This document shows positions 1 through 64,000 of a stretch of DNA of 64,000 nt, piece by piece (the stretch's first letter is position 1; each line of letters begins with the position of its first letter). The notes beneath the pieces were generated by a model that ran no database searches, was not told the origin of the DNA, and saw nothing but the letters and a program-made list of their open reading frames with translations. The DNA lies in contig NZ_JACHWY010000001.1 of assembly GCF_014191715.1 (NCBI RefSeq), positions 992,001 to 1,056,000 on the forward strand, in the 5' to 3' direction. Made by a program: the position numbers and the translations under genes. The DNA comes from Litorivivens lipolytica. Lineage in GTDB: Bacteria > Pseudomonadota > Gammaproteobacteria > Pseudomonadales > Spongiibacteraceae.

Positions 1-1554
1 GGTACCGGCGCCGTTCTGAATGTTGGCTGCGGTCAGGTAATCGCGCTCGGCGGTGGTATCTTCCAGTACCGAACCAATCGCGCTGCCAGCCACATCGGAA
101 CCAGTGATCAGCACATTGTTGGTGTTGCTGTTGGCAGGTGTTTGAGCGTTACCGCCACCACCGGCCAGCCAGTTGACCAGATCGAAACCGCTGTTGGCTG
201 CGTCTGCGCCGACTTTGGTCGCTTCGCTACAGGCGATCACGTTGCTTGAGGCAATGCTGGTACCGTCTTGCGCGCCATCGATGGTCTGCGGACCTTCAGA
301 GTCATCCAGTTCCAGACACTCGTTGCTCGCCATGGAAGTGCCATAAGACGTGATCAGCGAGTTGTACATTTCGAAGAACGCACCTTCACGATACAGCGGA
401 CCTTCAGAATCACCCTTGCCGCTCGGGTTAGTACCGGCATTTTCATCCACATTGCTGGTGATGCAGGTCAGGTTGGAGATACGCAGTTTGGTGGTCGGCG
501 TGAAGCCGTCATCGCGACTGCCGCCGGTGTTATCGCCTTCGATACAACGGTTACCGCCAGAGGTGTGGATAACGACCGCGTACTGGATATCGCCGTTGTA
601 GCCTTCGGAGTAGTCAATAGAGTCATCACCCACGTTAACGGCAACAATGTGATCCATATTTACCGCGCCACCAAACATTTCGAAACCATCATCCTGAGAG
701 GTGTAGGTTTGGACGTGGCTGATAGTGGTGCCGCTACCGACGGCGTTCAGGGTAATGGCATTCAGCTCGTCGCCATCAACCACTTCAAAACCTGCGTGCT
801 TAACAACAACGTATTCCAGAACACCGGAGTTTTCTGCGTTGTTGTTGCCGCCGTAAGTGGCCGGACGGCCCTCAGCGGTTACGTGACAGTTGTGGACGTT
901 GTTCGCGGTTGCATCGAAATCGCTAGCGCTGCCTTTTGAGGCGAAGCCCGAACCGGTGCTGGTGCCGTCGTGACACTTGTTAGTACGGCCGTTGCCATTA
1001 ATCTGCAAGCCGCCCCACTGACCGCGATCGTTTTCCGTGGCGGTACCCAGAATGGCATCTTCATCTGAAGTAAAGATGATCGGGTTATTTGCCGTGCCTT
1101 CGGCAAAAATCTGTGAACCGCGGGCGATACGTACGTAGCTGTCCTGATCTTTAAAGACCATGGTCACGCCAGCGGCGATATTCAGGCGAGTACCTTCGCC
1201 CTCTTGGGGAATGCGCTTCCCAGATTGAGCGGCGGTCGCGTTAACATCTTCACCGATAAACAGGCTGTCTTCGAATACGTGCTTACCGCCAAAGTTTGAG
1301 AAAGTAATTGAATCAACGGTAATCGGCTTGCTGTCGCTAACGAACAGTGATGAATACACACAGTCCTGGCCGTCAAAGGTTCCCTGAAAGGTCTGACCGG
1401 ATTCGGTGTAGCTCGCACAGACGTTACTGCCGGTGCCACCGCCTGTGCTGCCGCTGTTGCTGATATTAGTAGGTGAAAGGTTTACGTCACCGCTGTCGGT
1501 ACAACCGACCAGAGCGCCTGCGACAACACTGGAAATCAAGACTCGTTTCAACAT
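1..1554 (-). CDS. Outer-membrane beta-helix lipoprotein (3' end cut by window)
   Basis: The frame is open without a stop from an ATG at 1554 to the window edge, 518 codons, so the C-terminus is missing. A GGGAG Shine-Dalgarno sits about 9 bases before the ATG. The product starts with a short basic and hydrophobic signal ending in a lipobox L-V-G-C (Cys18) followed by Thr-Asp, so a lipoprotein without the inner-membrane Asp+2 signal. A Ser/Gly/Thr-rich linker follows, then Gly/Asn/Asp-rich sequence with PIIFTSDED (about residue 155) and GQWGGLQING, motifs seen in right-handed parallel beta-helix surface proteins. Several Cys pairs occur. It is probably a surface-exposed lipoprotein; ligand and function are unknown. 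The long antisense ORF at 268-939 is a shadow. Confidence 0.75.
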   Translation of the reverse strand, partial: MLKRVLISSVVAGALVGCTDSGDVNLSPTNISNSGSTGGGTGSNVCASYTESGQTFQGTFDGQDCVYSSLFVSDSKPITVDSITFSNFGGKHVFEDSLFIGEDVNATAAQSGKRIPQEGEGTRLNIAAGVTMVFKDQDSYVRIARGSQIFAEGTANNPIIFTSDEDAILGTATENDRGQWGGLQINGNGRTNKCHDGTSTGSGFASKGSASDFDATANNVHNCHVTAEGRPATYGGNNNAENSGVLEYVVVKHAGFEVVDGDELNAITLNAVGSGTTISHVQTYTSQDDGFEMFGGAVNMDHIVAVNVGDDSIDYSEGYNGDIQYAVVIHTSGGNRCIEGDNTGGSRDDGFTPTTKLRISNLTCITSNVDENAGTNPSGKGDSEGPLYREGAFFEMYNSLITSYGTSMASNECLELDDSEGPQTIDGAQDGTSIASSNVIACSEATKVGADAANSGFDLVNWLAGGGGNAQTPANSNTNNVLITGSDVAGSAIGSVLEDTTAERDYLTAANIQNGAGT

Positions 1555-1881
1555 GTATGCTGCTCCCAACTGAGAAAGACTTTTAAAAGGTCGTTCAGTT
1601 ACTCGCGCGACTCGCTCCATGATTTCAAGCCACGCCTCCATATCAGTAACTGCGGCTCAGCCTATAGAGAATGTGTGACGTATTTATTTCAGCTACACGA
1701 CACTAATGTGAAACCTTTTGGCGACAGTTTCTAAAACGGCGAGTATCTGAAGGGATTAGCGGGGCAAAAACGCGGGAAAATCAGGAAACTATCGAAACGT
1801 GCTTAAAGAAAGCTTTATGACAGTTCGGAGAAAGCGTGAAGCAAGGCGCACAATCGGGCGATTGCGCGCCACAGGGGTATA
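1555..1881. other. Intergenic region, 327 bp, with the promoter zone of the lipoprotein gene
   Basis: No gene is visible. Its right end holds an imperfect hairpin downstream of the PQQ dehydrogenase gene (1845-1870). The rest must carry the leftward promoter of the lipoprotein gene that starts at 1554, but no convincing -35/-10 pair could be assigned. Confidence 0.5.
1845..1870 (-). terminator. Hairpin after the PQQ dehydrogenase gene
   Basis: An 11-bp stem (GGCGCACAATC against GATTGCGCGCC, one G-T type pair) with a GGGC loop lies 12 bases past the stop codon at 1882. The leftward strand then reads TTGCTTC, so the U-tract is poor. It may be a weak terminator or a 3'-end stabilising hairpin. 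Confidence 0.4.
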
Positions 1882-4074
1882 TCAGAGATTATTGACCAGC
1901 CAGCCGAGAATACTGGCAACCACACGATAGAAGGCCATTTTGATCGACATCCACCAGGACGGCGTCTCACGAATTTCGCGATCTTCCTCTGCCTGAGTCA
2001 GTACGTAACCTTTAATCAGGCGCGAATCTTCCTTGTCCAGCACATCGCTGAAACCAACCATGCCGGCCTTGCGCATCATCCCATCGAGCACAATAGCATC
2101 GAAGTTCGCGTAGAAAACCGGCGGCAGATGACGCAGATCCGGAATAGCGCCATTGGAAACTGCATCGACACCATGACAGCCTGAACAGTATTCGTGATAC
2201 AGGGTACGGCCCGTTTTCAGTTCTTCCTCGGTCAGCGGTTCCGGCGCCGGTGCTTCAAACAGCACTTTCTCCGGATTCGCGGGCAATGCCCCCTGAGCAC
2301 CTAATTTAAAGGTCAGGATTCGACTCGGCGGAATGCCGCCTTCCTGTTCATACCCGGCGACCAAACCAAAGGCGCCGCCCCAGCCCGCCAGCACCGTAAT
2401 GTACTGTTCGCCATCAATGGCGTAGGTAACGGGCGAACCGATGATTCCGGTGCGCGCATCAAAACTCCACAGCTGATCGCCATTATCTGCACGATAGGCG
2501 CGGAACTCCCCCATCGCCGTGCCCTGAAAAACCAGGTTACCGGCAGTGGCGAGCACACCACCATTCCAGGGCCGCTGATACGGTACTGACCAGGCGGCGC
2601 TTTGGGTTTTCGGATCCCAGGCCAGCAGTGAGCCAGTTGTCACCTTACCCAACATCAATTGCGCAAGAATATGGTTCGGGGCTGCGTCCTGCTCCAAGGG
2701 CACCCCGAGATTCCAGTGCCCCCATTGGTGCAGGTAGTTTTCAACGTCGCCGTATTTGACCATCGCATCAATGGCAGGAATATAAACCAGACCGGTTTTC
2801 GGGCTGTGGGCCATCGGATGCCAGTTGTGCGCACCCATAGACGACGGCCGGATAAACTCGGCCTTGTCTGCGTAGCGGGCGCGCTCGGTCTCTACCGGGC
2901 GGCCGGTTTCCATATCGTAGTGGGTCGCCCAGTTCACCCGCGCATAGGGCTCCGCCGATAGCAGCTTGCCGTTGGTACGATCGATAATAAAGAAGAAACC
3001 GTTTTTGGGGGCGTGCCAGATAACCTTGCGGGTCTCGCCCTGCCACTCCATATCCGCCAGCATAATGTGCTGGGTGGCCGTGTAATCCCAGGATTCCGCT
3101 GGCGTTTCCTGATAGTGCCAGAGGTATTCGCCGGTATCGGGGTTGAGCGCCACAATCGAAGAGAGATAAAGGTTGTCGCCACCGTCGGGGCTGCGCACGC
3201 GGTGATTCCAGGGCGAGCCATTGCCCACACCGATATACAGCTGATCCAGCTCCGGATCGTAGACGATAGAATCCCACACGGTGCCACCACCGCCGGTCTT
3301 CCACCACTCCCCCGTCCAGGTTTCAGCAGCCCGCGCCATGACCTCGTTTTCAAAACCATCCGCCGGGTTTCCGGGTACAGTGTAGAAACGCCACAGTTTT
3401 TCGCCGGTGTTTACGTCAAAGGCCGTGACAAAGCCGCGCACGCCATATTCGGCGCCACCGTTGCCGATAATGACTTTGTCTTTAAAGACGCGCGGAGCAC
3501 CAGTGCTGGTGTAGGGGTATTGTTTGGTATCGGCGGCCTGCACTTCCCACAGCTTTTCGCCGGTACCGGCATCAAGCGCAATCAGGCGGGCATCCAGTGT
3601 GCCGAAGATCACCTTGCCTTCGTAAACAGCAACCCCGCGGTTGACCACATCACAGCAGGCCATTTTGGCCCACTCCCGGGGAACTTCCGGGTCGTAGGTC
3701 CAGAGCTCCTCGCCAGTGCGCGCATCCAGTGCGTGAACGATGCTCCAGTTGGCGGTGACGAACATAACGCCATCCACCACGATGGGGGTGGCCTCAAGAC
3801 CGCGCTTGAAAGCGGTATCGAACGACCAGGCCAGCCCGAGGCCGGAAATATTGGATTCGTTAATTTGATCGAGTTGGCTATAGCGCTGTTCACGGTAGTC
3901 GTTGCCGTGGCCCAGCCAGTTGTCGGGATCTTCGCTCGCAATTGCAGCGGTATTGACGGCTGCCGTAGCCGCACGAATAGCATTGGGGTCGAGGGCGGTG
4001 TCTGCCGCTTTCGCAGACACAAGACTACTCGCTGCCAGACTCACGCCCAGCAACACGGATACAAGCTTACGCAT
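1882..4074 (-). CDS. PQQ-dependent quinohaemoprotein alcohol dehydrogenase
   Basis: This 730-residue periplasmic enzyme should oxidise alcohols with PQQ and pass electrons through its own haem c. A signal peptide ends near AKA-A (residue 24). An eight-bladed propeller follows with the vicinal disulfide Cys140-Cys141, GAEYGVRG (Glu209, metal ligand), ESWDYT with catalytic Asp330, and Lys357. The residue two after the catalytic Asp is Thr332, not the extra Asp of lanthanide enzymes, so a calcium type is predicted. A cytochrome c domain carries CSGCH at 630-634, with Met candidates at 666-672. The C-terminus ends in a hydrophobic helix (about 700-730) that may anchor it to the membrane, unusual for soluble type II enzymes. 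Start ATG follows GGAAGGGA. No pqq biosynthesis genes lie in this window. Confidence 0.9.
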   Translation of the reverse strand: MRKLVSVLLGVSLAASSLVSAKAADTALDPNAIRAATAAVNTAAIASEDPDNWLGHGNDYREQRYSQLDQINESNISGLGLAWSFDTAFKRGLEATPIVVDGVMFVTANWSIVHALDARTGEELWTYDPEVPREWAKMACCDVVNRGVAVYEGKVIFGTLDARLIALDAGTGEKLWEVQAADTKQYPYTSTGAPRVFKDKVIIGNGGAEYGVRGFVTAFDVNTGEKLWRFYTVPGNPADGFENEVMARAAETWTGEWWKTGGGGTVWDSIVYDPELDQLYIGVGNGSPWNHRVRSPDGGDNLYLSSIVALNPDTGEYLWHYQETPAESWDYTATQHIMLADMEWQGETRKVIWHAPKNGFFFIIDRTNGKLLSAEPYARVNWATHYDMETGRPVETERARYADKAEFIRPSSMGAHNWHPMAHSPKTGLVYIPAIDAMVKYGDVENYLHQWGHWNLGVPLEQDAAPNHILAQLMLGKVTTGSLLAWDPKTQSAAWSVPYQRPWNGGVLATAGNLVFQGTAMGEFRAYRADNGDQLWSFDARTGIIGSPVTYAIDGEQYITVLAGWGGAFGLVAGYEQEGGIPPSRILTFKLGAQGALPANPEKVLFEAPAPEPLTEEELKTGRTLYHEYCSGCHGVDAVSNGAIPDLRHLPPVFYANFDAIVLDGMMRKAGMVGFSDVLDKEDSRLIKGYVLTQAEEDREIRETPSWWMSIKMAFYRVVASILGWLVNNL

Positions 4075-4118
4075 TTCCCTTCCTTAAATGGCTTCTGTGC
4101 GGCTGTATCTTCAGCCGT

Positions 4119-4706
4119 TCAAGTCAGCTCAGGACGAATACCCACTTTGTCTGCGTAAAAAGCCCTGATTTCGCTGAGATCTTTTTCGTAATCACCCGTG
4201 GGGTGGAACAACGGCCCAAAGCCCGTTGTTTTGGTACGGCTATCAACGAAAGTCGCCTGAATCGGCACATTGACACTGGTGGCAATATGATAAAAACCGG
4301 CCTTCCAGTTATCGACCTTGCCACGAGTACCCTCAGGTGCAATGACCAGTGCCAGCTTATCCGAGCGGTTATAGGCTTGCGCGACTTGCTCCACGGTATT
4401 GCGTGCCGCACGCCGATCAATCGGGATGCCTCCCATCCAGCGCACAAACCAGCGTATCGGAAAGGGAAACAGCGTATGTTTTCCTATCCAGTGAACTTCA
4501 AGCTTGTACTTGAGCACTACCGAAACCATCGGAAAGAAATCCCAGTTGCTGGTATGCGGCGCTGCAATTAGCACGTACTTGTTCAGCTTGGGCGCTTCAC
4601 CAACGGTTTTCCAACCCGAAAGTTTCAAACCCGCAGTCGCTAACAACCGCAATAGCGGGGAAATCAGCGGGGTATTGAAAATGGTCAAGCCTTTATTTTT
4701 GATCAA
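4119..4706 (-). CDS. PlsC-family 1-acylglycerol-3-phosphate acyltransferase-like protein
   Basis: The 195-residue protein carries the ordered motifs of glycerolipid acyltransferases: HTSNWD (HX4D catalytic motif, about residue 52), GGIPIDR, and APEGTRGK (EGTR phosphate-binding motif, about 122). It is shorter than housekeeping PlsC and has only a modest N-terminal hydrophobic stretch, so it belongs to a small acyltransferase subgroup; the acceptor is not known. The start is uncertain: the frame begins at TTG 4706 with a weak ribosome site and no good ATG nearby. It lies 44 bp after the PQQ dehydrogenase gene start, same strand. Confidence 0.8.
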   Translation of the reverse strand: MIKNKGLTIFNTPLISPLLRLLATAGLKLSGWKTVGEAPKLNKYVLIAAPHTSNWDFFPMVSVVLKYKLEVHWIGKHTLFPFPIRWFVRWMGGIPIDRRAARNTVEQVAQAYNRSDKLALVIAPEGTRGKVDNWKAGFYHIATSVNVPIQATFVDSRTKTTGFGPLFHPTGDYEKDLSEIRAFYADKVGIRPELT

Positions 4707-4778
4707 ACTGCGATCACTCTCGTTGTGGTTATTATCTTAGCAAATCAACTGGCTGGCACAGTGATGTGAACGGTCAGC

Positions 4779-5591
4779 CTAGCTGTCAAACTTTGCCACC
4801 TTTTTCTCCATGCGTGCGGTCAGCGCCGCCATCACATCGGCCTGACTGAGCATGCTCGCGTTCCAGGTCGCGATGTAATTCAAGCCGTCGGCAACCGAAT
4901 GATCGCGGGTGTACACCAGCATCTCTTTGGTGCCACGAATGGCCAATGGGGATTTGCTGGCGATATCTGCGGCTATTGCCATTACGCCTTCCAGCAAGGC
5001 TTCACGGCTTTCATAGACCTGATTAACCAGGCCGATTTCATAGGCCTCACCGGCCTCTACATCTCGCCCGGTATATGCCAACTCACGCACAACCCCTTGC
5101 GGAATAATATGTGGCAGACGCTGCAAAGTGCCGACATCGGCCGTCATGCCGATATCAATTTCCTTGATGGAAAAAACCGCATCGTCAGCGCAGTAACGCA
5201 TATCGCAGCAGCTCACCATATCAATACCACCGCCTACGCAGTTACCGTGGATGGCAGCCAAAACCGGTTTGCGGCACTTCTCGATCGCCGTAAGGTTACC
5301 CTGCAAGCGCAAAATGGTCTGACGCAATTGTTCAGCAGCCCGTGCGGGCTCTTGCTTGGCATCACCCGCGATTGAGGCAAACATATCCAGATCAATACCG
5401 GCGCAGAAATTCTTGCCGGCGCCGCTGAGCACGATCACTCTCACATCCGGCTCGTCAGACAAGGCTTCAAAGCAGGTCTGCAACTCACCCCACATGGGCA
5501 GGTTCATGGCGTTGGCCTTTTCCGGCCGGTTTAATTGAACGTGAGCAATATGATTTTCAACAGTCACGGCAAGCGTTTCAAAGGTCTGCAT
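4779..5591 (-). CDS. Crotonase, probable delta(3,5)-delta(2,4)-dienoyl-CoA isomerase
   Basis: This 270-residue crotonase-fold enzyme should isomerise 3,5-dienoyl-CoA to 2,4-dienoyl-CoA in beta-oxidation of unsaturated acids with odd-position double bonds. The oxyanion-hole segment is FCAGIDL. GGGIDM carries the Asp equivalent to Asp176 of rat ECH1, KEIDIG carries the Glu equivalent to Glu196, and ADVGTLQRLP the Asp equivalent to Asp204. This acidic set separates the isomerase from plain enoyl-CoA hydratase. The ATG has GGAG five bases upstream. It is an isolated fatty-acid gene in a minus-strand series. Confidence 0.85.
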   Translation of the reverse strand: MQTFETLAVTVENHIAHVQLNRPEKANAMNLPMWGELQTCFEALSDEPDVRVIVLSGAGKNFCAGIDLDMFASIAGDAKQEPARAAEQLRQTILRLQGNLTAIEKCRKPVLAAIHGNCVGGGIDMVSCCDMRYCADDAVFSIKEIDIGMTADVGTLQRLPHIIPQGVVRELAYTGRDVEAGEAYEIGLVNQVYESREALLEGVMAIAADIASKSPLAIRGTKEMLVYTRDHSVADGLNYIATWNASMLSQADVMAALTARMEKKVAKFDS

Positions 5592-5639
5592 GGTCGCTCC
5601 GGTTTTCAGGTATAAGCGTTCAAAGATGCGTTACCACAG

Positions 5640-6203
5640 TTATTCAGACGGCCAGGTGCTGGCAAACGTCTGACTGTCGTAGCCAGGCAAGGGTTTCGGT
5701 CGTCCGTCCCGACTACCGATATAGAGATAACCCACCAGCGATTCGTGCTCGGCCAGATTCAATTCAGCCAGAACCTCGCGATCAAAGGCATTCGCGCCAG
5801 TACGCCAGATACCAGCGTATCCCATCGTCTCGGCCGCCAGCAGAATGCTATGAGCCGCACAACCCGCTGAAAGCTGCTGTTCTAACAGAGGGACTTTGGG
5901 GTGTTCGGTATAGCAGACGACGACGGCAATAATCAGTGGCGCGCGCAGAGCCTTACTGCGCGCCTTGTCGAGATCAGCATCGGTAGTATCGGGGTTACGC
6001 CGCGCCGCGGCGCGGGCGAAAACCTCACCCAGCGCGTGCCTCGCCTCCCCTTCAATCAGCAAAAAGCGCCAGGGCCGAAGTCGCGCATGATCGGGAGCCC
6101 GGACTGCCGCATCGAGCAGCGTTTTAAGCTCAGCCGGCGTGGGGCCGGGCTCCGTGAGTTTAGGTGCAGAGTTCCGTTCTAGCAGGAGTTGCAAGGCATC
6201 CAT
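5640..6203 (-). CDS. ydjA: YdjA-like NAD(P)H nitroreductase
   Basis: A 187-residue FMN-dependent nitroreductase-fold protein. It matches the short YdjA type: an N-terminal MDALQLLLERNSAP segment (Arg and Ser for FMN phosphate), APDHARLRPWRF in the second motif, and a GYAGIWRTG segment near residue 128. YdjA-type enzymes are small and have low activity; the physiological substrate is not established. The start lies four bases after the SRPBCC gene stop at 6208, so the two genes are probably co-transcribed, although the Shine-Dalgarno is weak. Confidence 0.85.
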   Translation of the reverse strand: MDALQLLLERNSAPKLTEPGPTPAELKTLLDAAVRAPDHARLRPWRFLLIEGEARHALGEVFARAAARRNPDTTDADLDKARSKALRAPLIIAVVVCYTEHPKVPLLEQQLSAGCAAHSILLAAETMGYAGIWRTGANAFDREVLAELNLAEHESLVGYLYIGSRDGRPKPLPGYDSQTFASTWPSE

Positions 6204-6207
6204 AACA

Positions 6208-6720
6208 CTAGCTTTTCATGTCTGCTTTGATTTGTTTCAGTTTGGCGGGCGTGGTGGGCTCACCACTTTCGTAAAAGGCTTTCATGCTGATCGCCACATC
6301 ACGAATCACCGAGCGAAATATGCCGGCTAAAAAGCGGTTTTGCAGAAACTCGCCGAACCAGCCCCAGCGCATGGTGTAAATCAGTGAGGTGGTAAGTGCC
6401 GTCTGGCTGTTGCCGGCATCATCCAGATGATAGCGAAAAAACGCTTCCTTAAATGGAGGCTGACTCCCCTTGTCACCTTTGTGCAGACGGATCAGAAAAC
6501 CGTGGCCTTCCTTCCACTCCACGACGGTTTCATCCAGCGCCTTGGTTTCACTCTGGTAAACCTTTCGGCTGGCGCCGACACCTTCTGTTTTCTCGGTGGT
6601 TATTTCAGTCTTTATAATGCCCGGTACATAGTTGTGGGCGAGGCTCAGGTCGCGCAACTGCGCCCAGGCCTTTTCACGCGGCATATTAATGACGACCCGC
6701 GCTTTTGCTTCGTTCTTCAA
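6208..6720 (-). CDS. SRPBCC (START-like) family protein
   Basis: A 170-residue protein with the helix-grip pattern of the SRPBCC superfamily: an N-terminal strand and PREKAWAQLRDLSLAHNYVPG, then antiparallel strands and a long C-terminal helix (FRSVIRDVAISMKAF). Such proteins bind hydrophobic ligands in a deep cavity; no ligand can be named. The start is taken as TTG 6720 because GGAG lies exactly seven bases before it and the fold begins right after. The longer frame to ATG 6792 would add 24 residues unlike the family and lacks a ribosome site. Four bases separate its stop from the ydjA-like start. Confidence 0.7.
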   Translation of the reverse strand: MKNEAKARVVINMPREKAWAQLRDLSLAHNYVPGIIKTEITTEKTEGVGASRKVYQSETKALDETVVEWKEGHGFLIRLHKGDKGSQPPFKEAFFRYHLDDAGNSQTALTTSLIYTMRWGWFGEFLQNRFLAGIFRSVIRDVAISMKAFYESGEPTTPAKLKQIKADMKS

Positions 6721-6862
6721 TGTGTGTCTCCATCCAGCAGCTGGTGCCTGCAGATGACAATGTTGCCACTGCTCCCCGGGCGACACATTCAACCATGAAA
6801 GCGCGGACTTGTCTTGCCGGGTGGGGCCACCTTAGCGATTTTTAAGGAAAAACAGGCAGGTT

Positions 6863-6931
6863 TGACGCCGTCGGGCGACTCGGGGCAGCAAAGGTCTGCT
6901 GCCCCGGCAGGGAATTCGGGTAGCGGCGTCA
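6863..6931 (-). terminator. Nested hairpins at the 3' end of fabY
   Basis: An outer stem TGACGCCG/CGGCGTCA (6863-6870 with 6924-6931) encloses a stable inner stem GGGGCAGC/GCTGCCCC (6883-6890 with 6899-6906). The outer stem includes the fabY stop codon. No T-run follows directly, so Rho-independent termination is uncertain; 3'-end stabilisation is an alternative. Confidence 0.35.
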
Positions 6932-8773
6932 GGAAGACAGCCAATCGGCGTAGGGTGTATCGACCTTCAGATCCACGGGGTTGGCGTAGCCCGGCAGGGA
7001 AATACGGGTATCGCTGACACTGAGTTCCTCGCCATTGAGCACATTGTGATCAAAGCGGTAGATCACTTCCGATTGTCCGGCAAGCGCAGCCTCATCGTAG
7101 GCACGGGCCGCGACAGCCACCTGAGTTTGTTTTTCCTGCCAGGCCGCCAATGCTGCCTTGCCGTGACGGGCAGTCAGCAAATTGCGAGTCGCAGTCGGTG
7201 AAAACACCGTCGCGGTGGCGTTATTGCCGCCAAACCCCTTGGAATTCAGCAGTGCGGCATCGGCGTCGATCTCGCGATGCTCCGGGCTCAAACTTAAATG
7301 GCTGCGGTGAATATCCGATGCAAATTCCTTCACGGTCGCAATACCGGGCAGGATACCGTCATTCCAGACACCCAGCGTATTCACCAGCTGATCGCCACTG
7401 GCCGAGGCGATGGTGTGACCAAGATAGGCCTTGATCGCCGCAACGGGCCAACCGTCAATGCCAAAGGCCTTGGCCACTTCGTTGAGAATGTGAGATTCGG
7501 TCACGCGATTCTGTGGCGTACCGGTGCCGTGTGCCTGCACAAAGCTGCGATTGCGCAGCGTCTCTTCACCCAATACCTGGCGAACCAGCGCAGCCGCCTT
7601 GGCCACGGTTAGATAGTTGCCGGCCCCCGGCGATGAAATAGATTTTTTGTAGCCATCGGCATTGATAAATACATCGGGAACCGAACCGTATATGCTCGCG
7701 CCCAGTTCCAGCGCCAGCTCATCGTCCATCAATACCGCAAATTGAGTCGCCTCGGCGACCGTAAAGCCACAGTTGTCCCCAAACGGTCGGCAAGCCCGGC
7801 GGTAGGCGGCATCATCCAGCGAATCCACCCCATCGAGTTTCATCAGGCCGGCATCGGTGGCCAATGCCCCCATCGTGGCATAGCCGTCGATCACATCCGG
7901 CGTAATCGGTGCCTCAGCGGCGCCGACGATGGCAATACGTGCCCGCCCGCTGCGAATATCTTGAACCCCTGCGCGCAAGTTATACAGGAAGGTAGCGCAG
8001 GCACCGAGCGAGGGGCCGGTGCTACCAATGCTCCCCAACACGTAGGCATTCACAAAGTCCGACGGCATATCCGCCAGCCCCAGGGCCAGCTGCTTGGAGG
8101 TTACCCGCTTGCCACCGAGCCGCGCGGCCAACAAGCCCCCGTTGCCATTCTCGTCGAGCTGGGCCATGGCCGAACTGGCATACACGCTGACCTGATCCGG
8201 ACGCACCGCCGACAACAGCGTCTCCCAGCCAATACCCACAGACTGAATAGCATCGGAGGCGCCAAAAATCGACAACTGCAGCCCGCGGGGATGGCTGCGC
8301 GAGGCATAGAGCGCACCGGGATCAAAACCGGTTGGCAACTGCCCCGCCGCCCGCACTTCGCTGACGCGGGTGGTCTGTACCAGAAAATCGCTGGCACCGT
8401 GCATATCCACACGCACTCGACCTTTGTCGATTTCTGTCACCTTCCAATTGGGGGGAATCACTTCCGGCAGGTTGCGTGCGCGGGTGACAAAACTCAGCTC
8501 TTCTCCGGCCGGCGCCAAAGGCATGTGTTTATTACAGGGAATCGCTTCAGTATCGAAGTAGCCCGCTTCTATCTTGCGAACCAGGGTGTGGTTGAGAATG
8601 AATTCCCGGTCCGTGACGGGCACCCCCATCAGGGCAGACAAGCTCTGCAAGGTACGGTTGACCTTATCGTCCGGCAGGGCATCCAACACCATGCGTCGAT
8701 AGCCATGATGGAAAGACGAGCGTCCCGCTGCGTTAATCCCGCCAAAACCTGTGATTACCGGTAACCGTGCCAC
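6929..8773 (-). CDS. fabY: Beta-ketoacyl synthase FabY
   Basis: A 614-residue stand-alone ketoacyl synthase. Catalytic residues are the Cys in SLGACATFLYNL (about residue 259), the His in VQAHGTGTPQ and the His in KAYLGHTIAS, a Cys-His-His set as in elongating condensing enzymes. Length and the RLPVITGFGGINAAGRSSFHHGYRR N-terminus fit the FabY family described in Pseudomonas aeruginosa, which condenses acetyl-CoA with malonyl-ACP to start fatty acid synthesis in place of FabH. GTG 8773 is preferred: GGAG lies eight bases upstream. TTG 8776 is the alternative. It is divergent from the AraC-type regulator at 8880, which may control it. Confidence 0.85.
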   Translation of the reverse strand: MARLPVITGFGGINAAGRSSFHHGYRRMVLDALPDDKVNRTLQSLSALMGVPVTDREFILNHTLVRKIEAGYFDTEAIPCNKHMPLAPAGEELSFVTRARNLPEVIPPNWKVTEIDKGRVRVDMHGASDFLVQTTRVSEVRAAGQLPTGFDPGALYASRSHPRGLQLSIFGASDAIQSVGIGWETLLSAVRPDQVSVYASSAMAQLDENGNGGLLAARLGGKRVTSKQLALGLADMPSDFVNAYVLGSIGSTGPSLGACATFLYNLRAGVQDIRSGRARIAIVGAAEAPITPDVIDGYATMGALATDAGLMKLDGVDSLDDAAYRRACRPFGDNCGFTVAEATQFAVLMDDELALELGASIYGSVPDVFINADGYKKSISSPGAGNYLTVAKAAALVRQVLGEETLRNRSFVQAHGTGTPQNRVTESHILNEVAKAFGIDGWPVAAIKAYLGHTIASASGDQLVNTLGVWNDGILPGIATVKEFASDIHRSHLSLSPEHREIDADAALLNSKGFGGNNATATVFSPTATRNLLTARHGKAALAAWQEKQTQVAVAARAYDEAALAGQSEVIYRFDHNVLNGEELSVSDTRISLPGYANPVDLKVDTPYADWLSS

Positions 8774-8879
8774 CAAACCTGCTCCACATCGAAAACTTAG
8801 GGGCAGATTCTAGGCAAGCTACACGCAAGCAATTAGTATAATATAGTCACTTTATAGCACTTTAAAGCCACATATATTC
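8774..8879. promoter_or_regulatory. Divergent AT-rich promoter region between fabY and araC-type regulator
   Basis: A perfect TATAAT lies at 8837-8842 on the plus strand, about 38 bases before the regulator ATG, inside a strongly AT-rich patch that contrasts with the neighbourhood. No good -35 is spaced 17 bases from it, which suggests an activator-dependent or weak promoter. The same patch could carry the leftward fabY promoter. Confidence 0.4.
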
Positions 8880-9872
8880 ATGGTCAACATTGCCCTGCTA
8901 GCCCTCCCCAATGCGCTGACATCGAGCCTCTCGCTACCGCTAGAGATGCTTCAAGCCACCAGCGATCAACTGCGTATGGCGCGTCAGAAAGCTCCCCAAG
9001 TGCAGCTTTTGGGTTTTGACCGCGAGCCCGTAAAAGCCGCCGGCGGGCTCAGCCTCAGCCCCGAAGCGAGTCTGGATGAAGCCGGAAATCTCGACCTGAT
9101 TATCCTGCCCACGCGCTGGCGCCACCCCCTGAAAGGCATCGACCTAAAGCCTCTGAGCGGCTGGTTGAATGAGCAATATCGTTCGGGCAGCACACTGTGC
9201 ACGGTCGGCACGGGCAGTTATCTGCTGGCCGAGTCGGGTTTGCTTAACAAGCGGCCTGCGACGACACACTGGCACTACTTCGAGGATTTCGCCGAACGCT
9301 ACCCAGAGGTCGATCTGATTCGCAATTATCTGATTACGGAAACGGAACGCATCTACTGTGCAGGCAGTATCAACTCCATTGCCGACCTGCTGGTGCACAT
9401 CATTGGCGAGCGCTGGGGCACCACCATTGCCCACCGCGTAGAACGGCAGTTTTCGCCGGAAATTCGCCGCCCCTTTCACTCACACGCCTATCGGGTTGGA
9501 CAGACCGATCTGCACCGGGACGAGGCGATAGCGCTGGTGCAGTCTTATATCAGCAAGCACTTCTCAGGCCCGATCCAATTGTCGCAACTCGCCGAGCAGG
9601 CCGGGCTCAGCGAACGCAGCCTCACTCGCCGTTTCAAACAGGCAACGGGACAAAGTCCACTCGACTATCTGAATACCATCCGTCTGCGAACGGCGCGGGA
9701 ATTGCTCCAGCAAAGCAACCTCGCCATCAGTGATATCGCCCAGACCAGCGGCATTCTTGACCCCAACTACTTCAGCCGGCTTTTTCGACGGGAATACGGG
9801 GTGACACCAAAGCAATACCGCACCAATGTGCGGGGCAAACTGTTTTCTCCGGGCACTGGCCCGAAGGGTTAA
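8880..9872 (+). CDS. GlxA/FtrA-type AraC-family transcriptional regulator
   Basis: A 330-residue regulator. Residues 1-190 form a DJ-1/PfpI-like (class I amidotransferase) domain; at the nucleophile elbow (LCTVGTGSYLLAESG) the catalytic Cys position is not conserved, so the domain is likely a sensor. Residues 220-318 hold two helix-turn-helix motifs of the AraC type (LSQLAEQAGLSERSLTRRF and ISDIAQTSGILDPNYFSRLF). The ATG has no clear Shine-Dalgarno, and the predicted leader is short. It is divergent from fabY and upstream of a Rieske oxygenase and thiolase, so control of lipid genes on either side is plausible but inferred. Confidence 0.85.
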   Translation: MVNIALLALPNALTSSLSLPLEMLQATSDQLRMARQKAPQVQLLGFDREPVKAAGGLSLSPEASLDEAGNLDLIILPTRWRHPLKGIDLKPLSGWLNEQYRSGSTLCTVGTGSYLLAESGLLNKRPATTHWHYFEDFAERYPEVDLIRNYLITETERIYCAGSINSIADLLVHIIGERWGTTIAHRVERQFSPEIRRPFHSHAYRVGQTDLHRDEAIALVQSYISKHFSGPIQLSQLAEQAGLSERSLTRRFKQATGQSPLDYLNTIRLRTARELLQQSNLAISDIAQTSGILDPNYFSRLFRREYGVTPKQYRTNVRGKLFSPGTGPKG

Positions 9873-10024
9873 ACCAGTACACTTGCAAAAGATTACAATC
9901 GCGTCAGAATCGGGTAACACGTGTGTACTTTTATCCGGGCGCGGTCTGATAATCGCACTCATCCGGTTAATTCACAGGCACGGCGCAATGCGGCGCCGGC
10001 ACACCCTATAAGAGAGAGTCGACC

Positions 10025-11032
10025 ATGGAAAACACCGCACAGCTGCCTATACCCTTTGGCTGGTACTGCGTTTCCCTATCCCGAGATTTGCAGCCCGGCG
10101 ACGTCAAACCGGTTCGCTACTTTGACCGCGAGATGGTGATGTTCCGCACGGAGTCCGGTGAGGCGAAAGTGCTGGACGCTTACTGCCCCCACCTTGGCGC
10201 TCATCTCGGTCACGGCGGTAAAGTGAAGGGAGACAATATCGCCTGCCCCTTCCACGCCTGGGAGTTTTCCGGCGAGGGTGTATGCAAAAACGTACCCTAC
10301 GCCAGGAATATGCCGCCGAAGGTCGCGGGTGGTAATCCCTGCATCTACGCCTACCCTACCGTCGAAAAAAATCAGGCGGTTTGGGTGTGGTACCACCCGG
10401 ACAACATCGCCCCGCTGTTTGAGGTAGAAGAGCTCGCGGAGCTGAACAGCGATGACTGGACCGACATCTCTACTTACGAATGGACCTTCCACTCCCACAT
10501 TCAGGAAACCGCGGAAAACGGCTGCGATGCAGCCCACTTTATGTACGTGCACGGCAATCAGGACGTGCCCAAGGGCGAAGTGAAGCACGAAGGCTTCCAG
10601 CGCCACGCTCACTTCGTCAGCAAGGCCCCGGAGATTTTCGAAGACGGAACCTTCGACACCACCGGCACCTTGTTCCGCGATTCCTTCCTCGACACGTCCA
10701 GCAATGGCCCGGGGCAGACCTGGCAGCGATTCAGTGGCGTATTTGAGACCTTTATGATGGGCACTGTGACGCCCATCGATGCCAAAACCGTTCATCTGCG
10801 CTTTGTTTTCACCCAGCCCAAAGATATGAACGCCGGTCAGGAAATCATGTCACAGGCAGTAATTTCCAACGTCGCCCTGCAGGTGCAACAGGATATGCCG
10901 ATCTGGGAAAACAAGGTGTATCGCCCCCAACCTGTCCTCTGTGACGGCGACGGCCCGATTGCCCAATTCCGCAAATGGTTCAGCCAGTTTTATGCAGGCG
11001 GGAGCGGCGACAAGGACAGCAAGGCCGCCTAA
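10025..11032 (+). CDS. Rieske [2Fe-2S] non-haem iron oxygenase, KshA/DAF-36-like
   Basis: A 335-residue oxygenase alpha subunit. The Rieske cluster ligands are Cys54/His56 (CPHLGAH) and Cys74/His77 (CPFHAW). The catalytic domain has ENGCDAAHFMYVH with Asn165, Asp168, His171 and His176, the electron-bridging Asp and iron ligands of this family. Layout and the FRKWFSQFYAG C-terminus resemble steroid oxygenases (KshA, cholesterol 7-desaturase) more than aromatic-ring dioxygenases, but KshA's C-terminal extension is missing. A separate reductase is needed and is not next to it. The substrate may be a sterol or other hydrophobic molecule; unproven. Start ATG follows AGAGAGAG. Confidence 0.8.
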   Translation: MENTAQLPIPFGWYCVSLSRDLQPGDVKPVRYFDREMVMFRTESGEAKVLDAYCPHLGAHLGHGGKVKGDNIACPFHAWEFSGEGVCKNVPYARNMPPKVAGGNPCIYAYPTVEKNQAVWVWYHPDNIAPLFEVEELAELNSDDWTDISTYEWTFHSHIQETAENGCDAAHFMYVHGNQDVPKGEVKHEGFQRHAHFVSKAPEIFEDGTFDTTGTLFRDSFLDTSSNGPGQTWQRFSGVFETFMMGTVTPIDAKTVHLRFVFTQPKDMNAGQEIMSQAVISNVALQVQQDMPIWENKVYRPQPVLCDGDGPIAQFRKWFSQFYAGGSGDKDSKAA

Positions 11033-11070
11033 ACAACGCCCCACTCAGCCATCCGCGCAGAACCGCTGTG

Positions 11071-11096
11071 CGCCGCCATTGCTTGTCATGGCGGCG
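11071..11096 (+). terminator. Hairpin between Rieske oxygenase and thiolase genes
   Basis: A perfect 9-bp GC-rich stem (CGCCGCCAT/ATGGCGGCG) with an 8-base loop lies 39 bases after the Rieske gene stop. No T-run follows. It could be a Rho-aided terminator or processing hairpin that separates expression of the two genes. Confidence 0.4.
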
Positions 11097-11152
11097 TCAA
11101 CATGGCTAAATGCGCCCTCATTTCATAGTTCGAACTTGTGTGAGGGTCTGTT

Positions 11153-12334
11153 ATGTCTTCCGATTCCGTCTATATCGTCAGTGGTGCCCGTACCCCCATG
11201 GGTGGCCTGCTGGGCTCATTAAGTGGCGCAACCGCTGTTGAGCTAGGCACTACCGCCATGGCTGAAACTGTAAAGCGCGCTGGCATTGACGCCGCGGATA
11301 TCGAAGAAGTGGTTATGGGCTGTGTACTGCAAGCCGGTCTGAAGCAGGGACCCGCACGTCAGGCGGCTCTGGGTGCCGGCATCCCCAAAACCACCGGTTG
11401 CGTAACCGTCAACAAGCTCTGCGGCTCTGGCATGCAGACCACCATTTATGCCCACGACATGATCAAGGCCGGTACCTGCAGCGTGGCCCTGGCCGGCGGC
11501 ATGGAGAGCATGAGCAACGCGCCTCACCTGGTTAATGGCGCTCGCGGCGGTGTTGGCACCGGTGCCAAAGGCCTCGAAGATCACATGTTTTACGATGGTC
11601 TGCAGGATGCCTACAAAGGTGGCCTGATGGGTGCATTTGCCCAGGCTACTGCCGACGACAACGGCCTGACCCGCGAAGCCATGGACGCCTTTGCTATCGA
11701 ATCCCTAAAGCGCGCCCAGAAAGCCATTGAAGACGGCAGCCTCGATGCGGAATCCGTACCTGTCACTATTAAAACCCGCAAGGGCGAAATCATCGTTAAA
11801 CACGACGAGCAGCCCGGCAAAGCGAATCTGGATAAAATTCCGACCCTTAAACCTGCGTTCAAGAAAGACGGCACCGTAACCGCAGCCAACTCAAGCTCGA
11901 TCAGCGACGGCGCCTCTGCCCTGCTGCTGATGAGCGGCGCCGAAGTGGAAAAGCGTGGATTGAAGCCGCTGGCCCGCATCGTTGCTCACAGCCGCAACTC
12001 TCATGAGCCGGAGTTGTTCACGACCGCTCCCATCGGCGCGGTAGAAAAACTCTACGTGAAAACTGGCTGGACCAAAGACGACGTGGACCTGTGGGAAATC
12101 AACGAAGCCTTTGCCATGGTCACCATGCTGGCCATGCGCGATCTCGATCTGGATCACGCCAAGGTGAACGTTCACGGCGGTGCCTGCGCCCAAGGCCACC
12201 CCATCGGTTCAACCGGTTCGCGCATCATCCTGAGCCTGATCTACGCCCTACAGAAATACGGCAAGAAGCGCGGCATTGCGGCGCTGTGTATCGGTGGTGG
12301 TGAAGCGCTGGCCACGGCTATCGAGCTGGTCTAA
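11153..12334 (+). CDS. Acetyl-CoA C-acyltransferase (thiolase)
   Basis: A full-length 393-residue thiolase. The acyl-accepting Cys90 lies in NKLCGSGMQT; GGMESMSNAPHL is the loop signature; the C-terminal GHPIGSTGSR gives the catalytic His (about 350) and CIGGGEALA the second catalytic Cys (about 380). Sequence style is that of short-chain acetoacetyl-CoA thiolases (AtoB/PhaA), but chain length cannot be fixed from sequence. Ribosome site GAGGG is six bases upstream. It is followed at once by a strong terminator, so the transcript ends here. Confidence 0.9.
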   Translation: MSSDSVYIVSGARTPMGGLLGSLSGATAVELGTTAMAETVKRAGIDAADIEEVVMGCVLQAGLKQGPARQAALGAGIPKTTGCVTVNKLCGSGMQTTIYAHDMIKAGTCSVALAGGMESMSNAPHLVNGARGGVGTGAKGLEDHMFYDGLQDAYKGGLMGAFAQATADDNGLTREAMDAFAIESLKRAQKAIEDGSLDAESVPVTIKTRKGEIIVKHDEQPGKANLDKIPTLKPAFKKDGTVTAANSSSISDGASALLLMSGAEVEKRGLKPLARIVAHSRNSHEPELFTTAPIGAVEKLYVKTGWTKDDVDLWEINEAFAMVTMLAMRDLDLDHAKVNVHGGACAQGHPIGSTGSRIILSLIYALQKYGKKRGIAALCIGGGEALATAIELV

Positions 12335-12352
12335 GCCCTAACAGACGGGCAC

Positions 12353-12381
12353 AAAAAAGGGAGCAACTTGCTCCCTTTTTT
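12353..12381 (+). terminator. Rho-independent terminator of the thiolase gene
   Basis: GGGAGC-AACTT-GCTCCC stem-loop preceded by six A and followed by six T. The A-run also makes it work on the opposite strand, for the DUF3012 gene that ends at 12398. Confidence 0.9.
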
Positions 12382-12397
12382 GGTTCTGCTAACGGCC

Positions 12398-12556
12398 TCA
12401 GAAAATACAGTGTTTGGTGTAATCCTTGGCTTCGTTACCCGTCCATTCGCCCTTGGGCTTGGCATCCATATCCTTGCACCAGGCTTCGCTACCTACCTCG
12501 GGCGCACACGCCGCAAGCAGCCCTGCGATTACCAGTACCAACGCACCACGAATCAT
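12398..12556 (-). CDS. Small DUF3012-family lipoprotein
   Basis: A 52-residue ORF. The ATG at 12556 has AGGAG eight bases upstream. The protein starts with MIRGALVLVIAGLLAAC, a lipoprotein signal with lipobox L-A-A-C, followed by a short mature part with EVGSEAWCKDM, KPKGEWTGNEA and a C-terminal HCIF. This matches the DUF3012 pattern of tiny conserved gammaproteobacterial lipoproteins with two conserved Cys. Function is unknown. The convergent thiolase terminator serves as its transcript end. Confidence 0.8.
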   Translation of the reverse strand: MIRGALVLVIAGLLAACAPEVGSEAWCKDMDAKPKGEWTGNEAKDYTKHCIF

Positions 12557-12631
12557 CTGTATTCTCCTGAAAATTGAACCCTTTCAGTATCGCACGCTGC
12601 CAGCCGATGCGCGCGAAGAAGTTAACACTTC

Positions 12632-12805
12632 TCAGGCTTCAACCATATCAAAGTCAAACTTGCTGATGCCGCAGTCCGGGCATTCCCAGTCTTCGGGCAC
12701 ATCTTCCCACTTGGTGCCTGGCTCAATGCCATCATCCGGGAGGCCTTCCGCTTCGTCGTAAACAAAGCCGCAGATCACACACTCCCACTTCTTGAAATCA
12801 CTCAT
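12632..12805 (-). CDS. Rubredoxin
   Basis: A 57-residue one-iron electron carrier. Iron ligands are Cys9 and Cys12 ([10 protein letters not shown]) and Cys42 and Cys45 ([10 protein letters not shown]), with the aromatic core residues and [15 protein letters not shown] segment typical of AlkG-like rubredoxins. It would pass electrons to an oxygenase or alkane hydroxylase; no rubredoxin reductase or hydroxylase is adjacent. Start ATG 12805. Confidence 0.95.
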
Positions 12806-12904
12806 GAACGTCTCCGTATCAGGACAGTATCAGCATTGGCGCAGAGTATAGCACCACATAAGGTCCCGGTTTTATTGCAGAAACGGTCAAGCTCATAGGT
12901 AAAA

Positions 12905-14128
12905 TCAGGGCAAATCCGAACTCAGGCTCAGGCGGTAAACCGCACTGCCGTAATCGTCGGACAGGTAGAGATTACCGGCGCTATCCTCTTCAACGTCCAC
13001 CGGACGCCCCACCAAATCGTCACCAGTCCAGAATCCATCGACCAGTGTTTGCACCGAGATCTGACCATCACTCTGCCATTGCAGCAGTTCCAGTCGGTAA
13101 CCGTCAGGGACGGAGCGATTCCAGGAGCCATGCAGAGCCATAAAGGCTGAACGCGGAAAAGCCTCGGCCAAGCTCTCATGGCGAGGAAAATGCAGCCCCA
13201 GCGGCGTGGTATGGGCAGGTATGGCCAACACGGGGTCAATGGTATCCAGCGTGTCGGGCTTCAGGCTACCCAGATCCGGATCCGCATCACCAAAGCCATT
13301 GGCAAAGGGCCAACCATAAAAGCCCCCCTCGACCACCAGATTCAGCTCGTCCGGCGGATAGTCGTCGCCCAACAAGTCGCGACTGATATCGGCGGCATAG
13401 AGCGCCTGATCCCAGGGCGCCCAGGCAAAGCCCATGGCATTGCGCAGACCTGCCGCGTAGATCTCAGCGCCACTGCCATCTGGACGCATCCGCATTAGGC
13501 TGCCGCGTCGCGTGTCTTCCTCTGTGCACACGTTACAACTGGAGCCAACATTAAAATACAGCCAACCATCCGGCCCCAGCTCGAGACTTTTTGCCCAGTG
13601 ATTTCCGCCACCCGGCAGACCACTCAGCAAGCGCTGAAACGGCCCCTCCACTGCGCGCGCTTGAGCGTTGAATTTTACCCGGCCAATCGCATCCTGTTCG
13701 GCGATATACAGCCAGTCGCCGATCAAGGTCATGCCATGGGGCATATTCAACTCGGTCAACAGCGTCTCACGGCCATCGGAGCGACCATCCCCATCGCTGT
13801 CGGCATGCAGCAGGACAATATCGCCCTTGCGCGGCCGCGACACCAAGAGGTCGTCGCGGCTGGTTGGCAGCAGCCAGCGCGCATTGGGCAGGTTCGCCGC
13901 AAAAATACGCAGGGTAAAGCGCTCATCAATGTTAAGGGTCTGCTTCAGGCGGGATTCCTCCGGAGTATCAATTCCGGACCCCACGATCGCGTTGAGAATC
14001 ACGCGAAAATCGCCCACTTGTGGGGCGACATAGAGCTTGAACAATACCCCTCCGCCGACTACCAGCAGCAATACAACTGCCAGAAGAAAACGCGCCGTTG
14101 AACCGCCGTGTTGAGGTTTTACCGTCAT
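12905..14128 (-). CDS. PQQ-dependent sugar (sorbosone) dehydrogenase-like beta-propeller protein
   Basis: A 407-residue protein with one N-terminal membrane helix (about residues 13-33) and a six-bladed propeller related to glucose/sorbosone dehydrogenases: NMPHGMTLIGDWLYIAE, HWAKSLELGPDGWLYFNVGS, AAGLRNAMGFAWAP, ALHGSWNRSVPDGYRL. A DSDGDGRSDG segment may bind calcium. The helix suggests a membrane-anchored periplasmic enzyme. Whether it binds PQQ and which aldehyde or sugar it oxidises is not settled. It lies 23 bases after the GspC-like gene, likely in the same transcript. Confidence 0.75.
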   Translation of the reverse strand: MTVKPQHGGSTARFLLAVVLLLVVGGGVLFKLYVAPQVGDFRVILNAIVGSGIDTPEESRLKQTLNIDERFTLRIFAANLPNARWLLPTSRDDLLVSRPRKGDIVLLHADSDGDGRSDGRETLLTELNMPHGMTLIGDWLYIAEQDAIGRVKFNAQARAVEGPFQRLLSGLPGGGNHWAKSLELGPDGWLYFNVGSSCNVCTEEDTRRGSLMRMRPDGSGAEIYAAGLRNAMGFAWAPWDQALYAADISRDLLGDDYPPDELNLVVEGGFYGWPFANGFGDADPDLGSLKPDTLDTIDPVLAIPAHTTPLGLHFPRHESLAEAFPRSAFMALHGSWNRSVPDGYRLELLQWQSDGQISVQTLVDGFWTGDDLVGRPVDVEEDSAGNLYLSDDYGSAVYRLSLSSDLP

Positions 14129-14151
14129 AAATCTATTCCTGTTATTGTTGT

Positions 14152-14880
14152 TCAGACCGACGCAGCCAGTGACAGCAGCACTACGACAGGACGCCCCTGA
14201 CGCTCCAGGGTAACCGCCACATAGTCCGCTGCTGCCAACTGCTGGTAAAGCACCGGAATGGCATCGCTGCGCTGCAGCGAGACGCCATTAACACCCAATA
14301 CATTGTCGCCCGGTTGCAGCCCAAGGGCCGCAAAAGCCTGCGGGTCGCTGCCGGGATAAACCGTATAATTCATCCGACCCTGACTGCGTGACGCTTCAAT
14401 TTTCACCTTTCCAGCCAGCGCGAAGGGGTTGATATAGAGCTTCTGGTGATAGGTGCGGGCAAGACGGGTGGCCTGCTCATCGCGCCTCAGGTCAACGAGA
14501 TCCGGCCGAGATGCATCGGTGTCTGCCTTGGCATCACGGACGCAACAGTAAAAGCGGTAGACCTCACCCTGCTGAACCAGTACAGCTTCATCGAGCACGG
14601 CAACAACCGGTGACCCGCCAGCCGACGCTGCTGCCTGTTGAGGAGCCGCGTCACGCGCCATAGCCTCATCGTTTGACAGCTCGGCAAAGAAAGATTGCCC
14701 GCCGTCGGCAAAGGGCTCGTCACCGAAAGCCTCATCGCCAAACAGCGCGGCCTCGTCGCTGAATAACTCGTCCTCCAGCGCCAGAAGATCAGGCTGCGCC
14801 GGCTTCTGCCCAAACACCGCAAGTACGCCTGCGGCAACGATCCAAACAATGGCAAATAAGAGATGTTGTTTAACGGTCAT
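14152..14880 (-). CDS. GspC-like inner-membrane protein with C-terminal PDZ domain
   Basis: A 242-residue bitopic protein: short cytoplasmic start, one membrane helix (about 8-25), an acidic linker rich in Asp/Glu/Ala/Phe (about 35-75), then a homology-region-like part and a PDZ domain (ALGLQPGDNVLGVNGVSLQ, about 192-242). The order and the PGSDPQAFAALGLQPGD segment resemble the type II secretion protein GspC, but no other gsp genes are present. It may be an orphan GspC-like scaffold or a PDZ adaptor for its downstream propeller neighbour. Function is inferred only from architecture. Confidence 0.6.
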   Translation of the reverse strand: MTVKQHLLFAIVWIVAAGVLAVFGQKPAQPDLLALEDELFSDEAALFGDEAFGDEPFADGGQSFFAELSNDEAMARDAAPQQAAASAGGSPVVAVLDEAVLVQQGEVYRFYCCVRDAKADTDASRPDLVDLRRDEQATRLARTYHQKLYINPFALAGKVKIEASRSQGRMNYTVYPGSDPQAFAALGLQPGDNVLGVNGVSLQRSDAIPVLYQQLAAADYVAVTLERQGRPVVVLLSLAASV

Positions 14881-14941
14881 GTCTACTCCTCGAAGGGCTC
14901 AGTCTACTGAGCTTTCCCCTTCTACGAAAGACACCCCCGGA

Positions 14942-14971
14942 TTGGCTCAGTTGCCCTGCCGGCGGTATACT
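14942..14971 (+). promoter_or_regulatory. Probable sigma70 promoter of dusC
   Basis: TTGGCT (14942-14947) and TATACT (14966-14971) are spaced by 18 bases and would start transcription about 20 bases before the dusC ATG at 14999. No Shine-Dalgarno is visible in that leader. Confidence 0.5.
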
Positions 14972-14998
14972 GCGCGCCCATCGAATCCGCGTGCACCA

Positions 14999-15949
14999 AT
15001 GAAGATTTACCTTGCTCCCATGGAGGGTGTAGTCAACGCCCGAATGCGCGCCCTGCTTACCTCTGTTGGCGGGCTGGATCGCTGTGTCACCGAGTTTGTT
15101 CGCGTCACTACCCAACTGTTGCCCCCCCGGGTCTTTCATCGCTACTGCCCGGAACTGGAAAGCGGCAGCCAAACCCCTACCGGTGTTCCCGTTTACCTGC
15201 AATTGCTGGGTAGCGACCCAGCCTGTTTAGCGGATAACGCAGCGCGCGCAGAACAGCTTGGTGCGGCCGGTATCGATCTGAATTTTGGCTGCCCCGCCAA
15301 AACCGTGAACAAACACCGTGGCGGCTCAGTGCTTTTGGATGAACCGGAATTGATACACCGCATTGTTTCCGAAATTCGCCGCACCCTCGCCCCCGCAACC
15401 CCACTCACGGTGAAGATCCGCTTGGGCTACGCCGACGCGTCGCCCCTGCTGGAGGTCGCTAACGCCGTGACTGAGGCGGGCGCATCCGAGCTGATTGTCC
15501 ACGCCCGTACCAAGGCACAGGGATACAAACCGCCAGCGCACTGGGAAGCCATCGGAAACGTACGCGAGCGCGTGAACATCCCGCTGATTGCCAACGGCGA
15601 AATCTGGAATCGCGAAGACTATCAGCGCTGCAAAGAACTCAGTGGTTGCGACGACGTGATGCTCGGGCGCGGCATGCTGGCCCACCCGGCACTGGCACTA
15701 ACGCTGAAGAACGCCCATCAAGCCAACATGCCGTGGCAGCAGGTGCTCACCCACCTGATCGGCTTCCAGCAGGATCTAAAAACAAACTGTACACCCCGCC
15801 ACGCCTGCTCGCCGACCAAGCAATGGCTCGCCTACCTCCAGTGGCATTATCGTGAGGCGGAAGCGCTGCTTAAAGCGGTAAAACGCATTGTTGATGCAGA
15901 GATCATGCTAGCGGAGTTGCAACGCAGGCATCTTCGTGACGCTGCGTGA
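14999..15949 (+). CDS. dusC: tRNA-dihydrouridine(16) synthase DusC
   Basis: A 316-residue flavoenzyme that reduces uridine in the tRNA D-loop. It starts MKIYLAPMEGVVNARMR (FMN site), has the catalytic Cys98 in NFGCPAKTVNKHRGG, an active-site HARTKAQGYKPPAHW segment, IPLIANGEIW and GRGMLAHP. The PMEGV and GYKPPA motifs are those of DusC rather than DusA or DusB. The frame is open further upstream, but ATG 14999 gives the family length and follows a good promoter. The gene is convergent with the signalling operon at 15958. Confidence 0.9.
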   Translation: MKIYLAPMEGVVNARMRALLTSVGGLDRCVTEFVRVTTQLLPPRVFHRYCPELESGSQTPTGVPVYLQLLGSDPACLADNAARAEQLGAAGIDLNFGCPAKTVNKHRGGSVLLDEPELIHRIVSEIRRTLAPATPLTVKIRLGYADASPLLEVANAVTEAGASELIVHARTKAQGYKPPAHWEAIGNVRERVNIPLIANGEIWNREDYQRCKELSGCDDVMLGRGMLAHPALALTLKNAHQANMPWQQVLTHLIGFQQDLKTNCTPRHACSPTKQWLAYLQWHYREAEALLKAVKRIVDAEIMLAELQRRHLRDAA

Positions 15950-15957
15950 AGGTGGGT

Positions 15958-17079
15958 CTATAAAGAAAAGGGCGTTCCGATAAAGTCCTTGCCGACAGCT
16001 CCCGCAACCCCTTCCATCGCCTGAATCACAGCCTCTCTTAGGTCGGGCTGATAATTCAGCGCCTGCGGAAAGGGGGTCACGGTCGAAACCGACAACTCGC
16101 TAAGATGACCCAGACTATCCGCCGTCGTGCCGGCGTCCAGTAATACCGCATGGCAACCCAAGCCTTTGAGGGCCTCCAGAAATTGTTGCAACTGTGGGCG
16201 CACATCGGCTAACTCGCGCTCGGAAACCGCAAACCAGAGTTTATCGGCAAGTTCGGGATGAGCCGTCAGCAGGCGTTGTAGAAAACGCATAAACTGCTGC
16301 GCGCAAACCGAGGCGCGACTCAGGCGGACCAGCGTTTTATTGGCCAAGGTTGAGGATTCAGACAGTTTGGTGAGTACCCAGCGGTCCATCGCCAATAACA
16401 AGTCCATAGAGCCAAGTTCGACTCTCAAATCAGCGATAGGTACGCTCTCTCCCCCCGATTTAAGCAAGATATCGGTTAGCACAAAGTCGCTATCTACGAG
16501 CTCGCTGTAGACAAGTGAAAAACCGTCGTGCAAAAAAGCATGGTGAATGCACTCTACCCAAGGAGTCTGTGCTGGCGCCTGATGCGGCTCGCCATCTTGC
16601 GTCAACTCGGCGCGAACACAACTGCCACCATCGGATTTCGCCTTAAACAGCCCGCGCTCCGCTCGCAGCGTTGCGGCCTCCCAACTTTGATCCGTCTCTT
16701 CAGTCTGGGCTACACCGATGGAAAAGTGCACATCCAAACAAATACCACCAAGGGTCACTTGGCGGCCGCCAAGCTCGTCCAAAAGCTGCTCACTTTCTGC
16801 GTATAGTTCTTTCAATCCGCGGTAGGGGCAAAGCATGGCGAAACTGTCTTCACCCAGATAGAAAAGTCGGTCACCTTCCAGCAGCGAGGCGCTTAGCGTT
16901 TTATGAAGATGGCCGAGGAATTCATCACCCGCATTAAAACCCGCCACCTGATTGATGAGGCGAAAACGGTCGACGTCCAGTACCTTTAGCCCGTGTATAC
17001 GTGTTCCCTGCGTCGTCGCGCGCAGCATGCGATCGAGGCAATTGCGATATGCATCCCGCTCGCTATTCAGCGTCTGCAT
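15958..17079 (-). CDS. Protein with degenerate GGDEF and EAL domains
   Basis: A 373-residue cytoplasmic protein, last gene of the six-gene operon. Residues 1-155 follow the GGDEF fold (LKVLDVDRFRLINQVAGFNAGD, later SIGVA), but the signature motif reads LGEDS in place of GGDEF. Residues 170-373 follow the EAL fold (HDGFSLVYSELV, MDRWVLTKL, VRLSRAS), but EAL reads DIL, the Asn of VNLS is Arg, and the DDFG motif is LDAGTT. No synthesis or hydrolysis of cyclic-di-GMP is expected. It is probably a binding or scaffold output protein. The start is 10 bases after the upstream gene's stop. Confidence 0.75.
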   Translation of the reverse strand: MQTLNSERDAYRNCLDRMLRATTQGTRIHGLKVLDVDRFRLINQVAGFNAGDEFLGHLHKTLSASLLEGDRLFYLGEDSFAMLCPYRGLKELYAESEQLLDELGGRQVTLGGICLDVHFSIGVAQTEETDQSWEAATLRAERGLFKAKSDGGSCVRAELTQDGEPHQAPAQTPWVECIHHAFLHDGFSLVYSELVDSDFVLTDILLKSGGESVPIADLRVELGSMDLLLAMDRWVLTKLSESSTLANKTLVRLSRASVCAQQFMRFLQRLLTAHPELADKLWFAVSERELADVRPQLQQFLEALKGLGCHAVLLDAGTTADSLGHLSELSVSTVTPFPQALNYQPDLREAVIQAMEGVAGAVGKDFIGTPFSL

Positions 17080-17089
17080 CGCAACATTC

Positions 17090-18265
17090 TCACGAAATCA
17101 GGGGAAGGGTGAATTCAACGCGGGTTCCCTCTCCGGGATCACCCTTTAAATCAATTGTGCCGCCATGCCAGCGCACGATTTTGCGACAGATATTCAGACC
17201 GACACCACTACTCGCCGGTACATCGCGGGAATTTTCGCGCCGAAACAGGGAGAACGCATTCTGACGATCGGCATCCGAGATACCTATGCCATTGTCGGAT
17301 ACCGCAAATCGCCAAACATCCATGTCCTTCTTAGCCTCAATACCGATCCTGGGTGGCTGCTCGCTACGAAACCGCAAAGCGTTGGAGATCAGGTTGTAAA
17401 ACACCTGATACAACTGTCGGCGAGAACCCATCACCACCGGCAGATCATCGCAATCAAACTCTGCCTGCATCTCCTCAATCGATTCACGTAAATCCAGGCG
17501 CACATCGTCGACCAGCGTCGATAGATCCACCGGCACGCGAAGTTCGTTATAGCGCCCGCTCTCCGAATAGCGCGCCAAATCATCCACCTTGCGGAACAGC
17601 TCTCGACTCAGCTCGAGCACATCCTGCAACTGCCGGTGCTGGGTGGGAGATATATCTTTCTCAAGTTCGTAGTAGATAACCTGAGTATCGGCGACCAGTG
17701 TCTTCAGTGCCTGCCGAAAGCTGCGCGAAGTAACTTCCGAGAGGGTTTCCAACTCCTCAACCACACCCACCAACTGCTGTCGACTTCGGGCCAGTGCCAT
17801 CATGTCGCGATAGGAGGACAAGGCGGTATAAACCACGGTATAAAGCCTATCCTGTGTCAGCTCGGTTTTGGCGCGGTAGTCATTGATATCGTAAACCGTC
17901 AACACATGACGCTCCGGCGCCAGACCCGGCTGACCGGTTCGCAGAATAATGCGGATAAAACTGTTGCCTATATCTTGACGCACAAACTGGGCGAAGCGTA
18001 AACCCGCATCGTCCGTTTCCATCACAACATCGAGCAGGATCAATGCCACACCGGGGTTGGCTAACAGCTTCTCGCGCGCTTCGATGGCAGAATAGGCGTT
18101 AATAAACTCGAGTCGCCGATTGGCATAGACAAATTCTGACAATGCTAGTTCGGTAATACGATGAACCTCTTCATCGTCATCCACGACCAATATCTGCCAC
18201 GGTGTTTCCTCGAATACATCCGCAGGTGAATCATTCTCTGGGCGTAACTTTAGTACATCATTCAT
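17090..18265 (-). CDS. Response regulator fused to a histidine-kinase-like module lacking the H-box histidine
   Basis: A 391-residue protein. Residues 20-150 are a receiver domain with Asp29-31, phospho-acceptor Asp79, Thr110 and Lys133. Residues 168-235 follow a phytochrome-type dimerisation helix pair, but the expected S-H-D-L-R reads SRSFR, so Arg181 replaces the phospho-acceptor His. Residues 275-388 are an intact HATPase (N-box Asn295, DNGIGIS, SGVGLNICRKIV). ATP binding may persist while self-phosphorylation should not. The receiver is a close relative of the one in the next gene (both have ILRTGQPG and YDINDY). It lies 19 bases downstream of the REC-DUF3369 gene. Confidence 0.85.
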   Translation of the reverse strand: MNDVLKLRPENDSPADVFEETPWQILVVDDDEEVHRITELALSEFVYANRRLEFINAYSAIEAREKLLANPGVALILLDVVMETDDAGLRFAQFVRQDIGNSFIRIILRTGQPGLAPERHVLTVYDINDYRAKTELTQDRLYTVVYTALSSYRDMMALARSRQQLVGVVEELETLSEVTSRSFRQALKTLVADTQVIYYELEKDISPTQHRQLQDVLELSRELFRKVDDLARYSESGRYNELRVPVDLSTLVDDVRLDLRESIEEMQAEFDCDDLPVVMGSRRQLYQVFYNLISNALRFRSEQPPRIGIEAKKDMDVWRFAVSDNGIGISDADRQNAFSLFRRENSRDVPASSGVGLNICRKIVRWHGGTIDLKGDPGEGTRVEFTLPLIS

Positions 18266-18284
18266 CGTTACATCTCACTTCCCA

Positions 18285-19241
18285 TCAGTCTCTGCTGTTA
18301 ATCAAGCAGAGCTTTTCGTGGGCAATTGCCACATTACGGGCAAACAATTCGACGAGTGATACATCAGGTACGTCAATTGGCTTATCACCCGATATATAGA
18401 GCACATTCTGGGTATTTTTCTGTGTCGTGTAGAGCGCCACAACGTAGTCCTGGCCGTAGCGATTGCTCTGCGTTGCAAGCGTATCATCAATGCGCTGCCT
18501 GACATCCGGATGCTTCGACCAAAGCTTTTCTTCACAATCCAGACCTTCAAACTTACCGGTCGATGCAACAACTTGAAAGGTGTCTTCTCCACTCTCCAGA
18601 GCAAGCCCTGAAGTGCGCACCACCAGGAGATCCTGATCCAGGTACATAAGTGCTGACAGCTGCTCCAGAACGCCTTGGGCAAAGTCATCGAGCGAACTCA
18701 AGCGGAACAGGTCAGCCGAGGCCTCGATAACACGAACCAAGCCCCGTCGGTTTTTTTCCAGTGCCACGAGATCCCGATAGCAACTCAGGCTGGTATACAC
18801 ACAGGTAAAGAGTTTCTGGCGGGTCAGCTCAGTTTTTTCCTTGTAATCGTTGATATCGTAATGGGTAATCACATCATATTCCGGCGCCTGACCGGGCTGA
18901 CCGGTGCGTAGAACAATTCGAACGAAACGATTCCCCAAGTTCTCACGAATGTAGCGCACGCAATCCAGTCCGGCGGTGTCACTTTCCATCACGACATCCA
19001 GCAAAATAGCTGCCGTGTTGGTGTGTGTCGCCATGTAGTCTCGGGCCTCCTGACCATTGTAGACCGAATGAATAGCCAGTGGCCGGCCGGCAAATTCAAA
19101 ACCATCGAGCGCTAAGCGGGTTACATCGTGGACTTCACTGTCATCGTCCACGACCAGCAAATGCCAAGGTTCAAGCCCATTATGTCCCGAACCGAGATCA
19201 CTCTCTTCTCCAGCCAGATTCAACGCGTCATTGCCCGCCAT
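18285..19241 (-). CDS. REC-DUF3369 response regulator
   Basis: A 318-residue protein with an N-terminal receiver (Asp32-34, phospho-acceptor Asp82 in ILLDVVMESD, Thr113, Lys in DYKEKTEL) and a C-terminal DUF3369 domain (about 150-318), a GAF-like sensory/output domain found after this receiver type. No DNA-binding domain is present. The start ATG overlaps the stop of the upstream kinase gene by one base (TAATG), which indicates translational coupling and makes this the likely phosphate acceptor of that kinase. Confidence 0.85.
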   Translation of the reverse strand: MAGNDALNLAGEESDLGSGHNGLEPWHLLVVDDDSEVHDVTRLALDGFEFAGRPLAIHSVYNGQEARDYMATHTNTAAILLDVVMESDTAGLDCVRYIRENLGNRFVRIVLRTGQPGQAPEYDVITHYDINDYKEKTELTRQKLFTCVYTSLSCYRDLVALEKNRRGLVRVIEASADLFRLSSLDDFAQGVLEQLSALMYLDQDLLVVRTSGLALESGEDTFQVVASTGKFEGLDCEEKLWSKHPDVRQRIDDTLATQSNRYGQDYVVALYTTQKNTQNVLYISGDKPIDVPDVSLVELFARNVAIAHEKLCLINSRD

Positions 19242-20824
19242 TAGGCCACCTCCTCCATTGAGAGCTTTTGGGGAATCTGCAATGTCACATGTACCCCTTC
19301 TCCAGGTTTGCTATCCATGCGGATTCGCCCGCGCAGCTGCTGCGTCACCAGGTTATACACAATATGCATGCCAAGCCCGCTGCCACCGTCACCGCGCCTT
19401 GTGGTAAAGAAAGGGTCGAACACCTTATCCAAGGCAGCTCGGTCCATACCAACCCCATCGTCTCGATAATGCAGCGCAATCTGTTCACCCTCTTGATCAA
19501 CATCAATCCGGATCGTGCCTTCTTTAGTGTCGGGGTAAGCATGTACTAATGAATTCATCAGCAAATTAGTAATGATTTGAGAAAACGCACCAGGAAAACT
19601 CTGCATCAAAAGATTGTCCGGCACGTTCAACTCTACCGATATATTGGTTTTTTTAAGTTTGGGAAGAAGACTTAGCAAAATCTCTTCAAGGTAATTATGG
19701 AGATCAAACTGACGCAATTCACTGCTGGTCTGATCAACCGCCACCTGCTTGAAACTGTGAATCAGATTGGCAGCACGATTGAGGTTATTCAGCAAAATAC
19801 CTGCTGATTGTATTGCCGTTTGTACGTATTTGCGCAGGCCACTATCGGTTAAGCGCCCGGCCTCATAGCTTGCCGACATATCTTCGGTGGCCGCGTGCAG
19901 GGTGCTGGCGGCTGTGACTCCCACTCCTATAGGCGTGTTAATCTCATGGGCAACACCCGCCACCAAACCACCCAACGAAGCCATCTTTTCCTGATTGACC
20001 AGCTGTTCCTGGGTTTCACGAAGTTGTTTTAGTGTTGTATTCAGCGCGGCGTTCGCCTCTTCAACTTCGGTCACCTGCTGTTTCAATTCGTCATGGGCAA
20101 GACTCAGCGCCAGATCTCTACTTTGAATCTGCGCCAACATGCCATTAAAGCTGTCAAACAAGGTGCCAATTTCATCATTGGCGAACTTCTCTGCGCGCAA
20201 TCCGAAATCACTCTCTTCTGATACCCGTTGCGTGGTCGCAACCAGCTGGGTAATCGGCTGTTCGATTAATCTCCGGAAGAAGCTCGTCAGCAGAAAGGCA
20301 ATCAGCGAACTCACCAACACCATACCAACAGCAACCAGAACACTAAGCCCCATAGCGCCCTGGAGATCGTCGGTGGAGCGTTGTAGAACCACGGTACCCA
20401 GCTGATCCTGACCGACAAAGACTTTTTCACGGTGCAATAGCGATCCTGCCAAGTCCTCAGGCACCGCCGCCAATTCCTTTGGACATTGAAGTCCCTTAGC
20501 AGCGGGCGTATACGACGCAAATAAAACGCCACCGGCATTCTTATCATAGACACAGGCGCGCTCTAGCTCAGTTAATGCTTTAAGGGAAAGAAGGAGATCT
20601 CCTGCCGCGCTAACGTCTCCGAAACTCAGTGCAGCAGAAACATTCTGGGCGAACATATTGGCCGTCGTTTCAATCTCATCAACAGCCTTATTTTTCAGCC
20701 CGACCCAACCCACCGTGAGGTAGACCGCTGTACTGAGCAGTACAACAATCAGGCTGGTGCCGATTATCGACAACAGAATCTTGTGTCGAATGGGCAGTGC
20801 GCTGAGTCTGTGCAAGATAGACAT
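19241..20824 (-). CDS. Membrane histidine kinase with YfiN-like CHASE8 sensor
   Basis: A 527-residue kinase. Helix 1 (about 16-38) and helix 2 (about 157-181) enclose a periplasmic domain with NVSAALSFGDVSAAGDLLLSL and ERACVYDKNAGGVLFASY, the pattern of the CHASE8 domain of YfiN/TpbB. A HAMP linker (180-235), coiled coil, HisKA with His293 (VAHEINTPIG) and HATPase (TNLLMNSLVHAY, DDGVGM, FDPFFTTRRGDGGSGLGM) follow; all catalytic motifs are intact. In YfiN the CHASE8 domain is the contact for periplasmic YfiR, and a YfiR-family gene sits immediately upstream, so direct YfiR control of this kinase is a strong inference. Confidence 0.9.
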   Translation of the reverse strand: MSILHRLSALPIRHKILLSIIGTSLIVVLLSTAVYLTVGWVGLKNKAVDEIETTANMFAQNVSAALSFGDVSAAGDLLLSLKALTELERACVYDKNAGGVLFASYTPAAKGLQCPKELAAVPEDLAGSLLHREKVFVGQDQLGTVVLQRSTDDLQGAMGLSVLVAVGMVLVSSLIAFLLTSFFRRLIEQPITQLVATTQRVSEESDFGLRAEKFANDEIGTLFDSFNGMLAQIQSRDLALSLAHDELKQQVTEVEEANAALNTTLKQLRETQEQLVNQEKMASLGGLVAGVAHEINTPIGVGVTAASTLHAATEDMSASYEAGRLTDSGLRKYVQTAIQSAGILLNNLNRAANLIHSFKQVAVDQTSSELRQFDLHNYLEEILLSLLPKLKKTNISVELNVPDNLLMQSFPGAFSQIITNLLMNSLVHAYPDTKEGTIRIDVDQEGEQIALHYRDDGVGMDRAALDKVFDPFFTTRRGDGGSGLGMHIVYNLVTQQLRGRIRMDSKPGEGVHVTLQIPQKLSMEEVA

Positions 20825-20828
20825 GACC

Positions 20829-21386
20829 TTACCTGACTACTCGCTGCGCCAAGGACAGGAGTTTGCTACTGATCACTATCCCCTGCTCACGCGCCCGCGC
20901 TTCATGGATAACAAAACGCACCTTGCCGTCCACGATAATCAATCCGATCACCCCGCCACGCTCGATAAAATCCTCGCCTTCCCCCACGGTTACAAGCGGC
21001 AAGGTAACGGTCTCCCGTAACCATTGTTCTGACCAGTACGGCGCTTCGCCGCTACTGTAGAGCATATGACAGTCGCTCAATTGACCTCGTTCACTGACAA
21101 AGCGAACATCGATCGATTTATCTTGGGTGGATTTTCCGTTGACAACGCGTTCGATCTGCCGGGTATCCGCCAGTGACGCAGCGATACAAAGGTTGAAGCG
21201 ACCGTTTGTATCCGCAGCCGATGCCGGCCACTCAATAAATTTAGTAAAGTTATAGAGAAAAGCAGCCTTTACGCCCAAGGCGATTTCATTGGCCGCTGCC
21301 ATCGGCGAGATCAGTAGCATTAGCGCAAGACTATATGCAAGGCGCCGCCTAACAGGGCTAGACGTATTGTGAATCAACCCACTCAT
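20829..21386 (-). CDS. YfiR-family (DUF4154) periplasmic protein
   Basis: A 185-residue secreted protein. After a signal peptide ending near AAA-NE it has the DUF4154 core: LGVKAAFLYNFTKFIEWP, then FNLCIAASL, and the closing DGKVRFVIHEARAREQGIVISSKLLSLA. YfiR proteins bind and silence the periplasmic domain of the cyclase YfiN and respond to envelope redox state. Cys residues are present near 70 and 105. ATG 21386 begins two bases after the receptor gene stop; TTG 21392 is an alternative that overlaps it. The kinase gene starts four bases after this gene's stop. Confidence 0.85.
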   Translation of the reverse strand: MSGLIHNTSSPVRRRLAYSLALMLLISPMAAANEIALGVKAAFLYNFTKFIEWPASAADTNGRFNLCIAASLADTRQIERVVNGKSTQDKSIDVRFVSERGQLSDCHMLYSSGEAPYWSEQWLRETVTLPLVTVGEGEDFIERGGVIGLIIVDGKVRFVIHEARAREQGIVISSKLLSLAQRVVR

Positions 21387-21388
21387 CG

Positions 21389-23353
21389 TCAAAAATCCAA
21401 ACGCAGGTTGAGTTGCACTGTTCGGGGGATTTCTACCCTTTGGTTATTCGCCCTGAATTCGGCGTGCTGCGGATCGAGCAGGTTTTTGCCCAGCAGACTG
21501 GCGCTAAGCCCTTCGCTAATTTGCCAGTTCAATGTCGCATCCATCTCGGTATATCCGGCCACCGCCAGGTCAGGCAATTCGCTGACATTGCGCAGCCTCA
21601 CATCGAGATTGACGTGTTTGTTCAAGCGCCAGTTGACCCGGACAAAGCCCTGATGACGTGGGTCATTGCGGTTGGCATTGGCAATGCTGGTATCGGTACT
21701 GCCACGCTTACGCTCAAAATCAACATGGTGGTAGCTGTAGCCGAGCTGGGTGATAAAGCTTTCGTTCGGATTCCAGTTCAAGACCAGCTCGGCACCGCTG
21801 CTGTCGCCTTCACCCTCATTGGAAATCAAGGCAGGGAAGGCACTGGAGTCGACGCCGCGAAGTTCGTCATAGCGATTGTAAAACAGCGCGAGATCGACAC
21901 TGCTGATCGCATTGATACGGTTACGATAGCCCGCTTCCCAGGCGATCAGCTCCTCGGCTTCAAAATCCTCACTACCGCGAATGATCACAATGCCCGCAGG
22001 CGCCGGTTGCGGCGCATAAATCACGAAGTCATGGTCGAGTCGGGTTGGAATACGCACCGCGCGTGACAGCGCAGACCAATAGGTCGTTTCATCATCCGGG
22101 GTATAGGCAAGGCGGAGCGAAGGCTGGATCTCAAGCCCGGAATAATCATTGTGCTCGGCTTTGACACCGAAGGTCAGTTTTAAGCGGTCGGGAATCGCGG
22201 TGTAGACGTCCTGCACATAAACATCATAGGTTTCATCCCGCGCACTCTCAGGAAGAAAAGCGAGTGAGTTGAGGTTGGGCGATTCAATCTCATCCTTCGT
22301 CAGATGATAGCCAAGGCCCGCGACAACCTGATGCCTTTCCCCTAAGTGAAAATGATGGCGATACTCTGCCGAAAAAGTATCCCTGTCTTCATGAAAGAGA
22401 CCGTTAATATCGTAGTCACTGGCCTCAGCAATCAATCGAATGTCATAGCGCGGCAAGCCATCGTCTTGCGCCGAAAGCGTTGCCATCAAGAAATCCGTTC
22501 TCTGCTCTTCGTCACGGCCACCACCCAAGCGATCAACACTGTCACGGTAGGTTTCACCCTGGAGTGATAGCTCACTGCCACCTGCCACAGTCAGATCTGA
22601 GCGAAATCCAACGCGTTGGGCATCGTAGCCATCTTCGGCATCGCGCCCACTGCGCGTCCGGTAATCCGATACCGCCTCACCTTTGACATATAAACGAGAT
22701 GCCGCGGACTCCGTGCTAAACCCGCTGCGCAGATAGGCGTAGCGTTCACCGGTGTGACTCGCACCGGCCGCCAGCTGGTTGCCCTGCGTTTCGCCTGCTC
22801 GGCGGGTCACAATATTGATCACCCCGTTAACGGCATTGGCTCCCCAGAGTGCCGCGCCCGGCCCACGTATTACCTCGATCCGCTCGACGTCGCCGAGGGG
22901 GATGTTGTTTTTGTGCCAGTACACACCGGAAAACAGCGGCGTGTAGAGACTGCGCCCATCCAGCAACACTTCCAGCTTGTCGGCCAGGGTAGAGTTGAAA
23001 CCACGCGCGGTGACCGCCCAGGTATGGGCATCAACCTGGGCCACCGTTAAGCCGGGCACCAGTTTGAGTGCATCCGGCAAATTGCTGACACCGGCACGCC
23101 GAATGTCATCGCCGGTCAGCACATAGGTCGCGGCGGCCGCTCGACGCCAGGGTTGCGGGGTTTTGGTGACGGAGAAAACGTCAATTTCCATCAAGCGCTC
23201 AAGCGACAGCTCAGCCAGATCATCCATGCCAGAGGCGTCTGCCAGCAACATGTCCTGAGCGTAAACTCGCGGTGAAAACAGCGCGGAACTAACCACAATG
23301 CAGGTTAAGGTTTTTGAGAGGGGGCCAGACTTGCGCACGCCGAGATTTGACAC
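21389..23353 (-). CDS. TonB-dependent outer-membrane receptor
   Basis: A 654-residue receptor. The start is GTG 23353, with GGAG exactly seven bases upstream; the longer frame to ATG 23419 lacks a ribosome site and would bury the signal peptide. The signal peptide ends near VYAQ-D. The plug domain has LTGDDIRRAGVSNLPDAL, TARGFNSTLADKLEVLLDGR, ERIEVIRGPGAALWGANAVNGVINI, and the chain ends in a beta-barrel with a terminal Phe (LNLRLDF). It belongs to the receptor subgroup with IDVFSVTK near the mature start. It is first in the operon with a YfiR protein and kinase, so it may deliver or sense the signal ligand. Confidence 0.9.
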   Translation of the reverse strand: MSNLGVRKSGPLSKTLTCIVVSSALFSPRVYAQDMLLADASGMDDLAELSLERLMEIDVFSVTKTPQPWRRAAAATYVLTGDDIRRAGVSNLPDALKLVPGLTVAQVDAHTWAVTARGFNSTLADKLEVLLDGRSLYTPLFSGVYWHKNNIPLGDVERIEVIRGPGAALWGANAVNGVINIVTRRAGETQGNQLAAGASHTGERYAYLRSGFSTESAASRLYVKGEAVSDYRTRSGRDAEDGYDAQRVGFRSDLTVAGGSELSLQGETYRDSVDRLGGGRDEEQRTDFLMATLSAQDDGLPRYDIRLIAEASDYDINGLFHEDRDTFSAEYRHHFHLGERHQVVAGLGYHLTKDEIESPNLNSLAFLPESARDETYDVYVQDVYTAIPDRLKLTFGVKAEHNDYSGLEIQPSLRLAYTPDDETTYWSALSRAVRIPTRLDHDFVIYAPQPAPAGIVIIRGSEDFEAEELIAWEAGYRNRINAISSVDLALFYNRYDELRGVDSSAFPALISNEGEGDSSGAELVLNWNPNESFITQLGYSYHHVDFERKRGSTDTSIANANRNDPRHQGFVRVNWRLNKHVNLDVRLRNVSELPDLAVAGYTEMDATLNWQISEGLSASLLGKNLLDPQHAEFRANNQRVEIPRTVQLNLRLDF

Positions 23354-23719
23354 AGCTGCACTCCTTTCTTGGAGTTGATAAGGAGATAGCGCGTCGCCGA
23401 GATGCACTATTCGGTCCATTATCCGAGACTACGGGAGCTTGTCTATGCTGTGCATACGTGTTTATACGGAGGTTTCACGCGCACTACTTCACGCAAACGC
23501 TACATTGAGCAAAAGAAAAAAGGGGTCTTTCGACCCCAGGGGGAACTGGATAGGAGAGTTCAAAAACGTCTTGTTTTCATATACGCCCTGTTCGCGGAAT
23601 CGGATCAACACCCGTGACTCGACGTTGGGCAGAAGGGGATGACTGTGATAAATTCCCTCTACTTTCCTTAACTTATGTCACCCTGCGGGCTTTTTGGTAA
23701 TTTTCACGATGAGGCAAAT
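23354..23719. promoter_or_regulatory. Divergent regulatory region between receptor operon and pxpABC
   Basis: About 366 bp without a protein gene. For the leftward operon it holds a TATAAA (23461-23466) just upstream of an exact inverted repeat TATGC-TGT-GCATA (23444-23456), which could be an operator, and a Rho-independent terminator (23516-23537) farther upstream. A TATATG at 23578-23583 could start a short leader RNA ending at that terminator. No known riboswitch consensus was recognised. Confidence 0.45.
23516..23537 (-). terminator. Leftward terminator in the receptor-operon leader
   Basis: On the minus strand a GGGGTC-GAAA-GACCCC hairpin with a GAAA tetraloop is followed by six T. No protein gene precedes it on that strand, so it ends either a small RNA or the leader of the receptor operon whose start codon is 163 bases farther on. 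Confidence 0.7.
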
Positions 23720-24484
23720 GTGAGCTCAGCAATCGATTTGAACTGTGATCTCGGCGAAGGCATGGGGTCAGACGCTGAATTGCTGCAGATCGTATCGAGT
23801 GCCAATATTGCCTGCGGCGGCCATGCAGGCAATGCTCAAACCATGAAAGAGGCGGTGACGGCCGCTAAGCGCTGGGGGGTCAACATTGGCGCTCACCCCG
23901 GCTATGAAGATAAGGAACATTTTGGGCGGCGCCCGCAATCGCTCAGCGATGCGGAGATCCAACAGCTACTGCACAGCCAGATAGATACCCTGCGCGAAAT
24001 CGCCAAAGCACAAGGCAGCGCACTGACTCACGTTCGCGCTCACGGTGCGCTCGGCAACCTCACCGATGCCGAGCCCCACGCAGCCGGTCTGCTGTCCGCA
24101 GTCGCCAAGCAGCAGGGCCTGGCGCTGATGGTGCTGGGGCAATCTGCCGCAGAGCAGGCCGCTCGGGAAACAGGAGTCCCAGTAATCCGCCAGTTTTTTG
24201 CGGACCGGGCGTATGATCGCCATGGGCAACTGGTATCGCGCTCGCTGACAGACAGCGTGCTGCATGAACCTCAGCGGATTATTCCAAGGCTGCTCAGCGC
24301 CTTGGACAGCGGCAAAGTCACCAGCATTGAAGGAGACTTGATCCCGGTCGGTTTTGATACCATCTGTGTACATGGCGATACCGACAGCGCACTGGCCCTT
24401 GCCGCAGAAATTCGCCATGCACTGGAGCAACACGGTGTCACGATTCGTCCCTACCCGCCTATGTCGAGGAGTACACGCCTTTGA
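23720..24484 (+). CDS. pxpA: 5-oxoprolinase subunit PxpA (LamB/YcsF family)
   Basis: A 254-residue subunit of the ATP-dependent 5-oxoproline (pyroglutamate) hydrolase. The start IDLNCDLGEGMGSDAELL, then SSANIACGGHAGN, GAHPGYEDKEHFGRR, VRAHGALGN and FADRAYDRHGQLVSRS match PxpA, though the usual KPHGALYN reads RAHGALGN. GTG 23720 is chosen because GAGG lies five bases upstream and it gives family length; the frame extends to ATG 23675. It overlaps pxpB and heads an operon with all three subunits. Confidence 0.9.
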   Translation: MSSAIDLNCDLGEGMGSDAELLQIVSSANIACGGHAGNAQTMKEAVTAAKRWGVNIGAHPGYEDKEHFGRRPQSLSDAEIQQLLHSQIDTLREIAKAQGSALTHVRAHGALGNLTDAEPHAAGLLSAVAKQQGLALMVLGQSAAEQAARETGVPVIRQFFADRAYDRHGQLVSRSLTDSVLHEPQRIIPRLLSALDSGKVTSIEGDLIPVGFDTICVHGDTDSALALAAEIRHALEQHGVTIRPYPPMSRSTRL

Positions 24485-25227
24485 GTGAGGCCTCTCTGCT
24501 TTACACTACGCCCTGCTACTCGCCGGTTGGCGATGGCGCCATGCTGATCGAGCTTGGCCAGGGTATCGACGCGACGCTCAACGAGCGCGTCCTGCAACTT
24601 GAAACCTATATTCGCAACCTGAAAGTTGCGGGGGTCATTGAAACCACCCCCGCCTACGCCTCCCTGTTACTGCACTACGACCCGGATCAGGTCAGCTTTG
24701 ACGATTTGCAGGCAACGGTAAGCTCAATCCATCTGGACGAGCTGCCCACCGATCGCAAGCGTTATGGCTGGCAGATTCCGGTCTGCTACGGTGGGGAATA
24801 CGGCGAAGACCTCGATGCCGTCGCCGAATATCACCACCTTACCAGCGCAGAGGTTATCCGCCTGCACAGCAAGGGGCGCTACCGGGTCTATATGATGGGC
24901 TTTGCACCGGGCTTCACCTACCTTGGCGGTCTGGCGGAACAGCTGCACACGCCAAGGCGCGATAATCCCAGACTGCACACGCCCGCTGGCAGCGTCTCCA
25001 TTGGCGGCATGCAGGCCCTGATTGCCGGTGTAGCCATGCCCAGCGGCTGGCAACTGCTCGGCCAGACACCACTGGCAACCTACGACCCACAGCGTGACCC
25101 GCCGTTTTTGATTGCGCCCGGCGACGAGGTTCACTTTCACCCCGTTAACGCCACAGAGTTTAAACGCCTGCAAAAAGCCGCCGCTAAAGGCAAGTGGGTA
25201 GCCGAGAAGGTGTCGCTCAATGACTAG
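24481..25227 (+). CDS. pxpB: 5-oxoprolinase subunit PxpB (KipI family)
   Basis: A 248-residue protein with the KipI/allophanate-hydrolase subunit 1 fold: GDGAMLIELGQGID at the start, ETTPAYASLLLHYDP, YGWQIPVCYGGEYGEDLD, and YMMGFAPGFTYLGGL with the conserved Gly-Phe-x-Pro-Gly. It starts with TTG at 24481 inside the pxpA stop (TTGA overlap), with GAGGAG nine bases upstream. With PxpC it binds 5-oxoproline and ATP. Confidence 0.9.
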   Translation: MSEASLLYTTPCYSPVGDGAMLIELGQGIDATLNERVLQLETYIRNLKVAGVIETTPAYASLLLHYDPDQVSFDDLQATVSSIHLDELPTDRKRYGWQIPVCYGGEYGEDLDAVAEYHHLTSAEVIRLHSKGRYRVYMMGFAPGFTYLGGLAEQLHTPRRDNPRLHTPAGSVSIGGMQALIAGVAMPSGWQLLGQTPLATYDPQRDPPFLIAPGDEVHFHPVNATEFKRLQKAAAKGKWVAEKVSLND

Positions 25228-26176
25228 AGGCTTACTGGTATTACAGGCAGGCGCGGGCACGACAATACAAGACCTTGGGCGCACCGGTTATCGCCGCTAT
25301 GGCGTCACCGGCAGCGGCGCAATGGATCCGCTCGCTCTGCAGGTTGCCAACTGTCTTGTTGGCAACCCCTTCGATACGCCCTGTATTGAATTAAATATTG
25401 GCAGCGCCGATTTCCGGGTCACCACAGACTCCCTGCGCTGCGCCTTTCACGGTGGCGACTTTAATCTGAGCCTGAATGGCCTGCCCGCCCCCGTTTCCAC
25501 CAGCCTGCGACTGCGACAGGGCGATATCATCAGTATCAGCAGCGCGCGACAGCGAATTCGCGGATATCTGGCGGTCGAAGGCGGTTTTGAGCTTGAACCG
25601 GTACTGGGCAGTTGTGCCACCCATGTGCGTTCAAAACTGGGCGGCTTGGATGGCGGGCCACTGGAAGCCGGACAAGAACTGGTATGCCTTGAAACTGAAG
25701 CCCCGGCTCGCAAGGAAGTTTCGCTTCCCTACGAGCTGCACCCGAAAACCCGACGTCAATTTCGAGTCATTCTCGGTCCTCAGGCCGACCGGTTTACTGC
25801 GGAAGGGATCTACACCTTCCTCAACACCACCGCGTTTCGGGTCGACAAGGATTCCGACAGCCTCGGCTATCGCCTGACCGGCGCGCGAATCGAATACATA
25901 GGCGACGGCAACATCGTCTCCGACCCGGTTGTCCCCGGCTGCGTGCAAGTACCGGCTAGCGGCCATCCCCTGGTCTTGATGGCAGACTGCCCGACTACCG
26001 GCGGCTATCCAAAAATTGCGACCGTGATCTCGACCGACCTGCCAGACCTGGCACAATTGCCTCCCGGCGCCGAAGTCAGTTTTCGCGCCGTGAGCCTAGA
26101 AGAGGCTCAGGCCGCCAGGCAAAAACGACGCCACTGGCTGGCTGAGTTGCCTAACAAATTGATTACGCTGCCTTGA
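25220..26176 (+). CDS. pxpC: 5-oxoprolinase subunit PxpC (KipA family)
   Basis: A 318-residue partner of PxpB (biotin-dependent carboxyltransferase-like, urea-amidolyase-related domain): GAGTTIQDLGRTGYRRYGVTGSGAMDPLA at the start, GGFELEPVLGS, GPQADRF, SDSLGYRLTG, and the terminal VLMADCPTTGGYPKIATV segment. All key segments are present and unbroken. It starts eight bases inside pxpB, so the three subunits are translationally coupled. Confidence 0.9.
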   Translation: MTRGLLVLQAGAGTTIQDLGRTGYRRYGVTGSGAMDPLALQVANCLVGNPFDTPCIELNIGSADFRVTTDSLRCAFHGGDFNLSLNGLPAPVSTSLRLRQGDIISISSARQRIRGYLAVEGGFELEPVLGSCATHVRSKLGGLDGGPLEAGQELVCLETEAPARKEVSLPYELHPKTRRQFRVILGPQADRFTAEGIYTFLNTTAFRVDKDSDSLGYRLTGARIEYIGDGNIVSDPVVPGCVQVPASGHPLVLMADCPTTGGYPKIATVISTDLPDLAQLPPGAEVSFRAVSLEEAQAARQKRRHWLAELPNKLITLP

Positions 26177-26217
26177 GGCAGCGCTTCGTAAACCAACTTA
26201 AGCACAAGGTACTTTTC

Positions 26218-27048
26218 ATGCCAACGCCTTCCACTTCCTCTGCAGCCCCCACCCTCACAGATGCCAGCCTGAGAGTTGAAGATCGCTACGCGGTACTGAC
26301 CTTTGAGCGCGACGATGTGCGCAACGCGCTCACCGGCACCGCACTGGTTGACGATATCTGCGCCGCGATCGAGTGGGCCAACCACAGCGACCTGAACTGT
26401 TTGATTATTACCGGCGCCGGCAAGGGCTTCAGCTCGGGCGGCAACATCAAGGAAATGGCTGACAAGCAGGGTATGTTTGGCGGTTCGCCGATGCAGATTA
26501 CCGACAGTTATCGCCGAGGCATCCAGCGTATGAGTCGTGCGGTTTTTCACGCAGAGTTACCGCTAATCGCTGCCGTTAACGGCGCTGCTGTAGGCGCTGG
26601 CTTTGATCTGGCCTGCATGTGCGACATCCGTATTGGTTGTGAAAACTCCTTGTTCGGTGAGACGTTTATCAACCTAGGCATTATCCCCGGCGATGGCGGT
26701 GCCTGGTTTTTACAGCGGCTGGTGGGTTATCAGCGTGCCGCCGAACTGACGTTTTCCGGACGCCTTGTAAAAGCCCAAGAAGCTAAGGAGCTGGGTTTGT
26801 TGCTGGAACTTGTAGACAGCAGCGAGTTGCTGGATGCCGCGGAGAAACTGGCGCAGTCCTTTGCCGCGCAACCGCCGCAGGCCCTGCGCGCCAGCAAGCG
26901 CCTGATGAAAATTGCCCAGCGTCAGGAGTTGAACGATTTTCTCGATCACTGCGCCAGCGTGCAGGCAGCCTGCCATTACAGCGAGGATCACACCCGGGCG
27001 CTGAATGCCTTTATTAACAAGGAAAGCGCATCGTACTCAGGCCAGTAA
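26218..27048 (+). CDS. Crotonase/enoyl-CoA hydratase-like protein with atypical acidic residues
   Basis: A 276-residue crotonase. ATG 26218 has AAGG eight bases upstream; the frame also opens at TTG 26173 inside pxpC. The oxyanion hole is FSSGGNIKEM and GAAVGAGFDL. Of the two Glu used by hydratases, the first is Asp (GAGFDL), the second is Phe (FGETFINLG), and an Asp occurs in the IIPGDGG loop, as in isomerase-like members. It may be an isomerase or a lyase on an unusual acyl-CoA. It is probably read from the pxp transcript. Confidence 0.8.
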   Translation: MPTPSTSSAAPTLTDASLRVEDRYAVLTFERDDVRNALTGTALVDDICAAIEWANHSDLNCLIITGAGKGFSSGGNIKEMADKQGMFGGSPMQITDSYRRGIQRMSRAVFHAELPLIAAVNGAAVGAGFDLACMCDIRIGCENSLFGETFINLGIIPGDGGAWFLQRLVGYQRAAELTFSGRLVKAQEAKELGLLLELVDSSELLDAAEKLAQSFAAQPPQALRASKRLMKIAQRQELNDFLDHCASVQAACHYSEDHTRALNAFINKESASYSGQ

Positions 27049-27067
27049 TTAGATAACGGACAGCACT

Positions 27068-27814
27068 GTGCAACTTAACGATTACAGCGACGTCATCAGT
27101 CGACGCCGGGAGCAGGTGTTTCTTTTGCTGGCCGGTTTTTTCCTGTGCTCCATGACTTTGCTGAATATTATCGGCATCACCAAGTTTGTTCAGCTGGGAC
27201 CGATGGCCTTGGCCGTGGGCGTCTTGCCCTACCCCCTCACCTTTCTGTGCACGGATCTGGTCAGCGAGCTTTACGGCAAACGCCGGGCGAACTTTATGGT
27301 TACTGTCGGGCTGATCATGAATGTCTTTGTCATTCTGGTGCTGAGTATCGGGAATTGGCTACCACCGGTATCACTGGACAATCAGCCGCCATGGCAGGTA
27401 TTGCAACTGGCGCAGGACATTTCAACACCGTCTGGTGCCAGCCTCAGCGGTTCCGTAGAGCTGTACTACCTGATTTACGCCACTACCAGCGGTGCCGTTG
27501 TTGCCTCCATGCTGGCTTACATAGCCGCCCAGTACTGCGACGTTCACCTCTACCATTTCTGGAAGAAACTGACACACGGCCGTCACCTCTGGCTGCGAAA
27601 CAACTTCAGCACCTTGATCAGTCAGGGCGTGGATTCGTTTATGGTGATCACCGTTACTTTCGGTGCGGTATTTCTGGCGGGTGGGCTAACACTTCAGCAG
27701 ATGCTGGTATTGATGGGCAGTAATTACTTGTTCAAGTTTTGTGCAGCGTTGATCGACACAATCCCTCTGTACATCTGCGTGCATTACCTGAAGCGGTATC
27801 TGCACGCAGACTGA
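27068..27814 (+). CDS. yhhQ: YhhQ-type queuosine-precursor transporter
   Basis: A 248-residue integral membrane protein with about six helices. The VUT/QPTR family pattern is visible: LLNIIGITKFVQLG, PYPLTFLCTDLVSELYGKRRAN, and a C-terminal STLISQGVDSFMVITVTFGA with SNYLFKFCAALIDTIP. Family members import queuine precursors such as 7-cyano- or 7-aminomethyl-deazaguanine. The start is GTG 27068. It is convergent with the PTPS-like/SDR pair, whose QueD-like member belongs to the same wider pathway superfamily; the link is suggestive only. Confidence 0.85.
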   Translation: MQLNDYSDVISRRREQVFLLLAGFFLCSMTLLNIIGITKFVQLGPMALAVGVLPYPLTFLCTDLVSELYGKRRANFMVTVGLIMNVFVILVLSIGNWLPPVSLDNQPPWQVLQLAQDISTPSGASLSGSVELYYLIYATTSGAVVASMLAYIAAQYCDVHLYHFWKKLTHGRHLWLRNNFSTLISQGVDSFMVITVTFGAVFLAGGLTLQQMLVLMGSNYLFKFCAALIDTIPLYICVHYLKRYLHAD

Positions 27815-27822
27815 ACTCGCAA

Positions 27823-28527
27823 TCAGTGCTCGATTTGGCCGAGGTTGGCGTGCAGCACAGCGCCATTAATAACGGCGTTCTGTGACGCAAACCAAAGGGT
27901 ATCGGCAATTTCCTGAGGCTGAATCAGACGCCCCTGCGTCACACCACCGGCAATGGCATCAAGAATCGTCTGATCGTGACCAAGGTGCTCGCGCAGCATT
28001 TCCGTATCGGTAAAACCCGGGCAGACACAGGTCGTATGAATACCGGAACCGGCCAGATCTTGCGCCGTTGAGCGCATTAACCCAACCACGGCATGCTTCG
28101 ACGTGACGTAGGAACAGCTGCCTGCCACGGCTTTTTCACTCAGCGTCGAGCCAACATAAATGATCGATGAACCGCCTTTCATCGACGGCAGCAGCAGTTG
28201 GTTCAATTGCAATGCGGCAATGACATTCAGTTGCAGCACCTGTTGCAGGCGCAGCGCATCAAGATCGCGCACACTATCTTTGTACAGTACCGCGGCGTTG
28301 TGAATCACGCAGATTGACTCCGCCGACTCCGCCAGTTTCGTCACCTGATCCGAGCAGTCTTCAACCCACGTCAGATTACTCATGTCCACACGAATCTGGG
28401 TAACGCCCTCAAGATCCAGCGCACTGCGGGAAAAGTTCACCACGTGATAGCCATTGGCCAGAAACGTTTCTACCGTGGCGCGGCCAATACCCTTGCTGCC
28501 GCCGGTGATAAACAACAGTTTTTTCAT
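27823..28527 (-). CDS. Short-chain dehydrogenase coupled to the PTPS-like gene
   Basis: A 234-residue SDR: cofactor motif TGGSKGIG, NNAA-equivalent HNAAV, and active-site Ser with YVTSK (Tyr-x-x-x-Lys). ATG 28527 overlaps the stop of the upstream PTPS-like gene (TAATG), so the two are coupled. Partnered with a pteridine-type enzyme it could be a sepiapterin-reductase or dihydropteridine-type reductase, but the sequence alone does not fix the substrate. The frame extends to 28551, which would run into the upstream gene. Confidence 0.8.
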   Translation of the reverse strand: MKKLLFITGGSKGIGRATVETFLANGYHVVNFSRSALDLEGVTQIRVDMSNLTWVEDCSDQVTKLAESAESICVIHNAAVLYKDSVRDLDALRLQQVLQLNVIAALQLNQLLLPSMKGGSSIIYVGSTLSEKAVAGSCSYVTSKHAVVGLMRSTAQDLAGSGIHTTCVCPGFTDTEMLREHLGHDQTILDAIAGGVTQGRLIQPQEIADTLWFASQNAVINGAVLHANLGQIEH

Positions 28528-29063
28528 TAATCCCCCATTGTCTGACGCCAAGTGGCCGAACCCGATTGGCCTGGCCCTGACGACACTTTCATGATCAGGC
28601 TACGGACACCGTTGCCCTGAATAAAATCTGAATCTTCCAGCAAGCGCTCCAGCAGGAGTCGAGCAAACTCTTCTACCGTTGAATTGCGGATGGGCAAGAG
28701 CAGCGTGTCCGCTTTGATAAAACGCATAACCTCCCCGTTAAACTCCACCCGGTAGTTGTCGCCCTCTTCTGAAATTGTCAGATAGGGCGAGTTCGCTGGC
28801 AGCACAAGATACTCGTCATACTGGGCAACCAGGGCCCGCAAGCGCTGTTTGATCTCGACATAACTGAAGCACATGCCGTTGTCGCCCACCTCAGCGGTGA
28901 TATCCAGCGACACCTTAAAATTGTGACCGTGGAGGCGCTCCCGCTCGGTAGCAGAGAATATCGTGAAATGCGCCGCGGAAAATTTGAGGTCTTCCTTGGT
29001 GATTTCAATGGTTGTCAGGGTATCAATCGGCATCGACAAATTCGCTGTTTTTTCTTTAAACAC
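28527..29063 (-). CDS. 6-pyruvoyl-tetrahydropterin synthase/QueD-like protein lacking usual catalytic residues
   Basis: A 178-residue T-fold protein. The zinc His set is kept: FSAAHFTIF and RLHGHNFKV. The catalytic Cys before LHGH in QueD is absent (RERLHGH), the LDHxxLN dyad reads YDEYLVLP, and the C-terminal Glu-bearing motif reads VSSGPGQSG. A divergent PTPS subgroup with a different reaction is therefore likely. The start GTG 29063 has a weak ribosome site; ATG 29033 is an alternative. Its stop overlaps the SDR start. Confidence 0.75.
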   Translation of the reverse strand: MFKEKTANLSMPIDTLTTIEITKEDLKFSAAHFTIFSATERERLHGHNFKVSLDITAEVGDNGMCFSYVEIKQRLRALVAQYDEYLVLPANSPYLTISEEGDNYRVEFNGEVMRFIKADTLLLPIRNSTVEEFARLLLERLLEDSDFIQGNGVRSLIMKVSSGPGQSGSATWRQTMGD

Positions 29064-29283
29064 ATCAAGTTGCAGGCAGACAAAGTACTGCCTGCCGACC
29101 CAAAAAGCAAAGCAGACCCGGCCAGTACCCGGAACATGAACACATCATTACAATATGAAAGATTCCCTTTTACTCCCCAAAAGCTGTGCTAGCCTTAAAT
29201 CAAGATTACCGACAAATGTCTTAAAAAGTATAAGAACAAGCCCGGGCCGGTCTGGCCGAGCTTCCAGCACGAGAGGAAGCGCC

Positions 29284-29388
29284 ATGAATTCAATACCCAG
29301 CGTCATCCAGACACGCAGTATCCCTGCGAATCCAGTGCTTACGTCAGAATTCACGTCGCCGATGTTTTTCTGTTCTGGCAGACGCTGA
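29284..29388 (+). CDS. Possible 34-residue small protein
   Basis: ATG with GAGGAAG about seven bases upstream, 34 codons, product beginning MNSIPSVIQTRSIP and ending MFFCSGRR. No signal peptide or membrane helix; no family recognised. Support is the ribosome site and its place inside a unit bounded by a promoter-like sequence and a terminator. It could be chance. Confidence 0.3.
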   Translation: MNSIPSVIQTRSIPANPVLTSEFTSPMFFCSGRR

Positions 29389-29492
29389 GTTATCGACTCC
29401 CCACTACAAACACCCTAGCTGTTTTTAAGCTGTCTCTGCGCTGAGCGAAATGGGCGCAGAAAACCAGGCAAGGCCATCCAGGCCATTTTGTT

Positions 29493-29516
29493 GGCGAACT
29501 CCGGTTCGCCTTTTTT
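29493..29516 (+). terminator. Strong Rho-independent terminator upstream of fadE
   Basis: GGCGAAC-TCCG-GTTCGCC, a 7-bp stem with tetraloop, followed directly by six T. No recognised protein gene precedes it on this strand, so it marks the end of an unassigned rightward transcript. Confidence 0.8.
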
Positions 29517-29669
29517 ATGCCTGCCGATCCGTGATCGGATTCCTGATGGCGCAACGTAACCAACACGGTAATCGGCAACGGTAATATTTACGCTGCCGGC
29601 AGCCTTGTAGTTGCTTCATGATTACCCGATGCTGAGTGTTTAGACCAGTCGAATCAGGGAGATAGCGCA

Positions 29670-32174
29670 ATGAGTGTGTTACTGCTGTTAGTCGGTGCAC
29701 TGGCACTGCTGTATCTGGGGACAGGCGGCAGCACCGCCGTTGTCGTTCTGAGTCTGGCGACCCTGCTGGGCATGCATATGGACAACTGGCACTTCGCCAG
29801 CATTCTGTTCGGTGCACTCGCGCTTGGCGCCGCCCTCTTTCTGGTTATCCCCTCCAACCTGCGAAAGCACGAGCTGAGTCGCCCCCTGCTTGCCTGGGTT
29901 CGCGGTATGCTGCCGCAACTGTCTGACACAGAATCCGAGGCGCTCAAGTCGGGCAGCGTCGACTGGGATGGTGAGCTGTTTTCAGGGCGGCCGGACTGGA
30001 GTTACCTGCTCGGCGTCAAACACAGCGAACTGAGCGAAGAGGAACAAGCCTTTCTGGACGGACCGGTGGAAGAGCTGTGCGCCATGCTCGACGACTGGCG
30101 CATCACCCATGAAGATTACGACCTGCCCGAGGACGTATGGAAATTTATGGGAGAGCACGGCTTTTTTGGCCTGGTCATACCCAAAGCCTTCGGCGGTAAA
30201 GGCTTCTGTCAGCGAGCCCACTCCGAGATCGTTATCAAGATTTCCACCCGCAGTGTTTCCGCAGCGGTAACTGTCATGGTACCCAACTCGCTCGGCCCCG
30301 CTGAGCTGTTGTCTGAATACGGCACCGACGAACAGAAGCACTACTACCTGCCACGCCTCGCCTCCGGGCAGGAAATCCCCTGTTTCGCGTTGACCTCGCC
30401 GATGGCAGGTTCCGATGCCGGCGCCATCCCCGACAAGGGCATTGTCTGCAAAGGTCAGTGGGAGGGAGAAGAAGTCCTTGGCCTGAAAGTCACATGGAAC
30501 AAGCGCTATATCACCCTCGCTCCGGTCGCGACGCTGATCGGTCTGGCTATCAAGGTCTACGACCCCGACCACTTGCTGGGTGATGACGATACCATTGGCG
30601 TTACCTGTGTGATGGTGCCCCGAGATACAGAAGGCGTGAACAGTGGTGCCCGGCATCTGCCGATGAATACGCCCTTTATGAACGGCCCGACCTGGGGCAA
30701 CGAGGTCTTTATTCCGCTGTCGCAGATCATCGGCGGCGAAGCGATGTTGGGCAAAGGCTGGACCATGTTGCTGGAATGCCTGTCTATCGGCCGCTCCATT
30801 TCCCTGCCGGGCCTGGCGACCGGTGCCGGCAAACTGGCAACCTTGACGACCGGCGCTTACGCCAGCGTGCGCGAGCAGTTCGGGCGCAGCATCAGTGAAT
30901 TCGAAGGGGTTCAGGAATCACTGGAACAGATCGCCGGCTATACCTATATGATGGATGCGGCGCGACTATTTACCGTCTCCATGCTGGATCGCGGCGTCCG
31001 GCCAGCGGTACCCTCTGCCCTGCTGAAATATCGCAACACCGACCTGATGCGCACGGTGGTCAACCACTCCATGGATGTGGTGGCAGGACGTGGCGTGATT
31101 ACCGGGCCTCGTAACTTTATGGCGCGGATTTATCAGGCAGTACCCATTGCCATTACCGTTGAAGGGGCCAATATTCTGACCCGCAGCTTGATGGTATTCG
31201 GCCAGGGCGCTATCCGCTGCCATCCTTTTATTGTGGATGAGATCGAAGCGGCGAATATGGAAGACGAGGCCGCCGCCATCGACAAGCTCGACGGCGTGTT
31301 CTACCGCCATATCGGCCATACCACAGGCAACGCCCTGCGGGCCATGCTGCTGGGGCTGAGTTTTGGCGCCCTAGCCACCGTTCCCGCACGCGGCAATATC
31401 AAACGCTACTATCGCCAGCTCTCGCGTTTCGCCGCGGGGTTTGCGCTGCTCACGGATATCTCGCTGTTGACTCAGGGTGGCGCCCTCAAGGCGCGCCAGC
31501 GACTGTCGGGCCATATGGCTGACTGTCTGGTTCGACTCTACTACGCTTCCGCCATCATCAAACAATGGCACGAAGAAGGTTATCCGGAGGGTGACCGCCT
31601 GGTGGTTGAATGGGGCCTGCAGACCTGCCTCCACGAGCTGCAGGAACACCTGCGCTGCGTGATTGACGATTTCCCGGTCAAGGCCCTGCGTTGGCCACTG
31701 CGTATTATCCTGTTTCCGCTGGGACCGATCGGGCTGCGTAAACCGTCTGCCGAAATGGGTACCGAGCTGGCCAAGGCGATTACCCGTGATACACGCCTGC
31801 GAGACCGGATTACCGAAGGGGTCTACATCAACGACAAGCCAGACGACCCGGTCGGTCGCGTACTCCACGCCTACCAATTAGCCAACGATACCCAGTCACT
31901 GCGAGACAAGCTGCACAAGGCCATACGCAATCGCGATGTGAATGAGCTGGACGGCATTGCGCTCTTGATGGGTCACGAACGCCGTCAACTGGTGGACTGG
32001 GCTGTGGAAAACGAGGTGATTGACGCTGAGGATCGCGAGCGGCTGCTGGAAGCCCTGACCGCCTTGTACGATGTGATTCGGGTAGATGCTTTTGACCCGG
32101 AGGGCTTGAAGGAAATTGCCAAGGCACAGGCAGGCAAACGGCGGGTGGTTGAACGTCCTGCGGACCAGCAGTAA
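29670..32174 (+). CDS. fadE: Acyl-CoA dehydrogenase FadE
   Basis: An 834-residue membrane-associated acyl-CoA dehydrogenase, first step of beta-oxidation. Two N-terminal hydrophobic helices (about 2-30 and 36-62) precede the dehydrogenase core: LTSPMAGSDAGAIPD, SIGRSISLPGLATG, SEFEGVQESLEQIAGYTY, ITVEGANILTRSLMVFGQGA (catalytic Glu in VEGAN). Length matches the FadE type of E. coli, longer than soluble enzymes, with the C-terminal FadE-specific domain. Ribosome site GGGAG is eight bases upstream. fadD lies 9 kb away, not in the same operon. Confidence 0.95.
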   Translation: MSVLLLLVGALALLYLGTGGSTAVVVLSLATLLGMHMDNWHFASILFGALALGAALFLVIPSNLRKHELSRPLLAWVRGMLPQLSDTESEALKSGSVDWDGELFSGRPDWSYLLGVKHSELSEEEQAFLDGPVEELCAMLDDWRITHEDYDLPEDVWKFMGEHGFFGLVIPKAFGGKGFCQRAHSEIVIKISTRSVSAAVTVMVPNSLGPAELLSEYGTDEQKHYYLPRLASGQEIPCFALTSPMAGSDAGAIPDKGIVCKGQWEGEEVLGLKVTWNKRYITLAPVATLIGLAIKVYDPDHLLGDDDTIGVTCVMVPRDTEGVNSGARHLPMNTPFMNGPTWGNEVFIPLSQIIGGEAMLGKGWTMLLECLSIGRSISLPGLATGAGKLATLTTGAYASVREQFGRSISEFEGVQESLEQIAGYTYMMDAARLFTVSMLDRGVRPAVPSALLKYRNTDLMRTVVNHSMDVVAGRGVITGPRNFMARIYQAVPIAITVEGANILTRSLMVFGQGAIRCHPFIVDEIEAANMEDEAAAIDKLDGVFYRHIGHTTGNALRAMLLGLSFGALATVPARGNIKRYYRQLSRFAAGFALLTDISLLTQGGALKARQRLSGHMADCLVRLYYASAIIKQWHEEGYPEGDRLVVEWGLQTCLHELQEHLRCVIDDFPVKALRWPLRIILFPLGPIGLRKPSAEMGTELAKAITRDTRLRDRITEGVYINDKPDDPVGRVLHAYQLANDTQSLRDKLHKAIRNRDVNELDGIALLMGHERRQLVDWAVENEVIDAEDRERLLEALTALYDVIRVDAFDPEGLKEIAKAQAGKRRVVERPADQQ

Positions 32175-32180
32175 GGCTTT

Positions 32181-32206
32181 GAGCTGACCGATGGAGCGGT
32201 CAGTTC
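32181..32206. terminator. Convergent hairpin between fadE and the STAS gene
   Basis: CTGACCG-ATGGAG-CGGTCAG (32184-32203), extendable by weak pairs, lies between the two convergent stops and overlaps the STAS gene stop. No T-run on either side. A similar GAGCTGACC...GCGGTCAG hairpin recurs at 57580-57603. Confidence 0.5.
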
Positions 32207-32690
32207 AGCACTTCTTCTCCAGCATCGAGACCAGTTCGCGAAAGCGAGCCCGGTTTGTATCATTGAGGCCCATCAGTACCCGGTGGGCCTCGAGTACCTT
32301 TTCCTTAACCGCCCCTTCGGAACCTTCGACCTGAGGCAACTCGCCCAAATCCTGATCCGTATGCAGGGGGTGCTGGCGGATTTTGAAAACCCGGTCGAAC
32401 CCCATGCTCTGCAACACACGGGTAATATCAGGATTGGTGGAAAGAATAACGGGAACAAACTGGAACCGCTTTTTCGCCATTAACGCCAGTTTGGCAAGCA
32501 GACCCAGCGTGGTGCTATCCACGTTATCTGCTTCCGTCAGATCAACAATGACGCTGGAAAAATCGGTACTGCTGAACATCTCTTCGAAATAGTCATCAAG
32601 CACATTGCACAGGGTCAGGCGCACATCGCCGACCAGCTTGATTACGTTAGAACCCTGATGTTCAGCAACCATGATTCTGCCTGGTTGCAT
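32205..32690 (-). CDS. hsbA: STAS-domain anti-sigma-factor antagonist, HsbA-like
   Basis: A 161-residue protein with a STAS domain (residues 5-110). The segment VILDLT-like VIVDLTEADNVDSTTLGLLAKLA carries the Ser that is phosphorylated in such antagonists (DSTTLG). A C-terminal helical tail follows. Length, the GDVRLTLCNVLDD start and pairing with a REC-PP2C gene match HsbA of Pseudomonas, which controls FlgM and the diguanylate cyclase HsbD. It starts one base after the phosphatase gene stop. No HptB gene is in the window. Confidence 0.75.
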   Translation of the reverse strand: MQPGRIMVAEHQGSNVIKLVGDVRLTLCNVLDDYFEEMFSSTDFSSVIVDLTEADNVDSTTLGLLAKLALMAKKRFQFVPVILSTNPDITRVLQSMGFDRVFKIRQHPLHTDQDLGELPQVEGSEGAVKEKVLEAHRVLMGLNDTNRARFRELVSMLEKKC

Positions 32691-32691
32691 A

Positions 32692-33879
32692 CTAAACTCG
32701 CGACACTACCAGCACTGCAATATCATCGGGGGCTTCCTCGATGCTATCCAGCTTGAAGGTTTTAATCACATCATCGGCCGACTCCGGGCCGTCCTCGAGC
32801 GCCTCAAGCAAATACTGCTCCTTGGCGATCACCCCCTTCGGGTTCAGTACCTCTAATATACCATCCGAGAACAGGGTGAGAACAGCCTTGGGCGGCAGCA
32901 GCATGCGGTGTTCGGAATAGCTTACATCCGGGAAAAGCCCGACCGGTAGATCGTGTCCGTCAAGATAGCGTGCCGTGCCATCCACGCTCAATATCGGTGC
33001 CGGCAGATGACCGGCAATGCTGTAACACAGCTCGTCACTCTGCAGATCGATCACACCGACACACATGGTCACGTGTTTATCGATCTCCATGCCGAGCAAT
33101 TCACGATTGGCCTTGTCCAGCATATGGGCCGGCGACAGGATGGCGCTGCTGTGGCGATGGTGAAAATCACTGCGCTTGCGAGCGAACAGGTTTTTCAGCA
33201 TGACGGTAACAAAGGCTGAACTGGCGCCGTGGCCCGACACATCGGCCACAAAGAACACCGCGTAGCGGTCACCCACAATAAAGTAGTCAATAAAGTCGCC
33301 ACTGAGATACAGCGACGGCAGAATATGCTGGTGAAAACGGAACTTGCCTATGGTTTTGGGGGTTTCCGGCAACATCTTGAGCTGGATGTGGCGCCCGGCC
33401 TGCTGATCTTTTTTCAGATGGCTGAGGCTTTCCAGCAGATCGCGGTTGGCAGTTTCGAGTTTGCTGCGGTATTCGCGGTTTTCCCTACGCAGCGCCCCCT
33501 GTTGAAAGGCCCGTTCCATGGCGTGCCCCAGCAGCTTTTCATCGCCGATGGTACTGGTCACCATCAGATAATCGCAGGCCCCCTTACGCAGGGCCTCCAC
33601 CACATCGGCCATCACCCGGCGACGGGAAATAACGATCACCGGTACTTCACGGGGATCTGAAGTAAGTCGTTCGAGCGTGCGGCGACCGTCGTCACCGACG
33701 TATAGATCGAGCAGCACCGCATCCGGGGTGTCCTCGTTGAAGGCCTGCAATCCGGCGTCACCATTGTCGCGGCTTTCCACCCGATAACCAAGGCGTTCCA
33801 GCGCGGACGCAAGCTCATTGCGCTGCTCATCGTCGCGCTGAATCAACAGCAGGCGTTTTCGGTTTTCTGGCTGGGTCAT
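32692..33879 (-). CDS. hsbR: REC-PP2C (SpoIIE/RsbU-type) phosphatase, HsbR-like
   Basis: A 395-residue protein: receiver domain (1-125), coiled coil (about 135-165), PP2C-type SpoIIE phosphatase (180-395) with SGDFIDYF, FFVADVSGHGASSAFVTVML and LTLFSDGILEVLN metal-site motifs. The receiver keeps the acidic pair and phospho-acceptor Asp (LLDLYVGDDG) but the conserved Lys of DYLxKP is missing (DYLMVTSTIGD). HsbR's extra anti-sigma kinase part is not seen. Start ATG 33879 has AAGG six bases upstream; TTG 33897 is an alternative. It would dephosphorylate the adjacent STAS protein. Confidence 0.8.
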   Translation of the reverse strand: MTQPENRKRLLLIQRDDEQRNELASALERLGYRVESRDNGDAGLQAFNEDTPDAVLLDLYVGDDGRRTLERLTSDPREVPVIVISRRRVMADVVEALRKGACDYLMVTSTIGDEKLLGHAMERAFQQGALRRENREYRSKLETANRDLLESLSHLKKDQQAGRHIQLKMLPETPKTIGKFRFHQHILPSLYLSGDFIDYFIVGDRYAVFFVADVSGHGASSAFVTVMLKNLFARKRSDFHHRHSSAILSPAHMLDKANRELLGMEIDKHVTMCVGVIDLQSDELCYSIAGHLPAPILSVDGTARYLDGHDLPVGLFPDVSYSEHRMLLPPKAVLTLFSDGILEVLNPKGVIAKEQYLLEALEDGPESADDVIKTFKLDSIEEAPDDIAVLVVSRV

Positions 33880-33967
33880 ATCAGGCCTTTGCAGCAAAGG
33901 GGCACAGGCACTTGCTCCGCCAATTCCATGTTGCTAGAAGTATAGACAGCCGGACACGAGTTTGCGC

Positions 33968-34690
33968 CTAGAAGTCATCCCACTCTTCAAACTCTTCTTC
34001 ACCAAAACTGTCTTCCACGACCGCGCCGTCACTGATCAGGTATTCACGGCGCTGCAAATACGCGTCGCGCATAAAGGTGTAACGATCGCCAGATAGCAGG
34101 CTCTCCGTTTTCAGGAGATTCGCCCGGGTGTTGACCAGATCCAGAAAGCGAATCTGGTTGCGCGTGCGCACATGGTCGACCTGGCTGATCGCATCGACCT
34201 GGGCGTCAATGACGGAAGCTCCAGCGTCGCGAACCGTTGATGGCCCCAAAATCGGCAAGACCAGATAAGGTCCGGGACCTACGCCCCAATAGCCCAGCGT
34301 TTGTCCGAAGTCTTCGGTTCGCTTTTCCAGGCCGATATGGGCAGCCACCTCAAAAAAACCGGCCACGCCCACGGTGGAGTTGATCACAAAGCGGCCGCCG
34401 TCGTTGGCTGCCTCCTTGAATTTCAACTGACCGAGGTCCGCCACAATATTGAGGAGCTCCCTCAAGTTACTGAGCATATTGTCGATACCGACCTCGAGAA
34501 AGTCCGGCAGTACCGCCTGATAGCCCTCGGCAACCGGCTTCGCCACATACTTGTCTGCCACCTCATTAAAAGCGAAGACCTTGCGGTTGAAACCTTCCCA
34601 AGGATCAGCGGTTTCTGGCTGGCTGGCACATCCTGTCAGCCAAAGCAGCGGCAACAGGGATAAGATCCTGAACAGTGGAGAGAAATACAT
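33968..34690 (-). CDS. mlaA: MlaA (VacJ) outer-membrane lipoprotein
   Basis: A 240-residue lipoprotein that removes phospholipids from the outer leaflet of the outer membrane. The signal ends in lipobox LTGC (Cys21). The family core is complete: DPWEGFNRKVFAFNEVADKYVAKPVAEGY, FGQTLGYWGVGPGPYLVLPILGPSTVRDA. A very acidic C-terminus (EEEFEEWDDF) is added. MlaBCDEF genes are not in the window, which is common since mlaA is often separate. Confidence 0.92.
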   Translation of the reverse strand: MYFSPLFRILSLLPLLWLTGCASQPETADPWEGFNRKVFAFNEVADKYVAKPVAEGYQAVLPDFLEVGIDNMLSNLRELLNIVADLGQLKFKEAANDGGRFVINSTVGVAGFFEVAAHIGLEKRTEDFGQTLGYWGVGPGPYLVLPILGPSTVRDAGASVIDAQVDAISQVDHVRTRNQIRFLDLVNTRANLLKTESLLSGDRYTFMRDAYLQRREYLISDGAVVEDSFGEEEFEEWDDF

Positions 34691-34771
34691 GAGAAGCTCA
34701 AAAACCAGATCGTGTTATTAAGCTGCAACAATATAGGGGATTCAACGCTAAATCCAGCCAGGACGGCGTTT

Positions 34772-35515
34772 TCAGCTGCACGCTGCGCCGAGGAGAATGT
34801 GAGCATCCCGCAACTGCCGCAACAGGTCGGCACCAAACTGTTCCAGCTGGGAAGGATCGTTGTGCTGCAACTCGTTCGCCAAGGCCGCCAGCGCCTCTCG
34901 CCCGCTCCTTGTATCTTCTAACAGCGCCAACAGTCGATAGGTGACCGCATTGATCTCCATAAACTCAATCGCCAGCGCCGGTGTTCGATATACCACCAAA
35001 AAGGTGGGCTCGGCGGGCGCTTCTTCGGGCTGAAAGGCCTCCCCGATAAGATGCACAGGAAAGCGGTAGACCAGCGGCCAGGCATGGGGCGAGAGCACAG
35101 GCCGAGCGGCCATCAGATCGCCTTCAGGATCAGCCTCGACAACTTCGTCAGGAGCAACGTCCAGCGCCAATTCAACCCATTCATAATGGGCCAGCTCCGG
35201 CAAAAACGCCGGATCGCCAGCCCGCTCATCGCGCTCGTGTTGCAGATAAGCCAGAAACTCTTCACTGATTTCGAGAAAATAGGGGGAGTGACAGGTGTGC
35301 TCACGCACAAAGTCTCTTACCAGCACATGCCAGCGCTCGTCACTGTAGAGGCTGCGCAGCACTGGGAAACCACTGCTGAGAAAACTTTCGATATTGTTGT
35401 AGATCAGGTCGCGATAGATCCCCAAACGGCGCGATTCAATACCCTTGGGCCCGTCACGCTTGTCGGGATCACGCAAATGGGCGGTCAGACTGCGCTGAAT
35501 TTGCTGAAAATGCAT
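34772..35515 (-). CDS. bufC: Bufferin maturation partner BufC/HvfC (DUF2063)
   Basis: A 247-residue protein with an N-terminal DUF2063 helical domain (FQQIQRSLTAHLRDP, YRDLIYNNIESFLSSGFPVL) and a mixed C-terminal domain (FLVVYR, MEINAVTYRLLALLE). In bufferin systems this partner binds the precursor's leader and presents it to the BufB enzyme. The start overlaps the bufB stop (TGATG). It is the last gene of the three-gene operon; no doxX follows. Confidence 0.85.
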   Translation of the reverse strand: MHFQQIQRSLTAHLRDPDKRDGPKGIESRRLGIYRDLIYNNIESFLSSGFPVLRSLYSDERWHVLVRDFVREHTCHSPYFLEISEEFLAYLQHERDERAGDPAFLPELAHYEWVELALDVAPDEVVEADPEGDLMAARPVLSPHAWPLVYRFPVHLIGEAFQPEEAPAEPTFLVVYRTPALAIEFMEINAVTYRLLALLEDTRSGREALAALANELQHNDPSQLEQFGADLLRQLRDAHILLGAACS

Positions 35516-36345
35516 CAGCTCAACTCCACAGCCGCTTGCTGCCGCAACTGAGCCGCACGCACCCGATCAACTTCTGACAGCAGTTGTTCTACTGGCGGGA
35601 AATTAAAGTCCCTCTCGACCAGCGTCGGCAAGGGGCCGGTTCGCGCGTAGGCCGCCTCCAGCAAGTCCCAAACCGGCTCGATAACGTCTGCGCCGTGCGT
35701 ATCTACCCTGATATCCTCGGCCTCTTCAAAATGCCCGGCAATGTGCATATAGCAGGCCCGCTCCAGCGGTAATTCGTCGAGAAAACGCAAGGGATCGTAG
35801 CGATGATTGATGCTGTTAACGTAGATGTTGTTTACGTCTAGCAGCAGCTTGCAATCAGCCTCTTCCAGCACCGCCCGAATAAACGCACTCTCCGACATCA
35901 CTTGGCCGGGCGCCGCGTAGTAAGAGGCATTTTCGAAGGCGATTTGCTCGCCGAGAATATCCTGCACCTGTCGTACCCGCTCTGCCACGTGCTTCACAGC
36001 CTCCTCCGTAAAAGGAATCGGCAGCAGGTCGTAGAGGTGGCCATCGTCGGCACAATAGGTGAGGTGTTCGGTATAGAGCGGACAGGCGTAGTCGCTCATA
36101 AATTGTCGAATCGAGACCAGCAAATCGCGATCCAATGGCGCAAAGCCGCCGATATTCAGTGACAAGCCATGCAGGTAAATAGGATAGCGTTCAGCAAAAC
36201 GATCGAACTCGCGCCGCAGCCGCCCTCCTACAGGAATCCAATTTTCCGGGGCCACCTCCATAAAGTCGATGCGCCCCGGCGGCACGGACTGCAATGCGTC
36301 ACTGAGACCTCGACGCAATCCCAGCCCTGCCAACAACTCAGACAT
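35515..36345 (-). CDS. bufB: MNIO enzyme BufB/HvfB (DUF692), bufferin-modifying
   Basis: A 276-residue TIM-barrel multinuclear non-haem iron oxidase. Metal-ligand motifs of DUF692 are visible: YLHGLSLN, TEHLTYC, FENAS, LLDVNN, MHIAGH, DTHG and VERD. Such enzymes convert Cys in EGKCG-type repeats to oxazolone-thioamide groups or thiooxazoles. ATG 36345 (MSELLAGLGLRRGL) is preferred: it is eight bases after the bufA stop and matches family starts; the frame extends to 36384 inside bufA. Confidence 0.88.
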   Translation of the reverse strand: MSELLAGLGLRRGLSDALQSVPPGRIDFMEVAPENWIPVGGRLRREFDRFAERYPIYLHGLSLNIGGFAPLDRDLLVSIRQFMSDYACPLYTEHLTYCADDGHLYDLLPIPFTEEAVKHVAERVRQVQDILGEQIAFENASYYAAPGQVMSESAFIRAVLEEADCKLLLDVNNIYVNSINHRYDPLRFLDELPLERACYMHIAGHFEEAEDIRVDTHGADVIEPVWDLLEAAYARTGPLPTLVERDFNFPPVEQLLSEVDRVRAAQLRQQAAVELS

Positions 36346-36353
36346 CAGCGACT

Positions 36354-36809
36354 TCAGTGGCTGCCGCAGCGGCCTTCGCCACACTTACCTTCTTTGGATT
36401 TGGACTTGCTGGCGCCACACTTGCCTTCGCCGCATTTACCCTCACCGCATTTGCCTTCGCCTTGGGCTTTACCTTTGGCGCCGCACTTACCTTCGCCACA
36501 TTTGCCCTCGCCACACTTACCTTCGGCCTTGGCTTTACCCTTGGCGCCGCACTTACCTTCGCCGCATTTGCCCTCACCGCATTTACCTTCCGCGTCGCCT
36601 TTTGCTTTGGCGCCACATTTACCTTCACCACACTTGCCTTCGCCACATTTACCTTCAGCATCCTTGCCGTAGGACGCCAAATCATAGCCAGCGCTCAACT
36701 GCGTTGCCGCGAAGGGGTTGGTTTCAGCGCTGACCGTGGTTGCTGCGGTGCCGGCCAGTACGGCTGCGCTCAGTGCGGCTGCCAGGGGTTTTTTGCTCAT
36801 TTTAGCCAT
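36354..36809 (-). CDS. bufA: Bufferin precursor BufA/HvfA with 14 EGKCG-type repeats
   Basis: A 151-residue exported precursor. Signal peptide residues 1-28 (KK, hydrophobic core, VSA-E), then the conserved NPFAATQLSAGYDLASY region, then 14 pentapeptide units: thirteen EGKCG and a last EGRCG, in blocks of 3, 3, 3, 3 and 2 separated by Ala/Lys/Gly spacers such as AKGKAKA. The 14 Cys are all in the repeats. In the characterised HvfA/bufferin family, modified repeats bind copper in the periplasm. GAGGAG lies nine bases before the ATG, and that ribosome site can pair with CCTC next to the start. Copper as ligand is inferred from the family. Confidence 0.9.
   Translation of the reverse strand: MAKMSKKPLAAALSAAVLAGTAATTVSAETNPFAATQLSAGYDLASYGKDAEGKCGEGKCGEGKCGAKAKGDAEGKCGEGKCGEGKCGAKGKAKAEGKCGEGKCGEGKCGAKGKAQGEGKCGEGKCGEGKCGASKSKSKEGKCGEGRCGSH
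36363..36656 (-). repeat. Tandem 15-bp coding repeats of the bufferin gene
   Basis: Repeats of GAAGGTAAATGTGGC-like 15-mers encode EGKCG. Third-base variation between units shows they are not recent identical copies. The block structure 3+3+3+3+2 with 21-bp spacers suggests growth by duplication of a three-unit module. Confidence 0.9.
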
Positions 36810-36841
36810 GGGAGGTCTCTCCTCGAGTTGGTGTTGCCAGT

Positions 36842-36868
36842 TAGATGAGTTAACAGGCGCTTTGTTAC
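36842..36868 (-). promoter_or_regulatory. Possible ECF-sigma promoter of the bufferin operon
   Basis: On the minus strand GTAAC (36864-36868) and CATCTA (36842-36847) are separated by 16 bases, resembling ECF-type promoters (GTAAC, 16-17 bases, CGTCTA-like). Transcription would begin near 36835, 25 bases before the bufA ATG. In Caulobacter related operons belong to an ECF regulon, so the type fits. No ECF sigma gene is in the window. Confidence 0.45.
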
Positions 36869-36990
36869 AAAAATTTTCCGCTCATTGTGGTTTTCTGGTC
36901 TGCAGCGTTTATCCGAAATCTAACCAAGCAGGTCAAGCACTATTCCAGCCAATGCCAATTTCTACCCAATCGGATCTATACCACTTTAAC

Positions 36991-39900
36991 TCAGACGCGG
37001 GGAGCGCGGCTGAGTTCAATCTCGCGCCAGAGTGTTTTTAGCCGTTTTTCAGAAACCGGTGCCTTCGTGCCAAGCGTTTGAGCATAGAGCGATACCCGGT
37101 ATTCTTCCAACAGCCAGCGATATTCAATCAAACGGCTATCAACAGGCTCGCTTGCCTGTTTATCAGGGCTAATCGTTCGCCATAAAGGCTCCGTCAGGTT
37201 ACGCAGGCCGATCAGCAGCTGACGTTCACGCTGGTACTGCCCTTCAAGCCGATCCAGACGCTGACCAATTGCCAGAAGGTAACGCGGATACTGCTCTAGA
37301 CGCTCCAATGGCAACAAACGGAGGAAGCCCTTGAACAGGAGCGCGTCCAATTGCTCACGAATATCGCTGACCGTCTCTATCCAGGTCAACTGGGTAAGCT
37401 TCTTCAAGGCGCGCCGGGCGCTGGCAGCATGCTCTAGAATCTGCTGGGCCAGTTCAGCTACCTGCTTTATATTTGCGTCCAGCCCTGTCTTGGCGACCAC
37501 GGCGGCGTAATCTTCGCGACTGCGCGGCAGTGCCTGCCCTTGTACAAAGGTTTGATACACCGCCGCTTCAATAATGTCTTCCACCCAGTCTTTGCGCTGC
37601 GCGCCCAAAGCGGCTAATTGAAGCTGCTCGGCATTACTGCGCAACAAGCTGTCTCGCCAGGGCTTCAACTGGCGAATCAATTGCAGGGTCAACAATCTCA
37701 CAACACCACGCCGACTTTGGCTGTCCGCCTCCTCGGCAGTATCCAGCAAGGTCAGTTCGACCGCGTCACCGCGATCCACCAGTGCCGGGTAGGCCGTTAC
37801 CTCTGCCCCACCCTGCCGAATGCGTTTTTTCTGGGGCAGGCTTTCCAGCGTCCATTCCGTCAGGATCTGCTGTTCGGCGCTGTGCTCACTCTCCGCCTGC
37901 AACCTGGCCGCAGATTCATCACCGTAGCGCTTTTTCAGATCCTGCAGATCCCGACTTTCGGCGATCACCTTGCCGCGATCATCCACCACCTGAAAATTCA
38001 TTAAGTAGAAGCTGTCAAGCAGATCACCGCGCCAGAGATCGGGCGGGATGTCCTCACCGACGACTTTCTTCAGTGCGCCTGCGAGTGACAAACTCAAAGG
38101 CTGATCCCCAGACTCCATAGTCGCCAGCGCCTTGCCCACCGTCACTGGAATCGGCATGAGCTTTTTGCGCCACTGCTTAGGCAGTGCTTTGACCAGCGCA
38201 ACGCATTTATCCTCCAGCAAACCGGGCACCAGCCATTCCGGAAAATAATCCGGGACCCGATTCAACAGTGCCAATGGCACAACCAGAGTGACCCCATCTC
38301 CCTGATGACCCGGCTCAAAGCGATAGCGTAGCGGCAGGCGCAATTCACCCCAGCGCCAGGTATCCGGAAACTGGTTAACATCTTTGCGATCCTGACTGAC
38401 AGCCAGCACATCGTCGTCCGTCATGTTCAACGCGGTACGCTCAGCCTCAGAGGCCTGCTTCAGCCAGCTTTCAAGATGTTTTGAACTAACGATGTGCGCC
38501 GGCAGACGCCGATCGTAAAACGCAAACATGGCATCGTCGCTGATCAGAAGATCACGGCGTCGCAGTTTGCTCTCGAGCTCCAGCACCTTGTTGATAGCTG
38601 CTTTATTATGCGCAAAGAAGGCTGCCTTACCCCGGTACTGACCTTCCACCAATGCGCTACGAATCATGATTTCGCGAGCCAACACTGGATCTATGGCACC
38701 GAAATTCACCCGCTGCCGATCCTGTATAACCAGCCCGTAAAGGCTGGTCTGGCGATAGGCGCTGACCCGTCCCGCACGCGCCTGCCAGTGCGGTTCAAAG
38801 TACTGATATTTCAGGATGGAATCATTGATGCCCGGAATCCACTCGGGCTCGATTCGCGCTACGCAGCGGGCAAATAGCTGTGAGGTTTCTGCCAGCTCTG
38901 CCGCGACAATCCACGACGGGTTCTTTTTAAACAAGCCAGACCCCGGAAAGATCCGCAGCTTGCGATTACGCGTTCCCCGGTACCAATGCTGCTCATCTTT
39001 CTTGGCCACGTGACTGAGAAAGCCCGCCAGAATAGCGCGATGCAGCGTCTGGTGGTCCACCGGCTCCCGATTGAAGGTCCAGCCGTTGTCGCGGCAGAGC
39101 AGTTTCAGTTGCCAGTGCAGTTCCCGCCACTCCTGAGCGCGGGAAGGCGCAATAAATTCTCGCTGACAGAGTTTCCGGAACTGGTTATTGGAGAGCTCCT
39201 GACGCTGTTCCTCAAGGTAATTCCAAAGATTTACAAAGGCGGCAAAATCGGATTCCTTGTCGGTAAAGCGCCGATGTTTTTCGTCAGCCGCCTGTTGTTT
39301 GTCAGCAGGCCGCTCACGTGGATCCTGGATGCTCAGCGCACTGACCACAATCAAGGCTTCCTGCAGACAGCCTTGTGAACTGGCAGCCTGAAGGATACGC
39401 GCCATACGCGGATCGACCGGCATGCGCACCAGCGTTTTACCCAAGGGGGTCAGCTCGCCCTTGTCCACCGCAGCCAGTTCTTCCAGCAGCTTGTAACCGT
39501 CATTGATAAAACGGCGATCTGGGGCATCAACAAAGGGAAAATCTTCGATGCTGCCCAGCCGCATATTCAGCATCTGCAGAATCACCGACGCGAGGTTGGT
39601 TCGCTGCACTTCCGGCTCGGTAAATTCAGGGCGCGACTGGAAATCTTCTTCGCTGTAGAGACGCACGCAGACACCCGGCGCAATCCGTCCGCAACGACCG
39701 GCGCGCTGATTGGCACTGGCCTGAGAGATCGGTTCAATCGGCAAACGCTGCACCTTGCTGCGATAACTGTAGCGACTAATTCGCGCCGTCCCTGTATCAA
39801 TCACGAAACGAATACCGGGAACCGTCAGCGAGGTTTCGGCAACATTGGTCGCCAGTACAATCCGCCAACCGCGTCGACCACCTTCGTCGAAGATGCGCTG

Positions 39901-40881
39901 TTGCTCTTTCGCACTGAGCCGCGCATAAAGCGGCAACACTTCCAGCCCCATCAAACTGGAACGGCGCAATTGTTTTGCAGCCGCGCGAATTTCGCGCTCG
40001 CCACTGAGAAAAACCAGCACATCGCCCTGCCGGCGACCACCTTCCGCATCGAGCTCCTGCAACGCCTGATCAATGGCCTCCGCCTGATCAAGCTCCGGAC
40101 TGAGTTCTTCCAGCGGGCGGTAGCGAATTTCGACCGGATAGGTTCGGCCAGAGACTTCAATCACCGGCGCGTTGTCGAAGTGCTTGGAAAAGCGTTCTAC
40201 GTCAATGGTCGCCGAGGTGATAATGACCTTCAGGTCGGGCCGCTTGGGCAGCAAGAGCTTGAGATAACCCAGCAGAAAATCGATATTGAGGCTGCGCTCG
40301 TGAGCCTCATCAATAATCAGGGTGTCGTAACGATTGAGGTAGGGGTCGTGTTGAATCTCGGCCAGCAGAATGCCGTCCGTCATCAGCTTGATATAGGTCG
40401 CGTCTGAAACTTGATCAACAAAGCGCACCTGATAACCGACCGCCGCGCCCAGCTCCGTGTGCAATTCACTGGCAATGCGTTGGGCCACCGTCCGTGCAGC
40501 CAGCCGCCGAGGCTGGGTATGGCCGATCAAGCCGTGAAGTCCACGCCCGGCTTCGAGGCAGAGCTTCGGCAGCTGGGTGGTTTTACCGGAACCGGTTTCC
40601 CCCGCCACCACAATCACCTGATGCTCATTCAACGCAGCGCGGATTCGCTCCACTTCGCGGGCAACCGGGAGGTCGGGATAGCTTACGTCAGGCCGCGATT
40701 GCTGCCGCTGAAGCACTTTTCCTCTGGAAAGCGTCAACAACTCATCATATTTCGCCTGAAGGCGATCAACCGGCTTGCCCTGCCGTGCGCGCTTGTGAAT
40801 ATCGCGCTGCAGGCGACGCAACTTCGGCTCGTCGGCACGCCACAGGGTATGCAGCTGATTGTCAGGTTGGGTATTCGGCAT
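36991..40881 (-). CDS. hrpA: ATP-dependent RNA helicase HrpA
   Basis: A 1296-residue DEAH-box helicase: VVVAGETGSGKTTQLPKLCLE (motif I), TQPRRLAARTVAQRI (Ia), DEAHERSLNIDFLLG (II), ITSATID (III), ATNVAETSLTVPGI (V), QRAGRCGRIAPG (VI), followed by helicase-associated, OB-fold and the long C-terminal HrpA-specific domain. HrpA acts on mRNA and rescues colliding ribosomes in E. coli. ATG 40881 is chosen; the frame reaches 40926, but that would include the terminator hairpin at 40893-40916 in the coding region. Confidence 0.93.
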   Translation of the reverse strand: MPNTQPDNQLHTLWRADEPKLRRLQRDIHKRARQGKPVDRLQAKYDELLTLSRGKVLQRQQSRPDVSYPDLPVAREVERIRAALNEHQVIVVAGETGSGKTTQLPKLCLEAGRGLHGLIGHTQPRRLAARTVAQRIASELHTELGAAVGYQVRFVDQVSDATYIKLMTDGILLAEIQHDPYLNRYDTLIIDEAHERSLNIDFLLGYLKLLLPKRPDLKVIITSATIDVERFSKHFDNAPVIEVSGRTYPVEIRYRPLEELSPELDQAEAIDQALQELDAEGGRRQGDVLVFLSGEREIRAAAKQLRRSSLMGLEVLPLYARLSAKEQQRIFDEGGRRGWRIVLATNVAETSLTVPGIRFVIDTGTARISRYSYRSKVQRLPIEPISQASANQRAGRCGRIAPGVCVRLYSEEDFQSRPEFTEPEVQRTNLASVILQMLNMRLGSIEDFPFVDAPDRRFINDGYKLLEELAAVDKGELTPLGKTLVRMPVDPRMARILQAASSQGCLQEALIVVSALSIQDPRERPADKQQAADEKHRRFTDKESDFAAFVNLWNYLEEQRQELSNNQFRKLCQREFIAPSRAQEWRELHWQLKLLCRDNGWTFNREPVDHQTLHRAILAGFLSHVAKKDEQHWYRGTRNRKLRIFPGSGLFKKNPSWIVAAELAETSQLFARCVARIEPEWIPGINDSILKYQYFEPHWQARAGRVSAYRQTSLYGLVIQDRQRVNFGAIDPVLAREIMIRSALVEGQYRGKAAFFAHNKAAINKVLELESKLRRRDLLISDDAMFAFYDRRLPAHIVSSKHLESWLKQASEAERTALNMTDDDVLAVSQDRKDVNQFPDTWRWGELRLPLRYRFEPGHQGDGVTLVVPLALLNRVPDYFPEWLVPGLLEDKCVALVKALPKQWRKKLMPIPVTVGKALATMESGDQPLSLSLAGALKKVVGEDIPPDLWRGDLLDSFYLMNFQVVDDRGKVIAESRDLQDLKKRYGDESAARLQAESEHSAEQQILTEWTLESLPQKKRIRQGGAEVTAYPALVDRGDAVELTLLDTAEEADSQSRRGVVRLLTLQLIRQLKPWRDSLLRSNAEQLQLAALGAQRKDWVEDIIEAAVYQTFVQGQALPRSREDYAAVVAKTGLDANIKQVAELAQQILEHAASARRALKKLTQLTWIETVSDIREQLDALLFKGFLRLLPLERLEQYPRYLLAIGQRLDRLEGQYQRERQLLIGLRNLTEPLWRTISPDKQASEPVDSRLIEYRWLLEEYRVSLYAQTLGTKAPVSEKRLKTLWREIELSRAPRV

Positions 40882-40892
40882 AGGCCTCAAAC

Positions 40893-40916
40893 AAAAAAAC
40901 GCCCCGCAGGGCGTTT
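40893..40916 (-). terminator. Rho-independent terminator between fadD and hrpA
   Basis: AAACGCCC-TGCG-GGGCGTTT stem followed by a run of T on the minus strand. It lies 59 bases after the fadD stop and just before the hrpA start codon, so it ends the fadD transcript; hrpA then needs its own promoter or read-through. Confidence 0.8.
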
Positions 40917-40974
40917 GATTCACCACTAAAAACTCAGTGGGTGATTATAGGCAAGCTCGGCGCCTGATCATACG

Positions 40975-42672
40975 TCAGGCTTTGGCCAATTCCTCGTCGC
41001 GCAGCTCGCGGCGCAGCACTTTGCCCACATTAGACTTGGGTAGCTCGTCGCGCTGTTCAATGTGCTTCGGCATTTTATAGCCGGTAAGCTGCTCGCGCAG
41101 GTGGGCTTTCAAAGAGTCAACATTGACCGGGCCATTCTTGCCGACTACGAAAATTTTGACCACTTCACCGGATTTATCGTCCGGCACACCGATCGCCGCA
41201 CACTCGGCCACTTCCGGGTGGGCACAGACCACGTCTTCAATCTCGTTGGGATATACGTTGAAGCCCGACACCAGAATCATGTCTTTCATGCGGTCAACGA
41301 TCTTGAGGTAACCGTCTTCACGCACCACCGCCACGTCGCCGGTATGCAGCCAGCCATCCTCGTCAATCATCTTGGCGGTTTCATCGTCGCGCTGCCAGTA
41401 GCCCAGCATGACCTGCGGGCCTCGCACGCACAATTCACCGCGCTCGCCGATAGGCTGCTCGGAACCGTCCTCACCCGCAATTTTGACTTCGGTATTAGGT
41501 ACCGGCACACCAATCGTGCCCAGCTCATTGGCACCACCGGGGTTGGTGGACACCACGGGCGAGGTCTCGGTCAGACCATAACCCTCGTAGACTTCGCAGC
41601 CGGTGATTTCCTTCCAGGTGTTAGCAGCCGCTGTGGTCAGCGCCATACCGCCGGACAGAGTCATTTTCAGGTGGGAGAAGTCAATAGTCTTGAATTCAGG
41701 ATGCTTGCACAGACCAACGAACAGCGTGTTCAAACCACTCATGCCGCTGAACTTCCATTTCTTCATTTCTTTGATGAAGGCATCCAGATCACGCGGATTC
41801 GGAATCAGCACCGTGTGGTTACCCTGCATCATCACGATAAAGCCGAGGGTAAAGGAGTAGATATGGTAAAGCGGCAGCGGCCCGATAAAGGTCTGCGGCC
41901 CATCTTCAAAGCCATAGGTATCGAAAATGCTGGCCGCCTGCAAGATATTCGACACCAGATTGCGGTGGCTGATCATGGCCCCTTTGGAAACACCAGTGGT
42001 GCCACCGGTGTATTGCAGCAAGGCAACGTCACCGGCTTCAGGAGAGGCTTCGTTGAGGCTCAGTTTGCGACCCTGAGCAACCGCCTTCTTGAAAGAAATG
42101 GAGCCCTTGATCTCGTAGTCGGGAATCATTTTCTTTACGTGGCGGGCGGCAAAATTGATCAGTCGCCCCTTGAAACCGGGGTGCAGATCCGCAAGCTCCG
42201 TCATGATGACCGTTTTGACCGGGGTATCCGCCAAGACTTCGGCTGCGGCCTCACCGACGTTGGCCAGTAGAATCAACGCTTTGGCGCCAGAGTCGTTCAA
42301 CTGATGCTTGATTTCACGAGGGCTGTAGAGAGGGTTGGTGTTAACCACCACAAACCCGGCGCGCAGCACGGCAAACAGTGCCACGGGATATTGAATGATA
42401 TTCGGCATCTGAATCGCCACCCGGTCACCGGGCTTGAGATCCGTTTTCTGCTGCAGATAGGCACCGAGCGCCGCGGAATGGCGCTCGAGATCGTCATAAG
42501 TCAGCGTGTGGCCGATGCTGGAAACCGCATCGCGGGCACGGTAGCTGTCGATACAGAAATGAAACAGCTCTACAAGGTTCTTGAATTTGTCAGGGTTTAT
42601 CGTCTCGGGCACCCCTGCTCGAGCACGTGCTGCGGAAATAGCCTCGTTCACAGTCTTGATTTGGTCAGACAC
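40975..42672 (-). CDS. fadD: Long-chain fatty acid-CoA ligase FadD
   Basis: A 565-residue class I adenylate-forming enzyme: LLQYTGGTTGVSKGAMISHRNL (P-loop), GLTETSPVVS (A5), DGWLHTGDVAVVREDGYLKIVDRMKDMILVSGFNVYP (A7-A8, FadD signature) and the catalytic Lys in PKSNVGKVLRRELR. GTG 42672 is the start: AGGAAGGAAC lies directly upstream and the length matches FadD. The frame extends to ATG 42711. It has its own sigma70 promoter and terminator. Confidence 0.93.
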   Translation of the reverse strand: MSDQIKTVNEAISAARARAGVPETINPDKFKNLVELFHFCIDSYRARDAVSSIGHTLTYDDLERHSAALGAYLQQKTDLKPGDRVAIQMPNIIQYPVALFAVLRAGFVVVNTNPLYSPREIKHQLNDSGAKALILLANVGEAAAEVLADTPVKTVIMTELADLHPGFKGRLINFAARHVKKMIPDYEIKGSISFKKAVAQGRKLSLNEASPEAGDVALLQYTGGTTGVSKGAMISHRNLVSNILQAASIFDTYGFEDGPQTFIGPLPLYHIYSFTLGFIVMMQGNHTVLIPNPRDLDAFIKEMKKWKFSGMSGLNTLFVGLCKHPEFKTIDFSHLKMTLSGGMALTTAAANTWKEITGCEVYEGYGLTETSPVVSTNPGGANELGTIGVPVPNTEVKIAGEDGSEQPIGERGELCVRGPQVMLGYWQRDDETAKMIDEDGWLHTGDVAVVREDGYLKIVDRMKDMILVSGFNVYPNEIEDVVCAHPEVAECAAIGVPDDKSGEVVKIFVVGKNGPVNVDSLKAHLREQLTGYKMPKHIEQRDELPKSNVGKVLRRELRDEELAKA

Positions 42673-43298
42673 GTTCCTTCCTCGGTCGGTATTATTTGTC
42701 GCGGCGTACACCCGCGTTAGCTTGCTGAAACTAACGGTGTTTTATACCCCTGTCAACGCGCGGCACCGGCACCTGAAAAGCAATACCCGATATTCATGCC
42801 GTCTATGGGAGAAGCTGTGAAAGTCCTTGAAAACACGGCGTTTGATGAACGCTGGAGTCGAACAGACTTTATCTCGGCAGCACATGGAGCTATGCGGGGA
42901 AAAGGCGGCGCTGGGCGAGCCCATTTTTTAGCCGTGGCGGAAAATCCACTGAACTGATGCCAGTCGCGAATATAAACGGTGCTCCGTCCGCACTGCACGC
43001 CGGCCAGACGGCCCATTGCAACCCTATCGGGAAAGCCGCAAGTATTTGCCGCCGTTAAAAAAATCATTGTGCTGGCAGCCGATCCACCCAAGATTACGAT
43101 CGTGTAAAACACGCGTAACAATTTTGACCCAAAGCCCGTTTTCTGTAATAGTTGGCGCTGTTTTGCTGGGGCGGGAATATTACCGTTCCAGCTGATCAAA
43201 TAACGAGCACCAAGTAGTTCAAAAAACGCACAGAACAAAAACGACTGAATCGCTTGTAACACTATTTGTAGAAACCGTTTAGAGCTCCCACTTCAGCT
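42673..43298. other. Intergenic region, 626 bp, without a convincing gene
   Basis: Left end holds the fadD promoter; right end must hold the promoter of the coiled-coil protein gene at 43299. A 169-codon minus-strand frame (42753-43262) has two hydrophobic stretches but AT-rich irregular codon use, no ribosome site and no recognisable family, and its end overlaps the fadD promoter, so it is not called as a gene. Confidence 0.5.
42728..42756 (-). promoter_or_regulatory. Sigma70 promoter of fadD with an inverted repeat
   Basis: TTGACA (42751-42756) and TAGTTT (42728-42733) are spaced 17 bases on the minus strand, 56 bases before the fadD GTG. An inverted repeat GTTAG-N10-CTAAC (42716-42735) overlaps the -10 and could be a fatty-acid regulator site, though it does not match the FadR or PsrA consensus well. 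Confidence 0.6.
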
Positions 43299-44351
43299 AT
43301 GAAATCCTCACATATCATTCGCTTGAGCAAAGCTTGTCTTCTCGCAGCTTGCCTTTTGAGTCCCGGACTGCTGATTAACAGCGCCGTCGCACAAAGTGCA
43401 AACGCCGAACTCGCGCGCCTTCAGGTGAGACAGGATGAATTGCAGGATGAAATTCAGTCACTGCGCGAGCAGTCCCTGTCGCTGAGCCAGCAAATGGCCA
43501 ACACCGAACCCGCTGACGGCCCCGAGAAGGCTGCCTATGACGAAGCGATCGCCGCCTTCGAGGATGCCAGCGAACAGTTCGAGGCGGATCCGACTCCAAC
43601 CAACAAGAGTCGCTTGCGCAATGCCGAGTTCAAGATGCATCTGGCCGAGCGCAAGTTTCGCTCAAGCAACAGCGAACTGAGAAAGCTGGAAGCCCAGCAG
43701 GATGAGGTTGAAAGTGAGCTAATTCGCGTGCGCCGCGAACTGGATCAAGTAACTCGCCGCATACCAGAACTGAAGAAAAACATTGTTGCCCAGCGCGAAC
43801 GCGAAAAAGCCGAAGCCGCTCGCCGTGCCCGCGCCGAGGCACAAGCCCGCCAGCAGGCAAAACAGGCCCAGGCCAGTGCCCAATCCGCACCAGCTCAAGC
43901 CCCTGCTCCGACGCAGGCAACCCCAGCCCCAGCCCAGCCTCTACAGACTGCTAACGCCAACGAGCAATCCGCCAGCGGCCCGCTTGAACTGGATAAGGAC
44001 TTTACCCTGCTCACAACGCGCGAACAGGTGCTGACTGCACTGGCCAACCTGCAATTGCGCATCGGCGGTGACAGTCTCAAGATTCGCAGCAACAAAATTC
44101 TGAACGTGCGCCACTTTGTCGATGGCAAGGAAGCGGACAAGAACAGCCATCGCTTCAAGGGATTGGGTAATTACCAGTATCGCGCCAATGCGGTCCTGCA
44201 GCCGGGCGAAAACCGTATTCGTGTGTCTTTCTCGCGCTGGAATATCGAAATGCCCGATGAATTTGCCGGTGAAGAGCTGGTCATTCTGATGGACGCGAGT
44301 GACCGCAACGCGCCGCGTATTATTGCCTTCCCTGAATCTATGGAGAGCTGA
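43299..44351 (+). CDS. Exported coiled-coil protein of unknown function
   Basis: A 350-residue protein. A signal peptide ends near AVAQ-SA (residue 32). Residues 34-180 are heptad-like coiled coil rich in Glu, Arg, Leu and Gln; residues 165-225 are a highly charged then Ala/Pro/Gln-rich linker; residues 230-350 form a compact beta-type domain with LQLRIGGDSLKIRSNKILNVRHFVDGKE and NRIRVSFSRW. No family was recognised. The layout suggests a periplasmic tether. It ends in a perfect hairpin shared with the convergent transporter operon. Confidence 0.75.
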   Translation: MKSSHIIRLSKACLLAACLLSPGLLINSAVAQSANAELARLQVRQDELQDEIQSLREQSLSLSQQMANTEPADGPEKAAYDEAIAAFEDASEQFEADPTPTNKSRLRNAEFKMHLAERKFRSSNSELRKLEAQQDEVESELIRVRRELDQVTRRIPELKKNIVAQREREKAEAARRARAEAQARQQAKQAQASAQSAPAQAPAPTQATPAPAQPLQTANANEQSASGPLELDKDFTLLTTREQVLTALANLQLRIGGDSLKIRSNKILNVRHFVDGKEADKNSHRFKGLGNYQYRANAVLQPGENRIRVSFSRWNIEMPDEFAGEELVILMDASDRNAPRIIAFPESMES

Positions 44352-44369
44352 GCAGCGCTCAGCTCTTTT
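44345..44369. terminator. Terminator at the end of the coiled-coil gene
   Basis: GAGCTGAG-CAGCG-CTCAGCTC, a perfect 8-bp stem followed by TTTT on the plus strand. It spans the stop codons of both convergent genes, so it may also end the leftward peptide transporter transcript. Confidence 0.7.
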
Positions 44370-45279
44370 CAATTTCGGCCAGGCGGTCGCAGGCCACCAG
44401 GCGCTGACCACCTACGTCGCTAAGCAAGGGCTCTCCGGCCCGACAGGCTTCCGTTGCAAACCGACAGCGGCGCCGATAAGCGCAGCCCTCAGCAGCAGGC
44501 GGCAACAAACTTTTTGATTCGAGCAGCTCGCGACCCGCTCCGGGATTCGCCGCGACCAGCGCCTGGGTGTAGGGGTGTCTCGGCGAGGCAAACAGATCCC
44601 TCCCACCCAATTCGACGATGCGGCCGTGATACATCACCGCGGTGCGCTCAGCCAGATGGCGCACTACGGCCAGATCGTGGGCGATAAACACCATCGCCAC
44701 GCCGGTATCCCGCTGTAATTGCTGCAGCAGGTTAATTATCTGCGCCTGCACCGACACATCCAGCGCCGACACCGGCTCATCGCATATCACCAGCTTGGGC
44801 TCGGTAATAAACGCCCGGGCAATACCCAGCCTCTGACGCTGCCCACCCGATAATTCATGGGGGTAGCGCGTGGCAAAACGACGAGGTAAACCAATCCGGT
44901 CGAGCCAATCAAGCGCAAGCGATTCTTCCCGCCCTCGCTGCTTACCCTGCAAGCGCAGCGGTTCACACAGACTTTCAAGCAGCGTCATGCGCGGATTCAT
45001 CGCGCTATAGGCATCCTGAAACACCATTTGCACCAGCGCCGCCTGTTTTCGGAACGTCGCAGCGGTAAAGCGCTTCGGCAACGGCCGGCCGGCAATCTCT
45101 ATCTGGCCGGCAGCAGGGCTTTCCAGCCCGCACACCGCACGCCCCAGCGTCGACTTACCGGAACCGCTTTCGCCGACGAGACCAAGCACTTCACCCTCGG
45201 CGACGGAGAGACTGACCTTGTCGACAGCCCGCACATCGCCAAACCGAATGCTCAACTGATCAATGGTCAGCAGACTCAT
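44359..45279 (-). CDS. Peptide ABC transporter ATP-binding protein, OppF/DppF-like
   Basis: A 306-residue ATPase: Walker A GESGSGKSTLGRAV, signature LSGGQRQRLGIARAF, Walker B LVICDEPVSALD, switch His FIAHDLAVV, and the C-terminal oligopeptide-transporter extension with Cys-rich AYRRRCRFATEAC. ATG 45279 overlaps the upstream OppD gene by four bases (ATGA); the frame reaches 45312. It completes the five-gene transporter operon. Confidence 0.92.
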   Translation of the reverse strand: MSLLTIDQLSIRFGDVRAVDKVSLSVAEGEVLGLVGESGSGKSTLGRAVCGLESPAAGQIEIAGRPLPKRFTAATFRKQAALVQMVFQDAYSAMNPRMTLLESLCEPLRLQGKQRGREESLALDWLDRIGLPRRFATRYPHELSGGQRQRLGIARAFITEPKLVICDEPVSALDVSVQAQIINLLQQLQRDTGVAMVFIAHDLAVVRHLAERTAVMYHGRIVELGGRDLFASPRHPYTQALVAANPGAGRELLESKSLLPPAAEGCAYRRRCRFATEACRAGEPLLSDVGGQRLVACDRLAEIEKS

Positions 45280-46232
45280 TCCGGTTTCTCCCACAGCCAG
45301 CACTCGGTGCACTGCCCCGTCTCAATGAGCCGCGTCTGCGGGAGCTCGCGGACACAGATATTCATGGCCTGGGGACAACGCGGTGCAAAGGCACAGCCCG
45401 GAATCTGGCGGGATAGATCCGGCGGTGTTCCGGCAATCCCCTGCAGGGATTCGCGCGCCTCGCCGAGACTCGGCATGGCCGCTTGCAGGGCGCGAGTGTA
45501 AGGGTGAGCGGGCTGACTCAGTACGCGAGCGCACTCGCCGGACTCGACAATCCGCCCCGCATACATCACCGCCAGATGTTTCGCCATCGCTTCAACCACG
45601 CCAAGATCGTGCGTGATCAGGAGCAGCCCGAGCCCTTCGTCCCGACACAACTCCTGAAGTAGCGCCAGCACTTCGGCCTGAACGGTGACATCAAGCGCTG
45701 TAGTCGGCTCATCCGCAATCAGCATGGATGGCCCGCAGGCGACCGCCATGGCGATAACCGCGCGCTGCAACATGCCGCCTGATAATTCAAAGGGATACTG
45801 CTTGGCCCGACGCGGCGCGTTCACAATCCCAAGCCGCTCCAGCAAGTCGATGGCGCGCTGACGCGCCTCTCGCCGACTCATCGAGGTATGCAGGCAGATC
45901 ACCTCGGCAATCTGCTGGCCGATGGTCATGGTCGGGTTCAAGGCCGTCATCGGATTCTGAAATACCATGGCGATCCGCCTTGCGCGCACTTTGCGCCACG
46001 CCTTTTCGTCAAGGCTGCGCATGTCCTGCCCGTCAAATAGCCACTCCCCATGTTCGAGCCGGGCGTGCGAGGGCAATAGCTGCATAAGCGACAAGGCCGT
46101 CAGACTTTTACCGGAGCCAGATTCACCGACCAGCGCCAGGCACTCACCCCGCTCCACCGCCAAATCGACGCCGCGCACCAGGTGGTTGTCACCGATGTGG
46201 ATATGCAAATCACGTACGGACAGGAGACTCAT
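45276..46232 (-). CDS. Peptide ABC transporter ATP-binding protein, OppD/DppD-like
   Basis: A 318-residue ATPase: GESGSGKSLTALSLM (Walker A), MVFQNPMTALNPTMTIG (Q-loop), FELSGGMLQRAVIAMAV (signature), LIADEPTTALDVTVQ (Walker B), ITHDLGVVEAMA, and the C-terminal PGCAFAPRCPQAMNIC Cys cluster typical of the DppD/OppD group (4Fe-4S or structural). It overlaps the permease gene upstream and OppF downstream by four bases each. Confidence 0.92.
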   Translation of the reverse strand: MSLLSVRDLHIHIGDNHLVRGVDLAVERGECLALVGESGSGKSLTALSLMQLLPSHARLEHGEWLFDGQDMRSLDEKAWRKVRARRIAMVFQNPMTALNPTMTIGQQIAEVICLHTSMSRREARQRAIDLLERLGIVNAPRRAKQYPFELSGGMLQRAVIAMAVACGPSMLIADEPTTALDVTVQAEVLALLQELCRDEGLGLLLITHDLGVVEAMAKHLAVMYAGRIVESGECARVLSQPAHPYTRALQAAMPSLGEARESLQGIAGTPPDLSRQIPGCAFAPRCPQAMNICVRELPQTRLIETGQCTECWLWEKPE

Positions 46233-47533
46233 CGCAGACTCCTTCGCACTTTCACATCCATGGCATCGCGCAGGGCATCCCCCAGCACATTGAAAGACAG
46301 GACGGTGATGCTGATCGCCAGCGCAGGAATAATCAGCTCGTGGGGATGAGTCAGCATACTGCGGATGCCCTCATTACACAGGGTGCCCCAGGACGGCGTT
46401 GGCGGTACTACCCCCATCCCGATAAAGGACAGCAGCGCTTCGGTGAAAATCGCCTGGGGAATGGCAAAACTGAGAGAGACCAGCAACAGCGGTAAAACGT
46501 TAGGCAGCAGATGACGACGGATCAGATAGAAGTTGCCGGCGCCAGCTAATCGCGCCGACATGACAAAGGCACTCTCGCGAAGCTGAAGAACCTGCCCCCG
46601 CACCAGGCGCGCCGCCGAGGGCCAACTCAACAGCACCATGGCCATCACCATCGGAAACAGCCCGCTCTCCCCGGACTCGATACCCAATGCAACCCGAAAC
46701 AGAATCATAAACAGCAGGAAGGGCAAGGCCACAACAAAGTCGGCAATCCGCATCAGCACATTGTCGACCCAGCCCCCCAGCAAACCGGCCAGCGCGCCAT
46801 AAAAAGCACCGAGAGTAATAAATAAGAGCGGCGCTGAGAGCCCCACTAACATGGACGTTTGCGCACCGTGAAGAATGCGACTGAGCATATCCCGGCCCAG
46901 CGCATCAGTCCCCAAGGGGTGGGAAGGCAAAGACACCTTGCCATCCATCACATCCAGCCCAAGCAACTGGGCTTCAAACGTACCCAGCGTTAGTTCAGGC
47001 TTCACCTCGATCCACTCGGGGTCGGAGGTACTGCCATCCGCCCTAACCGCTACGACACTGTAGCGATAGCGCTGTTCTGATAATTGCAGGCGGTCGGCGT
47101 AGTGAGTCTTCACGGTTTCGATTAGCGGCATACCAAGCCCCACGCCACCGGCATTGCGATAAACCCGATAGGACATCGCGTCGGCCCTGTCGGGCCATGC
47201 CAGTTTTACCTGCGTCGTGGTCGCCTGCAGTGCTGTCAGCGCAGACACGTTTTGCCGGGGGCCATGCCAAAACTCATCGGACACCACATCAACTCGGCGC
47301 GCTGCGGAGGGACCGCTCGAAACCTGAGACAGCCATTGTGTGGCAGGATCCTGCGGCCACAGCCAAGGCCCAATGAAGGCCATCACCAACACCAGCAGTA
47401 CCACTCCCGCCGCAAGACACGCGCGCATATCTTGCAACAAGAGTTGCCACAGAGGCGGGCTCGGCGCGAGGGTTTCGGCCGCTTCGGGGGCTTGTGGCGG
47501 CAGCCTGTCAAAATCGGCGGGCAAATAGGCCAT
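46229..47533 (-). CDS. Peptide ABC transporter permease, OppC/DppC-like, with Fn3-like insertion
   Basis: A 434-residue permease, about 130 residues longer than usual. Helix 1 spans about 38-58. Residues 98-178 form an inserted periplasmic domain with fibronectin type III-like features (LTALQATTTQVKLAWPD, SYRVYRNAGG, YRYSVVAVRADG). The normal core then resumes at HPLGTDALGRDMLSRI (205-220) with five further helices and the ATPase-contact loop (ARLAGAGNFYLIRRHLLPN). The insertion sits where the permease faces the binding protein. Start overlaps the upstream permease stop (TGATG). Confidence 0.88.
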   Translation of the reverse strand: MAYLPADFDRLPPQAPEAAETLAPSPPLWQLLLQDMRACLAAGVVLLVLVMAFIGPWLWPQDPATQWLSQVSSGPSAARRVDVVSDEFWHGPRQNVSALTALQATTTQVKLAWPDRADAMSYRVYRNAGGVGLGMPLIETVKTHYADRLQLSEQRYRYSVVAVRADGSTSDPEWIEVKPELTLGTFEAQLLGLDVMDGKVSLPSHPLGTDALGRDMLSRILHGAQTSMLVGLSAPLLFITLGAFYGALAGLLGGWVDNVLMRIADFVVALPFLLFMILFRVALGIESGESGLFPMVMAMVLLSWPSAARLVRGQVLQLRESAFVMSARLAGAGNFYLIRRHLLPNVLPLLLVSLSFAIPQAIFTEALLSFIGMGVVPPTPSWGTLCNEGIRSMLTHPHELIIPALAISITVLSFNVLGDALRDAMDVKVRRSLR

Positions 47534-48477
47534 CAGCGTTGGCCCCCGTGCAGACGTATGCGCGGGTCAATCACCCCATAGAGCAGATCGACCAGCACCA
47601 CAATTAACACCAGAAAGGCACCATAAAAAACCGTGGTCCCCATAATCACGGTGTAGTCCAGCTGCTGCACCGCCTGCACAAAATAGCGCCCTAAACCGGG
47701 AATCGCGAAAATCAGCTCCACCACAAATCCACCGGTGGTAATGGCGGCAATGGTCGGGCCGAGTTCAGTCACCACCGGCAGCAAGGCATTGCGCAATTGG
47801 TGGCGCCAGAATATCTGCCAGGTTCCCAAGCCTTTGGCTCTGGCCGTCAGCACGTAGTCCGTGTTCATCACATCGAGCATTGAGGAGCGCATCAAGCGCG
47901 CCAGATAGGCCATTGTCCCCAGCCCCAGCACCAGCGCTGGCACCCACAGATGAGACAGACTGCCCCAACCCGCCACCGGCAGCAGGCTGCGACCGGACAG
48001 ATCATTAGCCTGCACAATCAGCAGTTGGGCCAGCGCCGCAATCACAAAACTGGGTATCGAGATCGCCAGCACCACCGCCATCATTAATAGTCGGTCCGGC
48101 AGCCGATTGTGCCAATAGGCCGCTACCGCGCCGCCGGCAATGCCACCCACACTGGCGATCAACAGTGCGACCACGCCGAGAATTGCAGAGACAGGAAAAT
48201 GCTCGCGGATAATATCGTTAACCCGGCGGTTTTCCTGAGTGAAGGAAATCCCGAAATCTCCCTGCAACATATTGCCCAGATACAACAGGTACTGTTCTCC
48301 GACCGGCTTGTCGAGGCCGTAGCGGGCGCGCAGATTTTCCCGCAGTTGCGGCGTCGCCGCCTTGGCACTGTTAAAGGGGTCGCCAGGCACCGCGTGCATG
48401 GCAAAGAAAGTCGCAGTGGCGATAAACCAGATGGTGAGCAGCCCATACGCAAGACGTTTGATGATATAGCGCAGCAT
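47533..48477 (-). CDS. Peptide ABC transporter permease, OppB/DppB-like
   Basis: A 314-residue permease with six helices. MLRYIIKRLAYGLLTIWFI and GDPF near the start, the RARYGLDKPV segment, ARLMRSSMLDVMNTDYVLTARAKGLGTWQIFWRHQLRNALLPVVT contact loop and a C-terminal IPGLGRYFVQAV are typical. It lacks any insertion, unlike its partner. Start overlaps the binding-protein stop by one base. Confidence 0.92.
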   Translation of the reverse strand: MLRYIIKRLAYGLLTIWFIATATFFAMHAVPGDPFNSAKAATPQLRENLRARYGLDKPVGEQYLLYLGNMLQGDFGISFTQENRRVNDIIREHFPVSAILGVVALLIASVGGIAGGAVAAYWHNRLPDRLLMMAVVLAISIPSFVIAALAQLLIVQANDLSGRSLLPVAGWGSLSHLWVPALVLGLGTMAYLARLMRSSMLDVMNTDYVLTARAKGLGTWQIFWRHQLRNALLPVVTELGPTIAAITTGGFVVELIFAIPGLGRYFVQAVQQLDYTVIMGTTVFYGAFLVLIVVLVDLLYGVIDPRIRLHGGQR

Positions 48478-50075
48478 CAGGGTTTCACCCAGGCATAGCG
48501 GTAGTTGGGATCACCGCCAAAAATCGAGCGGCGCACGCCCATGAGCTGCGGGTGCTGCACATACAAGCCGACATTTTCATAGGTCGGAATAATCACCACC
48601 TGCTCGCTGATGATCTGCTGCATCCTGTCAAAGGCCTTAAGGCGCACAGCCGGGTCTAACGAACGCTGGGCTTGCCTGACCGCTGCGTCATAGTCGTCAT
48701 CGGCAAAACGGCCGCGATTGTTTTCATTCCAGGACGCAAATAAATCACCGAAGGTAATCGGGTCATCAAAGTCAGGCCCCCACCCTGCGGCGGCGATATC
48801 AAACTCGCCACGGCGCATTTTTGAGATACGCTGTTTGAAGGTTTGTTGGTCCAGCCGGGTTTCCAAACCGAGGGACTGCTTTAACACATACTGATAAAAC
48901 TCGGCTTCATTGACCGCGCGCGGGCTGTCACCTACCAATAGGGTCAAGGGCGGAATGTCGCCCAGCTCGCGCTTGGCCTGCGCCAGATAGCGCTGCGCTT
49001 GGGCAATATCATAGTTAACGACCGGAGGCGGATAGTGTTCGGAAAATACCACTCCTTCTCCGGCGCGCATGCTCGACGGAAACAGACTGTACGCCGGTTT
49101 CACACCGGGCAATCCCAGCACCTTGTACACCAATAACGACGGGTTCAGCACACTCTGAATCGCCTTGCGCAGGGCCAGATTTCGGGTTGGCCGATCTTCC
49201 CGAAAATTCATTTCCAGAAAATACAGCGTGCCGAAATCAAACAGGTGGGTTTCATAGCCCTTTGAGAGCGCGTCGCTCAGGGTGCTCGCATCCAGTGGCG
49301 CCAGTGCTATGCGGTTGTCTTTATAGAGGTTGTAATGGGTACCCGGATCGGTCGTGATGTAAGGCAGGTCAATTTCCTGCAGGCGAATAGCGTCGGCGTT
49401 CCAATAACGCGGGTTGCGGGTCAAGGTCAGGCGCGCACCGTGAATCCATCGGGTCAGGATAAAGGGGCCATTGAAAATCATCTTGTCGGCGTCGGCGGCG
49501 TGTGCCCGCCCCCAGCGCTCAACCACGTCCTGCCTAGCGGGAAAAAAGGTCATAAAGGCCGTGAGTTTTGCAAAGTACGGGCAGGGTTTATCGAAGCGGA
49601 CTTCCAAGCGATAGTTTCCTAGCGCTTCAACACCCAACTTCTCTACCGGTAACTCACCGCGATTTACGGCCTCTGCATTTTTTATCGGAAAAAGAATAAA
49701 GGCATACTGAGACGCAGTCGCGGGATCAAGGGCACGACGCCAGGCGTAGACAAAATGCTCCGCCGTGACCGGCTTGCCATCACTCCATACCGCGTTCTTG
49801 CGCAACCAGAAAGTAGCACCGCCTTCCCTGACCTCCCAGCGCTCGGCCATGGCCGGCACCAGCTCACCCGCAGGCCCGTACTGAACCAGCCCTTCCATCA
49901 GGTGAGCCAGCAGAAAACTGCTGATCTGGTCCGTCGCCAAAGCAGTATCGAGACTCGGCGGCTCCGTCGCCAAGCTAAGCGTAATACGCTGCTCCTGAGC
50001 GTTTACCGCGCCAGCCAGAACGAAAGTGGGAAACAGCAGGCAAATAACGACGGTGGCGACAATACATTTTCGCAT
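48477..50075 (-). CDS. Peptide ABC transporter substrate-binding protein, OppA-like
   Basis: A 532-residue periplasmic binding protein, first gene of the operon. Signal peptide ends near VNAQ-E (no lipobox). SBP family 5 features: SLATEPPSLDTALATDQ, GPAGELVPAMAERWEV, YAWRRALDPATASQYA, NGPFILTRWIHGARLTLTRNPRYW. The close similarity to OppA of E. coli suggests oligopeptides, possibly murein peptides. The ATG has no clear ribosome site. The gene is divergent from mnmC across a 200-bp promoter region. Confidence 0.9.
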   Translation of the reverse strand: MRKCIVATVVICLLFPTFVLAGAVNAQEQRITLSLATEPPSLDTALATDQISSFLLAHLMEGLVQYGPAGELVPAMAERWEVREGGATFWLRKNAVWSDGKPVTAEHFVYAWRRALDPATASQYAFILFPIKNAEAVNRGELPVEKLGVEALGNYRLEVRFDKPCPYFAKLTAFMTFFPARQDVVERWGRAHAADADKMIFNGPFILTRWIHGARLTLTRNPRYWNADAIRLQEIDLPYITTDPGTHYNLYKDNRIALAPLDASTLSDALSKGYETHLFDFGTLYFLEMNFREDRPTRNLALRKAIQSVLNPSLLVYKVLGLPGVKPAYSLFPSSMRAGEGVVFSEHYPPPVVNYDIAQAQRYLAQAKRELGDIPPLTLLVGDSPRAVNEAEFYQYVLKQSLGLETRLDQQTFKQRISKMRRGEFDIAAAGWGPDFDDPITFGDLFASWNENNRGRFADDDYDAAVRQAQRSLDPAVRLKAFDRMQQIISEQVVIIPTYENVGLYVQHPQLMGVRRSIFGGDPNYRYAWVKP

Positions 50076-50275
50076 GGGTGAATCGTGGTCTCAGCCTTGC
50101 TACAAATATGGTAGTGGCACTATTGCATTAATAGCTACGAAGGTTGCTACGATTATTGTACTGCCGCTTACACAGCTGAAATTGCTACAATGCGCGTTTG
50201 GCAAGCAAGCCATTTAACAACAGCAGCCGACAACCCTACAAACCAACCTAAACCGATACGCGACAGCCCAATACC

Positions 50276-52297
50276 GTGCCCTATCAACTAGACGCCGCCC
50301 GCATCGACTGGGGAAGCGATAATGTACCAGTATCGTCCGACTACGGCGATGTCTACTATTCACGCGATCACGGTCTTGAAGAAACCCGGTACGTATTCCT
50401 TTCTCACAACCACCTTGAGGCGCGCTGGCGAGGTCTGACAGATCCCGTTTTCCGCATCGCGGAAACTGGCTTTGGCACGGGGCTTAATTTTCTCGCCTGC
50501 TGGCAGCTCTGGAAATCCTGCATGCAGGCGGAGAGCCAAGCCCGCACCTTGCAGTTTATCAGCGTCGAAAAGCACCCTCTGTCACGAGAAGACCTGACCC
50601 GCGCGCTTGCCAACTGGCCAGAGCTGGAAAGCGAAGCTCAGGCCCTGATTGATCAGTACCCACCCTTGCTGCGCGGCCACCACCGTCTTCGCTTTGCCAG
50701 CGGTGTTCACACAGTCATTCTCGATTTGATTTTTGAGGATGCGGAAACCGGTCTGCGCAGTGCCCTCTCGACGACACATCAAACCCTTCACCGGCTCGCA
50801 CCGGGCGTCGATGCCTGGTTTCTGGACGGCTTTGCACCGGGCAGCAACCCTGGCATGTGGAATGACCGACTGTTTGATCTGGTCGCCGCCCACAGCCGAC
50901 CTGGTACGACCTTTGCCACCTTTACCGCCGCCGGATTTGTAAAGCGAGCCTTGAAAGCGCGCGGTTTTCGCATCGACAAGGTAGCCGGCTACGGTCGCAA
51001 GCGCGATATGCTGCGCGGCGAAATGCTCGATGAACAAAGTGAGCGGGCACTGGCAGACAAACCCGACACCGCAGCCTGGCATATCATCGGTCATTCCCAA
51101 GCCCGCCCCCGGCACGTTGCCGTTATCGGTGGCGGGCTGGCCGGTGCCCACACGGCGCGGGCGCTGGCGGATCGCGGTATTCGTGTGACCGTGTTTGAAG
51201 GCGAAGCCGACATTGCCGCCGCAGCCTCAGGCAATCCGCAGGGGATTTTGTTTACCAAACTCTCTCACCGCGACGGCCAGCTAAATCGCTTCGCACTCAG
51301 CAGCTTTCACCATGCCTTGCGCACATACCGCGCAATGAAGCCCTTGCCCGGCGAGTTTTGTGGTGTGTTTCAGCTGCTGGGAGTAGAACACTGGGCGCAA
51401 CTTCAGATCGCGTTTTCACAGCAGTCAGACTGGTGCCAATTTCTGACGCGGGAACAGGCTCGCGAGCGCGTCGGTGCCGAGGTGGGCTCTGACGGTGTCT
51501 GGTATCCACAGTCTGGCTGGCTAAAACCCGCAGAGGTCTGTCGGCAGCGACTGAACCATCCCCTGATCACGATAAAAACCAGCCATCTCGTTAGCGAAGT
51601 AAAACGCGAAGCCTCCGAATGGCAACTGAATGCGGCCAATCAAACCTTTCATGCCGATGCCGTCGTTGTGGCCACGGGGCAAGCAGCCGCACATTTCGCC
51701 TTCGCTAAATTTCTACCGCTGCGCAGTATTCGAGGCCAACTGAGCTATCTGCCCGCCGATGCGATTTCACCTCCCCTCAAAGCCGTGGTGTGCGATGAAG
51801 GCTATGTGGCGCCGGTCGTCGATGGAAAAACCATTCTCGGCGCCAGTTACGAAGTCGACAGCAAGGATCTCAGCTTGCGCGATAGCGAGCACGCCGACAA
51901 TCTTCAGCGTCTGCAAGGCACGCTGCCAGACGCGTTCAAAACCATTGCACCGGAGCAGATCATTGGTGGTCGCGCCGCTCTGCGCTGCGCCAGCCCCGAC
52001 TACCTGCCCCTTGTGGGCCCACTGCCCGCACAGGAGGAAACCCTCGAACGTTTTGCCCTGCTGGCAAAAAACGCAAAAACCCTGATCCATGCCACCCCCG
52101 CTAATCTACCCGGGCTCTACGTGAATGTCGCACACGGCTCGCGAGGCTTGACCTCCACCCCGCTTTGCGCGGAACTGCTGGCCAGCCAGATCTGTGGGGA
52201 GATATTGCCTCTACCCCACGATCTGGTGCGGGCACTATCTCCCAGCCGCTTCCTGATTCGCGATCTAATCCGAGGAAAGCTCGCACTCCCGCACTAA
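50276..52297 (+). CDS. mnmC: Bifunctional tRNA mnm5s2U biosynthesis protein MnmC
   Basis: A 673-residue two-domain enzyme. The N-terminal methyltransferase (about 1-245) has GFGTGLNFLACWQLW and the DAWFLDGFAPGSNPGMW site; the C-terminal FAD-dependent demodification domain begins at HVAVIGGGLAGAHTARAL (about 282) and ends with NVAHGSRGLTSTPLCAELLA. Together they convert cmnm5s2U34 via nm5s2U to mnm5s2U34 in tRNA. The start GTG 50276 fits family length but has no clear ribosome site. Confidence 0.93.
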   Translation: MPYQLDAARIDWGSDNVPVSSDYGDVYYSRDHGLEETRYVFLSHNHLEARWRGLTDPVFRIAETGFGTGLNFLACWQLWKSCMQAESQARTLQFISVEKHPLSREDLTRALANWPELESEAQALIDQYPPLLRGHHRLRFASGVHTVILDLIFEDAETGLRSALSTTHQTLHRLAPGVDAWFLDGFAPGSNPGMWNDRLFDLVAAHSRPGTTFATFTAAGFVKRALKARGFRIDKVAGYGRKRDMLRGEMLDEQSERALADKPDTAAWHIIGHSQARPRHVAVIGGGLAGAHTARALADRGIRVTVFEGEADIAAAASGNPQGILFTKLSHRDGQLNRFALSSFHHALRTYRAMKPLPGEFCGVFQLLGVEHWAQLQIAFSQQSDWCQFLTREQARERVGAEVGSDGVWYPQSGWLKPAEVCRQRLNHPLITIKTSHLVSEVKREASEWQLNAANQTFHADAVVVATGQAAAHFAFAKFLPLRSIRGQLSYLPADAISPPLKAVVCDEGYVAPVVDGKTILGASYEVDSKDLSLRDSEHADNLQRLQGTLPDAFKTIAPEQIIGGRAALRCASPDYLPLVGPLPAQEETLERFALLAKNAKTLIHATPANLPGLYVNVAHGSRGLTSTPLCAELLASQICGEILPLPHDLVRALSPSRFLIRDLIRGKLALPH

Positions 52298-52387
52298 CCT
52301 GCGCATGAAGAGAAATTAAGCCTCTCGCTGCATGCTCTCTGATCCAATAGGATCGAACGCAAAAGCAAGATAATCGGGAGACCACCC

Positions 52388-53143
52388 ATGCAACTGAGTG
52401 GCAATACGATACTGATAACCGGCGGCGGTAGTGGCATCGGGCGCGGACTGGCGCTGGCACTGGCCGACCGCGGCAACACGGTCATCATCTGTGGTCGTCG
52501 CCAGAGTGCGCTGTCGGAAACGCAAGCGCTGAGCGATCGTATTCACGCCTATGCCTGCGACCTCAGCGACGACAAGGCCCTTCAGGATCTGGTCAGCCAG
52601 ATCGAAAGCGATGGCCACCCGGTCAATATGCTGATCAATAACGCGGCCGTGCTGAATGAATACCACTTCGGCAAGCCGGAGCAGTTTGACCGGCATCAGG
52701 CCGACATTGAGATACGCACCAACTTGCAGGCGCCGATTACACTGTCTATGGCCCTACTTCCCCTGCTGAAAAAGTTCGCCAACCCCAGCATCATCAACGT
52801 TGGCTCACCCGGCGGCATTGTCGCTATTTCCCCGTCGCCGCTCTACAGCGCCAGCAAGGCCGGTCTACACGCCTTTACTCAGGTACTGCGACTTCACCTG
52901 AACAATAGCGTCAGAGTCATTGAGGTCTTTCCCCCGACTGTCGAAACCCATATGACGCGCAATCTTCGGCGGAAAAAAGTCGGCATCGAGGGCTGTGTTC
53001 AGGCCATACTCAAAGGTCTGGAGCGGGATGAGGATGAAATTTGGATCGGCGAGGGCAAGGTCGTTCGCTGGATGATGAACCTGCTGCCGCCCCGCTGGGT
53101 ATTCAAGCTCGTGAATAGCCAGCCATCCATGCAGGTTGAGTAA
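52388..53143 (+). CDS. SDR-family oxidoreductase, DltE-like
   Basis: A 251-residue SDR: TGGGSGIGRGLALAL (cofactor), NMLINNAAV, and YSASKAG (catalytic Tyr/Lys) with Ser in INVGSPG. A C-terminal hydrophobic MMNLLPPRWVF segment is present. The N-terminus and the FPPTVETHMTR segment recall the DltE-type oxidoreductases of unknown substrate. GGGAG is seven bases upstream. It stands alone between mnmC and the efflux pair. Confidence 0.85.
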   Translation: MQLSGNTILITGGGSGIGRGLALALADRGNTVIICGRRQSALSETQALSDRIHAYACDLSDDKALQDLVSQIESDGHPVNMLINNAAVLNEYHFGKPEQFDRHQADIEIRTNLQAPITLSMALLPLLKKFANPSIINVGSPGGIVAISPSPLYSASKAGLHAFTQVLRLHLNNSVRVIEVFPPTVETHMTRNLRRKKVGIEGCVQAILKGLERDEDEIWIGEGKVVRWMMNLLPPRWVFKLVNSQPSMQVE

Positions 53144-53259
53144 GGGGAAACCTTCACAGAATGGCGCTGGCGGGCGCAGTTGCGTATAGTTCCGCTGGCC
53201 TCGGATTGACTGCAGCTTGCAGTCATCCCGCCTGAAATTACATCAACACCAAGAATTGT

Positions 53260-54444
53260 ATGCCCATGCCAGAGCCAACCAAGCGCAGTTCCCTGTTTTT
53301 CAAAACGCTACTTCCCCTTGTCGCGCTCGCGGTGGGCGTTATGGCTTACCAGTATCAGATCAGCAATCCCCCCCTGATCGAGAAGAAACCGCTTGAAGCC
53401 CACTATCCCACCGTCGAAGTCGTTATCGCGGAACCGAAAGACACCGAAGTCGAAGTGTATTCGCAGGGTACAGTCCGCCCCCGCAGCGAAACCGTATTGA
53501 AGCCGGAAGTTTCAGGGCGTGTCGTCTGGATATCACCGCAACTGGTCAACGGTGGCTTGTTCGCCGAGGGCGAAAAACTCCTGGAAATCGACGACACCGA
53601 CTACCGCACCGCGCTGGCTTCCAGCAAAACGGCTCACGTGCGAGCGGAAGTAGAGTTTGACCACGCGAATCGGGAATTAAAGCGCATCGAATCACTGCAC
53701 CGCCGCAACCTCGCCAGCGAAACTCAGCTGGATCAGGCCCGTCGCAGCTTCCGCCTTGCCGAAGCAACACTAAATGAATCGCGCATCCAACAACAGCAGG
53801 CACAGACCAATTTGGAACGCACGGTGATCAAAGCCCCCTTTGCCGGGCGGGTGCGCAAGGAATCGGTCGATTTTGGGCAGTACCTGACACAGGGCGAAAA
53901 TATCGCCACGCTCTACGCCACCGATTTCTACGAAGTCCACCTGCCTATCGGTATTGAGCAATTTGTCTACCTCGATATTCCTCCCGGCACTCAGGGCGTT
54001 CTGCCACCCGACAGCACGCTGCCGGTGACCATTGCCGGCAATATTGGCACACGCGAATTTTACTGGAGCGGTGAACTGCAGCGGACGGAGGGCGAGATCG
54101 ATGCCGCCACCCGCCTGGTTTATGGCGTTGTGACTGTTGAAAATAAAGTGTTGCCGAATCACCCGCCACTGTTGGTCGGCATGTTCGTAAAAGCAGCCAT
54201 TCAGGGCAAGGTGTTCCCTGACGTCGTGACTCTGCCGCGCAACGCGCTGCGCGATAATAATCAGGTTCTTGTGGTCGATGAAAATAATCGCCTGCATTTC
54301 AGGCAGGTCATTGTGCTCCGCGTACAAGGCGATGAGGTACTGATTCAGTCCGGGCTGAAGCCCGGTGAAGCAGTCTGCATTTCGCCCTTGACGGTGGCCG
54401 TTGAAGGCATGCGCGTTAATATCAGTCCCGCCAAGGGAGTGTAA
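53260..54444 (+). CDS. RND efflux periplasmic adaptor subunit
   Basis: A 394-residue membrane-fusion protein with one N-terminal helix (about 14-32), barrel-sandwich hybrid (VYSQGTVRPRSETVLKPEVSGRV), alpha-hairpin (about 110-190, Arg/Glu/Gln-rich), the IKAPFAGRVRKESVDFGQYLTQG lipoyl half and a beta-barrel domain. It links the pump encoded two bases downstream to a TolC-type channel, which is not in the window. Substrates cannot be read from sequence. Confidence 0.92.
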   Translation: MPMPEPTKRSSLFFKTLLPLVALAVGVMAYQYQISNPPLIEKKPLEAHYPTVEVVIAEPKDTEVEVYSQGTVRPRSETVLKPEVSGRVVWISPQLVNGGLFAEGEKLLEIDDTDYRTALASSKTAHVRAEVEFDHANRELKRIESLHRRNLASETQLDQARRSFRLAEATLNESRIQQQQAQTNLERTVIKAPFAGRVRKESVDFGQYLTQGENIATLYATDFYEVHLPIGIEQFVYLDIPPGTQGVLPPDSTLPVTIAGNIGTREFYWSGELQRTEGEIDAATRLVYGVVTVENKVLPNHPPLLVGMFVKAAIQGKVFPDVVTLPRNALRDNNQVLVVDENNRLHFRQVIVLRVQGDEVLIQSGLKPGEAVCISPLTVAVEGMRVNISPAKGV

Positions 54445-54446
54445 CC

Positions 54447-57400
54447 GTGCACGCGCTTATTCGCTGGTTCGTCCATAACCCCGTCGCAGCCAACCTGATG
54501 ATGTGGGTGCTGCTGATTGCCGGCGGGCTGACACTCACCAACACCTACCGCGAAGAATTTCCCAACCTCGCCACTGATGTGGTGCGCGTGACCGTACCCT
54601 ATCTGGGCGCGTCCCCGGCTGAAGTGGAAGAATCCGTCTGCATTCGGGTTGAAGAAGCCATCGAAGGCACCCCCAATATCAAAAAGATATTGACCACAGC
54701 GCAAGAAGGCGCCTGTGTCACCCGTGTAGAACTCGAGGGCGGTGCCGACAAGGGCAAGGTCGTCGATGACATTAAAAGCCGTGTCGATGGCATTGACTCC
54801 TTCCCGGAAGACGCGGAGGAGCCTCAGGTCAAGGAAGAGGACATCCTCACCCACGTGTTACACATCCTCCTGTCAGGCAAGGCCGACGAACGCAGTCTGA
54901 AGGAACTGGCCTACCAGATTCGCGATGACATCGTCGAACTGCCCGGTGTTTCGCAGGCCGAGGTGACCTATGTTCGCCCCTACGAGATGTCGATCGAAGT
55001 CTCTGAACATACTTTGCGCCGCTATGGCCTGACACTGGAACGGGTAGCCGACGCTATTCGTGCCAGCTCACTGGATCTACCGGGTGGTGCTGTTAAAACA
55101 GAAAGTGGCGAAGTCTTGCTGCGCACCAAAGCACAGGCTTACAGCGCGCGTGATTTTGAAGAAATCATCGTACTGACCCGAGATGACGGCAGCGTCGTTA
55201 CCCTCGGCGATATTGCCGATGTGGTTGATGGCTTCAAGGATCAGGATCTGCGGGTACGCTTTGACGGCAGCCCGGCGGTGATGATTCAGGTCAAACGGAT
55301 TGGCCGGGAAGACGTGATCAATCTGGCGGAACGAGTAAAGACCTATCTGGAACAGGCCGAAGCGGACCTGCCCGAGGGTATCACCATGACGCTGTGGAAG
55401 GACGAATCACAGGATCTGGTGGACCGACTGGAACTGCTGCGCACCAATGCCGGCTCCGGTCTACTGCTCGTCTTGCTGGTACTGTCACTGTTTTTGAAAC
55501 CCAACTTGGCCTTTTGGGTTGCTGTCGGGATTCCGGTTGCGCTGGCGGGGAGCCTGCTGATATTCCCCTTCGCTGAAATCGCTATCTCGACGATGTCGAT
55601 TCTCGCCTTTATCCTCGTCCTCGGTATTCTGGTGGATGATGCGGTGGTCGTTGCCGAGCGCATCTACGCCCACCAGCTGAAAGGCCTCGGACCGAAGGAA
55701 GCGGCGGTCGCTGGCACGCAGGAAGTCTCACTGCCCGTGATTTTCGGCGTACTAACCAGCATGGTCGCCTTTATGCCCTTTTTGTTTATTGATGTGACGA
55801 TGGGCGCCTGGTTTGCGGTATTGGGCGTCGTGGTTATCGCCGCCCTGTTTTTCAGCATTGTTGAATCCCAGCTGATTTTGCCGGTGCATTTATCACACCG
55901 CATCCTTACCCACAGCCGACGTCACAACCGCGAATCCTGGCTGCCTCGACAACTGCAGGCGCTGGCCGATCATATCTACAAGCCGATACTGCAATTTACC
56001 CTGCGCTGGCGCTACCTGGCACTGGCGGTTGGCATTGCCGGCCTGATCGCAGTCAGCGGCTTGGTCGCCAGTGGCCGACTGACGCTTCAGTATTTCCCCA
56101 ACGTCGTGGGTGAACGTCTCTACGCCACCCTGACCATGCCCGCCGGCACCGAGAAAGCAACCATGCTGGCTAAAGTCCAGCAGATCGAGCAAGCCGCTTA
56201 TCAGCTTAAAGAAGAGCTCGACGCCGAGCTTGCGGCGGGTGAACCAAGTCGGGTAAAACATGTACTGTCGTCTATCGGCGCCCCGCTAATCAAAGGTTCC
56301 ATTGGCGACGATACCTTTGCCGGTGGCCATTTTGCCGAAGTGGCTCTGGAAATTCTGAACCCGGATGACTACGACCTCGATCCGAATGCCATCGTTGCGC
56401 GTTGGCGAGAACTCAGCGGTGTTATTCCCGGCGCGCTGGAAATGACCTTTACCGCATCCGCTTTCTCGGTCGGGAAAGCACTTGATCTGCAATTGCGTGG
56501 CGATTCAACCGAAGACCTCAGACAGGCTGCCGCCATCCTGAAGAATGCGCTGGCAGAACTGCCGGGCGTATTCGATATCACCGACACCTTCCGGCCGGGC
56601 AAACTTGAAATCCAGTTGGACCTGAAACCCGAAGCACGCACCCTCGGCCTCACCACGGCCGCGCTGGCCAATCAGGTTCGCGAAGCGTTTTACGGCCTCG
56701 AGGTACAGCGCATTCAGCGCGGGCCTGACGACGTGCGCGTGATGGTCAGGTTCCCCGAAAGCGAGCGGCGCTCAATCGGTGATATCGAAGACATGATGAT
56801 CCGCACCGACAGCGGTGCTGAAGTGCCGTTCAACAGTGTGGCCAAGGTTTCCATGGGGCGCGGCTTTTCGTCTATCCAGCGGGTAGACGGCAAACAGGTT
56901 GTCTCGGTGCAGGCAAATATTGATCGCACCGTTAATACGCCCGAAGCGATTATCGAACATGCGGTGGCTGACATTCTCCCGCAAATCGTTCGCGACTTTC
57001 CTGCGGTTGAATACTCACTGGCTGGCGAAGCGGAAGAACGCGCCTCATCACTGGCCAGCCTGCTGCGCAATATGCTGATCGCCTTGTTTGTGATTTACAG
57101 CTTGCTGGCCATTCCACTGAAGTCTTATTTTCAACCCTTCATCATTATGGGGGTGATCCCCTTCGGCTTGATCGGTTCGCTGCTCGGGCACTACCTTCTC
57201 GGCTATGACCTGATTTTCTGGTCACTTCTGGGCATCGTTGCGATGGCCGGCGTGGTGGTGAACTCGGGGCTGGTTCTGGTGGACTATATCAACCAGCGCC
57301 GCAGCGAAGGCATGAACGTGCGCGACGCGGCAATTGAAGCCGGCGTGGTAAGGTTCCGGCCGATTATCTTGACCAGCCTGACGACCTTCGTGGGCTTGAT

Positions 57401-57593
57401 TCCGCTGATTACCAACCACACCCTGACTACCTTTATGTTTGTGCCACTGGCGGTATCGCTGGCCTTTGGCGTATTGATTGCGTCTGCGGTAAACCTGCTG
57501 ATGGTGCCGGCAAGCTATCTGATTCTCGAGGATATACTGCGTCTATTTAGCGGTCGCCGGGAAGAGGAAACAGAGGAAGAGCTGACCACCTGA
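54447..57593 (+). CDS. RND efflux pump permease
   Basis: A 1048-residue AcrB/MMPL-like resistance-nodulation-division transporter with 12 helices and two large periplasmic loops. The proton-relay Asp pair is present in LGILVDDAVVVAERIYAH (helix 4). Porter domain motif EVEESVCIRVEEAIEGTPNI and GMVVNSGLVLVDYINQRR-like helix 11 segment are seen. GTG 54447 with GGGAG seven bases upstream; it follows the adaptor by two bases. Confidence 0.93.
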   Translation: MHALIRWFVHNPVAANLMMWVLLIAGGLTLTNTYREEFPNLATDVVRVTVPYLGASPAEVEESVCIRVEEAIEGTPNIKKILTTAQEGACVTRVELEGGADKGKVVDDIKSRVDGIDSFPEDAEEPQVKEEDILTHVLHILLSGKADERSLKELAYQIRDDIVELPGVSQAEVTYVRPYEMSIEVSEHTLRRYGLTLERVADAIRASSLDLPGGAVKTESGEVLLRTKAQAYSARDFEEIIVLTRDDGSVVTLGDIADVVDGFKDQDLRVRFDGSPAVMIQVKRIGREDVINLAERVKTYLEQAEADLPEGITMTLWKDESQDLVDRLELLRTNAGSGLLLVLLVLSLFLKPNLAFWVAVGIPVALAGSLLIFPFAEIAISTMSILAFILVLGILVDDAVVVAERIYAHQLKGLGPKEAAVAGTQEVSLPVIFGVLTSMVAFMPFLFIDVTMGAWFAVLGVVVIAALFFSIVESQLILPVHLSHRILTHSRRHNRESWLPRQLQALADHIYKPILQFTLRWRYLALAVGIAGLIAVSGLVASGRLTLQYFPNVVGERLYATLTMPAGTEKATMLAKVQQIEQAAYQLKEELDAELAAGEPSRVKHVLSSIGAPLIKGSIGDDTFAGGHFAEVALEILNPDDYDLDPNAIVARWRELSGVIPGALEMTFTASAFSVGKALDLQLRGDSTEDLRQAAAILKNALAELPGVFDITDTFRPGKLEIQLDLKPEARTLGLTTAALANQVREAFYGLEVQRIQRGPDDVRVMVRFPESERRSIGDIEDMMIRTDSGAEVPFNSVAKVSMGRGFSSIQRVDGKQVVSVQANIDRTVNTPEAIIEHAVADILPQIVRDFPAVEYSLAGEAEERASSLASLLRNMLIALFVIYSLLAIPLKSYFQPFIIMGVIPFGLIGSLLGHYLLGYDLIFWSLLGIVAMAGVVVNSGLVLVDYINQRRSEGMNVRDAAIEAGVVRFRPIILTSLTTFVGLIPLITNHTLTTFMFVPLAVSLAFGVLIASAVNLLMVPASYLILEDILRLFSGRREEETEEELTT

Positions 57594-57603
57594 GGCGGTC
57601 AGC
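57581..57603. terminator. Convergent hairpin between the RND pump and TfoX-like gene
   Basis: GCTGACC (57581-57587) and GGTCAGC (57597-57603) form a 7-bp stem spanning the pump stop codon. No T-run. The motif resembles the hairpin at 32181-32206. Confidence 0.45.
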
Positions 57604-57611
57604 CGAAAGCG

Positions 57612-57968
57612 TTAATGATTAGCCGCGTTGGTCTTGCCTCGAAAGGCCGCGGCGCGCGCCCTGTTGACCCACAGGGCCATATCGCGGTTGTGGCGAAATA
57701 CTTCCGCCGGCGCGTGATAGAAATCCAGTGTCAGTGATTGATCGTTGGTGTCGTAGTGAAAGCGCTCCAGTCCGCGCCGCTCAAATTCTGTGCGGGTTGT
57801 CGCATCGGCCTTCAGATAGAGTTGGTCATTGACCGCGATGGCAAACATCGCGTTGTGTTCGAACAGTCCGACACCACCAAACATACGTCTCAGTTGCACC
57901 CGATCCGCGCCCGGTATCAACTGCAGTACCCGCTCGGTAAAATCGACCTCGTTCAAGCTGTGCAGCAT
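57612..57968 (-). CDS. TfoX N-terminal domain protein
   Basis: A 118-residue protein with the TfoX/Sxy N-terminal domain only: RVQLRRMFGGVGLFEHNAMFAIAVNDQLYLKAD. The C-terminal domain of the competence regulator Sxy is missing. Single-domain members are common and of unknown role. It is convergent with the efflux operon and divergent from the glutaminyl cyclase gene. Confidence 0.85.
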   Translation of the reverse strand: MLHSLNEVDFTERVLQLIPGADRVQLRRMFGGVGLFEHNAMFAIAVNDQLYLKADATTRTEFERRGLERFHYDTNDQSLTLDFYHAPAEVFRHNRDMALWVNRARAAAFRGKTNAANH

Positions 57969-58172
57969 TCAGTACCCCCTACAACGTGCCACTGCTTATG
58001 GGGTACATCAAATAGCAACTGAGCCGGCCGCTCAAGGAATCATGTCTCAGCTACAGTGTTAACAATTCAACATTCTGCAAGGCAATACCTCAGCGTCAGG
58101 TGTCAACTTTCGCAAGCCCTCTCGCTGAGCTAAACTAAGCCGGTTTTTCCGATATAAACTCGGAGCATTCCA

Positions 58173-58946
58173 CTGAAAGTCTCGCCGCTTTTTTTATTGC
58201 TGCTATTCTGCCTGCTCACCGCCCTGCCGATCAGCAGGGCCGACTATACGCTGATTGAAAGCTACCCCCACTACAGTCGCGCCTTTACCCAGGGTTTGCT
58301 CCTGCACGATAAACAGCTCTATGAAAGCAGCGGCGGCTACGGCAAATCCTTTCTGATCTACGGTGATCTGCGCGGTGGGCACCGGCAGTTGGCACTGCCC
58401 GCTGAGTACTTTGCCGAAGGTATGACGATCCTCAACAACAAGCTTTTCGTACTGACCTGGAAGCGCGGTACCGCTCTGGTCTTTGACCCGGTAACGCTCG
58501 GTTTTATCGAGCGCTATCATTATCCAGGTGAGGGCTGGGGACTTACCGACAATGGCCAGGAACTGATTATGAGTGACGGCAGCCACGAGCTGCGCTTTAT
58601 CGACCCGCTAAATTTCTCCGAACGTCGCCGGATTCAGGTCACCTATCGCGGCAAACCCATGAAACTTTTGAATGAATTGGAATGGCACAAGGGCCTGATT
58701 CTGGCCAATCAGTGGCAAACCAACCGCATTCTGGTAATCGATGAAGCCAGTGGTGAGGTACTGAAGCTGCTCGATTTGACGGGGCTCTATCCGCCGACCG
58801 TACGCGCGCCCGGCACCGATGTACTGAACGGCATTGCCTACGATCCGGATAGCGACAGCTGGTTGGTAACCGGTAAGTTATGGCCGTGGATATATCGTGT
58901 GAAATTTGACTTACCTTCACCCGCAGCGGTTCGCCAGCTGCCCTGA
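58173..58946 (+). CDS. Glutaminyl-peptide cyclotransferase, CTG start proposed
   Basis: A 257-residue bacterial glutaminyl cyclase (beta-propeller type, plant-like family), which forms N-terminal pyroglutamate on secreted proteins. Recognisable segments: YPHYSRAFTQGLLLHDKQLYESSGGYG, GMTILNNKLFVLTWK, GWGLTDNGQELIMSDGS, LNELEWHKGLILANQW, LNGIAYDPDSDSWLVTGK. No ATG, GTG or TTG gives a complete signal peptide. CTG 58173 does: it has GGAG exactly seven bases upstream and gives a Lys-bearing start with a signal ending near SRA-D. TTG 58197 is the fallback. Confidence 0.8.
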   Translation: MKVSPLFLLLLFCLLTALPISRADYTLIESYPHYSRAFTQGLLLHDKQLYESSGGYGKSFLIYGDLRGGHRQLALPAEYFAEGMTILNNKLFVLTWKRGTALVFDPVTLGFIERYHYPGEGWGLTDNGQELIMSDGSHELRFIDPLNFSERRRIQVTYRGKPMKLLNELEWHKGLILANQWQTNRILVIDEASGEVLKLLDLTGLYPPTVRAPGTDVLNGIAYDPDSDSWLVTGKLWPWIYRVKFDLPSPAAVRQLP

Positions 58947-59025
58947 TTTCCGCTAAGCTTGCGCTCTTGTTTTCGATCTCATTAGGGCTGCGGCAAGGCA
59001 GCCAGAACAGGAGTTTCGCAGCTTT

Positions 59026-61962
59026 ATGCCACAACCCGCGCACCCGGCTTTTACCCTTCAGCGCCAGCAGACCATCAACGCCCTGAACCTGACCGTTGAG
59101 GAGTACCAACACCAGCGCACCGGTGCCGTGCACTACCATCTGGCGGCTGATCATCCGGAAAATGTCTTTATGGTGGCCTTGCGCACCATTCCTCAAGATT
59201 CCACCGGCGTCGCTCACATCCTAGAGCACACCGCACTGTGCGGTAGCCGCCGCTTTCCGGTGCGCGACCCGTTTTTCATGATGATCCGGCGCTCTCTGAA
59301 TACCTTTATGAACGCCCTGACTAGTTCTGACTGGACCGCCTACCCCTTTGCCAGCCAGAACCGTAAAGATTTTCAGAACCTGCTGGAGGTCTACCTCGAC
59401 GCGGTGTTCTTTTCTCGACTCGACCCTTTGGACTTTGCCCAGGAAGGCCACCGCCTGGAATTCAGCGATCCCCAAAACCCAAACAGCGAGTTGCAATTCA
59501 AGGGAGTCGTCTTCAATGAAATGAAGGGCGCCATGAGTTCAGTGCCCAGCCAGCTGTGGCAGAGCATCTGCAGTCATCTGTTCCCAACGGTCACCTACCA
59601 CCACAACAGTGGTGGCGAACCGGAAAACATCCCGGACCTCAGCTACAACGAGCTCAAGGCGTTTTACCAGAAGCACTATCACCCCAGTAACGCTATTTTC
59701 ATGACCTTCGGCGATATTCCAGCCGCAGAGCATCAGGCCAATTTTGAAGCGCTCGCGCTCAAGGAATTTGACGCGCTGCCAGAAACCATTGGTGTACCCA
59801 ATGAGCAACGCTACAGCGAACCGCAGCGAGTACAGGAATTCTATCCCTTCACCGAGCAGGAAAGCGGTGAGCAGGACAAGCGCCACCATGTGGTCATGGG
59901 CTGGCTGCTCGGCCCCTCTACCGATCTCGAAGCGGCATTGGAAGCGCAGCTGCTTAACAACGTGCTGCTGGACAACAGCGCCTCTCCCCTACTCCATGCG
60001 CTGGAAACCAGCAAGTTGGGCACCTCGCCCTCGCCCCTCTGCGGCCTCGAAGATTCCATGAAGGAAATGGTCTTTGTCTGTGGCCTCGAAGGCTGTGGTA
60101 AGGATGCCGTTGACGGTGTCGAAACCCTGATTCTGTCGACGCTTGAAAAAGTGGCGACTGAAGGTGTTGCGCAAGAACAACTGGAGGCCATGCTCAACCA
60201 GCTGGAACTGCAACAGCGTGAAATCTCCGGTGACAGTTACCCCTACGGTCTGCAGTTGCTGTTGAATTCACTCGGCAGTGCGACCCATCGCGGCGACCCC
60301 ATTGCCCTGCTCGATATGGAGCCGGCCATCGCCGCCATTCGCAAGAAAATCAGCGATCCTGATTACATCAAAGGGCTGGCCAAAACCCTGCTGCTGGACA
60401 ATCCTCACCGCGTCACCCTGCACATGGCGCCAGACACCAGCCTGCCGGAAAAACGCCAGCAAGCCGAGAAAGCGCGTCTGGCCGAGATTAAAAGTACGCT
60501 GAGTGAGGAAGAAAAAACCGCCATCATCGAGCAGGCAGCCGCCCTTGAAGCACGACAGCAGATGGTGGAGGACGAGTCCATTTTGCCCAAGGTCGGACTA
60601 GAGGATATTTCCGAAGGCCTGCCCGACATTCCGTCAGAGGATAGCACCTGCGCCAATCTGTCTCTGACCTGGTACAGCCGCGGTACCAATGGCTTGGTCT
60701 ATCAGCAGTTGATTACCGCCCTGCCTTCCATTCCCGACGATCTGCTGCCATTGATTAATAATTACCACACGGCACTCACGGAAGTGGGCGTTGGCGAAGC
60801 CAGCTATCTGGAAACCCAAGCCCGACAGGCTGCCGTGTGCGGATCGATTGCGTCCTTCCCCAGTTACCGCGCAGCGGTTGATAACGAACAGCAACTGCTG
60901 GGCTACAGCGTATTGAGCAGCAAAGCGCTGCAGCGTTTTCACCGCCAGCAGAGTGAACTCCTGTACGACACCTTTGAGAACGCGCGCTTTGACGAACACG
61001 AACGCCTCCGCGAACTGCTGGCGCAGCAGCGCGCCCACGCGGAAAACAGCATTACCGGTAATGGCCACATGTTTGCCATGCAGGCCGCTTGCAGTGAGAT
61101 GAGCCCTCTCGCCGCCTTGTCACATCGTCTGTCGGGGCTGGCAGGCATTCAGTCCCTTAAGAAACGCCACGATGCCGCGCAAAGCGACGAGGGCATCGCC
61201 CAGCATGCCGAACAGCTCAAACGCCTTCACGAACTGTTTAAGCAATCCGACAAGCAGCTGCTCAGCATTGGCGAAGCGGAACTGCGTGACGAGCTGCTAA
61301 AGAGTAACAGTGAGGTATGGGCTGCGGTCGCACGCGGAGAAGCCAAACCGCTTGCGCTACCCAGTGTGCGTCAGGCCGTTCGTCAGGTGTGGGTCACTTC
61401 AGCGGATGTGAACTTCTGCGCCAAGGCTTACGCCACGGTTCCCCTGACGCATCCGGACGCACCGGCCCTTACCGTGCTCGGCGGTTTTCTGCGCAACGGT
61501 TATTTGCACCGGGCCATTCGTGAACAGGGCGGCGCCTACGGCGGCGGAGCCTCGCAGGATTCCAATATCGCGGCCTTCCGCTTCTACTCCTACCGCGATC
61601 CGCGTACCGTCGGAACGCTGGACGATTTCGACAAGGCCCTGCATTGGCTGCAGACAAACCAACATACGGAAGAACAGCTGGAACAGGCGATTCTCGGGGT
61701 AATCAGCAGCCTCGATAAACCGGGCTCACCGGCCGGTGAAGCGAAGCGTGATTTTCAGAATCGGCTATTTGGCCGTAGCAAGGCCATGCGCGATGCCCTG
61801 CGTCAGTCAATTATCGATGTGAGTCTGGACGATTTGCGCCGGGTTGCCGACACCTACCTGAAACCGGAACAGGCCAGCATCGCTGTGCTGACCAATCAGG
61901 CGCGCTACAACGAAGATCAGTCTCGCTATAACGAAATGGAGCTTTCGCTGAATCGGGTCTAA
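59026..61962 (+). CDS. M16C metallopeptidase, PreP/Cym1-like
   Basis: A 978-residue zinc peptidase of the presequence-protease group. The inverted zinc motif HILEH gives His64, Glu67 and His68; the third ligand is expected in GVVFNEMKGAMS (about 160). The length, two M16 halves linked by a helical hairpin, and the C-terminal GGAYGGGAS (Arg/Tyr substrate-site) region fit PreP, which degrades free peptides up to about 65 residues. It is likely cytoplasmic here since no signal peptide is seen. Confidence 0.92.
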   Translation: MPQPAHPAFTLQRQQTINALNLTVEEYQHQRTGAVHYHLAADHPENVFMVALRTIPQDSTGVAHILEHTALCGSRRFPVRDPFFMMIRRSLNTFMNALTSSDWTAYPFASQNRKDFQNLLEVYLDAVFFSRLDPLDFAQEGHRLEFSDPQNPNSELQFKGVVFNEMKGAMSSVPSQLWQSICSHLFPTVTYHHNSGGEPENIPDLSYNELKAFYQKHYHPSNAIFMTFGDIPAAEHQANFEALALKEFDALPETIGVPNEQRYSEPQRVQEFYPFTEQESGEQDKRHHVVMGWLLGPSTDLEAALEAQLLNNVLLDNSASPLLHALETSKLGTSPSPLCGLEDSMKEMVFVCGLEGCGKDAVDGVETLILSTLEKVATEGVAQEQLEAMLNQLELQQREISGDSYPYGLQLLLNSLGSATHRGDPIALLDMEPAIAAIRKKISDPDYIKGLAKTLLLDNPHRVTLHMAPDTSLPEKRQQAEKARLAEIKSTLSEEEKTAIIEQAAALEARQQMVEDESILPKVGLEDISEGLPDIPSEDSTCANLSLTWYSRGTNGLVYQQLITALPSIPDDLLPLINNYHTALTEVGVGEASYLETQARQAAVCGSIASFPSYRAAVDNEQQLLGYSVLSSKALQRFHRQQSELLYDTFENARFDEHERLRELLAQQRAHAENSITGNGHMFAMQAACSEMSPLAALSHRLSGLAGIQSLKKRHDAAQSDEGIAQHAEQLKRLHELFKQSDKQLLSIGEAELRDELLKSNSEVWAAVARGEAKPLALPSVRQAVRQVWVTSADVNFCAKAYATVPLTHPDAPALTVLGGFLRNGYLHRAIREQGGAYGGGASQDSNIAAFRFYSYRDPRTVGTLDDFDKALHWLQTNQHTEEQLEQAILGVISSLDKPGSPAGEAKRDFQNRLFGRSKAMRDALRQSIIDVSLDDLRRVADTYLKPEQASIAVLTNQARYNEDQSRYNEMELSLNRV

Positions 61963-61980
61963 GGGCTGATTTGACATACC

Positions 61981-62005
61981 GGCGCGCTTAACGGATAAGC
62001 GCGCC
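61981..62005. terminator. Convergent hairpin between M16C peptidase and acyl-CoA ligase genes
   Basis: GGCGCGCTTA-ACGGA-TAAGCGCGCC, a perfect 10-bp stem between the two stop codons, without T-runs. It may block read-through in both directions. Confidence 0.55.
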
Positions 62006-62017
62006 AGCATAGTACTG

Positions 62018-63601
62018 TCAGATCTTGCGATCTCCCCAATAGCGATCGCGCAGCGCCTTGCGGTAAACCTTGCCTGCTTCACTGCGGGGAATCTCGTCGA
62101 GATAGTCCACACTGCGGGGCACTTTCTGGCGGGAGAGGTGTTGGGCGCAAAAGTCGCGTAGCGCTTCTGACAGCGACTCATCCGCCACCGTACCCGGGTT
62201 AAGCTGCACCAGCGCTTTGACTTCTTCACCCCACTCTTCGCTGGGTACCCCGACACAGGCGACATCCGCTACGGCAGGGTGCTGAGTCAGCACGTCATCA
62301 ATTTCCTGAGGGTAGATATTCACCCCACCGCTGATAATGGTTTCGGCGCTCCGTCCGGTCAGGAACAGATAACCATCCTCGTCGAGGTAGCCTATATCAC
62401 CGGCGGTATAGTACCCGTCGCGCTGGGCGGCCGCGGTTTTCTCCGGCGCTTTGAAATACTCAAACTGGCTATCGGGCGGGTTGATCATCCAGATCTCGCC
62501 TTCTTCTCCCGACGCAACCGGATTACCCAACTCATCCAGAATACGCACCTGATCCGGGCCAGGCTTGCCCACGGTGCCGGGCTTGGCCAGCCACTCCTGC
62601 GGACTGACAAAGGTGCCCGGCCCTTCCGTGCCGGCAAACAGCTCCCAGATGATGGGCCCAAACCAGTCCATCATCTGCTGTTTTACACTGGGTGGGCACG
62701 GTGCGGCGCCATGAATAACAAAGCGCAGCGAAGAGAGGTCGTAGCGAGATCGTGTTGATTCCGGTAGTTGTAGCAGGCGACTGAACATGGTCGGCACGAA
62801 AAAACTGTGGGTAACCCGGTGCTCTGCAATCAGGGAAAGCGTTTGCTCTGGCTCCCATTTATCCATCAATACGATGCCAATACCTGCCGTCAATGGCGTC
62901 AGCATGCACAGATTAAACGGGCCTGCGTGATATAGCGGTCCAGTGGCAAGGCTGCAATCGCTGCCACTTTCCGGCTGGTACTGAAACACCGCCGTGATCA
63001 GCTGCTGCATTTCTGCGGCCTTGGCCGGGTCTGCCTGTTTGCGCAGAACCCCCTTGGGTCGCCCGGTGGTGCCGGAGGTGTACTGCATGACACTCCCGCG
63101 CGCGGGAGCCTCGATATCCTCACCCGGCAACTCGGCAATGGCCGCATCGAGCCCTTCAAAGCCTGAAATCTCACCGCCGATGGCAAGACTCAGTCGCAGA
63201 TTGCTACTTGCCTGCGCAGCAGAGATTGCAGCCTCTGCCACCCGAATATCCGCAAACAGGGCCTTCGCCTCACAATCGTCAACGATATAGGCGATTTCCT
63301 CAGCTTTCAGGTGCCAGTTCACCGGCGTGAGGCGCAGCCCTAAGCGGTGAGTGGCCATTACCACTTCCACAAACTCGGGGCGGTTGCCGCATACCAGCGC
63401 AACCGGATCACCGGGCTTGAGTCCCGCCGTCCGCAGGCAATGCGCGATCTGATTGGCCCGCTGATTCAGGGTTTGAAAATCCCGGTCACCGTGCTCGGAG
63501 CGGATAGCCACCCGCTCTGGCGCCATACGGGCAATGGCGGCGATTTCCATCCCGACCGGGGCCGCAGCACAGGCTTGTTGAAAGGTCTCATTCGCAGACA
63601 C
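62018..63601 (-). CDS. Class I adenylate-forming acyl-CoA ligase
   Basis: A 527-residue AMP-binding enzyme: MQYTSGTTGRPKGVLRK (P-loop), FAGTEGPGTFVS (A5), GYYTAGDIGYLDEDGYLFLTGRSAETIISGGVNIYPQE (A7-A8), PRSEAGKVYRKALR with the catalytic Lys. It resembles FadD13/FadK-like ligases for short, medium or cyclic acids rather than FadD; the substrate is open. GTG 63601 with GGAAG five bases upstream. Confidence 0.88.
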   Translation of the reverse strand: MSANETFQQACAAAPVGMEIAAIARMAPERVAIRSEHGDRDFQTLNQRANQIAHCLRTAGLKPGDPVALVCGNRPEFVEVVMATHRLGLRLTPVNWHLKAEEIAYIVDDCEAKALFADIRVAEAAISAAQASSNLRLSLAIGGEISGFEGLDAAIAELPGEDIEAPARGSVMQYTSGTTGRPKGVLRKQADPAKAAEMQQLITAVFQYQPESGSDCSLATGPLYHAGPFNLCMLTPLTAGIGIVLMDKWEPEQTLSLIAEHRVTHSFFVPTMFSRLLQLPESTRSRYDLSSLRFVIHGAAPCPPSVKQQMMDWFGPIIWELFAGTEGPGTFVSPQEWLAKPGTVGKPGPDQVRILDELGNPVASGEEGEIWMINPPDSQFEYFKAPEKTAAAQRDGYYTAGDIGYLDEDGYLFLTGRSAETIISGGVNIYPQEIDDVLTQHPAVADVACVGVPSEEWGEEVKALVQLNPGTVADESLSEALRDFCAQHLSRQKVPRSVDYLDEIPRSEAGKVYRKALRDRYWGDRKI

Positions 63602-63703
63602 GGAGGCTTCCTTTTATAGGTTATGATTTGTAGCAGACGTCCGGATTGTAGAGCCCAGCCAAAAACTGTTGCCTTACCAACAGGTTACGACTGAGAAGCA
63701 GCT

Positions 63704-64000
63704 TTAATCGAGCACCTCACGAATCTGCTCTCCGGCGAACCCGCGATATAGCAGAAAACGCTGTCGACGGGCCTTTTCCTTGAGATCGGTCGCAGGATGA
63801 CCGCCGTATTTGCGCTCGACCACTCCTTCAAGAGCCTCATACCAGTCCACATCACAGGACTCCAGAGTTTCAGCAACCAATGCGTCGCTGATGCCCCGCT
63901 GCCGCAATTCTTGTCGAATCCGCAGCGGGCCATAGCCGCGCTGACTGCGCTGGCGCACAAACGCCTCCGCGAACCGGCTGTCGCTCTGCAGCCCTTCAGC
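63704..64000 (-). CDS. recX: Regulatory protein RecX (5' end outside window)
   Basis: The last 98 codons are open to the window edge. The segment QRGYGPLRIRQELRQRGISDALV and ARRQRFLLYRGFAGEQIREVL are RecX three-helix repeat hallmarks (G-x-x-R-I-x-x-E-L-x-x-R-G; R-x-x-x-F-L-x-x-R-G-F). RecX inhibits RecA filaments. recA would be expected just upstream, beyond the window. Confidence 0.9.
   Translation of the reverse strand, partial: AEGLQSDSRFAEAFVRQRSQRGYGPLRIRQELRQRGISDALVAETLESCDVDWYEALEGVVERKYGGHPATDLKEKARRQRFLLYRGFAGEQIREVLD

Follow-up and report, generated by a model that had tools for sequence, protein, structure and literature searches.

A TonB receptor, a YfiR-like protein and a CHASE8 sensor kinase in one gene order: a candidate outside-sensing route in Litorivivens lipolytica

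Background

TonB-dependent receptors sit in the outer membrane, and to our knowledge it is little understood how they report by means other than FecR-type anti-sigma factors. A locus in Litorivivens lipolytica raises this question directly, as a receptor gene is followed there by genes for a YfiR-like periplasmic protein, a sensor kinase and three proteins of signalling type. The window analysed here is the whole stretch of 64,000 nucleotides containing this locus (contig NZ_JACHWY010000001.1, positions 992,001 to 1,056,000). The original prediction, made from the letters of the window, had described the locus as a YfiR/CHASE8 module rewired to a phosphorelay under a TonB receptor. Here, we ask whether the receptor is likely to signal through YfiR and the kinase, which proteins the kinase would act on, and how far the arrangement extends beyond this genome.

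Organisation of the locus

Six consecutive open reading frames lie on the minus strand between 15958 and 23353, where the original prediction had placed them (Table 1). Their spacings, starting from the receptor, are +2, +4, -1 (a stop/start overlap), +19 and +10 bp, which makes the predicted gaps of 0-19 bp nearly exact, and the six genes look like one minus-strand operon. For the receptor, the assigned start at GTG 23353 seems better than the longer frame opening with ATG at 23419, since 23418 marks the end of the best promoter-like match; inspection of the sequence also shows an AGGAG-like site in front of the GTG. The consensus scan returned three promoter-like matches here, compared with 5.9 on average in shuffled sequences, as well as a terminator-like hairpin at 23537-23522. 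Genes resembling pxpABC lie upstream of the set, and the downstream neighbour (14849-15949) presumably resembles a tRNA-dihydrouridine synthase.

Table 1 Features of the six-gene locus in window coordinates
Feature	Position	Strand	Basis
TonB-dependent receptor, TOL_0244-like	21389..23353 (open frame to 23419)	-	Pfam, NCBIfam
YfiR-like DUF4154 periplasmic protein, 185 aa, two cysteines	20829..21386	-	Pfam DUF4154
Sensor histidine kinase, TM-CHASE8-TM-HAMP-DHp-HATPase	19241..20824	-	Pfam; alignment
CHASE8 domain, kinase residues 43-147	20384..20698	-	Pfam; alignment; model
REC-DUF3369 protein, no HD-GYP output	18285..19241	-	DUF3369 1.8e-40
REC-HATPase protein, DHp-like helix without phospho-acceptor His	17090..18265	-	HATPase_c; alignment
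Degenerate GGDEF-EAL protein (GEDSF for GGDEF; EAL residues lost)	15958..17079	-	Pfam; alignment
Promoter-like hexamers, 5' of receptor gene	23418..23445	-	consensus match only

The YfiR-like protein and the CHASE8 kinase

Both domain assignments behind the original prediction held when scored with Pfam: the frame at 20829-21386 matched DUF4154 at 2.1e-36, and the kinase sensor matched CHASE8 (PF17152) at 1.2e-15, with 58 bits against a cut-off of 27. The YfiR gene also stands directly upstream of the kinase gene, as described (21386 and 20824). In the remainder of the kinase, HAMP (33.1 bits, cut-off 25) and HATPase_c exceed their cut-offs and HisKA falls below its own (22.1 bits against 26.9); the alignment places the phospho-acceptor His at residue 293, within HEINTPIG. 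As the window genome contains a single DUF4154 match, chance is an unlikely reason for finding it next to both a receptor gene and a CHASE8 kinase gene.

The AlphaFold2 model of the YfiR-like protein reached a pLDDT of 91.4, and that of kinase residues 1-240 a pLDDT of 94.0. The predicted YfiR-like fold most closely resembled the PDB structures of YfiR (4yn9/4zhu), while a PDB sequence search with the protein returned nothing at E<=10. Next came a single-domain substrate-binding protein of Rhodothermus marinus (8wgl, 6k1x, 5z6v, 6k1y), with further matches to the two-domain proteins 3lft and 3lkv. YfiR has one lobe of a substrate-binding-protein fold, and this suits an alternative in which the receptor imports a compound, YfiR binds it and the CHASE8 domain reads the loaded YfiR, so that receptor and YfiR need not touch. 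Sensing without a second partner would likewise fit the hybrid kinases in which DUF4154 forms the N-terminus in cis, found in all seven long proteins scanned. Nevertheless, soaking of the R. marinus protein with ten ions and a mixture of amino acids is reported, with effects of Br- and of Hg2+ (on a cysteine), and its function is still called unknown (PMC10805632), and complexes described for YfiR and YfiB indicate that YfiR can act through protein contact (PMC4655355). We regard such a hand-off of ligand as rather unlikely.

The cysteines of YfiR suggest another alternative. The receptor could be a regulated target or fellow traveller that is merely co-expressed, while the YfiR cysteine pair senses redox or envelope stress and drives the kinase. 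By sequence and alignment, the window protein has the first cysteine pair, whose two positions carry C in 71% and 89% of aligned rows, and in Pseudomonas aeruginosa YfiR the Cys71-Cys110 bond is described as being made or broken by redox conditions (PMC4655355). The second, stabilising pair is absent from the window protein, which speaks against this reading; how it fares also depends on the receptor's neighbours, considered below.

Two further comparisons concern the contact between YfiR and CHASE8. Kinase residues 64-68 (AALSF) align with the AAVVF motif of Escherichia coli YfiN. Among 30 CHASE8 loci, seven had no YfiR match within about 1.5 kb on each side, and these carried AAxxF in five cases and a looser form in two; a motif of this type was consequently rejected as proof of YfiR binding. 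The distance correlation of YfiR with CHASE8 (0.60) exceeded that with HAMP (0.49) by only a modest margin (97 pairs), a comparison confounded by phylogeny.

Conservation across genomes

Among the 80 best genomic relatives of the receptor, a YfiR gene lies at most 400 bp downstream in 63, drawn from many phyla, and YfiR is followed by a CHASE8-type gene in 57. No YfiR was found within 4.5 kb in 14 of the 80, three of which stop no more than 700 bp away from the receptor. Pfam matched CHASE8 in 45 of the 46 partners scanned (the window and the 45 of 46 named pairs found by the gene caller, leaving out L221 at a contig end), a set that overlaps with the 57 receptor-YfiR-CHASE8 cases but is not identical to them. 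In the order neighbourhoods, where counts are rough because each gene call takes the longest open frame and antisense frames hide some YfiR genes (e.g. at L123), a stand-alone YfiR gene precedes a CHASE8-type gene in 51 of 61 cases, with kinase, GGDEF/EAL or mixed outputs. The 100 neighbourhoods were picked by score and interest rather than randomly, and cover part of the listed places. Kinase, GGDEF and mixed types alike can have a receptor upstream, and the outputs vary behind an unchanging YfiR/CHASE8 front end.

The same neighbourhoods include 34 of 61 YfiR genes without a receptor gene directly upstream, which counts against gating by the receptor and agrees with mere co-expression. Co-expression alone is, however, hard to reconcile with the 63 of 80 relatives that place YfiR beside the receptor, and we consider it improbable that the receptor only travels with a redox- or stress-sensing YfiR. 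Rather, the occurrence of receptor, small protein and kinase side by side in many phyla points to a common, uncharacterised outside-sensing route; we found no paper describing a conserved TonB receptor-YfiR-CHASE8 gene order.

The co-occurrence expected from the original prediction therefore extends far beyond this genome for the first three genes, whereas the full six-gene order was seen in two of the three genomes of the genus and not in the other genomes examined. One genome of another order has five genes in order; among the genomes with this order, G293 and G324 keep five or six of the genes in sequence. Sister genomes carry the module as two pieces, a trio of receptor, YfiR and kinase genes and, elsewhere, a cassette of kinase, REC-DUF3369, REC-HATPase and GGDEF-EAL genes; no receivers adjoin the trio there, which counts against the receptor-gated reading. 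It could be argued that independent genes became neighbours by chance and that the kinase serves unrelated receivers, as the stretches examined in the eight sister genomes with the receptor show neither a REC-DUF3369 nor a REC-HATPase gene next to it. Against this, two species of the genus share the gene order with proteins 34-59% identical, and the five genes of the other order do so at 33-47%, and we judge chance adjacency to be very improbable indeed.

Cytoplasmic partners of the kinase

The catalytic parts of window-type kinases form one clade (support 100/99), and their DHp helix 1 is near-identical. This clade also takes in L117, a PAS kinase lacking CHASE8, which counts against the receptor-gated reading; the tree, rooted at the midpoint, gave no branching order for window, trio and cassette kinases, and one of its outgroup rows, L038 (691 aa), represents a kinase encoded nearby rather than the YfiR partner of that locus. 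Kinases of this group stand beside REC-DUF3369 genes in families f1, f28, f34 and f71, and a REC gene of this group follows immediately downstream in 40 of 139 places, a count that leaves out 13 rows matching only the HATPase part.

In the DUF3369 protein the REC domain scores below the Pfam cut-off (25.4 bits against 30.2), with an acidic pair, LLD, T and K present on reading the sequence. Judged from sequence, the two-component residues, namely the kinase His and the receiver Asp and Lys, are in place. The REC-HATPase protein matches HATPase_c at 5.3e-25 and REC below the cut-off at 21.0 bits. Its phospho-acceptor His is missing in the window, in G293 and in all 17 cassette homologues of the family, and is kept in a relative in the same genome and in G324. 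Without this residue the protein cannot be an ordinary relay kinase, which corrects the original prediction of a phosphorelay; the repeated pairing of the kinase group with REC-DUF3369 genes supports it. GGDEF (5.6e-15) and EAL (2.3e-12) both exceed their Pfam cut-offs in the last protein with catalytic residues lost, and alignment with cassette homologues bears out its earlier description as degenerate; the G293 protein is degenerate too, and the six sister-genome rows shown are intact.

Proposed signalling route

Gene order, domains, conservation and loss of catalytic residues are established at the level of sequence comparison. For their function the best explanation, to which we give about an even chance, is a trans-envelope operon in which a receptor-gated YfiR/CHASE8 kinase acts on the REC-DUF3369 protein. 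The TonB receptor would meet an outside ligand and, when occupied or energised, would alter the amount of YfiR free for the CHASE8 domain, a step from receptor to YfiR that we moderately favour. Binding of YfiR to CHASE8, which very probably takes place in the window system, would set kinase activity through HAMP, by analogy with its control over YfiN as a cyclase. The kinase would then probably pass phosphate to the REC domain of the DUF3369 protein, a step in which we have good confidence, and perhaps also to that of the REC-HATPase protein. The latter may serve as a phosphate-dependent regulator instead of a relay kinase, and the degenerate GGDEF-EAL protein as a non-catalytic end point that binds c-di-GMP or contacts another protein. 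Taken together, the operon's split and merged versions indicate which receivers the kinase is likely to have.

The ligand may be approached through the receptor's family. The receptor matched the Pfam barrel (1.6e-30) and plug (7.3e-20), and its best-scoring NCBIfam family, NF053590, is named after the TOL_0244 receptor (609.7 bits, below the cut-off of 645). A protein of the window genome, labelled AlkB-like solely on its histidine boxes, matched no NCBIfam family at E<=1e-20. In Thalassolituus oleivorans, TOL_0244 is described as sevenfold up on n-C28 compared with Tween 80 and as 40.3% similar to OmpS, itself reported to be essential for detecting alkanes (PMC6304351). A hydrophobic compound or alkane as the ligand of the window receptor is possible but doubtful; if the link to TOL_0244 and OmpS holds, it would offer marine bacteria a possible mechanism of oil sensing.

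More broadly, we tentatively suggest, at less than even odds, a phylum-spanning receptor-YfiR-CHASE8 class parallel to FecA-FecR, with the receptor replacing YfiB and with any CHASE8-linked output. Such a class would include OmpS/TOL_0244, with YfiR as the missing periplasmic link in alkane sensing, and the output in this genus would have evolved towards a His-less REC-HATPase and a dead GGDEF-EAL protein. If real, it would have pluggable outputs (kinase, hybrid kinase, cyclase or cyclase-phosphodiesterase), and the conserved gene order would represent a concrete route from receptor to inner-membrane enzyme in many phyla.

Comparison with known systems

Signalling receptors of the FecA type carry an N-terminal STN domain and are accompanied by anti-sigma and sigma genes. 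The proposed route resembles FecA-FecR-FecI in that a TonB receptor would signal across the envelope, but in the Pfam scan the window receptor gave plug and barrel without STN, and none of the six proteins matched a sigma or anti-sigma family. Response regulators of the REC-DUF3369-HD type share the front of the window protein, and in f28 and f34 genomes YfiR/CHASE8 kinases have proteins encoded nearby in which HD comes after REC-DUF3369, whereas the window protein stops after DUF3369. OmpS of Alcanivorax dieselolei and TOL_0244 are alkane-linked TonB receptors, the latter giving its name to the best-scoring family of the window receptor.

Three NCBIfam models with consecutive accessions are the best matches of the first three window proteins: NF053590, NF053591 (TOL_0243 YfiR-like; 121.1, cut-off 125) and NF053592 (YfiR-associated kinase; 152.2, cut-off 194). 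The kinase model is named after a YfiR-like neighbour, and the window kinase gene likewise adjoins one; the window proteins nonetheless remain under all three cut-offs, and the three cytoplasmic genes are outside the models.

Coupling of YfiR/CHASE8 to a histidine kinase is already known (PMC3375315). Malone et al. 2012 describe YfiR-PAS/HAMP cores with sensor-kinase, GGDEF-EAL or Hpt outputs, mostly without YfiB; the word TonB is absent from the main text, and Table S4 may list single cases (PMC3375315). With kinase outputs published in 2012 and NCBIfam models in existence, the kinase output is not the special feature that "rewired" had implied, and a unique six-gene rewiring was rejected, the core being widespread (57 of 80). 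The window shares with YfiBNR of P. aeruginosa, HmsCDE and YfiR-DgcN-YfiB of E. coli a DUF4154 gene adjoining the gene of an inner-membrane CHASE8+HAMP protein, together with the YfiR fold and the aligned AALSF/AAVVF motif. It differs in that its YfiR has no second cysteine pair, that Pfam found no YfiB-like OmpA family among the six proteins of the locus, that its CHASE8 protein ends in HATPase_c with a weak HisKA instead of GGDEF, and that a TonB receptor gene stands upstream.

Operon architecture and domain content

The six minus-strand genes, originally predicted to be a YfiR/CHASE8 module rewired to a phosphorelay under a TonB receptor, are present with the domain types claimed, all six assignments being backed by Pfam, and are spaced, in operon order, by +2, +4, -1, +19 and +10 bp. 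The kinase matches CHASE8 at 58 bits (cut-off 27), and the product of the YfiR gene is confirmed by Pfam as a DUF4154 protein. Both REC domains score below the Pfam cut-off, yet on reading the sequence retain the acidic pair, the phospho-acceptor Asp, the Thr and the Lys. The other window genes in the table include 5-oxoprolinase genes; the alcohol dehydrogenase, FadE-like and acyl-CoA ligase genes could suit an organism living on fatty or hydrocarbon substrates.

Features of the window and of the fetched loci (L-numbers)
Feature	Location	Strand or setting	Content or remark
Six-gene set	window 15958-23353	-	TonB receptor, DUF4154/YfiR, CHASE8-HAMP histidine kinase, REC-DUF3369, REC-HATPase, degenerate GGDEF-EAL
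Terminator-like hairpin	window 23537-23522	5' of receptor gene	consensus only
Promoter-like hexamers	window 23445-23418	5' of receptor gene	consensus only; matches no commoner than in shuffles
5-oxoprolinase genes	window 23675-26176	divergent from operon	pxpA, pxpB, pxpC-like
Metabolic genes	window 1882-4074, 29670-32174, 40975-42711, 62018-63601		PQQ-dependent alcohol dehydrogenase, FadE-like acyl-CoA dehydrogenase, two acyl-CoA ligases
REC-HATPase with PAS histidine kinase	L117:6845-12208 (window genome C1:1202844-1208207)	directly before NiFe-hydrogenase subunit genes	REC-HATPase with intact His
Membrane desaturase-family protein	L279:1321-2490 (window genome C1)	near base 3000	presumed AlkB-like
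Hybrid histidine kinases	L061:7261-9537, L062:7016-9460, L063:8589-10895, L064:8464-11142, L065:6948-9710, L066:6471-9440, L067:8122-10884		DUF4154 (YfiR-like) as own N-terminal part
REC-DUF3369 and HD domain	L121:3275-4828	upstream of YfiR and CHASE8 kinase	two adjacent frames; response regulator split or broken

Split and merged operons

Conservation of the six-gene order is partial. All six genes stand in order in two of the three genomes of the window's genus (the window and G293, locus L142; protein identities 54, 36, 55, 59, 54 and 34% in operon order), and G324, a genome outside the window's order but inside its class, carries receptor, YfiR, CHASE8 kinase, REC-DUF3369 and REC-HATPase in one operon at 33-47% identity to the window proteins; in the sister genus, however, the set is split. 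There the receptor-YfiR-kinase trio stands alone (seven loci complete, an eighth ending with its contig), and a separate cassette holds REC-HATPase and GGDEF-EAL genes at 17/17 loci, a kinase at 15 and REC-DUF3369 at 14 (one short); CHASE8 was absent from the three cassette kinases scanned. The third genome of the window's genus (70% complete) gave no match to the receptor or the REC-HATPase. Across the 21 genomes of the window's family, the receptor occurs in 10 (E<=1e-80) and the REC-HATPase in 19 (E<=1e-60); in a class-wide draw of 369 genomes, the REC-HATPase was found at E<=1e-55 in three, including the window's own.

Kinase clade, likely receivers and lost catalytic residues

In a midpoint-rooted tree with long branches and no resolution of inner order, a single clade (100/99) unites the catalytic domains of the window kinase, the trio and cassette kinases, the YfiR-linked kinases of two further families (f28 and f34) and the PAS kinase at L117; three further YfiR-partner kinases and a neighbouring kinase fall outside it. 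Alignment shows the DHp helix of the family kinases to be nearly identical around VAGVAHEINTPxGVGVTAAST. Members of the clade repeatedly adjoin REC-DUF3369 or REC-HATPase genes, and among 139 kinase places in the order a REC match of the same group lies downstream within 400 bp in 40 and within 6 kb in 64, which are probably lower bounds, since scoring was confined to the six best REC candidates of each genome. Judged from the split and merged operons, REC-DUF3369 is the likely receiver of the kinase; the DUF3369 proteins of f28 and f34 also have an HD domain.

By alignment, the phospho-acceptor His of the REC-HATPase is absent in the window, G293 and 17/17 family homologues, with Arg in the latter. 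A related REC-HATPase of the window genome, beside NiFe-hydrogenase genes, keeps this residue, as does that of G324 (in SHDLQEPL). An intact GGDEF-EAL protein is encoded by all six sister genomes displayed (RLGGDEFG or RTGGDEFA, EAL residues kept), a degenerate one by both six-gene genomes; the output diverges most in the genus with the merged operon.

Distribution of the receptor-YfiR-CHASE8 linkage

Twelve such receptors were aligned as the query for a scan of named genomes, and YfiR and CHASE8 were scored with rebuilt profiles around the best 80 loci of a longer list. Among these 80, the receptor match ends no more than 400 bp before the start of a YfiR gene in 63 and no more than 4.5 kb before it in 66, and a CHASE8-type gene follows YfiR in 57; no YfiR was found within reach in 14 with these profiles, and a contig end lies less than 700 bp from the receptor in four. 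The receptor and YfiR loci among them represent Gamma-, Beta- and Deltaproteobacteria, Verrucomicrobia, Acidobacteria, Bacteroidota, Nitrospira, Gemmatimonadetes, Planctomycetaceae and others, mostly as MAGs but with isolates including Spongiibacter thalassae, Geomonas limicola, Lysobacter sp. and Reichenbachiella faecimaris. NF053591 recognises all 47 YfiR proteins at E<=1e-3, and 46 partner proteins, the window's included, carry by Pfam CHASE8 (45), HAMP (44), HATPase_c (41), REC (22), Hpt (16), GGDEF (5) and EAL (5).

In the fetched order neighbourhoods, 51 of 61 stand-alone YfiR genes have a CHASE8-type gene after them, 27 a receptor gene before them and 21 both. The 51 outputs comprise 33 kinases, 12 GGDEF(/EAL) proteins, three kinases plus GGDEF/EAL and three others, with an upstream receptor gene in 14, four, three and none, respectively. 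What varies is the output; the YfiR/CHASE8 front end stays the same. Behind receptor and YfiR genes at L049, L133 and L158, CHASE8-type, kinase and GGDEF/EAL-like parts lie in single chains of 1680, 1658 and 1647 aa. Additionally, DUF4154 occurs in cis on hybrid kinases in 7/7 long proteins scanned (L061-L067); beyond it the sequences read as a long, coiled-coil-like segment plus a hydrophobic helix.

Structure models

AlphaFold2 models of YfiR (47 rows, pLDDT 91.4) and of the kinase N-terminus (44 rows, pLDDT 94.0) were compared with known structures. Closest to the former in the PDB are crystal structures of YfiR itself (E 7.4e-7, TM 0.61/0.74, 14% identity); single-domain and amino-acid-binding proteins come next. 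The latter best matches integrative models of WalK and chemoreceptors and then, with modest scores, LapD-type and WalK-type periplasmic sensors solved by crystallography.

Candidate ligand

The window genome encodes a membrane desaturase-family protein (L279) that is putatively AlkB-like from its histidine boxes; it has no NCBIfam match at E<=1e-20. PMC6304351 gives the Thalassolituus oleivorans receptor TOL_0244 as sevenfold up on n-C28 versus Tween 80, its similarity to OmpS of Alcanivorax dieselolei as 40.3%, and OmpS as essential for detecting alkanes (OmpS also in PMC9788540 and PMC5174103). Together, this alkane link and the AlkB-like protein make a hydrophobic ligand for the window receptor a lead, not a result.

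Comparison with known systems

Malone et al. 2012 (PMC3375315) report that a yfiB homologue is missing from almost all divergent Yfi operons and that GGDEF-EAL, Hpt or sensor-kinase outputs take the place of GGDEF in many; TonB is not mentioned in the main text. Of the rewired phosphorelay, the observation stands and the proposed signalling mechanism is plausible, but a kinase output on YfiR/CHASE8 systems was known. The trio, too, was already catalogued, since NCBIfam release 20 holds three consecutively numbered models for its proteins: TOL_0244 receptors (NF053590), TOL_0243 YfiR-like proteins (NF053591) and 'sensor histidine kinase, YfiR-like protein-associated' (NF053592), which are the best matches of the window receptor, YfiR and kinase, all three below cut-off. 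A literature search covering few subscription papers and no supplementary tables found no paper describing a link between a TonB receptor, YfiR and CHASE8. New here are how widely receptor, YfiR and CHASE8 genes are linked, the pointer from the split and merged gene sets to REC-DUF3369 as the likely receiver, the REC-HATPase without its phospho-acceptor histidine, the dead GGDEF-EAL protein, and a possible tie to alkane sensing.
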